From the IMG/VR virus record IMGVR_UViG_3300020383_000017, positions 1-33,199 of that record: 33,199 bases of DNA. One strand, 5' to 3'. Below, in pieces: positions 1 through 33,199 of the stretch. The translations under genes were made by a program, and so were the position numbers. The notes beneath the pieces are model-generated. The model saw only the letters and a list, made by a program, of their open reading frames with translations, was not told where the DNA came from and searched no databases. Origin of the DNA: a virus. Positions within the stretch are counted from its first letter, which is position 1. Each line of letters begins with the position of its first letter.

Positions 1-1713
1 AACGCCCTTGCTGCGGTACAAGACCCGTTTGCTGAAGCATTCTTCCCAACTTACGTAATGTCTCCTGACAACGCAGGTGCTGAAGTATCTGTACAGCGTA
101 CCATGGTTTTCAATGAAGTTACTCGTTCTGCTACTGGCAGCATCACTAACTTCGGTAAAGTTAACCTAGTAGAAGCGGTTCAAGATGCAACTATTCTTGA
201 GAACCAAACTACTGCACTTGTTCCAGTTTACCTGGCTGACGACAGCCGCGCTGACTTCTTCGTAGACACAGACGTACTAGCACCTGTTGACACTAAAGTT
301 GACGGTGACGAGTTCAAGACTTCTGCACTTCGCGTAGACACGCAAATGGATCTGGTTTCTCTTGCAACTGGTCCTAACCGTATCAATGCACAGATCGACA
401 GCACTGATTCTATCGACGGTCGTGTTGAACTTAAGACTGTTTACGTTCTTGTTCGTGATGCAGCTAACCAAGCCGATTCATCTACTGGTGAATCTGACGT
501 TCTTGAGATCCAGGTTAAAGGTCTTCCACGTACTACTTTCCAGCCTGCTGCTGAAGGTGATAGCCGTGAAATGACACTAACGTTCTCTAACAACGCGGTA
601 TTGCTTGCTAACGACACTAAAGGTGTTGATGGTTCTGCTGCTGCTGCACTTAGCGGTCTTGGTGACAACGTTGCGTCTGTTGACCTTAAGCTTAACGGTA
701 CAATTAACGTTGAAACTGGTGCACTTGAAATCAATGCTTCACCTGTTCGCGTTAACGGTCTACACGACGCTAGCGGTACACCTATCTCTACTAGCACTGG
801 TGCTGGTAAGACTGCTATCGACAGCTTCTCTATGGAAGTTATCGGTTACAAATTGGACGCGCGTCTAACTAACGCTAACCGCCGTACTCGTGGTATCTTG
901 ATCGATCGCACTGAAGTTAAAGAGCGTTACACTGTACCACTAGGTGCACCTATCTCTGCACCTCAGCCTGTTCACGGTGCTAGCGACAGCGCTTCTGATC
1001 TACGTGCTCTTATTACAACTGCACGTACACGTACTTCAAACAACGCGGTAACTACTCTACTTAACTATGTAGATAGCCTTCGTTCAACTGTTGCACGTGC
1101 AAGCGCAACTGGTGCTGCTCCACAAGTACAAGGTATCGGTCGTCTTCTAGTGAAGCCTTACTTCCAAGAAGAAACTATCGATGCTAAAGCAGTGATCAAC
1201 TCTACCAAGTCTCATGAGAAAGCAGCTGACTTCTCTGCGGTACTAGTAGACGCCATTCGTCAAATAGCTTATAAGATGATGGATCGTTCTAACTACGCAG
1301 CAGCGCTAGAAATGGAAACTGGTGGTACTAGCGTTAAGCCTAAGTTGATCATCGGTACAGATAACGTTATCGCTCAGCACATCATGGTTTCTGGTGATGA
1401 ACGCACTGCAAGCATCGGTATGGACTTTGAAGTTGTATCTTCACCTGATTCTCGTATGAATGGTAAGATCGTTCTTGGTTTCGGTCGCGGTGCAAGCGGT
1501 AAGCCTGATGCACTTGGTTTTGGTACTCACTTCTACATGCCTGAGCTTACTAGCACAGCGCAAGTTTCACGTGACAATGCTACAACTAAAGAAACTCAGG
1601 TTCAACCACGTGACCTACACGTTCCACACCTACCAGTATTGGGTGTGATCAACGTGTCTAACATCGACGCAGTCTTCACTGACTACATCGGTGGTGTACC
1701 AACACGTAGCTAA
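1..1713 (+). CDS. Probable major capsid protein (5' truncated by window edge)
   Basis: The frame is open from base 1 (N A L A A V Q D P F ...), so the first in-frame ATG at 58 is internal and the gene starts left of the window. At least 570 residues are visible, ending ...GGVPTRS. It is rich in Ala, Thr, Val and Asp, with beta-rich segments and no membrane segment. Codon use is strikingly uniform (ACT, GTT, CTT, CGT, GGT, AAC), much more biased than in the neighbours, as expected for the most abundant virion protein. A stem-loop follows the stop. Size, composition, codon bias and closeness to a portal-like gene support major capsid protein. No diagnostic motif is visible, so another abundant virion or sheath-like protein is possible. 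Confidence 0.6.
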   Translation, partial: NALAAVQDPFAEAFFPTYVMSPDNAGAEVSVQRTMVFNEVTRSATGSITNFGKVNLVEAVQDATILENQTTALVPVYLADDSRADFFVDTDVLAPVDTKVDGDEFKTSALRVDTQMDLVSLATGPNRINAQIDSTDSIDGRVELKTVYVLVRDAANQADSSTGESDVLEIQVKGLPRTTFQPAAEGDSREMTLTFSNNAVLLANDTKGVDGSAAAALSGLGDNVASVDLKLNGTINVETGALEINASPVRVNGLHDASGTPISTSTGAGKTAIDSFSMEVIGYKLDARLTNANRRTRGILIDRTEVKERYTVPLGAPISAPQPVHGASDSASDLRALITTARTRTSNNAVTTLLNYVDSLRSTVARASATGAAPQVQGIGRLLVKPYFQEETIDAKAVINSTKSHEKAADFSAVLVDAIRQIAYKMMDRSNYAAALEMETGGTSVKPKLIIGTDNVIAQHIMVSGDERTASIGMDFEVVSSPDSRMNGKIVLGFGRGASGKPDALGFGTHFYMPELTSTAQVSRDNATTKETQVQPRDLHVPHLPVLGVINVSNIDAVFTDYIGGVPTRS

Positions 1714-1722
1714 GCCTACTTC

Positions 1723-1740
1723 GGGGAGGGTTTCCTCCCC
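1723..1740 (+). terminator. GC-rich stem-loop after the capsid-like gene
   Basis: GGGGAGG pairs perfectly with CCTCCCC around a GTTT loop, ten bases after the stop codon. No T-run follows (AACGCTTC). It could be a terminator for an abundant transcript or a 3'-end stabilising hairpin. Confidence 0.5.
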
Positions 1741-1845
1741 AACGCTTCATTAACAATCTGGTTAAAATGCGCTTGCGTATTACAAAACAAAAAAAGACAA
1801 TGCCGGTTTAATTACCGTTTTAAATATCACTTAGTGTGGTTAAGT
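1741..1845. other. AT-rich intergenic stretch, nothing clear
   Basis: This part of the 262-base gap between the capsid-like gene and the 1976 gene is A/T-rich. It holds a small CGGT...ACCG inverted repeat followed by four Ts (about 1803-1820) and a 14-codon ATG frame without a convincing ribosome-binding site. I cannot assign a function. Confidence 0.3.
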
Positions 1846-1893
1846 AACACCTGGGGACTTAAGGTTCCTGGGTGTTATGCCGTCTATGCCGTC
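1846..1893 (+). terminator. Stem-loop followed by TTATGCCGT motif (tandem copy)
   Basis: A 12-pair stem with some G-U pairs runs from AACACC (1846-1851) to GGTGTT (1871-1876). TTATGCCGT (1875-1883) overlaps its end, and a second TATGCCGTC follows at 1885-1893. No T-run is present. The same hairpin-plus-motif arrangement recurs at several other gene ends in the window, always in the sense of the gene just ended. Confidence 0.55.
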
Positions 1894-1910
1894 TCGACGA
1901 TACTTCAGAC

Positions 1911-1944
1911 CTACATTACTAGAGTGGTCTTTGCGCTAAGACCA
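1911..1944 (+). promoter_or_regulatory. CTACATTAC promoter-like element with leader hairpin
   Basis: CTACATTAC at 1911-1919 lies about 57 bases before the ATG at 1976. It is followed by an inverted repeat, TGGTCTT (1925-1931) pairing with AAGACCA (1938-1944). The same nine-base word occurs upstream of genes at 18268 and 23482. Its last eight bases, TACATTAC, differ by one from the early-promoter core TATATTAC known for phiKZ. Promoter activity is inferred. Confidence 0.4.
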
Positions 1945-1975
1945 TTAATAGGGTTAAGTTTAGAGAATACGCCAA

Positions 1976-3100
1976 ATGGACAAATCTAGGAAAAGGGGGC
2001 ATTTTACACGTATAAGATCAATGGAAGCGTATAAGGAAAATACGTATAGTCAGCCGCGACATGCAGCACTGCGTGTGACTGAAAGCTATTATAACTATAC
2101 AGGTAAGGTGCTATATCTCTCTCACCGTAACAACATTATGTTTCCTCTAACACTAGAGGATAAACACATGAACATCCCATCGGCTCATGTAGGTAAGCTT
2201 ATTGTCGAGCAAACCTTCTTAGTCGCCTATGACCGTGTGGATGAATTTATCAACCAGCTAATGATTGACGTAGAAGAAGATGTTAACAATCAACACTGCG
2301 AACAGCAGCGCGTTATCGAAGCTATTACATCAGGAGACCATATAGAGAAACATAAATCAGGATTAAAGTTTACTATCCGATACATCATTGGTGGTAGGGC
2401 GATCTCAGATCACCCTAAAGGACTTTACTTAACTAACCTAGACGTTTGTATTGGGTTAGACGGGAACGACGTTAGACATCCTTACTCTGGTAAGGACGCA
2501 ACCAGTATCTTCACTCAACATGAGAATGATAGAAAAGCATTACTACGAAGTAACTTTACAATCACGCTGATAGATAATGCCAAGCGGTTCGATTCACTGT
2601 ACATCAATATCCAAGGGGATGTGATGGAGATTAAACCTACCATGTCAGAAAGCCTTGAGGACGGCATCTGGATACATCGTAGCTCCCATACATCGCAAGC
2701 CGGTGAGATTAACGGTATCTTTGTCAATGGTCCTACCACAAGCCATTATGAAACGTTAGACTGTTTGAATCCAGATAACGTAGACGCGCCTATGATTTAC
2801 TACAACCCCCAGGAGTGTCTTACCTATGGGGATGAAGTTAAATTGTTGGAGAAGAAGTATCAGCTAGAGAAGCAACGGCTAGATAAAGAGGCAGCTGAAG
2901 CAGAAGAGCGTGCTAAACGTTTAGAAGAGTCACGTAAAGAACGTGATCATCAAAGGAAGATTGAGGAGTTGGAAAGAAAAGCAAAAGTAGATAGAATGAA
3001 GGATGAGCGTAGCGTTGGTGTGGAGATCCTTAAAATAGGCGGCGCATTAGTAACAGGCATCGGTATTGCATTGGCGGCAGTGGCTAAATTCCGAGACTAA
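1976..3100 (+). CDS. Unknown protein with coiled coil and C-terminal hydrophobic helix
   Basis: 374 residues. I do not recognise the family. Residues 1-280 look globular with mixed alpha/beta content. About residues 287-345 are a long charged Lys/Glu/Arg/Gln helix typical of a coiled coil. The C-terminus (about 349-370, ILKIGGALVTGIGIALAAV) is a single Gly/Ala-rich hydrophobic helix that could cross or touch a membrane, followed by KFRD. It sits between the capsid-like gene and the RNA-polymerase-like gene, after a hairpin-TTATGCCGT element and a CTACATTAC element, so it may head its own transcript. The ribosome-binding site is weak (AGAGAATACG). It could be a virion protein or a host-membrane-associated protein; the sequence does not decide. 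Confidence 0.75.
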   Translation: MDKSRKRGHFTRIRSMEAYKENTYSQPRHAALRVTESYYNYTGKVLYLSHRNNIMFPLTLEDKHMNIPSAHVGKLIVEQTFLVAYDRVDEFINQLMIDVEEDVNNQHCEQQRVIEAITSGDHIEKHKSGLKFTIRYIIGGRAISDHPKGLYLTNLDVCIGLDGNDVRHPYSGKDATSIFTQHENDRKALLRSNFTITLIDNAKRFDSLYINIQGDVMEIKPTMSESLEDGIWIHRSSHTSQAGEINGIFVNGPTTSHYETLDCLNPDNVDAPMIYYNPQECLTYGDEVKLLEKKYQLEKQRLDKEAAEAEERAKRLEESRKERDHQRKIEELERKAKVDRMKDERSVGVEILKIGGALVTGIGIALAAVAKFRD

Positions 3101-3156
3101 GCGTTAAGAATTACAGAGAACACTAACCCTATGGTGATGCTTAAAAAGAAGTGTCA

Positions 3157-3178
3157 TTATGTCCGAATGTAGACATAA
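3157..3178 (+). promoter_or_regulatory. Inverted repeat in leader of the RNAP-like gene
   Basis: TTATGTC (3157-3163) pairs with GACATAA (3172-3178) just before a strong GGAGG ribosome-binding site at about 3185. It could hide or expose the start region, or be the 3' signal of the preceding gene. Function is not known. Confidence 0.3.
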
Positions 3179-3197
3179 CTGATCGGAGGATGATCTA

Positions 3198-4814
3198 ATG
3201 GATCAATATTTATTTACACACATACACGAGCAACATGTGCCTAAGTTCAATCCCCTTTTGGCGGAAGGATTGGTCGTAGAGCAGATGCGTGGAGTCGAGG
3301 AATACATCGACCATGTGTGGAAATGTGCAGCAAGAAGCTTTCCAGAGGGATTTACGTACGATGGAGAGTACAAACGAGCGACACCAGAGCAGCAGTATAA
3401 CTACATGACGCGCAAGCGTTCATCGCGTGCTGAGTTTAATCTAGCACCTAGTGACTTCTACGCTGTTCAATTTAACTTCAGCTATCAAGGCCAGAAGTTA
3501 TTCCCACGTCTGTTACAACTTCCGTTTGTTGGACCAGGTGGTTTAATACGTGTAAATGGTTCTAAGTATGTTATCAATCCTGTCATGGTTGATAATCTTT
3601 TCTCTGTTGATGATGGTAAACTATTCGTTGCGTTAACACGTGACAAACTTACCTTTGAGAGGGTCACGCACAACCTGGTCATCGATGGTGTAAAAGAAAC
3701 CTTAAGTATCCCATGGAGTACTATTTACCATTTACGCCAGAAAGATAAAAACTCTAAGATTATCTACATGGGTGGACTCCGCCTAAATATGGTAAGTACC
3801 TTAGGTCATTATCTGTTTTGTAAATACGGGGTAACGGAAACCTTCAAACGTTTCTGCGGTATGGATGTAGTGGTGGGTGATCGTAACACGATTAACGAGC
3901 AAACCCACCCTAAGTCTGAATGGATGATTGTAGAGAGCTTACATTTACAGCCTATTAGCGTTAAGGGTAAGGGCTACAGACCTACTCAAATACGTGTAGC
4001 GTGTAAACGTGATCAACGCAGTCAGCTATCAGACAACCTACTTGCAACCTTCTTCTACTTAGCAGATCATTTTACTCAGCGTATTCGTCCGGAGTACATT
4101 GACGATACACGTTTATGGCGTGTGTTGATGGGACACGTTATCTTCAAGAGTAAAGTGAATGAAGGAAGGCTCTTAGAGGACATCGACGCTCACCTGGTGA
4201 GTCTAGATTACTACATTGATGGATTGGTACAGATGAACCTTGAGAAGGAAGGGGTAGAGTGTAAAGACATTTACGCACTATTTGCTTATATCATCGAAAC
4301 CATGAATGAGATTATAGTCACAACGGACGTTTCTAACCTATACGGTAAGAAGCTAACAACATTGAGATATATATTACTAGATGTGATAAAGGCTATATTC
4401 AATTTCACCTTCAAGTTAAACTCTAATAAAAATAAAACACTAACGAGTAAAGACATCGAAAAACTAATGGATAAGTATCTTAAGTTTGATACCATCCGTA
4501 AGATTAACACCGGCCATGGTGAAGTAAGTTCACTCTCTACCGCAGGTGATAACCTTATGTTTAAGATGACTAACAAAGTAGTGCCTCAGACCGATGCGAC
4601 TGGCTCTCGTAACGGTACGAAGACTAAACCATCTAGGTTACTGCATGCCTCGCTAGCAGAAGTATGTAGTTATGGTAATCAGCCTAGTTCCTGCCCAACA
4701 GGTCATGGCCAGATTAACCCTTACTTAAATGTAACACCTGATGGTGAGATTATACCTAATCCAGAGTTTGCCGATTTGATTGACTCAGTACAAGCTAAAA
4801 TTGCACGCACGTAA
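3198..4814 (+). CDS. Probable RNA polymerase beta subunit, N-terminal half (split msRNAP)
   Basis: 538 residues. Residues about 104-130 (LLQLPFVGPGG then LIRVNGSKYVI) resemble the beta-subunit stretch in which an 'IPLMT..GTFIINGTERVIVSQ' type motif follows the N-terminal lobe. Near the C-terminus (about 486-510) HASLAEV...SSCPTGHGQINPYL resembles the cellular '[22 protein letters not shown]' region close to the rifampicin pocket. The protein stops shortly after it, about where split phage beta subunits of the phiKZ type divide. The catalytic C-terminal half would be encoded elsewhere. Such proteins belong to virion or non-virion phage RNA polymerases; closeness to capsid genes is compatible with a virion enzyme but not proof. 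A GGAGG site eight bases before the ATG fixes the start. Homology is judged by eye from two motifs in the right order. Confidence 0.55.
   Translation: MDQYLFTHIHEQHVPKFNPLLAEGLVVEQMRGVEEYIDHVWKCAARSFPEGFTYDGEYKRATPEQQYNYMTRKRSSRAEFNLAPSDFYAVQFNFSYQGQKLFPRLLQLPFVGPGGLIRVNGSKYVINPVMVDNLFSVDDGKLFVALTRDKLTFERVTHNLVIDGVKETLSIPWSTIYHLRQKDKNSKIIYMGGLRLNMVSTLGHYLFCKYGVTETFKRFCGMDVVVGDRNTINEQTHPKSEWMIVESLHLQPISVKGKGYRPTQIRVACKRDQRSQLSDNLLATFFYLADHFTQRIRPEYIDDTRLWRVLMGHVIFKSKVNEGRLLEDIDAHLVSLDYYIDGLVQMNLEKEGVECKDIYALFAYIIETMNEIIVTTDVSNLYGKKLTTLRYILLDVIKAIFNFTFKLNSNKNKTLTSKDIEKLMDKYLKFDTIRKINTGHGEVSSLSTAGDNLMFKMTNKVVPQTDATGSRNGTKTKPSRLLHASLAEVCSYGNQPSSCPTGHGQINPYLNVTPDGEIIPNPEFADLIDSVQAKIART
4370..4377 (+). 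promoter_or_regulatory. Exact TATATTAC inside the RNAP-like gene
   Basis: This eight-base word equals the published phiKZ early-promoter core and lies within coding sequence, in a locally A/T-rich stretch. It may be chance or an internal start site. Confidence 0.15.
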
Positions 4815-4861
4815 CAATCAGACTGTAAACACACTACCGACAAAAAACAACGAGGTCTCTT

Positions 4862-6940
4862 ATGTACCCCGGTAATTTACCCTTTGATCCTAACGTACCT
4901 AATCAGCAGTTCTTTATTCAAGGACTGCCGTATTCAGTACCTGGTCGTAATCCCCCTAACGGATTCCCAATGCAGTTGGGTCCAGATGCATTTAGAATGA
5001 TGGACGGCTACCTACGCCATAACTTACAAGAGCAGGCAACACGTAATCCTCTGCGTGTGTTCTTGTATAATCAAATGGCGAACAACATGTATAACAACCA
5101 AGCATACGAGGATATGCTTATTTCATCTGGCGGCTTCTTAGAACTTGTAATGAGTTCAGGTAATCAAAACCTAGAAGGTGCTTGTCAGATGGTTGCCCAG
5201 AAAATGACAGGGATCTACGCATCGGTTAACGCAATACAGTTCCAACCGTTGCAGCAATTGGTGCAGGATCCAAACATCATCAATTCTGTACAGTCCACAC
5301 TTGCTGAGTTTGAACAATTGAAGCAGCAGATTATGCAGTTTCAAAATCAACAGCAAGGTGGTGGTCGTCAGTGGGGCAATCAAGGTGGTGGTTTTAACCA
5401 AGGTGGTTTTAATCAAGGCGGGGGCTATAACCAGGGCGGTGGCGATCGCTATGCCCCGCGTACAAGTGGATTTAACTCAACGAGTGGGTTCAATAGTCAG
5501 TCAAACTATCAGGGTAATAACTATGGCGGTATGAATAACGGTGGTTCATCGATGTTCACTAACCAGCGCACACCTGCTCGTTCGACAGTAGATACTGGTC
5601 GTCGTGGTGGATTGCACAACTACGAAGAAGTCGATGTGGGTAAGACGGATAAGAAACCAGCTACCAACACCGTAGAATCTTTTGGGCGTGGTCGCTGGGA
5701 TACCCCTGAGATTAAACCTGCTGAAGATGTGTCGTTTGACAATGAGTTATCGTCTAAGTACGACGCACCGCTATACTACACTGATCTAGCTGCCGGTATG
5801 AGTACATTACCTACTCTACCTGTTAACATTTTACACAACCCTAACACACACGAACGTATTTACTTACCGCACAAAGACGGTTACGTCGTGGAAGTCATTA
5901 AAGAAAAAGGTGAATTCATGGATTACGAACAGCACGAATTAGATAAAGCCCTTACTACTCAAAATCTAGGTAAGCCTAGTGGTTCTCCTCAAGGTGACGG
6001 ATGGGGGAACTACCATTACGTAAACGCCACAGCGACAATCCTATCGGATGAGGCTGAGGAGGATGAGATGGTCCCAGCAGTACAGCTTAACAATCTAATT
6101 GATGCGCATTCTGATCAACAAGCCGAGTTCTATTTGCGTCAAGCGTTGATCAGCAAGAACATCAAGATCCCTGAGGGCGCTATCTTGGAATTCCAATATC
6201 GTCAGTTAAAACCGATTGCTTATCGTGTTGATCGCGAAGGAGCAAATGATCTGGTTGCAGCAGAGACGATGGGTGATTTCATTAAGACTATGAACGGCTT
6301 AGATATGCCTGAGCGTTTCTGTGGTCAAATTGCTAATCGCGCTATCAGCATTATCAACGATGCACTTAACTACTCGCTGTCTATTGATTGGACTATAGAT
6401 GAGTTAGCTGACTTCGATGATCTATTAACTGAAATCGAAAATGAACACGGTGAGCGTACGCGCAAACTGTTTGAAGATAAAGTTAACGATCTACTATCGC
6501 TTATCTTCTCTGCTGTCCCTGCAGGTGATGTAAGTAACTATCTACAATCTACCTACGATGCTGAGCGTCTTAAAGACAACATTGTAGAATTGGCAGAAGC
6601 TACCGACTTATCGGGCTTTGTAGAAAACATCGAAGATACAGACATCTTAGATCTAACTAAAGAAGACTACGCTGTGGTATTCCTAGCAGACGTCATCTCT
6701 ATTACTCAGGTTCCTTGGAGCCTTAAAGAAATGGAGCTTAACATCTCTAAAGAAACACCTATTGCATCGGTTAAACAATCCGTTAATCCAACTGAGTTTA
6801 AAGTGTTAAAAGATCTATTCTCTCGCACAGGCGAGTTGAACGTACGTCATTATTTCATCGACACTATCGATGGGTACCGCCTAAAAGTACTGCCAGGTTG
6901 GCTAAGTAAAGACTACTACGCATTGGGACTGTGGGGATAA
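4862..6940 (+). CDS. Large protein with Gly/Asn/Gln-rich disordered domain, probable virion protein
   Basis: 692 residues, family not recognised. Residues 1-160 are Asn/Gln/Met-rich but look folded and helical. Residues about 161-234 are low complexity, with repeats of the type GGGFNQ/GGYNQGGG and then Ser/Asn/Gly-rich FNS..S repeats, like prion-like domains or the linkers of single-stranded DNA-binding proteins. Residues 240-692 are ordinary, acidic and alpha/beta-like, with a strongly acidic patch (DEAEEDEM) near 400. No catalytic motif is seen. It follows the RNAP-like gene by 47 bases with a weak GAGG site and is probably co-transcribed. Strong terminators lie after it. A structural or nucleic-acid-associated role, or a partner of the RNAP-like protein, is possible but inferred. 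Confidence 0.7.
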   Translation: MYPGNLPFDPNVPNQQFFIQGLPYSVPGRNPPNGFPMQLGPDAFRMMDGYLRHNLQEQATRNPLRVFLYNQMANNMYNNQAYEDMLISSGGFLELVMSSGNQNLEGACQMVAQKMTGIYASVNAIQFQPLQQLVQDPNIINSVQSTLAEFEQLKQQIMQFQNQQQGGGRQWGNQGGGFNQGGFNQGGGYNQGGGDRYAPRTSGFNSTSGFNSQSNYQGNNYGGMNNGGSSMFTNQRTPARSTVDTGRRGGLHNYEEVDVGKTDKKPATNTVESFGRGRWDTPEIKPAEDVSFDNELSSKYDAPLYYTDLAAGMSTLPTLPVNILHNPNTHERIYLPHKDGYVVEVIKEKGEFMDYEQHELDKALTTQNLGKPSGSPQGDGWGNYHYVNATATILSDEAEEDEMVPAVQLNNLIDAHSDQQAEFYLRQALISKNIKIPEGAILEFQYRQLKPIAYRVDREGANDLVAAETMGDFIKTMNGLDMPERFCGQIANRAISIINDALNYSLSIDWTIDELADFDDLLTEIENEHGERTRKLFEDKVNDLLSLIFSAVPAGDVSNYLQSTYDAERLKDNIVELAEATDLSGFVENIEDTDILDLTKEDYAVVFLADVISITQVPWSLKEMELNISKETPIASVKQSVNPTEFKVLKDLFSRTGELNVRHYFIDTIDGYRLKVLPGWLSKDYYALGLWG
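5375..5445 (+). repeat. Imperfect tandem repeat encoding G-G-F/Y-N-Q units
   Basis: Units like CAAGGTGGT, GGTTTTAAC and CAAGGCGGG repeat with synonymous variation. They encode four or more copies of (G)GGF/YNQ in the disordered segment of the 692-residue protein. Slippage in this tract could vary its length. Confidence 0.6.
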
Positions 6941-6957
6941 TAACCCACACGTCGCTA

Positions 6958-6992
6958 CCCCTTTAAAAGGGCGTCTGGTGTTAGGGCCAGAC
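6958..6992 (+). other. Two stacked inverted repeats before the terminator
   Basis: CCCTTT/AAAGGG (about 6959-6971) and GTCTGG (6973-6978) with CCAGAC (6987-6992) precede the strong terminator at 6998-7028. They lie in the 3' untranslated region of the 692-residue gene and may act as RNA-stabilising or processing structures. Confidence 0.4.
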
Positions 6993-6997
6993 ATTTT

Positions 6998-7028
6998 GGA
7001 GAGGGGGTTTTGCCCTCTCCATTTTTTT
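6998..7028 (+). terminator. Canonical rho-independent terminator
   Basis: GGAGAGGG (6998-7005) pairs with CCCTCTCC (7013-7020) and is followed by A and seven Ts. This is the clearest classical intrinsic terminator in the window; most other gene ends lack a T-run. Confidence 0.85.
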
Positions 7029-7058
7029 GTCTTCAATTATAAAAATAAGGAATGTCTC

Positions 7059-7259
7059 ATGTTCTCTAAACCCCGTATGGATGCTGCTCTAGTAGCAGCT
7101 ATGGCTTCTTCTTTTTCTAATGCTCCAATTACAGCTAAACGATGTAGTTCCGGTAGAGCCAGGTTAGAGGACGAGGCTGCTCGCAATAAACGCATTAAAG
7201 GACGTAAGCGTGCTAAAGTAGCAAGACAACAGCGACGTCGTAACCGTAAGTCCGATTAA
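7059..7259 (+). CDS. Small, very basic protein (nucleic-acid-binding-like)
   Basis: 66 residues starting MFSKPRMDAA. The ATG at 7059 is chosen because AAGGA lies seven bases upstream; upstream in-frame ATGs fall inside the preceding terminator. The N-terminus is Ala/Ser-rich. The second half is packed with Lys and Arg (KRIKGRKRAKVARQQRRRNRK), giving a very high pI. No known fold is recognised. Such proteins may condense or coat nucleic acid or bind acidic partners such as the acidic tail of the neighbouring portal-like protein; both ideas are inference. It ends convergently with the portal-like gene, with a shared stem-loop between them. Confidence 0.65.
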   Translation: MFSKPRMDAALVAAMASSFSNAPITAKRCSSGRARLEDEAARNKRIKGRKRAKVARQQRRRNRKSD

Positions 7260-7279
7260 AGCGCCTGTATCCCATTGTG

Positions 7280-7313
7280 ACGGCATAAAGTAGGGTAGGT
7301 GATCCTACCCTAC
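7280..7313 (-). terminator. Stem-loop plus TTATGCCGT, convergent gene ends
   Basis: A perfect 10-pair stem (7290-7299 with 7304-7313, loop TGAT) lies between convergent stops. On the minus strand it is followed, after one T, by TTATGCCGT (forward 7280-7288). On the plus strand it is followed by TTATGCGT at 7317-7324, a one-base-shorter version, so it may serve both genes. Confidence 0.6.
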
Positions 7314-7323
7314 AACTTATGCG

Positions 7324-9999
7324 TTAAAGTGGTGGTAGATCGTCATCAGCACCCGGTTCTTCACTAGGTGGTGTTTCAGATTCTTCTTCACTTTCTAGGT
7401 CTTCAGGGATGTCTGTATTGTCATCTACAGCTTCCTCTGCTTCCTCTTCCTCCTCATTACCTTCAAGCTTAGCTTTAAGCGCTTCTAACTCTTCTTGTAA
7501 TGATTGGATCATTGCATCTTTCTCTTCTGCTGCTTGTGTATCCTTATCCTGATCAGCATCCAAGTTACCTTGTGCTTTACGCCCTTCCTTACGCATCATC
7601 CTTAATAGTTTCTGCATTGGTCCAAGAATGGCTTCAGCGTGGTCTTTATGCACAGCTACAATATCAAAACTATCCACTGAACCATCATTAACCATCCCGT
7701 CAAGTTCTGGCATGATGTTATTCTTACGTAACCATTGACGCTGGAAGTAACTACGCAGAGCTGCGATGGTTCCTTCAATACCTTCTTCAAGGTCAGAATC
7801 TAACATACCGTCAAACATCTCAGCATCTAAGTAAGCAGGAAGTGCTGCTTCAAGAAGACTGTTAAACTCTTCAAAAGACGCACCCTGATTAGCTAACTTA
7901 GCAGTATCTGGTGTAGGTAAGCTAATACGGATAGAATCGATGATTTCAGCAATTAATGATTCCACTGTGTCTATGGTACCATCTTCAGTTACATCGGTCT
8001 TACCTTGTTTAAGTTTCTTACTTAATGAAGATTCTTCAATCACATTTACAATCTGTTCCATCAGTACCGATGAATTAGACGTAAACTTACGAATGAAGTC
8101 AGATAAGTGATCACATAGCGTGTCCTGATAAATGATAACACGTTTAGCCAGCAATAGGTTAGAACCTACCACGTTAGTAGCAAATTCAACATCTAGCGTA
8201 GAGTCTACAATCTCAGGCGCGATGTGCATCGACATGAAGTGACGATTACGTAAGCTTTCCTCTAACCCCGTATCGACATTAACCATATTACGCTGACCAT
8301 CTTCCACGTTGGTCTTGGTGTTAGGATACGCAGGGTGACCCTCTACGTTAATGTCAACTGACGAGCGCTGCAAGTAACCTGTAATGTCCGATGGATCAAT
8401 AGTACCTAACGGATAGCTAAGTTGATGATTCTTAGTAAAGTTGTGCATGATCTTCTCCACAGTACTTGCTGGATCTGGATCATCTTCATCTAAAGTAATG
8501 TTCAACTTAGTACGGTTGTTAGAGTTCTTGATACCGGCCATGGTGTTTGCAAACATGGTCATGGCACGCAGCGATGCTATAATCTTAGAACCTTCAATCA
8601 ATGAACGCCCTGTACCGTTGTCGTTGTAATCAAAAGCCACATACGTCAGCAATTCAGCAGGGATGAATAATACCTGAGTATGCATCTTACTTAATGCACG
8701 ACCAAGCATAATACGACCTACTTCACCAGGGCATGATAATGTAGCATTCTCATTATACACGCCTGCTTCTAAACGTGCGACTAAATCGTTTTCGATTAGA
8801 GATGTATAAGAGGCAATGATTTCTGACTCAGTACGATCAGCAATGTTACTACGTTCACCGTACATACCTTGACGTACTTGCTCTATAAGCTCACTCGTGC
8901 CTTCGTTTTCTTTTTTCAAACGTTGCTTTAAATTAGTGAAGTATTTAGAATCTTTAGCACGTGTAACCGGGTTACCATTCTTGTCCAATAGCACATAGTA
9001 ACCAACATGGTTAGATGGATCAGACGGGACGTGTACCGGAATGACAGATTCACTAGGTAACTTCATCACCAGCGGATGACCTACTGCTTCACGGTTAAGC
9101 GCCTCGGAGGTCTGTAGCTGCACGGCAGAGCGCTGGGTGTAGACACGACGACGATACGCCGATTTAAGCACAGTTGGTTTGTCTTCTCCCTGTTTACCAC
9201 GCCACGACTCTAACCCAACCTTTACACCTGCGACACCTCTGTTTTGAAACGTATCCGCTACTGCATGTTGACGTGCCTTTGTTAACAATGCAGGTACTTT
9301 AAGTGCGTTAAAGTTATCTGTCACTGTGGTATAAGGGTTAAAATTATCAAATTTATCAGGCGCGGTATTGGCGCTAAATAAACTCTCTATGCCAATGCTG
9401 GTTTTCTTGCCACCACTATTAGGGTTACCTAACAGTCCCAGAGGGCGAACACTTGTAGTATCTTTAGTGAAAAAAGACTTCACGCTTTCTGTAGATACCT
9501 GGTCGTTGCTGTTAATTACATCATCTAACGTGTTCTCAGGTATAACAGCAATGGGATAACTACCTGTCTTAAATAACGCGTCTTGCAATATACTACTGAG
9601 GCGACGTTTAAGACCAAACTCGGTGATGAAATAATTCTGCACAATCTTTATGACACTAGCCGCTATATCAGCAGCCTCACCAGATACGCTGGAGGTGAAG
9701 TTGATGTCTGTAGAGATCATGTCTTTAGGCGAAAGTATTGACGATACTAATACTTGCATCGCCATTTCGGTATCAGGCAGAATTTCAAATATGGCTCTAG
9801 CATCGTTAATGTTAGTGGCTATCTCATTAGAAATAGTTTCCATGACATTCATTGAAGGCGCTTTTGTTTTTCTAGGCGGCTCTCCATCTGATTGCGTGGG
9901 ATTAACTATTTTATCAATGATGCTTTTAGTTTCGGCCGACATCCCTTGATCAGCGTCATGGCGGGGATGGGAGTGTTTGCGAATATGTTCTGTTGCCAT
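7324..9999 (-). CDS. Probable portal protein
   Basis: 891 residues, large for a portal but in the range of jumbo-phage portals. It opens with a charged N-terminus, then a mostly alpha-helical body including TNINDARAIFEILPDTEMAMQ, the kind of segment seen near the start of portal stems. Later segments such as YVAFDYNDNGTGRSLIEGSKIIASLRAMTMF and the ending are in keeping with portal wing and crown. The last 75 residues form a charged coiled coil and then a very acidic Glu/Asp/Pro tail (ending DDDLPPL), common in portals. It is transcribed opposite to its neighbours and starts 41 bases from the divergent gene at 10041, with a TAGG site before the ATG. No catalytic residues are expected. Another large head-tail structural protein is the alternative. 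Confidence 0.55.
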   Translation of the reverse strand: MATEHIRKHSHPRHDADQGMSAETKSIIDKIVNPTQSDGEPPRKTKAPSMNVMETISNEIATNINDARAIFEILPDTEMAMQVLVSSILSPKDMISTDINFTSSVSGEAADIAASVIKIVQNYFITEFGLKRRLSSILQDALFKTGSYPIAVIPENTLDDVINSNDQVSTESVKSFFTKDTTSVRPLGLLGNPNSGGKKTSIGIESLFSANTAPDKFDNFNPYTTVTDNFNALKVPALLTKARQHAVADTFQNRGVAGVKVGLESWRGKQGEDKPTVLKSAYRRRVYTQRSAVQLQTSEALNREAVGHPLVMKLPSESVIPVHVPSDPSNHVGYYVLLDKNGNPVTRAKDSKYFTNLKQRLKKENEGTSELIEQVRQGMYGERSNIADRTESEIIASYTSLIENDLVARLEAGVYNENATLSCPGEVGRIMLGRALSKMHTQVLFIPAELLTYVAFDYNDNGTGRSLIEGSKIIASLRAMTMFANTMAGIKNSNNRTKLNITLDEDDPDPASTVEKIMHNFTKNHQLSYPLGTIDPSDITGYLQRSSVDINVEGHPAYPNTKTNVEDGQRNMVNVDTGLEESLRNRHFMSMHIAPEIVDSTLDVEFATNVVGSNLLLAKRVIIYQDTLCDHLSDFIRKFTSNSSVLMEQIVNVIEESSLSKKLKQGKTDVTEDGTIDTVESLIAEIIDSIRISLPTPDTAKLANQGASFEEFNSLLEAALPAYLDAEMFDGMLDSDLEEGIEGTIAALRSYFQRQWLRKNNIMPELDGMVNDGSVDSFDIVAVHKDHAEAILGPMQKLLRMMRKEGRKAQGNLDADQDKDTQAAEEKDAMIQSLQEELEALKAKLEGNEEEEEAEEAVDDNTDIPEDLESEEESETPPSEEPGADDDLPPL

Positions 10000-10040
10000 T
10001 GTGTAATTACCTATAACTGTAATAAAGAGCGAAGTACAAT
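10000..10040. promoter_or_regulatory. 41-base divergent intergenic region
   Basis: It separates the portal-like gene (minus) from the 694-residue gene (plus). It is A/T-rich (TTACCTATAACTGTAATAAAG) and carries both ribosome-binding regions. There is little room for two full promoters, so control may lie partly inside the genes. No clear promoter element is seen. Confidence 0.3.
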
Positions 10041-12125
10041 ATGTCTGACTCTACCTACGATCTTTATCGACAAAGCTGTATTAATCTAGCCCGTTCGATT
10101 ATTTTAAAATCCAGCGAAGTCGCATCTGCTATAAATGCAGAACTTAACCTGCTTGGGGTAGAAGTTGATGAAACGGACCCGAGTACATGGAAATATTATT
10201 TAAATTTAAGCGGTCAATACCATCCTTTTGACGAACCGATGACGGTAACATCACTTGATACTTTAGAGGTCATAGCATTCACTCGAGAGAGTTTAGAGAT
10301 ACACCGCTCTACGGCGAAAGCGTATACCTTTAATAGCGATGCGTATCTGTCTTTGCTTGCCCGCTACCCTGATCAAGAAACGTTAATCCGTGGTATTGTT
10401 AATCCGGTTGATATAGATACGGCTATTGCCGCTTCCGATTGGGATATTCTTTTTTATAACAATGACCTTGTTGAGATCAATGAGGCTGATTTAATTAGCC
10501 GTATACAGAATTGGATACATCGCCATATGCTGCGGTGGCATATTAACGATTACACGTTAAGTGATGATCTTTATCTAGCAAGCGCCATAGGTGTGATGTT
10601 CAGTCACCTACCTAATGCTATTATCAACATACGGTTAGATAACGCTAAGACGTACAAGGCCCATAGTTATCACGTATGGACCTACCTAGCAGGTCATGGT
10701 GGTTTGAGTGGTTATCGTGAAAGCCTTAATACCGCGCAGGCTTTGTTCTTATATAGAAACATCCGATACATCTATAAGAACTCAGGGAAGACATCAACGT
10801 TTAGACTGTTAATTGAGAATCTATTAACCAAACGTGGTCTACCTTTATACGCCTACGACCTACGTCATCGTACGGACAGTTTACCTGATTCAATACGTCC
10901 AGAGATTGACGTTATTCGTTATCCACTTAACGACTCTCTAGTTAGCGCTGATGCAATACAAATCTATACACCCGATGAACTGACTGAATTGGTTCGTAAC
11001 TTTGCGCCTGATAATGGGCTTAACGCAGAGGAACTCACAGATGAGTGGGTGTTGAAGATGCAGCGCTCAGGCAGAGACCGTGTCTTAACTAAAGTGGTAG
11101 AATCAGTAGTAGAGATCAACGATAGCTTTGAAGCTGTTGACATCAACCAACTATTACTTGAACATTGGGTTTATTTATCTAACATCAACGTCTATAGTGG
11201 TAACGTAACATTAGTTAACCCGCATAGCGGTAACATACTTCAAATAAGTGCAGCTGATGCATTTATATTGTACATGTATCTGTTTAACCGCACACTAGGC
11301 GTAACATTAGATAAAATCCCTACCTTTACTACGTTCTTAACAGTAGAACCAGTAATGCAGGATTGGGATACATTCACCGAAGGACTGAATCCTAAATATG
11401 TAGAACCATATCGTGATTTATTCTTAAGTTTACCTACCACGTCTAACATTATCAACGCCGAAGGCTTCTTTGAACATGTTCACGATGTATATACGGTACT
11501 TGCCTCTATCTTAACGGCCTCTAATATGGCTAGCAAGATCGAAGAGAAAGCAGAATTACGTATTCTGTTTAATCGATTAACTAAATCTAAGACTATCACG
11601 CTTAGCAATATAGAAACTTATGATCAATGGTTATTTGTTAACGATATTGATGTTGAAGAGATTAGCATTACAGATGCGCAAGCATTTATGGATATTATTG
11701 TAGAGACGTCCACAGGTAGCGATGCATCTACAGATACCACCGCGCAGGCTATACAAAACGCGCTAGTGTCTATTTTGAACCAGCTAACCAGTTACGATAT
11801 TAACGTCGTATCAACATTGTTAGGTCAGAATTCATTTAATGTAGATACTAGTAGATTCAAGATCTCTGAATTGGATATATCTGGCTCACATAACGACGGT
11901 GACTACGATTCTACACTTCGTGTCAAAGACGCATCTCTACATGCAGACATGGGTTCCATCGATATTGAACCAGGCGTGTTAAGGTTAAATGACACAAGCC
12001 AATCGTATGCACAGTTCTCCATTAACCAATTAGATACTGCAACACTTCACACCCGTGCTAAGACTTTAGGTTCTATACGCATTGCAAACGTTGAAGTCGC
12101 CGTAAAGGAAATAACACATGACTAA
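10041..12125 (+). CDS. Probable virion structural protein, 694 aa
   Basis: Soluble, acidic and mostly helical in the first two thirds, with Thr/Asp/Ser-rich beta-like segments at the end (residues about 590-694). No signal peptide, membrane helix or catalytic motif is visible and I do not recognise the family. Its stop overlaps the start of the next gene (ATGACTAA), so the two are probably translated together. Length, composition, closeness to the portal-like gene and coupling to another structural-looking gene suggest a baseplate, tail or head-tail component. Which one cannot be told. Confidence 0.6.
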   Translation: MSDSTYDLYRQSCINLARSIILKSSEVASAINAELNLLGVEVDETDPSTWKYYLNLSGQYHPFDEPMTVTSLDTLEVIAFTRESLEIHRSTAKAYTFNSDAYLSLLARYPDQETLIRGIVNPVDIDTAIAASDWDILFYNNDLVEINEADLISRIQNWIHRHMLRWHINDYTLSDDLYLASAIGVMFSHLPNAIINIRLDNAKTYKAHSYHVWTYLAGHGGLSGYRESLNTAQALFLYRNIRYIYKNSGKTSTFRLLIENLLTKRGLPLYAYDLRHRTDSLPDSIRPEIDVIRYPLNDSLVSADAIQIYTPDELTELVRNFAPDNGLNAEELTDEWVLKMQRSGRDRVLTKVVESVVEINDSFEAVDINQLLLEHWVYLSNINVYSGNVTLVNPHSGNILQISAADAFILYMYLFNRTLGVTLDKIPTFTTFLTVEPVMQDWDTFTEGLNPKYVEPYRDLFLSLPTTSNIINAEGFFEHVHDVYTVLASILTASNMASKIEEKAELRILFNRLTKSKTITLSNIETYDQWLFVNDIDVEEISITDAQAFMDIIVETSTGSDASTDTTAQAIQNALVSILNQLTSYDINVVSTLLGQNSFNVDTSRFKISELDISGSHNDGDYDSTLRVKDASLHADMGSIDIEPGVLRLNDTSQSYAQFSINQLDTATLHTRAKTLGSIRIANVEVAVKEITHD

Positions 12126-12951
12126 TGTAACACGTACCATCTACGCCAGTGCGCTTCAATCAGCACAGGTTTTAGGTATTCCCTACGACATCGTAGATAA
12201 TACCACACTAAATGAAAAGTTTGGTATTCTCGATGGCATCCATCCAACCGAGGGCTATCCGGTAATGCAGTACCTAGCAATCGGACGTGGTGGTCATAGA
12301 AACGCCAGTGGCGCAGACGGTGCATCGCTTACGCGTTTAAATACCCACAGAGCGTCTGACGCGGCGTTATTTAAACACCTACCCTTTGTATTACGCGAGG
12401 TAGATAATGACCTTACCGCAACACAGCGTGCCCGTTACGGTATGCGTCGCGAAGAAACTATTGACGGTGTTAATTACATCGCCTATTACTTACTGCGCAT
12501 CGATAACACTAACGTGGATATTGATTACAACCGTGTAACTGTTACTGACGGTGATCAGTCAACTGTTCCATATACACCGTCTTCAAGCGACTTGAGTCCA
12601 ACGCCAACTGAAGTATCGCCTACGGGTATTAACGTGTCTGATGGTGAGTACCTGACCGCCTCTGCAGGTATCACGCTTAACTTCACTAGCGACATTATCA
12701 ACGAAATCGTTAATGCTGCTAAAATTATCTATGGTGAAGAAGAGTACGCGACGTTATCTGAGATAGGTTTGGTATCTGGTCAGGACTACACACACAGCGC
12801 TACTAACAGCGAAGGTGGTTCATTCACTTACGCTGAAGTTATTGCCGCGCAGGTTAACACGCACATCACCATGCATCAGCAGTTATGGTTGTTAAATAAC
12901 AGCTTAACGCTTGAGTTTAATCTAGGTGGTACTGAATCATTATCAATCTAA
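12118..12951 (+). CDS. Probable virion structural protein, 277 aa
   Basis: It starts eight bases before the preceding stop, with AAAGGA before the ATG. Features include GYPVMQYLAIGRGGH followed by RNASGADGAS near residues 42-65, a Pro/Ser/Thr-rich stretch in the middle (PYTPSSSDLSPTPTEVSPT, about 143-161) and beta-rich ends. No enzyme motif is seen. The overlap with the 694-residue gene argues for a shared role in the particle, such as a baseplate or neck partner. Family not recognised. Confidence 0.55.
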   Translation: MTNVTRTIYASALQSAQVLGIPYDIVDNTTLNEKFGILDGIHPTEGYPVMQYLAIGRGGHRNASGADGASLTRLNTHRASDAALFKHLPFVLREVDNDLTATQRARYGMRREETIDGVNYIAYYLLRIDNTNVDIDYNRVTVTDGDQSTVPYTPSSSDLSPTPTEVSPTGINVSDGEYLTASAGITLNFTSDIINEIVNAAKIIYGEEEYATLSEIGLVSGQDYTHSATNSEGGSFTYAEVIAAQVNTHITMHQQLWLLNNSLTLEFNLGGTESLSI

Positions 12952-12960
12952 GGTGATGAC

Positions 12961-13263
12961 ATGCAGAGTGACCATATAAAAACGTTAAGTACCTTTGCCC
13001 ACACGCTCGATTATGAGTGTGAAGTAGAGACCTGTAAAGGTAAAGTCTCACTTACCAGTATAAGTGAAGCAACACGGGAAAAACTGTATGGTAGCCATGC
13101 CTGGCCATGTCACTGCAAGGAATGCGGCGCGCTCTACATCTCTAATGTACCATTACCTTTAGAGATAACCGGTCAAGGAGGAGCTCGACGCTCCTCTTAT
13201 AGCCTTGAGATCGCTAGGAGAAAGATGCTTGTAATCAAGCTCAATAACAACAGGTTAGGTTAG
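12961..13263 (+). CDS. Small Cys-rich protein, zinc-binding-like
   Basis: 100 residues with AAGGTGATGAC before the ATG. Cysteines at about 20, 25, 50, 52 and 55 (C-x4-C and C-H-C-x2-C) suggest a zinc ribbon or knuckle. The C-terminal third is basic (ARRSSYSLEIARRK), which fits nucleic-acid binding. It is the first of three small Cys-rich proteins in this cluster and precedes the RuvC-like gene by two bases, so a role in DNA metabolism is plausible but inferred. Confidence 0.6.
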   Translation: MQSDHIKTLSTFAHTLDYECEVETCKGKVSLTSISEATREKLYGSHAWPCHCKECGALYISNVPLPLEITGQGGARRSSYSLEIARRKMLVIKLNNNRLG

Positions 13264-13265
13264 CT

Positions 13266-13841
13266 ATGTTCGGTGTAAACACTTTTCGCATCATTGGCTT
13301 TGATCCTAGCGTTGACAACATGGGTGTAGGTATTTTAGAGGTAGACATTAGAACCTATAAAGTTATCTGCGCCCAGTCTTTTACGCTAAAGGGTAAAGAC
13401 CATGTTAAGCGATACGCTCATATTGCCAAAATACATGGTGATAGAGTAGCTAAACTACACGGTCACTATAATGCAATTTTGAATATCTTTGATCAGTGGG
13501 ACCCCCATGCTGTTGCAATCGAGACGCCATTCTTAGGACGTTTCCCTGCAGCTTATGGTGCATTAAAAGAATGCGTGTGTATTGTCAATCAAGCTCTACT
13601 TACACATGACTTCTCATTGAAGCTTAATGAGATTGACCCTAAGAGCGTTAAGAACGCACTTGGTGTGTCAGGTTCTAGTAAAGATAAAGATGACATGCAA
13701 AAGGCACTTATTGCAAAAGATGATATTAGCTGGGAAAGAGATGTAAACCCTGAGGAACTAGACGAGCACAGTGTTGATGCGGTAGCTGTGGCTTACTGGT
13801 TTTATGAATTCCAATTTGGTCCTTATATAAAGAGGTCGTGA
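13266..13841 (+). CDS. RuvC-like Holliday junction resolvase
   Basis: 191 residues with an RNase H-like fold signature. IIGFDPSVDNMGVG gives the first catalytic Asp (D13) on strand 1, VAIETPF gives the second acid (E86) and DEHSVDAVAVAYW gives the C-terminal acids (E167, D171). This is the pattern of RuvC family endonucleases, which resolve four-way and branched DNA with metal ions. In a phage it would clear branched replication intermediates before packaging. The stop overlaps the next start (TGATG). Confidence 0.85.
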   Translation: MFGVNTFRIIGFDPSVDNMGVGILEVDIRTYKVICAQSFTLKGKDHVKRYAHIAKIHGDRVAKLHGHYNAILNIFDQWDPHAVAIETPFLGRFPAAYGALKECVCIVNQALLTHDFSLKLNEIDPKSVKNALGVSGSSKDKDDMQKALIAKDDISWERDVNPEELDEHSVDAVAVAYWFYEFQFGPYIKRS

Positions 13842-14239
13842 TGGCAACTTTCTTTTTAGTTACACCCACAAACGTCGGACATGAAACGCTCGGAGATATA
13901 GAAAAGATCATTCAAGCTAAAGTCGATCCAATGGCGCAGTTAACACACGTAACTAGGAAGACGGGCGCTATGGGTACGACCCCAATCCTCATGTCTCGAA
14001 CAAATCCTGACGGTATACCCCTTGAGGATATTATTGATCAGTTAATTGCGGAGATGAATGAAAAGCAAGAATATATCGAAAGAGATAAAAGCCTAGCTGC
14101 TCAATCTCTTAAATTAAACAGTCGGCAGATTATTGATTTGCTGATACGTATTAAACGTATTAATAACGAGTCACGTAATCTACTAGAGGCTATTAGTCCT
14201 GATCAAGGTCCAGTGGGTAAACCGCGCGTAGGTAATTAA
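13841..14239 (+). CDS. Unknown protein, 132 aa
   Basis: The ATG at 13841 is preferred over a GTG three bases earlier because AGAGG sits five bases before it and it overlaps the RuvC-like stop (TGATG). The N-terminal half (MATFFLVTPTNVGHETLGDIEK...) looks like a small alpha/beta domain; the second half is a long charged helix (about 65-110). No recognised motif. It is followed by a hairpin-TTATGCCGT element, so it ends a transcription unit that includes the resolvase. Confidence 0.6.
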   Translation: MATFFLVTPTNVGHETLGDIEKIIQAKVDPMAQLTHVTRKTGAMGTTPILMSRTNPDGIPLEDIIDQLIAEMNEKQEYIERDKSLAAQSLKLNSRQIIDLLIRIKRINNESRNLLEAISPDQGPVGKPRVGN

Positions 14240-14242
14240 ACT

Positions 14243-14273
14243 AGCCAGGGCGTTGTCCCTGGCTTTATGCCGT
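14243..14273 (+). terminator. Stem-loop followed directly by TTATGCCGT
   Basis: AGCCAGGG (14243-14250) pairs with CCCTGGCT (14257-14264) around CGTTGT. TTATGCCGT follows at once (14265-14273). There is no T-run. It lies four bases after a stop codon and 45 bases before the next start. Confidence 0.65.
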
Positions 14274-14317
14274 GTTAACTCTGACGCGGGTAAAGAAACC
14301 TATAGAGGAGATTCATC

Positions 14318-14683
14318 ATGCAGTGTTATACATATCAAATTGGTAAGGCTGAAGATAACCCAGAGCACGAGCATATACTGCTTATAAATAGCTCTGTTAA
14401 AAGCGGCTACCGCTGGCTGGCCCCGACATGGGCATTATTAATGGCTTACAAACAAGGTGAGATTACAGAAGAACAATACACTGAGAAGTTTAAAACACTG
14501 ATGCGTCTAAGGTATCGACGTTATCGTAATTTATTTGAAGCGATGAGTAAACAAGAACAAGTAGCGTTCGGTTGTTATTGTAAAGACGGTGACTTCTGCC
14601 ATCGACATCTACTCATTGAGATGTTTGAAAAGATCTGTAACAACTACGACATTCCCTTTAAATATATTGGAGAATTAAAATGA
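14318..14683 (+). CDS. DUF488-like protein
   Basis: 121 residues, GGAGA before the ATG. The C-terminal part has FGCYCKDGDFCHRHLLIEMF (about 84-103), matching the 'CxCK....CHR..L' signature of the DUF488 family, whose Cys/His cluster is conserved and whose biochemical function is not settled. The middle is helical and basic (LMRLRYRRYRNLFEAM). Its stop overlaps the next start (ATGA), so it is coupled to the next gene. Assignment to DUF488 rests on the Cys/His motif alone. Confidence 0.6.
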   Translation: MQCYTYQIGKAEDNPEHEHILLINSSVKSGYRWLAPTWALLMAYKQGEITEEQYTEKFKTLMRLRYRRYRNLFEAMSKQEQVAFGCYCKDGDFCHRHLLIEMFEKICNNYDIPFKYIGELK

Positions 14684-15012
14684 GTAACTATAATCCAGTT
14701 AACGTTGAAGACCTACACGACGATACATTCAACACCGTTGTTAGAGCAGCTGATGATGTTCTAGTTAAATTACGTCACGCACAACTTAAACATGGTCTAA
14801 CTAGGGGATGGCGCTACCCGCCACCAAATGCTGCAATAGGTGAGGGGCGGTTCTTTAACACTCCTGAAGAATGCGTGGTGGCTTTAAAATCCCATCTAGC
14901 GAAAGGTGAGATTACCGACTGCATTGCCTACCTGATGTTTTTGAAAGACTTAGAGGGGGGTGATTTCTCTGAAAGTCTTGTTAAGCAGTTTAAATTAGAT
15001 AATAAGGAATAG
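14680..15012 (+). CDS. Unknown protein, 110 aa
   Basis: It overlaps the DUF488-like stop by four bases (ATGA) with GGAGA upstream. It is helical and soluble, with DDVLVKLRHAQLKHG in the first half and EITDCIAYLMFLKDL in the second. The latter is faintly like the last acidic helix of all-alpha NTP pyrophosphatases, but a full E-x2-E...E-x2-D set is not seen, so I do not assign it. Position suggests DNA or nucleotide metabolism. Confidence 0.55.
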   Translation: MSNYNPVNVEDLHDDTFNTVVRAADDVLVKLRHAQLKHGLTRGWRYPPPNAAIGEGRFFNTPEECVVALKSHLAKGEITDCIAYLMFLKDLEGGDFSESLVKQFKLDNKE

Positions 15013-15016
15013 CGAC

Positions 15017-15655
15017 TTGAAAATATCTAACAATGTAAAAACAATTACCAGAAACCCCATCGCTGGTGTTTTAGATATTGAGACAGGATCTCTTCGTAAT
15101 AAAACACACATATTCACCATAGGTCTAGTTATTGGTAATCTTGTTACTGGTGAGATTTTGGCAGAGTCGTATTATCGAATAAACGGGGTTGGTCAAGAGG
15201 ACCGTATAAAGGATCATGATACGTTTGAGGTATTCTGGAAAGACAGCTCTCTGGTTTCTCTAGAGGCTCAAAGAGAAATATTTGATGAAACCCTACCACG
15301 TATGCCCCTGGCTGAAGCTTTATTAAAATTAAATGATGACATCAATGATTTTAAAGAGAAATATGATGTTAAACAAATCAACATAACTGGTAACGGTAGT
15401 GAATTTGACAACGCCATTATTGTAGAAGCTTATCGAGATTTGGACATTGAACTGCCATGGAAGTATGGCGATAACCAATCACTACGCACAATAGTCTGGC
15501 TGGGGCGGTTATTATTAGGAATTGATCCTAAGTACACTATCGAGTTTGAGGGGATACTACATCACGCGCTGCATGATTGTCGGCATGAATTTAAAACAGC
15601 TTCAACTATTGTTAGAGAGTTACTAGCCGCTATTAAGGAGAAAGGCGATGTATGA
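15017..15655 (+). CDS. DexA-like 3'-5' exonuclease (DEDDh, Rv2179c-like)
   Basis: 212 residues. LDIETG supplies D20 and E22, NGSEFDNAII supplies D131, and HHALHDC supplies H182 and D187 with the H-x4-D spacing of DEDDh exonucleases. The order FWKDSS...LEAQ..., then NGS-FDNAII..AY...ELPW, then RT matches the phage DexA/Rv2179c-like branch. It would degrade single-stranded 3' ends of DNA or RNA. The start is TTG at 15017, with AAGGA eight bases before it and no early in-frame ATG. Its end overlaps the DHFR start by eight bases. Confidence 0.8.
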   Translation: MKISNNVKTITRNPIAGVLDIETGSLRNKTHIFTIGLVIGNLVTGEILAESYYRINGVGQEDRIKDHDTFEVFWKDSSLVSLEAQREIFDETLPRMPLAEALLKLNDDINDFKEKYDVKQINITGNGSEFDNAIIVEAYRDLDIELPWKYGDNQSLRTIVWLGRLLLGIDPKYTIEFEGILHHALHDCRHEFKTASTIVRELLAAIKEKGDV

Positions 15656-16232
15656 TAACGCTATCGGTATATTGGCTTGTGATGCCAAGTGGGGGATAGG
15701 ACGTGATAACAGTATCCCGTGGTATTGTCCGGAAGACTTTAAACATTTCAAAGAAACGACGTATAAACAAATTGTCATTATGGGTCGTAAGACCTTTGAA
15801 AGTATAGGGAAGCCATTGCCGGGACGTGTTACTATTGTTCTCACTAGAAACATGCAACTGACTGCACAAGGTGTTATTGTTACCTCAAGTCCTGAAAATG
15901 CAATGTGGACAGCTAGAGCCCTAGCAGACTCTATCGATACAGGCGGAGAGCGTACTAAGATATTCATCTGCGGTGGGGCTGAGATCTATAAGGCCATGCA
16001 CCGTTGGGTTGATCGTTACATTGTCACGCGCATATCCCATGCTAAAGTATCGCATTTTGATTGTGATGCGTTCTTTGACACCTCTCTTCTTGATAATTAC
16101 CGTATTGAGAAAATCAGCGAATTAGAGAAATCTAAGAACCCAGGTATTGGGTTTCAGATTCTTCATTTTGTTGATACCGAAAATCCTGATACGGACACGC
16201 GCATTACATTGGAGCGTCACTATGCCCGCTAA
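15648..16232 (+). CDS. folA: Dihydrofolate reductase
   Basis: 194 residues, slightly longer than typical bacterial DHFR. Motifs in order: AIGILACDAKWGIGRDNSIPW (folate site and Met20-like loop), PEDFKHFK with the catalytic acid, IVIMGRKTFESIGKPLPGR (NADPH binding), IVLTRN, and IFICGGAEIYKAM. It reduces dihydrofolate to tetrahydrofolate, replacing what thymidylate synthase oxidises. It belongs to a run with dUTPase and thymidylate kinase. An AAGG site and overlap with the exonuclease stop support the ATG at 15648. Confidence 0.93.
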   Translation: MYDNAIGILACDAKWGIGRDNSIPWYCPEDFKHFKETTYKQIVIMGRKTFESIGKPLPGRVTIVLTRNMQLTAQGVIVTSSPENAMWTARALADSIDTGGERTKIFICGGAEIYKAMHRWVDRYIVTRISHAKVSHFDCDAFFDTSLLDNYRIEKISELEKSKNPGIGFQILHFVDTENPDTDTRITLERHYAR

Positions 16233-16500
16233 ACAAGTGATTCTAACCCCTATACAGATCGCCTATGACTGTGACGTTTGTGGTAATCCGGTAAAGTCTC
16301 TTAGAGATACTACTAATGTTTCAGAATGGTGGGGTGGTGTTGAAAGTAAAAAAGTACCGCATCAGTGTAGTGTATGTGGAAAGACCTACACCTTTAATGT
16401 TGATATAACTCAAGTATTATGGTCTTCTGACCCCAACGGATATACCATCGAGCAGATTAACGAATACATCTTACCCAGTAAGGATAAAGATAATGAATAG
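16222..16500 (+). CDS. Small zinc-ribbon-like protein
   Basis: 92 residues, starting MPAKQVILTP. The ATG at 16222 has GGAGCG six bases upstream and overlaps the DHFR stop; a longer upstream frame would lie inside the DHFR gene. Cys pairs at 17/20 (CDVC) and 49/52 (CSVC) form a classical two-knuckle zinc ribbon. No catalytic motif. Its stop overlaps the dUTPase start. Function unknown. Confidence 0.65.
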   Translation: MPAKQVILTPIQIAYDCDVCGNPVKSLRDTTNVSEWWGGVESKKVPHQCSVCGKTYTFNVDITQVLWSSDPNGYTIEQINEYILPSKDKDNE

Positions 16501-17215
16501 AGAACAATTAATAAATGCATTAACTGACATGCTTCAAAAGCAACATGAAGTTAATGTGGTGATGAATAAGACGGAAGACTGGACGGCACTTGAACGTTCT
16601 TGGTATCGCGCAATGTGGACTGAGGCGTCTGAGATTGTTACTGAATGGGTCGATTGGGAATGGTGGAAGAAAGGCGCGGTAAGTATTAGACAAGCGCAAC
16701 TTGAAGTCATTGACATCTGGCATTTCTACCTATCGCATCTTCTACAGCGTCGTGATGAAGAAGAATCATTTCAAGACGTTGCTATCGTTCTAACAGATAG
16801 TATTTTAAATGAAGGACCGTTTGGAGAACCGCTAACTTTCCCAGAAGGTGTTGAAGAGCTCTGCGTTGATGTTGAGCGTTTTATTAACGATACGATTGAA
16901 TTTCGTGAACCTGATATCACTTATTTCATGCGTATTATGGAAGATCTAGGACTGAGTTTTGAAGCGTTGTATACTTGGTATATTGGTAAAAATCAACTTA
17001 ATCATTTTAGGCAGAAAAACGGCGATAAGGAAGGTACTTATAGCCGCAACTGGCGCGTTTCTAGCACTGGTGAATCTACTGCTGATAATGCCATCTTAGA
17101 GGCTATTGTTTTAACCGCGATCGAGTTAAACACCCCTAGTGATGTAGTAGCAGACTATATCCGTACTGCCCTGGAAGCAGCATGGGAAGATCACATTACT
17201 TATTCAAAGGTGTAA
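16493..17215 (+). CDS. Dimeric dUTPase (all-alpha NTP pyrophosphatase)
   Basis: 240 residues. The helix MWTEASEIVTEW gives E44 and E47, and QAQLEVIDIWHFYLS gives E71 and D74: the E-x2-E / E-x2-D magnesium site of dimeric dUTPases. YIGKNQLNHFRQKNGDKEGTY (about 163-183) and the SRNW that follows are a hallmark of this family. It hydrolyses dUTP to dUMP and pyrophosphate, which keeps uracil out of DNA and supplies dUMP for dTMP synthesis. It overlaps the zinc-ribbon gene and ends one base before the thymidylate kinase start. It is unrelated to the trimeric beta-fold Dut. Confidence 0.9.
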   Translation: MNREQLINALTDMLQKQHEVNVVMNKTEDWTALERSWYRAMWTEASEIVTEWVDWEWWKKGAVSIRQAQLEVIDIWHFYLSHLLQRRDEEESFQDVAIVLTDSILNEGPFGEPLTFPEGVEELCVDVERFINDTIEFREPDITYFMRIMEDLGLSFEALYTWYIGKNQLNHFRQKNGDKEGTYSRNWRVSSTGESTADNAILEAIVLTAIELNTPSDVVADYIRTALEAAWEDHITYSKV

Positions 17216-17216
17216 T

Positions 17217-17861
17217 ATGTCAGGTAAACTTATTGTTGTAGAAGGAATAGAAGGTGCGGGTAAGACAACGGTAGTGGAAAGACTGGTGAGTTGGCTTCGT
17301 GAAGTACATGGTGTAGAAGTTAATAACTATCGTGAACCTGGCGATACTGTCATCGGTGAAGCTGTTCGTACGCTGATTAAACACCCGGATAGTAATATCT
17401 CAGTACAGACTCAATCTGAGTTACTGTGGCTATCACGCCGTTGTCTATTAGAAGAGATAATTAAACCATTACTGGCTAAGGGTACGTGGGTTGTTTTAGA
17501 CCGTTACTGGTTATCTACTATTGTATACCAGCACGACTATTATAACACACGTCCGCTCAATGAGTTGATTGCTGAAATACTTGATGAGTATGCTATTCCT
17601 GATTTTCTTATCTATTTAAATGTAGATCCTCATGTGGCGAAGAATCGCTGCATGCATGGTGAAGGCAGGGGCCAAGTAGCCGATAAAAATGACGACCAGC
17701 CTATTGAGGTATTTAAACAATGGGCGGGACGTTACAACGCTACTGTGGCAACGTATAATAGCTTAAAACCAGTGAGCGCCTATACGCTAACCATCGATGC
17801 GAATCAGTCACCTAAAGATGTTTGCGATGATGTTATCTTTAGTGTAAACGAATTGATCTAG
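17217..17861 (+). CDS. tmk: Thymidylate kinase
   Basis: 214 residues, normal family length. Walker A: VVEGIEGAGKTTVVERL (about 7-23). YREPGD at about 38-43 is the dTMP-binding REPG motif. VVLDRYWLSTIVYQ carries the DRY motif, and a Gly/Arg-containing LID region follows (about 140-160). It phosphorylates dTMP to dTDP with ATP. Preceded by AAGGTG and adjacent to the dUTPase, it completes the path dUTP to dUMP, then (via a synthase not seen here) dTMP to dTDP. Confidence 0.93.
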   Translation: MSGKLIVVEGIEGAGKTTVVERLVSWLREVHGVEVNNYREPGDTVIGEAVRTLIKHPDSNISVQTQSELLWLSRRCLLEEIIKPLLAKGTWVVLDRYWLSTIVYQHDYYNTRPLNELIAEILDEYAIPDFLIYLNVDPHVAKNRCMHGEGRGQVADKNDDQPIEVFKQWAGRYNATVATYNSLKPVSAYTLTIDANQSPKDVCDDVIFSVNELI

Positions 17862-17862
17862 C

Positions 17863-18192
17863 GTGGCTATCTTTCAATGTACCCGGTGTGGTGTGGCGGA
17901 AAACTCCGCACTGGGTATTTACAATCGCCGCCATAGAAACTCACGGTTCTTTAGCAACGTTGAAGACGGCGAGGCGTTGTGCTGTATGTGTGCACCTTCA
18001 ATGTATAAAAACGGCAGCCCTACTAAGTATACGGGTCAGTGGCATGGTTGTTTTGAGCGTCATTATCTACCTAAAGGCTCTTGCTTTACTAATAGGAATG
18101 GTAACTTAGAACACACTGAGACAGGACTTATAGGGACGGCGCTTTATAAAGCGCTAGGTAAGTCGACTCCTTACTCGTCTGAAACCGACTAA
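17863..18192 (+). CDS. Small Cys-rich protein, zinc-binding-like
   Basis: 109 residues from a GTG start, one base after the thymidylate kinase stop. No own ribosome-binding site is obvious, so translational coupling is likely. CTRCG near the N-terminus and CCMCAPS near 40 suggest a zinc ribbon; GIYNRR between them and QWHGCFERHYLP later are reminiscent of small phage proteins of unknown function. It ends the metabolic run; a promoter-like element follows. Confidence 0.6.
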   Translation: MAIFQCTRCGVAENSALGIYNRRHRNSRFFSNVEDGEALCCMCAPSMYKNGSPTKYTGQWHGCFERHYLPKGSCFTNRNGNLEHTETGLIGTALYKALGKSTPYSSETD

Positions 18193-18201
18193 GTTATACC
18201 T

Positions 18202-18232
18202 CTACATTACTACTATGCAGTACAGACTGTAC
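18202..18232 (+). promoter_or_regulatory. CTACATTAC promoter-like element and inverted repeat
   Basis: CTACATTAC at 18202-18210 lies about 58 bases before the ATG at 18268. GTACA (18220-18224) and TGTAC (18228-18232) form a small stem downstream. This mirrors the layout at 1911-1944. Confidence 0.4.
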
Positions 18233-18267
18233 AACAAGCCCTTTAATAGTATATAAATGGAATCGGT

Positions 18268-18603
18268 ATGGAAATAACATTTAAAATATCAGCAATCAGC
18301 AAAGGTCAGGTAGTCGTTGCTAACGAGCACCGCTTATGTGTTAACGATATTCATGAGAATAAAGATTGGATTTCTAAAATTGCCAATCTGACAATTCTGG
18401 TAATGCAGAAGAATATTGAATCTTCACTACCTGAAGCCCAGATCCGAAAAGATCTTAACGACTTACGGGATTCGATTAAAGATAACATCGAAGAGCAGCG
18501 TTATTTCTGCGAAGAAAACAACACCATGTTGAATCATATCAAACAACAGTATACTGCTGGGTTCACCAGCGCTGTAGTTGAGCTATGGTTTAAAGAAAAC
18601 TGA
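18268..18603 (+). CDS. Unknown protein, 111 aa
   Basis: Start ATG with GGAATCGGT upstream. The first 35 residues look beta-rich; the rest is mostly helical and charged (EAQIRKDLNDLRDSIKDNIEE). No motif is recognised. It has its own promoter-like element upstream and a hairpin with TTATGCTGT after it, so it may be a single-gene unit. That would fit an early or host-directed gene, but this is inference. Confidence 0.55.
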   Translation: MEITFKISAISKGQVVVANEHRLCVNDIHENKDWISKIANLTILVMQKNIESSLPEAQIRKDLNDLRDSIKDNIEEQRYFCEENNTMLNHIKQQYTAGFTSAVVELWFKEN

Positions 18604-18614
18604 TTAAATAATAG

Positions 18615-18666
18615 ACTGTTTATAGGAGGGGTCAGAAGACTCTTCTTATGAACAGTGTTATGCTGT
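18615..18666 (+). terminator. Long stem-loop followed by TTATGCTGT (motif variant)
   Basis: ACTGTT (18615-18620) pairs with AACAGT (18651-18656), and the stem extends inward with G-U pairs. After one base comes TTATGCTGT (18658-18666), one base different from TTATGCCGT. A T-rich stretch follows a little later, so termination here could use either signal. Confidence 0.5.
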
Positions 18667-18702
18667 ATTTATTTTTTTAACACATTAGGTGAGGATAGAG
18701 GG

Positions 18703-19083
18703 ATGTCTAATATAGATATTGATAAGTTTAATGCGGTGCAGGATAGCTTGTCTAAAGAAGATGCTAAGGGTGGTAAAACCCGTCCACGCATTACATGGTT
18801 GATGGCTATATTGTTTACTGCCTTCTACATCACCTATATGGTATCTATGGTCATGGGTGTAGTAAAGGGGCAGATTGAATTACCTGGATGGGAAGCTATT
18901 ACCGCGCTTTTAGGTTTACCGGCTTTTGTATTACGTAGTTACTTTAACAACCGTACGCAAGATAAGAAGACCCGCGCTGCTGCTGGGCTGGGAATAAACC
19001 CTAATACACCCTCTACATTAGATAAGGTAATTGGAGCACTTGCCGCTAAATATCTAAAGGTAGATATTGATAAATCCACATAA
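18703..19083 (+). CDS. Holin-like membrane protein
   Basis: 126 residues. The ATG at 18703 follows GAGGATAGAGGG; an upstream in-frame ATG would lie within the stem-loop. A soluble charged N-terminus (1-29) precedes a strong transmembrane helix (TWLMAILFTAFYITYMVSMV, about 31-53), a short polar loop (KGQIELPG) and a second shorter hydrophobic segment (EAITALLGLPAFVL, about 64-78), then a basic tail. It lies eleven bases before the inner spanin gene. Small size, membrane segments and position are as expected for a holin, which permeabilises the cytoplasmic membrane to start lysis. No single motif proves it. Confidence 0.6.
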   Translation: MSNIDIDKFNAVQDSLSKEDAKGGKTRPRITWLMAILFTAFYITYMVSMVMGVVKGQIELPGWEAITALLGLPAFVLRSYFNNRTQDKKTRAAAGLGINPNTPSTLDKVIGALAAKYLKVDIDKST

Positions 19084-19094
19084 AGGAAAAGACT

Positions 19095-19529
19095 ATGTTA
19101 CTTGGATATAAAATAGCCGGTTTTAGTATTGTTGCTCTTTTAGGTGTAATTGGATTTATTAGCTACAAACATGTTGTTTTAGAAAGAGACTACGCGTTAC
19201 AAAGTGCAACGATTGTAGAGTTAGAACAACATAACGCCACTTTAACCAGTGTCAATGAACGACAATTAAAAACAATAGACCAACTCACTACGCTTACCCA
19301 AAGACAGGCTGATTTGTTGGTAGAATATGGAGAACAAAACAATGATGCCTTCGCTCGCGCCAACCGTCTGGAAAACACTCTCAACACTCTCAGACAAACC
19401 GAAGCCGTTAAAGCTTTGGAAGAACCTTATGCGCGGGGTAACGCTGCTTCTATGCGTGTTGGTGAGCTCCTGCGCACTATCGCCGGAACCTCAGGTCGTG
19501 AAGGTGAAAACCATCCCGATACTCCCTAA
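19095..19529 (+). CDS. Rz: Inner-membrane spanin (Rz-like)
   Basis: 144 residues. One N-terminal transmembrane helix (about 5-23, YKIAGFSIVALLGVIGFI) without a signal cleavage site is followed by a long periplasmic coiled coil (about 30-115, e.g. LEQHNATL, NERQLKTIDQL, NRLENTL). This is the standard topology of an i-spanin. It is paired with an out-of-frame lipoprotein gene inside and beyond its 3' end, which strongly supports the call. With its partner it fuses inner and outer membranes at lysis. AAAGGA precedes the ATG. Confidence 0.85.
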   Translation: MLLGYKIAGFSIVALLGVIGFISYKHVVLERDYALQSATIVELEQHNATLTSVNERQLKTIDQLTTLTQRQADLLVEYGEQNNDAFARANRLENTLNTLRQTEAVKALEEPYARGNAASMRVGELLRTIAGTSGREGENHPDTP

Positions 19530-19899
19530 GACTACCCTACCTGCAGCTGTACCTCGACCTGACATCACTATGCCTGAAGTCATTACATTAACTGCTCAAG
19601 ATGCAATGTTCTACAAGTATGTCTGCGATGAGTTTAAAGATGCGGGTCAGGAGGATGCGTATACCGTAGAGGAAGTCTATGAGCGCTATCCCGGTATGAC
19701 TAGAGAAAGTGCGTGTAACTGGGCTATCTATGGTTATACCGTTCAAGGATGGTTCATGTTAGAAAGTCAACTGATACAATTAGGTTTGTACAGTGAGCAG
19801 TTGCGAAACAGAATCACTTATCTTGAAAATGTGATTAAAGAACTAGAACGTTCTGCTGATATGCAACAAAAAGCGGTAATGGAGTTAAATGATGAGTAA
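19429..19899 (+). CDS. Rz1: Outer-membrane spanin lipoprotein (Rz1-like, extended)
   Basis: 156 residues from ATG 19429, chosen because TTTGGAAGA lies just upstream and the start leads straight into a lipoprotein signal, MRGVTLLLCVLVSSC, with the lipobox LVSSC (lipidated Cys at 15). The first 101 bases overlap the Rz-like gene in another frame. The mature N-terminus is Pro-rich (PILPKTTLPAAVPRPDI), typical of o-spanins. It then continues for about 100 residues with a folded part (two Cys, Trp/Tyr-rich) and a C-terminal coiled coil (about 115-156), far longer than classical Rz1. It overlaps the next gene by eleven bases. Confidence 0.8.
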   Translation: MRGVTLLLCVLVSSCALSPEPQVVKVKTIPILPKTTLPAAVPRPDITMPEVITLTAQDAMFYKYVCDEFKDAGQEDAYTVEEVYERYPGMTRESACNWAIYGYTVQGWFMLESQLIQLGLYSEQLRNRITYLENVIKELERSADMQQKAVMELNDE

Positions 19900-20164
19900 C
19901 GAGATTCAACCTGAGAGGAGGCGCTTAGATAACAGGATACACGAGATAGCCTATTTGCTAATGAAACTACGCATAGCACAGGTAGCGTGTTTGGTGTTTA
20001 TCTGTTATCTGGTATGGGACTTTCATTCTTTTTATAAAAGTAATTTTGATCAATTTGAAGAATGGCAGATGGTGTCAGTGGTAGCTTATATGGGTGGTTT
20101 CTTAGGTGCCCTTAAGCTGATGTTTGAAAATATTAAATTAAAGGTCTCCAAGGATGATATATGA
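19889..20164 (+). CDS. Small two-helix membrane protein
   Basis: 91 residues; ATGATG start overlaps the o-spanin end. A charged N-terminus (ERRRLDNRIHEIAY) is followed by two transmembrane helices (about 28-47 and 61-79), then a basic tail. Next to the holin-spanin genes it could be a second holin or antiholin, but no motif shows this. It overlaps the next gene by four bases (ATGA). Confidence 0.6.
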   Translation: MMSNEIQPERRRLDNRIHEIAYLLMKLRIAQVACLVFICYLVWDFHSFYKSNFDQFEEWQMVSVVAYMGGFLGALKLMFENIKLKVSKDDI

Positions 20165-20550
20165 CTTTTCAACACCTTACCTTTATTAGCATTGGTTTAA
20201 TTATTATCTTAAACGCGTATACAGTGTTAGATGGCGAGTATCTATTTAGAGTCAGTCGCTGCAAGCGCTGTCGTTCTTTAGATGCTAGGATCATTACGTG
20301 GTATGACCGTTTAGCCATGCTATTAAAGGATTCCAGCACGGCAATAGGGGTCGGGTTATTCTATTTAGCCAGCGGTGTTTTTACGACATGGTTGTTTAGT
20401 TACATACTAACGCTACTTGCTATCAGTGTCGTTAGGGCCTGTGATAGTGAACTTGCTGCTGAGATAAGTATGCATGTCGCATTCAAGCTCTTGGTCAGCC
20501 CTTACGCGGCTGTATGGCTTCTACCTTTGCTAGTGTATTTAGATCATTAA
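20161..20550 (+). CDS. Membrane protein with three helices
   Basis: 129 residues. Hydrophobic helices at about 5-22, 59-88 (long, possibly two) and 105-126; a basic loop holds CKRC near 34-37. Coupled to the previous gene through ATGA. It may be part of the lysis region or another membrane-acting phage function. Family not recognised. Ends with a hairpin-TTATGCCGT element. Confidence 0.6.
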   Translation: MTFQHLTFISIGLIIILNAYTVLDGEYLFRVSRCKRCRSLDARIITWYDRLAMLLKDSSTAIGVGLFYLASGVFTTWLFSYILTLLAISVVRACDSELAAEISMHVAFKLLVSPYAAVWLLPLLVYLDH

Positions 20551-20558
20551 ACTATAAA

Positions 20559-20589
20559 GAGGATGCGTAATAGCATCCTCTTATGCCGT
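20559..20589 (+). terminator. Stem-loop followed directly by TTATGCCGT
   Basis: GAGGATGC (20559-20566) pairs perfectly with GCATCCTC (20573-20580) around GTAATA. TTATGCCGT follows without a gap (20581-20589). No T-run. Confidence 0.65.
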
Positions 20590-20602
20590 CGCAGCTACTT
20601 TT

Positions 20603-20616
20603 AGACCTACATCATT
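20603..20616 (+). promoter_or_regulatory. Degenerate promoter-like element AGACCTACATCAT
   Basis: AGACCTACAT is identical to the start of the 1907-1916 element and lies at nearly the same distance (12-13 bases) after an ATGCCGTC. The rest diverges (CATTTAAA rather than TACT). It precedes the small gene at 20652 by about 40 bases. Confidence 0.25.
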
Positions 20617-20651
20617 TAAAGGAGATTAACCTATTACTAAAGGAAACTATC

Positions 20652-20768
20652 ATGGACTTCTCATTATTAGATTTCATTTTCTACATTGCCTTTATGTCTA
20701 TTCTGGTTGCGCTTCTGTATCGCGATGCGATTATCCCTACAGTCATGAACTGGTTTAAACGAAAGTAG
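20652..20768 (+). CDS. 38-residue single-span membrane peptide
   Basis: MDFSLLDFIFYIAFMSIL... is one transmembrane helix (about 5-22) followed by an amphipathic basic end (NWFKRK). The ATG at 20652 has AAAGGA eight bases upstream. It lies alone between a terminator-like element and an inverted repeat. Toxin-like, lysis-related or regulatory roles are possible; nothing in the sequence decides. Confidence 0.5.
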   Translation: MDFSLLDFIFYIAFMSILVALLYRDAIIPTVMNWFKRK

Positions 20769-20787
20769 GTATCGTCTAGATACCTAC
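20765..20787 (+). terminator. Stem-loop overlapping a stop codon
   Basis: GTAGGTATC (20765-20773) pairs with GATACCTAC (20779-20787); the stem includes the TAG stop of the membrane peptide. CCCGCCCTTTT follows. There is no TTATGCCGT. Probably a weak terminator. Confidence 0.45.
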
Positions 20788-20832
20788 CCCGCCCTTTTAT
20801 AAGAAACATTACATTATTAAATAAGGACAGTT

Positions 20833-21789
20833 ATGTTTATAATTGTTATTAAGCAAGAGTTTAGAAATCAGATTCAAACGCGTTACATCACAACAGATCA
20901 GCTAAAGACCACCGCTAATAAAAAGCACCCTTCTATGGTGCAGCTTGAGATAGATGGTAACAATGTTAATATCTTAGATCTTGACGGTGATGTGAACATT
21001 AGCATCTACACGGCTACCGGGATGAAGTTAAATGAAATAACCTACACGGATAATACTTCATCTGGACTACCAGAATCAATCCACTTCTCACCGGATGATC
21101 CTTATCTAGATAAACCATTTGAAGGTAAAGACCAACCCTTCCCTGAACCGCTTAAATACATAGAGACACTTCAAGAGACATTAAACTCATGTCTGTTAAG
21201 TCGTTGGGATGAACCCCATGCATTCTTTAGGGGGTCTTATTCCCTAGATGTACCTATGTTGCGTAAAATAGTTGCTTCAGTATTTATCGAAGGTGTGGAT
21301 AGAACCAGTCAGCATTTAACTACAGCGAAGTGTCTATTAGCTAACGTGACGAAACTGATTAAGCTACTGCAAGATATAAAAGAAGGAAGGCGAGAAAGTC
21401 ACTTAATATTAAACGATGGATACTGGATCAACCCCGCCATACATGCTAGGGTTAAATTCCCACCGTGGTTAACTCACAATCTTGGTACGCTTATTAAGTT
21501 AGAGCAGGATAAATTATCGGCAATTACTTCTGATAAGTTAAACGGCATTAGTGTATATACGGCTGATATAGAGTTTATCAAACGTGCATCTTTATCTGAT
21601 AGAGATCGCATCTTCTATGGCGGTATGTGGTTTATTGACAAAACTAGCAATTTTAATGATAACACGTTTAAGTCAATAGTAGACGATCATCAAAAAGCAG
21701 TAATGGCTGATAATGATAAAATTCTAACACAGTTAATTGAGTTAGATGAGATTAAAACTAATTTGAAATCTTACATCAACAACAATTAA
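20833..21789 (+). CDS. Unknown protein, 318 aa
   Basis: Soluble protein with a beta-rich N-terminal third (MFIIVIKQEFRNQ...; IDGNNVNILDLDGDVNIS) and a helical remainder. No enzyme motif, signal or membrane helix is clear and I do not recognise it. AAGGACAGTT precedes the ATG. It converges on the hydrolase gene, and its stop codon overlaps the ACGGCATA of the minus-strand terminator motif. Confidence 0.6.
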   Translation: MFIIVIKQEFRNQIQTRYITTDQLKTTANKKHPSMVQLEIDGNNVNILDLDGDVNISIYTATGMKLNEITYTDNTSSGLPESIHFSPDDPYLDKPFEGKDQPFPEPLKYIETLQETLNSCLLSRWDEPHAFFRGSYSLDVPMLRKIVASVFIEGVDRTSQHLTTAKCLLANVTKLIKLLQDIKEGRRESHLILNDGYWINPAIHARVKFPPWLTHNLGTLIKLEQDKLSAITSDKLNGISVYTADIEFIKRASLSDRDRIFYGGMWFIDKTSNFNDNTFKSIVDDHQKAVMADNDKILTQLIELDEIKTNLKSYINNN

Positions 21790-21820
21790 CGGCATAGGTG
21801 AGAGGGTTATCCCTCTCACC
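21789..21820 (-). terminator. Stem-loop plus TATGCCGT, convergent gene ends
   Basis: A perfect 10-pair stem (21797-21806 with 21811-21820, loop TTAT) is followed on the minus strand directly by TATGCCGT (forward 21789-21796). The motif shares its last base with the TAA of the plus-strand gene. Confidence 0.6.
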
Positions 21821-21823
21821 TCT

Positions 21824-22678
21824 TTACTCTTCTTTTTTGCTTTGAATATGCGAATAGAGACGAGAACGCCCACTGCAATAATTACCTTGATTTATCCCCG
21901 TCAGATAATGACGATTCAACAGATGACCTCCTAGGTCCCTCACATACTGCTCTCCACAGATACGTGCTTGATAATGCTTAGCACCTATACGGTATACGTA
22001 ATCCTTTTCATTACCAAAATGCTCTACCATGGGAACCTGAGGAAACTCATCGTGCGCTCCTGCTATAGTAAAGAATTCTACATTGTTTAATTCAAATCCG
22101 TAGCTCTGTAGTATCTTAGCCACATTAGATAAGATGATAGCACCCTGAGAGTGTCCTATTATTCTAATAGGCTTACCTGATAATACGGGATAGAATAAAT
22201 GCTGAGCCATAACCCGTGCGATGGGCGTCAGGCTGTCTGTAGCCCTCCCTATAACGCTTTCTACCAAATCACGATACATTCCCTTGCTCGGGTTGTAAAG
22301 GCCCATTACAGGGCGATTGAGGAGCTTAGATAGTCCATGGAGATTTACATCGAAAACTTCTTGATTCGTCATGATACCGTTAATGAAATACCAGTGCTCA
22401 TCATGTTTATTAAAATCCACAATAGGCATGACCTCGCCTTTATAAACAGGCATAGCAAAGAAGCGATCTAAGATCTTTGTTCTGCTGTCCCCGGTAACTA
22501 CAATAGCCAAAGCTAACTTAACCTTACTACGGCGCTCTACCTCTTTAGTGATAGCAGTACCCTCATTGCCGAATTCTGGCACGGGCTGACCTACTGATGA
22601 GTTGATATACTTGAGATAGGGTAACTCACTAATAAGCAAGATAGTCTCTTTAATAATGTTTGCAATTAACTTAAACAC
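21824..22678 (-). CDS. Alpha/beta hydrolase (lipase/esterase-like)
   Basis: 284 residues from a GTG at 22678, chosen because AAGGACG lies five bases upstream; the longer ATG frame from 22789 would run through a stem-loop and overlap the upstream gene. The core IRIIGHSQGAIILSNVAKIL carries the nucleophile-elbow GHSQG (Ser177). GGHLLNRHYLTG (about 250-261) has a candidate catalytic His (H252), and AGAHDE near 207-211 a candidate acid. WYFINGIMTN and GLYNPSKG upstream recall a known alpha/beta-hydrolase subgroup. The N-terminus has a hydrophobic helix (about 1-18) that may anchor it. The substrate is unknown. Lying among fibre genes, it could act on host surface esters or lipids. Confidence 0.65.
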   Translation of the reverse strand: MFKLIANIIKETILLISELPYLKYINSSVGQPVPEFGNEGTAITKEVERRSKVKLALAIVVTGDSRTKILDRFFAMPVYKGEVMPIVDFNKHDEHWYFINGIMTNQEVFDVNLHGLSKLLNRPVMGLYNPSKGMYRDLVESVIGRATDSLTPIARVMAQHLFYPVLSGKPIRIIGHSQGAIILSNVAKILQSYGFELNNVEFFTIAGAHDEFPQVPMVEHFGNEKDYVYRIGAKHYQARICGEQYVRDLGGHLLNRHYLTGINQGNYCSGRSRLYSHIQSKKEE

Positions 22679-22731
22679 AATAACGTCCTTTTGATAACAA
22701 ATACAACAATACATACGATTGTTACACCGTG

Positions 22732-22767
22732 ACGGCATAAATGGGACCCTATAAAAGAGCCCCATTT
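22732..22767 (-). terminator. Stem-loop followed by TTATGCCGT
   Basis: AAATGGG (22739-22745) pairs with CCCATTT (22761-22767). On the minus strand it is followed by TTATGCCGT (forward 22732-22740, overlapping the stem end), 54 bases before the hydrolase GTG. It ends the 176-residue fibre-like gene. Confidence 0.55.
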
Positions 22768-22778
22768 TAATAAAGTGA

Positions 22779-23309
22779 TTACTGTTCAATGTTTGTCAAA
22801 TAGACTTTGTTATTCTCAACATCAACGAGTAACTCAAATTGACCTTTCCCTGTTAAGCTTACCGACGCATCCTCGGTCGTTGCATCTAGATGGAAAACTG
22901 TTCCACCGACAGATGATACAACATTGACTTCACCAGCCGTGTCCCACACATTGTCAATTTTAACGATCGCGTTTTGTGCGATGTCTTCCATATCTAACGT
23001 GACCGTTCCCGTACCTGATCCAATTCGTTTAACAACATGGTAGACTGCAAAACCAGATAGGGTGACGTCGCCGTCTGTGTTAACGACGTTAAATGTACCG
23101 TGGGGGTCGATCGCACTAAAGTGAGCTTCTAGGATTCCATCGTAAGACGAACCGATGGTGAACATGTTTCCTTCATCGTCTTTCGAGTAAAGGATCTGAT
23201 CTTTAACGTTAATGGCAATACCTGCCACATTAATTAATTCAGGTTCAGGTACTGCACCGGGGGTCGTACTGTAAGGAAAACCTATTGGCCCTAAGCGGAA
23301 TGTTGCCAT
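22779..23309 (-). CDS. Fibre-like virion protein, 176 aa
   Basis: Its N-terminal part (AGIAINVKDQILYSKDDEGNMFTIG, about residues 29-53, quoted in part) matches the short beta motif common at the start of phage fibre or tail-spike proteins and resembles the same region of the 330-residue protein encoded at 24718-25710. The rest is Gly/Val/Thr/Asp-rich beta structure. AGGAG precedes the ATG. It is probably a particle-surface or fibre component. Which one is unknown. Confidence 0.55.
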   Translation of the reverse strand: MATFRLGPIGFPYSTTPGAVPEPELINVAGIAINVKDQILYSKDDEGNMFTIGSSYDGILEAHFSAIDPHGTFNVVNTDGDVTLSGFAVYHVVKRIGSGTGTVTLDMEDIAQNAIVKIDNVWDTAGEVNVVSSVGGTVFHLDATTEDASVSLTGKGQFELLVDVENNKVYLTNIEQ

Positions 23310-23440
23310 TGCATACTCCTGGATGTAACATTTGTAGTAAGATTATTTAAATAAATTGCCTTACACCAGGTAAAGCTAATGGGGTGTTTACGAAACATAG
23401 TCACAAGATATAGCTCCTATGCCCTATAGAATTACATACC
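23310..23440. other. Intergenic region between divergent genes
   Basis: Between the minus-strand fibre gene and the plus-strand HNH gene. A/T-rich with a near-palindromic GATTATTTAAATAA stretch (about 23341-23356) and a weak inverted repeat around ACACC...GGTGT. No confident promoter for the fibre gene is seen. Confidence 0.3.
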
Positions 23441-23449
23441 TACATTACC
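23441..23449 (+). promoter_or_regulatory. CTACATTAC promoter-like element
   Basis: The same nine bases as at 1911 and 18202, here 32 bases before the HNH endonuclease start. Distance to the start is shorter and no leader hairpin is obvious. Confidence 0.4.
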
Positions 23450-23481
23450 TAAATAGTGTACGATATTAAAAGGTGGTAAAT

Positions 23482-24621
23482 GTGGGAAGAGGTATAGATT
23501 TAACGGGACGGAAGTTCGGTAAATTAACCGTAGTAGATCAGGCTCCCAATAAGGAAGGTCAGAGGGGCAATTGGTGGAATTGCTTATGTGATTGTGGGAA
23601 TGCGAAAGTTGCTTCGGCTAAAAGTCTAAATGCAGGCGATACCCAAAGCTGCGGTTGTCTAAATAAGAACGATCTAATAGGTAAGGTCTATGGGAGGTTA
23701 ACCGTCAAAGCAGAAGGGGTTGAAAAGAAAGGTGATAAACGCACATGGGTTTGTGAATGTAGCTGTGGATCAACTAGTATCGTTACGACGAGTGATTTAG
23801 TAACCGGTCATACGCGCAGTTGTGGATGTCTACAGAAGGAGCGGGCGAAAGAAGCGAATAAGACGCACGGCTATTCGCGTAGACGTCACCCCCTCTACGC
23901 ACGGTGGTTAGGTATGAGGAATCGATGTAATAATCCAAATGATGACTATTACGACAACTATGGAGGTAAAGGTGTAAAGGTCTGTAAGCGATGGGACTCA
24001 TTTACTAACTTTCTGGAAGATATGGGTGAGTGTCCGGAAGGTCATACGTTGGACCGACGTGATAACGATGGTGATTATACACCTGAAAACTGTCGTTGGG
24101 CTAGTCCGTCTGAGCAGTCTAGAAATAAAAGCGATACATTGTGGGTTAATTATCAAGGTAACAAGGTGAGGCTAGTAGAGTTATCTGAAAAATTCGATGT
24201 TCCTTTCAAGCTTTTGTACCAACGATTATACACACATGGATGGTCTTTAGAACGGTCTCTTAAACCTTGGATAATTACTAGGCGTGGAACTGGAATGCTA
24301 GTAGCAGTCAATATCAAATCTAGGAGGTTAGTGTTAGGTAAAAAACTAAGAGGATTAGCAGTGAAATGCGAGCTGTCTAAAAAGCAGTTAAGTGAAGGAA
24401 CTATTGACTATTCTATCATACAGGAAACATGGCTAGCAAAGTCTCTCGAAGATCCTACACCTTGGAATGATTTCAGGGGATGTAGCGGGATACCAGAGGA
24501 CGTTATCTTAAAGCAAGCTAATGAACCGGATATTATCTTTTCTAACGCGAGAGAGGCTTACAGGTACCTTGAGCGGAGTTCTCTGTTAGATGAGGAGTAT
24601 ACATTAAAAGTATTTGAATAA
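23482..24621 (+). CDS. Free-standing HNH homing endonuclease
   Basis: 379 residues from GTG 23482; AAGGTGG lies five bases before it, which favours it over the GTG at 23473. Two tandem N-terminal Cys modules (about 5-60 and 62-115) share the plan G-x-x-[FY]GxLTV...W.C.C.CG...S..L..G.T.SCGCL. An HNH core follows (about 125-215) with YARWLGMRNRCNNP, YGGKGVKVC and GHTLDRRDNDGDYTPENCRW. Then comes a DNA-recognition-like segment (VRLVELSEKFDVPFKLLYQRL) and a long C-terminal extension of unknown nature. It is transcribed opposite to the fibre genes on both sides, as expected for a selfish element that cuts and copies itself into allelic sites. Confidence 0.85.
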   Translation: MGRGIDLTGRKFGKLTVVDQAPNKEGQRGNWWNCLCDCGNAKVASAKSLNAGDTQSCGCLNKNDLIGKVYGRLTVKAEGVEKKGDKRTWVCECSCGSTSIVTTSDLVTGHTRSCGCLQKERAKEANKTHGYSRRRHPLYARWLGMRNRCNNPNDDYYDNYGGKGVKVCKRWDSFTNFLEDMGECPEGHTLDRRDNDGDYTPENCRWASPSEQSRNKSDTLWVNYQGNKVRLVELSEKFDVPFKLLYQRLYTHGWSLERSLKPWIITRRGTGMLVAVNIKSRRLVLGKKLRGLAVKCELSKKQLSEGTIDYSIIQETWLAKSLEDPTPWNDFRGCSGIPEDVILKQANEPDIIFSNAREAYRYLERSSLLDEEYTLKVFE

Positions 24622-24656
24622 CGGCATAAAACCATGGGGCTTTACAACCCCATGGT
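24621..24656 (-). terminator. Stem-loop followed by TTATGCCGT, convergent gene ends
   Basis: ACCATGGGG (24631-24639) pairs with CCCCATGGT (24648-24656). On the minus strand TTATGCCGT (forward 24621-24629) follows after one base, sharing a base with the stop codon of the HNH gene. On the plus strand a looser TCATGCTGA follows the stem. Confidence 0.6.
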
Positions 24657-24687
24657 CATGCTGACTATGTTTCTTTTTTTACTTCAA

Positions 24688-24703
24688 ACTACATTTCTGT
24701 AGT
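24688..24703 (-). other. Stem-loop with GAAA tetraloop
   Basis: On the minus strand ACTACA-GAAA-TGTAGT forms a compact hairpin shortly after the fibre gene stop and before the main terminator-like hairpin. GNRA loops are unusually stable and are common at RNA processing or protein-binding sites. Confidence 0.35.
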
Positions 24704-24717
24704 AATCAAGATAGGCA

Positions 24718-25710
24718 TCAGAAACTGCGACCATAATCAAGATTAGCAGCTAGGTCTGCAACCAGGCCGTTAGCATGGCTAATTGCCTGTAGGCGTGCAT
24801 CGTTAACTGCTTTAGATGAAGCTACGTTAGTTTCAGATACAGAGTCAATTGCACTAGAGATAGCAGACTTGTCTACTTTAAGTGCAAGACCAGCATCAGC
24901 GTATGCTTTAGCGTCAGTCAATGCAAGTAGAATTGCATTTGAAGAAGCAACGTTTGTTGAGCTGTTAGACGTGATTGAATCAGAGATAGACGTTTTGTCT
25001 ACTTTGGTATCCAAACCATCGTTAAGCTGAGTGATGCTTGCTTTAGTTGCAAGTGAAGACGTAATAGCAGCGATATCGCTGTCGTTGTCTGTCAATGCAG
25101 CAGCAAGTTCTTGAAGTGTATCAAGCGCGGCTGGTGGAGCGCCGCCAAGGATGTCAGACTTAACTGCATCAGCGTAAGCAATCGCTGCTGCTTCAGCATC
25201 AACCGCACGTTGGTGGGCAGTATACGCAGCCATAGATGATGCGTATTGAGTAGAGTTTTGTTCTACAACTGAGTCGCTGATACCGTAGTTTTCAACGTTA
25301 CCTAGACCAACGTCAGCTTTAGTTAGGTTAGAAGTGTCTTGTTGCGCTTGAGCAATGTTAGACTCAGCAGTTTCAAGACGTTGACCGATTTTCAACAAGG
25401 TGTCTAAGTCAGCAGCTAGTGTGCCACCTTTAAGACCATTGATTTGGCTATCGGTGTAGGTATTAGCTTGAGCGATCGCGTTAGCTTGTGCAGCGGCGAT
25501 GTCAGCTGTGTAGTCACGACCTAGCGTGATTACATTACCTTCGTGGTCTTTAGTGAAGATCTTGCGATCTACTAAGTTAAGTGCAATTGCACCTTCTTCC
25601 AAGTCAGCAGCTAGCGGCGCTGCGCCTGAGGTGATTGAACGGTCAAATTGAATCTGACCAAGATCAATGGCTACGTTTTCCGCGCCTGAAGTCGAGTTGA
25701 CTGTACTCAT
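24718..25710 (-). CDS. Tail-fibre-like protein with repeated helical modules
   Basis: 330 residues. N-terminal EEGAIALNLVDRKIFTKDH plus EGNVITLG is the standard fibre-start beta motif. LTKADVGLGNVENYGISDS and PPAALDTLQELAAAL, followed by DNDSDIAAITSSLATK, are recurrent fibre-shaft sequences in many tailed phages. Two or more copies of a 'KVDK.[ST]IS.[SA]I.S.S.TNVASS.A' unit lie at about 225-310. Ala/Asp/Ser-rich helices predominate. Codon use is strongly biased, like the capsid gene, suggesting high expression. TAGGAG precedes the ATG. It would form part of a receptor-binding or shaft fibre. Confidence 0.75.
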   Translation of the reverse strand: MSTVNSTSGAENVAIDLGQIQFDRSITSGAAPLAADLEEGAIALNLVDRKIFTKDHEGNVITLGRDYTADIAAAQANAIAQANTYTDSQINGLKGGTLAADLDTLLKIGQRLETAESNIAQAQQDTSNLTKADVGLGNVENYGISDSVVEQNSTQYASSMAAYTAHQRAVDAEAAAIAYADAVKSDILGGAPPAALDTLQELAAALTDNDSDIAAITSSLATKASITQLNDGLDTKVDKTSISDSITSNSSTNVASSNAILLALTDAKAYADAGLALKVDKSAISSAIDSVSETNVASSKAVNDARLQAISHANGLVADLAANLDYGRSF

Positions 25711-25745
25711 AGGGTGAAACTCCTAGATGGGATGGGTCCCGGATT

Positions 25746-25765
25746 AAAAATACGATAACAATCGT
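25746..25765 (-). terminator. Short hairpin with T-run
   Basis: On the minus strand ACGAT-TGTT-ATCGT is followed by ATTTTT. It lies between the DUF4376-like gene and the fibre gene. The stem is short, so it may be leaky. Confidence 0.4.
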
Positions 25766-25788
25766 GTCATAGTATCTTAGTAAATGGA

Positions 25789-25812
25789 GGGGTAGATTTT
25801 AACACCTACCCC
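25789..25812 (-). other. GC-rich stem-loop between fibre-region genes
   Basis: GGGGTAG pairs with CTACCCC, 14 bases after the stop of the DUF4376-like gene. No TTATGCCGT and no T-run follow directly, unlike most other gene-end hairpins here. Confidence 0.45.
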
Positions 25813-25825
25813 GAAAAGTTAGCAT

Positions 25826-26479
25826 TTAAATGCTTACGCCAAAGAACGCAACACGTGCATCCCATGCAGTGAAATAGAAGGTTTCCCATTCTTCTTTCGT
25901 TGCAAGGACTACTGTGTTACCATTCTCATTCTTAAATGGAATTGGCTGCCACTCAGCACCTGCCGCTTCGCGTCGTTCAATCAAACGATCGATAGACGTC
26001 CAACCGTTTTGATCGTTTTCAGTAACGCTACAGATGGTACCATTAAACTCAAACGCATTTAGTTTACGCCATGTCGCGTACTTAGCATCACCGTTGAAAT
26101 AGTCTAAGACATTTTCAATGATAGGCATGGGTGGGAATGAGACATATTCTTGCTCGGGTTGTTTAAAATCAGCCTGAGCTTCTGTCAGCGTTGCATTAGA
26201 CTCGCGAATCGCTTTGTTCTTACTAGCAATTACATCGTTCTGCTTGTCAATAGCGATGCAACGTTGCGCCCAGGAGTCTTGAAGATGTCCTTTATAATTC
26301 TCAAGAGCTACTAGCAACGTGTCCTCTTTGACATTGTTACTCATTAATTTGTAAATGTAATTTAAATCGTAACTGAGTTTACTAAACTCATATACAGCTT
26401 CTACTACATTGCCGTCATCATCCGTTGTCTCGGGGGCAAGGATCCATTGACTAAGATCCGGTTTATTAGGACGCAACAT
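25826..26479 (-). CDS. DUF4376-like fibre accessory protein, 217 aa
   Basis: The first 110 residues are helical. The C-terminal part (ICSVTENDQNGWTSIDRLIE...WQPIPFKNENGNTVVLATKEEWETFYFTAW) resembles the DUF4376 plan found in tail-fibre accessory or assembly proteins: polar start, helix, a 'W...DN..V.LT..E/QW' stretch and a final helix. It starts one base inside the stop of the large fibre gene (TAATG), so it is coupled to it. A chaperone or fibre-tip role is likely but not proven. Confidence 0.5.
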   Translation of the reverse strand: MLRPNKPDLSQWILAPETTDDDGNVVEAVYEFSKLSYDLNYIYKLMSNNVKEDTLLVALENYKGHLQDSWAQRCIAIDKQNDVIASKNKAIRESNATLTEAQADFKQPEQEYVSFPPMPIIENVLDYFNGDAKYATWRKLNAFEFNGTICSVTENDQNGWTSIDRLIERREAAGAEWQPIPFKNENGNTVVLATKEEWETFYFTAWDARVAFFGVSI

Positions 26480-29322
26480 TAGCGTTTCTCCTTAGGTAAA
26501 AAACCAAGCGGTCTAGGTAATCTAACTAATCCACGCAGGGTACGTTTCATGTTAAGATCATTAATGAAAGAAATGTTAGGGTAATACTGGATAGTATTAT
26601 CATCACCATAACGCGAGTAAGCGTCTACCCTAAACGTGGGATGGATTGTATTTACACCACCTTTGTAAACAGAACCATCCTCGTGGTTTATGTAGTAATC
26701 GTGGAATGACGTATGATCCCACGTCGCATCTGGCGTGCCTGTCATAATCATGACAATATTATTAATTGCTTCATTACTAGAATTAATAATAACAAACTTA
26801 TCACCAATGGACAGTCCATGCGTGACGCTACCGCTTAGATCGACAGTAGCGGTATTAGTGCTATCGACCGTTCTATCCTGTATAAGTTCCTTGAACGTTA
26901 CATGACCATATACCAGACCAGTAACAGTATCTACATTTAAGAAAGGTAACAATTTCACACCATCTGATCTTCCATACCAAGGGATTGATAACTCAGTATG
27001 ACGTATCGCATCTTCTGACCAACTACTAGAGATGAGTTCACCAAACTCATCATCTAACGTAAAGGTTGCTCGCTCTAGCTTATGTTTGACGTATGCAGCC
27101 TGGTTAGTTTCTTTACCAAGTTTACCTGTCAGATTGTAAATAAGCGGAGCGTTATTATCAGAAACAGTTGCAAAGACATCACCAATTTTAATCGTAGCTA
27201 AAGATCCCGCACGTTGATGGTGGGTAGGTTCTAAAACTTTACCCAAATGCTGATAATCTACAAATACTATCATATCAGCTGGCGGGTTATACGGTGCACT
27301 GTTTTCCGCGCCGTTAAAGTCTAAACGGAAAGATGTATCATGCACCCACGTGTCGCCAAAGTTTTGAGTACGCTTAACTCGATCACCTAATTTCAATGAT
27401 TTTCTAGTCAATTCGACTGTCTGCATCGTCCCATCAGGTAACATAGGGTTCCAGTTTAAACCTACTACTGCATTTAGATTCATAGAATCATAATAGTCCG
27501 CCAACACATCCGGTCTTGCCATTACATCCAGTGTAGGAAGCTGTGCAAGCGAGTATTTTGTTCTCTTACTAAATAAGACAATAACCTCATCGCCTACTTC
27601 CCATGATGTTGTTAACGATGTAGGGTTATTGCCGGTAAGCGCTCTAGAACTAGACGTGTAGCTCGCCCCTTCAAATATCAACGGGTTGGTGTATGAGTTA
27701 GTAGGGTAAAAAAGCGTAGGTTCCGTGGTGTTGTTAAACTTCACAGCCGGACTATATTCGCCCTTGGTGACGTTATACAACCAACACCCGCCTACTAAAT
27801 CCCCACCATCTCTAGGTAATGTCATGTTAAGATCTGGAAGTGTTTCAGAAACGGCATCGATGGTAGTTCTAAATATCTCCAACGACTTGATATATTCCCA
27901 CCCACGAGTTCGATTGCCTAGTAGATCTTTACCAAACGCGTTAGCATCTATATTGATACCTTGGGCGTCTGTGCGAAGATCCTGCATCTGCCAGTCGTAG
28001 ATGTTATCGTGCGTATACCCTAATGGATGACCAGAGAATCCATGTTGAATATTACCACCATACCCACCGTCTATCAGTGACCCGCCATCACTATTGTATT
28101 GGAAACAATCAGCAATAGACTCCGCCCTCTTCAAAACAGCGCTTTGTGAATAAAAATCCCCACCATTAGCTGTTGCATGAAGTTTAGTACCTAATGGATT
28201 AAAGGCGGGGTGATAAGCACCCTGGTTAAGGCGTGTAACTTTTGCAATAGGCATCCAAAATATACTACCTATTGCATTGTTAGATGTGAACTTAGGATTG
28301 GTAATGGCAAGACCCGGGTCAACATTACCTACTCGTTCTTGGGAATTAATCTGGTAAAAATGACGACCAGAATTCACCTCAACGACCGGAATTGATGAGC
28401 CTTGGGCACTCAGCCTTACAAGAGAAACGTCACCGCTAGTCCTTACATAGGACGTTGCCGCATCATCATAACCGCTTGTAAAGCGCCAATCATCACCAAT
28501 TGATGGTACTGAACGTATACGATACTGCCATTGATAAACACGGTCGCCGTCCAAATATACGTTATTATCAGGGTCGTTGATAAACTTTGTTTTGTGCTCT
28601 TCGCTCATCTTATCCCATGTAAACCCACGGCCCCACGTCACGGTATCCCACGAACCAAAAGCACTATAGCTCTGAGGCATTACACCATCGGTGTAATTCT
28701 TTGTTCCGCTAGTATTGCCGTTATATTGGACATTACCTAAAGGAAAAACAGCAGGTATCTGACCTCCCTCATTCCCTATTTCTACTAGGAATACTTCCAT
28801 CCCTACTAGATCTTCACGAGATACCATATCTACTGGTTTAAAGTAGGTAACATCTGACAATAGCATACCTGATGGTGCGTCGCTTACAGTAATGTAAATA
28901 TTATTATTGTTTATTACATGGTCGCCAGGTTTATAATCGCGAGATGTAGTCGTACTTGCCTCTACTTCGGCCATCGGAGCCGGTGGAAGGTAGATAGAGT
29001 TTCGAGATGACGCGCCAGTTAAATTTTGAACGATTCTAAGGCCGTCTATATTGTAGACAGGGTGCTCCGTCTCACTATCCCCACGGTTATTACCATCGCT
29101 TGTGCTTCTACCCATTCTAAATGCATTGGGTAACCCGCCGTTAATTGTGCACCATATTCCTGTATTTACAGCAACATTATTAACATCTTCCTCGTAGTGC
29201 ATCCCTGGATGTATAAATCCAGAAACTGCAAACGTACGTCTTCGCATTTCACGTAAAGATTCAAACTCTGAAACAGTCATGCCTTTACCCGATGAAGGTA
29301 ACAGTTCTGCTAAGTTTATCAT
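26479..29322 (-). CDS. Large fibre/receptor-module paralogue 1 (947 aa)
   Basis: Start chosen at the ATG 29322 (MINLAELLPSSG) because CTGGAG lies before it; the longer frame to 29367 would translate the intergenic stem-loop. It shares with the next gene upstream, in the same order: SGFIHPGMHY, YNIDGLRIV, VSREDLVGMEVFLVE, YQWQYRIRSVPS, PIAKVTRLNQG, ESIADCF, the GHPL.Y.HD segment, CWLYNVTK and a C-terminal GFLPKEKR. The protein is rich in Asn, Tyr, Trp, Asp and Gly, with beta structure and no signal. Size, composition and tandem duplication next to fibre genes suggest tail-fibre or spike proteins. No enzymatic site is recognised. Confidence 0.65.
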   Translation of the reverse strand: MINLAELLPSSGKGMTVSEFESLREMRRRTFAVSGFIHPGMHYEEDVNNVAVNTGIWCTINGGLPNAFRMGRSTSDGNNRGDSETEHPVYNIDGLRIVQNLTGASSRNSIYLPPAPMAEVEASTTTSRDYKPGDHVINNNNIYITVSDAPSGMLLSDVTYFKPVDMVSREDLVGMEVFLVEIGNEGGQIPAVFPLGNVQYNGNTSGTKNYTDGVMPQSYSAFGSWDTVTWGRGFTWDKMSEEHKTKFINDPDNNVYLDGDRVYQWQYRIRSVPSIGDDWRFTSGYDDAATSYVRTSGDVSLVRLSAQGSSIPVVEVNSGRHFYQINSQERVGNVDPGLAITNPKFTSNNAIGSIFWMPIAKVTRLNQGAYHPAFNPLGTKLHATANGGDFYSQSAVLKRAESIADCFQYNSDGGSLIDGGYGGNIQHGFSGHPLGYTHDNIYDWQMQDLRTDAQGINIDANAFGKDLLGNRTRGWEYIKSLEIFRTTIDAVSETLPDLNMTLPRDGGDLVGGCWLYNVTKGEYSPAVKFNNTTEPTLFYPTNSYTNPLIFEGASYTSSSRALTGNNPTSLTTSWEVGDEVIVLFSKRTKYSLAQLPTLDVMARPDVLADYYDSMNLNAVVGLNWNPMLPDGTMQTVELTRKSLKLGDRVKRTQNFGDTWVHDTSFRLDFNGAENSAPYNPPADMIVFVDYQHLGKVLEPTHHQRAGSLATIKIGDVFATVSDNNAPLIYNLTGKLGKETNQAAYVKHKLERATFTLDDEFGELISSSWSEDAIRHTELSIPWYGRSDGVKLLPFLNVDTVTGLVYGHVTFKELIQDRTVDSTNTATVDLSGSVTHGLSIGDKFVIINSSNEAINNIVMIMTGTPDATWDHTSFHDYYINHEDGSVYKGGVNTIHPTFRVDAYSRYGDDNTIQYYPNISFINDLNMKRTLRGLVRLPRPLGFLPKEKR
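28781..28830 (-). repeat. Near-identical DNA block shared with 31693-31742
   Basis: A 50-base block encodes MVSREDLVGMEVFLVE in both large paralogues with one base difference, including identical third codon positions. Surrounding regions are much more diverged. Confidence 0.75.
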
Positions 29323-29342
29323 TTTTAAATTACTCCAGGTAT

Positions 29343-29360
29343 TGGGGGCCGTGACCCCCA
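29343..29360 (-). other. Stem-loop between paralogue genes
   Basis: TGGGGG pairs with CCCCCA in the short gap between the stop of paralogue 2 and the ribosome-binding site of paralogue 1. No terminator motif follows. It may tune read-through or RNA processing. Confidence 0.5.
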
Positions 29361-29366
29361 TATCCA

Positions 29367-32267
29367 TTATCTACGGTAGGTTTTAGGTAAGAAACCGATA
29401 GGTTTTGTCCCTAACACTACACCATACGCTACTGTATTACCATTGAGGTCTTTATCAAAAGCAACGTTTGAAGTCGAATGCCCTTCAAACTCACCATCAT
29501 CACCATGTCTGGTGATAGGTGCTAGTTCAAACTGCCCTACAAAAGAACCATCTTCACGATAGATATTACCATCATCGTAATTAACACGATGTAGATCAAA
29601 ACTGGCTTCACCCCATGTTTGATTGGTTATTGTTTGTCGTGTCGCCAAGACCAACCCCTCGATGAAACTATTTCGATTGTTAATCAGTTTAAAATGCTCA
29701 CCAATCTCCAAATTAACAGTTTGTGGTGTAGACAAATCTATTATGGTAACTGGTTTATCACCTGTTTCGTAATACAGCTGTTTGAACGTCAATTGTGGAT
29801 AGATCAAGTTATTCTTGGTTTGGTGTCCCAAGCTCACGTGGAATTTAACACCGTTAGACGGGTCTAACGAATCCAGCTCCGCATGTGCAAGATCTTGAGT
29901 CCACGTACCATCTAACACGTAACCATCACGTGTATGTAGTAGACCTATGCGTTCTCGACGATATCTTAAAGGATCAGAACCATCACCCACTGGAACCTGA
30001 CCGGTAAGTGAGTAATTAACTAAACCCCCCTTCTTAATATCTGCTGAAGTTGTAGCCCAAATACCACTTATAGCAGCATTGGCGAAAGGTAATCTTCGAG
30101 TACTGCCATTAAAAAGAGATGCTCTTTTAACCACAGATGCCGACGATCGGTATTGTAGAAGTTGAATTTGGTTTTCAGGGACCACGTGCATAGAGCTGTT
30201 TGAAAAACCAATATAACGTCCTAGATAAGAAGTACTAGTAAGCCAGTTTTCACCTAGATTATCAGTAATTAGTAGACTACTAGATGTACGTTCTATCTTT
30301 CTACGACCTTTATATTCTTTAGATGTATTATCTGGTATGGAAGGAATCCAATCCATACAGGGTACGGTTGTGACGCCGTATGATAATAATAAATCTAAAA
30401 GCTTCTGCGGTGTTGCTATTACATCAGTGGTGATATGTCGTTGCATAGAAACATCGGACTCTTTAAAGGATATAACGATTACCTCGTCATTTACCTCCCA
30501 ACCATCTGTTATAAAATGGTTAACATTACCACTTGAACCCCACTGTCCTAAGATTGTCTGAGGGTCTATTGATTTATCAATAGACCAGTACGAATTAGAA
30601 TTATCGTAACGAATACCTGGCTGAAGAAGGTCTTTAGTAACGTTATATAACCAACAACCGGTTCTAAATTCGTTATCAGGAGCGTCAAGTAATGTTATTT
30701 GAGCATTGCTATCTACAGTCTCAATTGTAGATTTAAATACATTCATTAACTTCAACGGCTCCCAACCCCTGACCTTGCCGAATACATAATCGTAGGCTAG
30801 GTCTTCTACGTCAATACCCGCGCCGATGGCAGGTAAGCGTAAATCGTCAACCATATCTGCACGTATTATATCATGCACGTATTGAAGAGGGTGACCACTC
30901 TTACCAGACACATGTGTTCCAGAATTAGGGTAGATGCCTTCTTCCTGGGGACCTGTAGCTATTTTAAAACAATCCGCTATTGATTCTGGTAAATACACCC
31001 CATCAATATACCACGGGTTATCTGAATTTTCAGTTTGTTTTCTGAACGTTGCCGTGCCCAATGGGTTATAAACAGGATGATAACCACCCTGGTTAAGACG
31101 TGTAACTTTTGCAATTGGTAAGAAGTAACAAGCCCCTTCACTCATTCCGGCTGATGAAAAGCTATTAAGTGACCATATTCCAGGTGCTTTCTCAGAATAA
31201 GAATTTCTAGGAGTTAACACACGTCTACCCCCAGTCAACCTATATTGAGTAGTATATAGAGAATAACCTTGAAATTGCAAAACCCCACCGACATCATAGT
31301 CTGCAGCACTGATAAAAGTAGCGGTATACGCATCTTCTACCGTAGACCATTTCCACTGTTGACCTAACGATGGTACTGAACGTATACGATACTGCCACTG
31401 GTAATATCTACCATCTTCTTCGTAGATGTTATTATCAGGATCGGCCATCCACACATTTCGCTCTTCTGCAGTAAGATCACTCCAACGGACACCAAAACCA
31501 GGTCCATTTACTCGGGTAACATCGACACCCTCGTGGGTAAATTGATCCACTGGCCAGCTTTCCTGCCAGCTTCCGAATTTTGAATAATCTTCATGCATTA
31601 AATCATTTTGAAGATCAAATCCGTTCCAATCTTTTTCACCATTTTGAACATTACCATAAGGGTAAACTACATTAACTTTACCCTGTTTCAGCTCTACTAG
31701 GAATACTTCCATTCCTACTAGATCTTCACGAGATACCATATCGCGGGTTTCAAAAAGTGTAGTGTTTGTTAAACTAGAACCAGCAGTTGACCCGTCAGGG
31801 TGAATGCAGACGTAGATGTTGTTGCCTACAACAACATGGTCACCCTGCTGGTAGTCCTTAGTAGTCGTTGTACTTAACTCGGGTGTGGCCATAGGTGCAG
31901 GTGGTAGTAGAATACGGTTAGTGTCGTATTTAACCTCATCGTAACTCTCATGATAGCTTGTATCATGGTTAGTGCCTCTAAGGTGGACTACAATACCGTC
32001 AATGTTAAAAATAGGATAATCCGATTCACTAACACCGCCACCGCCTGTTTGAAAAGTACTACGCCCCATGTATAGGCTGTCATATACAGATGAAGAGAAA
32101 GTAAACAGACCCTCACCCATTACATAATCAGTATTATCCCAATGGCGTCCTGGCTCTATGTAACCGCTAGAGGCAAAAATACCTCTGTTATGTTCACGGT
32201 TAGCTTCAAACTGTGCCTTAGATAGTGATCTAAGCACACCTGGAACTCTATTAGCTATATCTGTCAT
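29367..32267 (-). CDS. Large fibre/receptor-module paralogue 2 (966 aa)
   Basis: Start chosen at the ATG 32267 (MTDIANRVPG) with ACGGAGAA upstream; the longer frame would include an intergenic hairpin and overlap the previous gene. It shares all the ordered blocks listed for the 947-residue paralogue (SGYIEPGRHW, FNIDGIVVH, VSREDLVGMEVFLVE, YQWQYRIRSVPS, PIAKVTRLNQG, ESIADCF, CWLYNVTK) and ends IGFLPKTYRR. The middle differs most. Probably a second fibre or spike with a different specificity, or a partner in a heteromeric fibre. No catalytic site is seen. Confidence 0.65.
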   Translation of the reverse strand: MTDIANRVPGVLRSLSKAQFEANREHNRGIFASSGYIEPGRHWDNTDYVMGEGLFTFSSSVYDSLYMGRSTFQTGGGGVSESDYPIFNIDGIVVHLRGTNHDTSYHESYDEVKYDTNRILLPPAPMATPELSTTTTKDYQQGDHVVVGNNIYVCIHPDGSTAGSSLTNTTLFETRDMVSREDLVGMEVFLVELKQGKVNVVYPYGNVQNGEKDWNGFDLQNDLMHEDYSKFGSWQESWPVDQFTHEGVDVTRVNGPGFGVRWSDLTAEERNVWMADPDNNIYEEDGRYYQWQYRIRSVPSLGQQWKWSTVEDAYTATFISAADYDVGGVLQFQGYSLYTTQYRLTGGRRVLTPRNSYSEKAPGIWSLNSFSSAGMSEGACYFLPIAKVTRLNQGGYHPVYNPLGTATFRKQTENSDNPWYIDGVYLPESIADCFKIATGPQEEGIYPNSGTHVSGKSGHPLQYVHDIIRADMVDDLRLPAIGAGIDVEDLAYDYVFGKVRGWEPLKLMNVFKSTIETVDSNAQITLLDAPDNEFRTGCWLYNVTKDLLQPGIRYDNSNSYWSIDKSIDPQTILGQWGSSGNVNHFITDGWEVNDEVIVISFKESDVSMQRHITTDVIATPQKLLDLLLSYGVTTVPCMDWIPSIPDNTSKEYKGRRKIERTSSSLLITDNLGENWLTSTSYLGRYIGFSNSSMHVVPENQIQLLQYRSSASVVKRASLFNGSTRRLPFANAAISGIWATTSADIKKGGLVNYSLTGQVPVGDGSDPLRYRRERIGLLHTRDGYVLDGTWTQDLAHAELDSLDPSNGVKFHVSLGHQTKNNLIYPQLTFKQLYYETGDKPVTIIDLSTPQTVNLEIGEHFKLINNRNSFIEGLVLATRQTITNQTWGEASFDLHRVNYDDGNIYREDGSFVGQFELAPITRHGDDGEFEGHSTSNVAFDKDLNGNTVAYGVVLGTKPIGFLPKTYRR
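31693..31742 (-). repeat. Near-identical DNA block shared with 28781-28830
   Basis: Partner copy of the 50-base block in paralogue 1. A second shared patch lies around 31085-31116 and 28219-28250 (the KVTRLNQG region), and a third around 31369-31396 and 28502-28529 (YRIRSVPS). Confidence 0.7.
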
Positions 32268-32282
32268 TGCTAATTCTCCGTT

Positions 32283-32300
32283 AAGGGGCGTTAGCCCCTT
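32283..32300 (-). other. Stem-loop between paralogue genes
   Basis: AAGGGGC pairs with GCCCCTT around a four-base loop (GTTA forward, TAAC on the minus strand), located between the stop of paralogue 3 and the start of paralogue 2, just before the ribosome-binding site. It has the same position as the stem-loop at 29343-29360. Confidence 0.5.
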
Positions 32301-32304
32301 ATAA

Positions 32305-33199
32305 TTAAACGATTGATTTACGACGTTTATGTCTAGGTACAAAACCGAGAATTTCGTCAGTTCTAAAAGATCCGTATGTGATTATATTCCCATTAAGATC
32401 CTCACCTAACCTTAGGTGTTGTGCGTTAGATAGTATACTATCATCGCCACTCTTTGAAACAGGGTCAACGGCTGCTATATCCCAAAAATATCCATCCTTC
32501 CTATAAACACGCCCATCATCGATACCGATCTGCCACCCATCGAAGTGCGCTGCAGGAACAGTAACATTAGTATCGCGTAGTGCAACTAATGGCACGTTAG
32601 CTATCCCAGATGTAGACGAATTTACCATCATGAAGCGCTCACCCTTCGTTACATTGACTGTAACGTTCGATTCACTTAGGTCGATAACTGTTAACACGTC
32701 ATCACGGTACACGTTACGAACTTCTTTAAAGAAACCCTGCCCGTATATCGTACCAGCGTTACGGTCGTAGGTTAAAAATGGCGAAAACTTCACGCCGTCT
32801 TCATCAGTATCTCTGATAGTAATGTCCGTATGGAATATAGACCCATAAAGACCAGACTCCGGGTAGTCGAAATTGAAGGCGTCATTATACCCCATTCCAT
32901 TTCTGATCAGTTCGTATGAAATCGATTGAGGGTTTGTGTCTCCAGTTGTGATTTTACCGGTTAGGTTATAGCAAAGCGACCCCCCCTCTTCTACCTTATA
33001 TATTCCTGTATAATGTACAGCTCCATACTCGCCATCTAACAACCCTAAACCGGTACCCGTATGATATAGCGATGAGGCGGGAGTGTTATACATCAACATC
33101 AAGACATCAGTCGCTGGATTTACAATAGTTGCTGCATTAGCGGGGGATCTAAACCCCTGCAGGTAGCTAGAATAACCATTTAATGTCCAATAGCTACCT
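32305..33199 (-). CDS. Large fibre/receptor-module paralogue 3 (C-terminal part, cut by window edge)
   Basis: The frame stays open to the right edge of the window (...SYWTLNGYSSYLQG), so the gene begins beyond 33199; the ATG-like codons near 33102 are internal. About 298 residues are visible. They match the C-terminal regions of the two downstream paralogues: a segment like YNLTGKI, then HTDITIRDTDEDGVKFSPFL, FKE, VIDLSES, GERFMMVNSSTSGIANV, GDD and the ending LGFVPRHKRR. It makes a tandem family of at least three. Confidence 0.65.
   Translation of the reverse strand, partial: GSYWTLNGYSSYLQGFRSPANAATIVNPATDVLMLMYNTPASSLYHTGTGLGLLDGEYGAVHYTGIYKVEEGGSLCYNLTGKITTGDTNPQSISYELIRNGMGYNDAFNFDYPESGLYGSIFHTDITIRDTDEDGVKFSPFLTYDRNAGTIYGQGFFKEVRNVYRDDVLTVIDLSESNVTVNVTKGERFMMVNSSTSGIANVPLVALRDTNVTVPAAHFDGWQIGIDDGRVYRKDGYFWDIAAVDPVSKSGDDSILSNAQHLRLGEDLNGNIITYGSFRTDEILGFVPRHKRRKSIV

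Follow-up and report, generated by a model that had tools for sequence, protein, structure and literature searches.

Three tandem paralogues, and no more, make up the row at the end of the window (the whole 33,199-base stretch analyzed here): A, of 967 aa; B, of 991 aa; and C, of 962 aa. All are on the minus strand, collinear, and ~35% identical over their alignment. Paralogue C occupies positions 26479–29367 (minus strand; phrog_14489, E = 1.5e-84) and, judging from its relatives, likely starts 45 nt inside the open reading frame (ORF), at the Met opening MINLAELLP. Paralogue B occupies 29367–32342 (minus strand; phrog_14489, E = 2e-84); its longest ORF encodes 991 aa, and comparison with relatives suggests that translation likely begins near position 32267, with the Met of MTDIANRVPG. 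The 3' part of A (297 of 967 codons) lies in the window at 32305–33199 (minus strand), and the gene is complete in L008:7135-10038. An earlier note had described at least three tandem “giant” fiber paralogues, and C, B, and the end of A indeed proved to be collinear paralogues with the C-terminal GF[LV]P[KR] endings it had recorded (GFLPKEKR, GFLPKTYRR, and GFVPRHKRR); “giant” is a loose term for proteins of ~960–990 aa. When the sequence was extended past position 33199, as the note had proposed, the third copy was found whole, and the 124-kb record showed no fourth. A promoter and terminator scan of the array yielded sites no more numerous than in shuffles.

The window is a complete virus record that encodes a phiKZ-type major head protein (phrog_3231, E = 1.8e-164) and a polymerase-family protein (phrog_2943 “polymerase,” E = 1.6e-164), which we take to be an RNA polymerase subunit; a phage-encoded multisubunit RNA polymerase is characteristic of phiKZ-like phages. 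The window is a piece of a large, uncultured ocean phage that, judging from these two proteins, is phiKZ-like (Chimalliviridae, jumbo). The head protein matches 200 isolate records, each at <60% identity (33–42% among the matches listed). A megablast search with positions 24000–33199 of the window gave no match among phages and no near isolate, and no relative was found in Genome_contigs. Two larger IMG/VR records, 3300020435_000116 (123,978 bp) and 3300020467_000004 (100,573 bp), showed 0 mismatches to the window over the 13.8–16.7 kb compared.

We found four distinct versions of the three-gene row in IMG/VR, denoted X (that of the window), Y, Z, and V. Version Y comprises Y1 (3300023192_001558 and 3300022693_000799) and Y2 (3300025234_000001 and 3300025190_000006, with part of C in 3300001106_000004); Z is represented by 3300020473_000105, in which gene A is partial, and V by 3300001106_000003. 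Among X, Y1, and Z, orthologues are 42–56% identical and paralogues 29–38%; V is more distant, with orthologues at 29–38%. In a tree of X, Y1, Y2, and Z (V was left out), A, B, and C each form a single clade with 100% bootstrap support.

On the C side, the row adjoins a gene for a 217-aa protein (25826–26479, minus strand). The start of this gene overlaps the C stop codon, and the right cassette border lies within it. By its position, its overlap with C, and its co-variation with the row, this protein is a possible fiber chaperone; a match to DUF4376 (Tfa/DUF4376 type) in one of four members was not significant (E = 0.06), and the AlphaFold model (pLDDT 67.7) gave no PDB match below 1e-3. The next gene, outside the cassette, encodes a 330-aa tail-fiber-like protein (24718–25710, minus strand; phrog_1699, E = 4.9e-17) kept at 96–99% aa identity in X, Y, and Z. 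Upstream of A, a 196-aa protein (L008:6514-7104) carries a tail-fiber N-terminal match. The phrog_1699 N-terminal match is common to the 196-aa protein, the 330-aa protein, and a 176-aa protein (22779–23309), which form another paralogue set flanking the cassette. Two virion proteins farther upstream (L008:2496-3617 and L008:4321-5409) share a phrog_2163 N-terminal domain and represent a further paralogous pair. A 318-aa gene (20833–21789) is 99.7% identical in Y1, and its ends alone match in Z, suggesting internal loss or gain.

Context and variability suggest a putative receptor-binding role for A–C. Tail-fiber PHROGs match the neighbors of the array, and one Vibrio phage homologue of the paralogues is annotated “putative tail fiber protein.” Their family, phrog_14489, is one of unknown function; it was matched by 9 of the 9 scanned members of alignment A3 and occurs in Vibrio and Pseudoalteromonas phages, the Vibrio homologues being ~23–30% identical among the matches listed. 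The paralogues had no accepted match in Pfam (above the cut-off) or NCBIfam. The AlphaFold model (pLDDT 43.8) was too poor for use and gave no PDB fold match below 1e-3, and a fold search of a viral library returned a few nameless relatives at low TM-score. A carbohydrate-binding reading of the GDHVVVGN-IY region was dropped when no Pfam carbohydrate-binding family matched.

In X, near-identical DNA is shared by the paralogues in several short patches. The B copy of the SREDLVGMEVFLVE island (31688–31742, minus strand) is nearly identical to the C copy (28781–28830, minus strand) and to that of A, which lies outside the window; it matches C exactly in stretches of 29 and 20 bp and A in stretches of 23 and 25 bp, and the C copy is identical to A over 44 bp. 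The B copy of the GDHVVVGNNIYVCIHPDGSTAG tract (31780–31847, minus strand) is identical to A over 68 bp, the A copy again lying outside the window, and the WQYRIRSVPS tract is identical in B (31369–31397, minus strand) and C (28502–28530, minus strand) over 29 bp. The longest exact tracts are 68 bp (A–B), 44 bp (A–C), and 29 bp (B–C, twice). The 50-base block that the earlier note had singled out (28781–28830 and 31693–31742) matches at 49 of 50 bases. Its two further “almost identical” patches fared less well: one is 83% identical over 65 bp (28187–28251 and 31054–31118), and the other, although 83% identical over 52 bp (28486–28537 and 31353–31404), does contain an exact 29-bp core. Over whole genes, the use of the same codon at identical residues barely exceeds the codon-usage prediction (observed versus expected, 149 versus 130 for A–B, 128 versus 116 for A–C, and 131 versus 113 for B–C). 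The longest runs of identical codons for these pairs, 22, 14, and 9, have null P values of 0/20000, 0.00055, and 0.09, respectively.

Comparison of the versions showed that such identity is a property of each version. Exact runs of at least 18 bp between different paralogues numbered 17 (483 bp) in 12 same-version pairs versus one (20 bp) in 36 different-version pairs; the counts were 10 versus 0 for runs of at least 23 bp and 18 versus 1 in an alignment-free count. These counts cover X, Y1, Z, and V; Y2 was omitted for its near-identity to Y1 in the cassette. A three-version count in which Y2 replaced Y1 gave 14 runs within versions and 1 between. V, which was added once the pattern was known from the other three, agrees with it (2 runs in 3 pairs within, 0 in 18 pairs between). 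When version labels were reassigned among the paralogues, the data ranked 2, 1, 2, and 6 of 576 at minimum lengths of 15, 18, 21, and 24; the hot columns were picked post hoc, with the data already seen. It weighs against the exchange reading that the relabelling rank is not always first and that 10 of the 17 runs come from X. Orthologues, despite being closer in protein sequence than paralogues, have few runs of at least 18 bp (nine in 18 pairs), and most of these lie toward the ends of the cassette: one of 38 bp from the first base of A (X–Y1) and six of 20–24 bp at the C end, the other two, of 21 and 18 bp, being internal.

Gene conversion or another homologous exchange between neighboring copies, which the earlier note had proposed, would explain these version-specific runs and is well supported by the same-version excess, the synonymous shuffles, and the scarcity of such runs between orthologues. 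The patches could instead be kept identical by constraint on protein, codon usage, or an RNA or DNA element, with no exchange at all. The islands do encode conserved motifs (SREDLVGMEVFLVE, GDHVVVGN, and WQYR), and the alignments of several distant Vibrio phage homologues begin at about the island. However, the same motifs are written with codons that differ between versions and match within a version. At the GDHVVVGN-IY island, A equals B within each of X, Y1, and Z while the codons change from version to version, and B of Y2 departs from B of Y1 there at three silent positions, A being the same in both. Synonymous-codon shuffles within genes, which preserve protein and codon usage, gave a mean of 0.93 runs and reached the observed bases in 0 of 1000 trials, and for X, Y1, Z, and V taken singly, 0 of 300 did so. 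Because the shared island DNA differs by version, and with a lone inter-version run among the 36 pairs, codon or RNA constraint fails as an explanation, and we regard it as very improbable. Uniform synonymous divergence along the genes, set by the earlier note beside codon or RNA constraint as a possible refutation, was likewise examined, and neither refuted recombination.

Two further origins of the runs bear on the same data. The tandem layout and similar sizes of the genes would suit a recent partial duplication, in which the copies split recently and the remainder evolved fast. Against this, same-codon use outside the islands is 0.387 within versions and 0.394 between them, and the 100% support for A, B, and C as single clades places their split before that of X, Y, and Z; therefore, the runs are not leftovers of a recent duplication, an account that we consider extremely unlikely. 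Short-read assembly chimeras could also have created shared tracts, given that all versions are metagenome assemblies and that short repeats of this kind can confuse assemblers. X, however, is identical in three records over the compared stretch, Y1 and Y2 are each identical in two over A–C, and the reading frames are uninterrupted and identically ordered in every version, leaving such chimeras highly improbable.

Exchange between the copies, as far as the trees resolve it, is confined to short conserved islands, and the variable bodies keep their positional ancestry. In protein segment trees, B of X (B_X) grouped with the other B genes in columns 1–165 (support 98), 661–860 (97), and 861–1066 (100) and, with moderate support, in columns 233–317 (85) and 471–660 (88); its placement in columns 336–470 was not resolved, and columns 318–335 were too short for a tree. 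In the island segment (columns 166–232), B_X leaves the other B genes for a weakly supported new position, and the DNA of columns 165–232 groups A_X with B_X (97, SH-aLRT). The placement of A_X was not resolved in columns 861–1066. These trees thus indicate that short tracts were copied, and no long module swap between copies is visible. The shuffling of receptor modules between copies that had been suggested is not borne out, B_X staying with the other B genes in five of the six testable segments outside the island segment; the earlier interpretation holds only in part, conversion being supported and the visible exchange between phages involving the whole cassette and not modules of single copies. 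We withdrew one proposed direction of transfer, the overwriting of B_X by A or C sequence, because B_V also carries an SRED-like form.

The clustered differences between Y1 and Y2 had a same-cassette donor for one cluster only (B columns 172–177, 3 of 3 sites); most match no paralogue of their own cassette, so much of the fine variation came from elsewhere. That pattern, along with cassettes and HNH genes that differ or are common between phages in blocks, would fit a scenario in which two or three paralogues separately received one fragment donated by another phage or coming from a common third source. One donor would then have to strike two positions in each of four versions, whereas direct copying requires one event in each, and separate writing from a donor appears unlikely to us.

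The identity patterns between phages, and the borders where they change, can be read directly from the alignments. Outside the cassette, X and Y1 have nucleotide identities of 99.4% (18.9 kb upstream), 99.1% (16.5 kb, positions 1–16468 of the window), and 98.4% (8.3 kb downstream), and no difference separates their head and polymerase proteins; inside the cassette, amino acid identity is 47% for A, 43% for B, and 53% for C. Y1 and Y2 show the reverse: 77–80% nucleotide identity upstream and 74–85% in matching downstream pieces, with 207 differences in the 8607 bases of A–C (97.6% identical). The Y1/Y2 block ends sharply on its left, within the 196-aa gene, and X/Y1 identity drops twice, first late in that gene and again ~30–36 codons into A. 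On the right, the edge falls within the chaperone-like gene, residues 1–125 of which follow the cassette (122 of 125 match between Y1 and Y2, 58 of 125 between X and Y1), and the C-terminal 92 residues (126–217) are conserved regardless (83 of 92 and 84 of 92, respectively). On this sequence evidence, the row is a variable block within conserved flanks that appears to be swapped whole between phages, that is, a cassette.

An HNH endonuclease gene (23473–24621) is itself variable: X and Y1 share 77% aa identity there within surrounding DNA that is 98–99% identical, the ends alone match in Z, and V has ORFs of 534 and 231 aa at this place instead. It was considered as a driver of exchange and may have some role. 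As a cassette border it was rejected, because it is a separate variable block past the conserved 330-aa gene and matches in Z at its ends only. The window also encodes a RuvC-like resolvase (13266–13841) and an exonuclease-family gene (15017–15655). RecA family proteins were found in 0 of 4 records searched, and an RVT_1 reverse transcriptase, as expected of a diversity-generating retroelement, likewise in 0 of 4, all of these records being possibly incomplete. The three copies point in the same direction in each version, unlike an invertible fiber cassette of the Mu/P1 type, whose alternative fiber ends lie in opposite orientation.

We consider it likely, from these comparisons, that an old tandem set of three fiber-like genes persists as a cassette under two kinds of homologous recombination. 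A, B, and C, probably receptor-binding, would travel with the variable half of the possible chaperone. Neighboring paralogues would exchange short stretches (~20–70 bp exact) at islands conserved in protein, homogenizing the islands, leaving the variable bodies untouched, and giving each version its own shared DNA. The whole cassette would also be swapped between phages by crossovers in conserved DNA at both edges, in the 196-aa gene or early in A (within its first ~36 codons) on one side and in the chaperone-like gene on the other, so that a phage would gain a complete new set of three fibers. Gene conversion and crossover are the probable origin of the patterns, the islands may seed exchange, and receptor binding may set host range. 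A rather doubtful extension is that the islands are recombination ports, kept alike by repeated copying and letting relatives and sister genes recombine and renew the fiber set; if true, phage paralogues for receptor binding would be evolving in concert to the benefit of evolvability, within a group that has no isolates.

This reading keeps apart two processes that tend to be treated as one: short intragenomic copying between sister genes and the swap of a complete fiber set between phages. If A–C are receptor-binding proteins, backbone relatedness would mispredict attachment, because X and Y1 combine 98–99% identical backbones with cassettes only about half alike in protein sequence, and Y1 and Y2, 77–80% identical upstream, carry nearly the same cassette. 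Cassette exchange thereby suggests a putative change in which bacteria the phages bind, and the four versions provide a natural test set for fiber renewal in jumbo phages.

In the literature covered, which was partial, we found no report of conversion between tandem phage fiber paralogues. A tandem pair of longer homologues in phage J2-1 (28.5% aa identity) shares no run of at least 15 bp in a codon alignment. The hypervariable receptor-binding region of the T-even distal tail fiber/adhesin locus recombines through short conserved motifs, and a helper or adhesin gene lies next to it; this is a single fiber locus, with exchange between phages and not between tandem paralogues. The row resembles that locus in its apparent short-motif recombination and in the adjoining putative helper but differs in that exchange appears to run between tandem paralogues. 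For phage 0305phi8-36, it has been proposed that a domain passed long ago from one virion gene to another within the genome (PMC2147016). The closest described system is the branched tail-spike (TSP1–4) clusters of Ackermannviridae, for which conserved N-terminal parts that allow homologous recombination, exchangeable whole tsp genes, and the intragenomic recombination of tsp4 with an added tsp5, seen by sequencing, have been described (PMC11414711). To that extent, both systems combine several paralogues, conserved parts, and recombination, with a receptor-binding role there and a putative one here; the likeness is one of organization. Unlike in Ackermannviridae, the natural copies of A–C appear to exchange DNA solely at short islands within the genes, and it is the three-gene row as a whole that moves between phages. 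What the row would add is natural, repeated copying among three tandem genes, together with whole-row exchange, in an uncultured phiKZ-like group.
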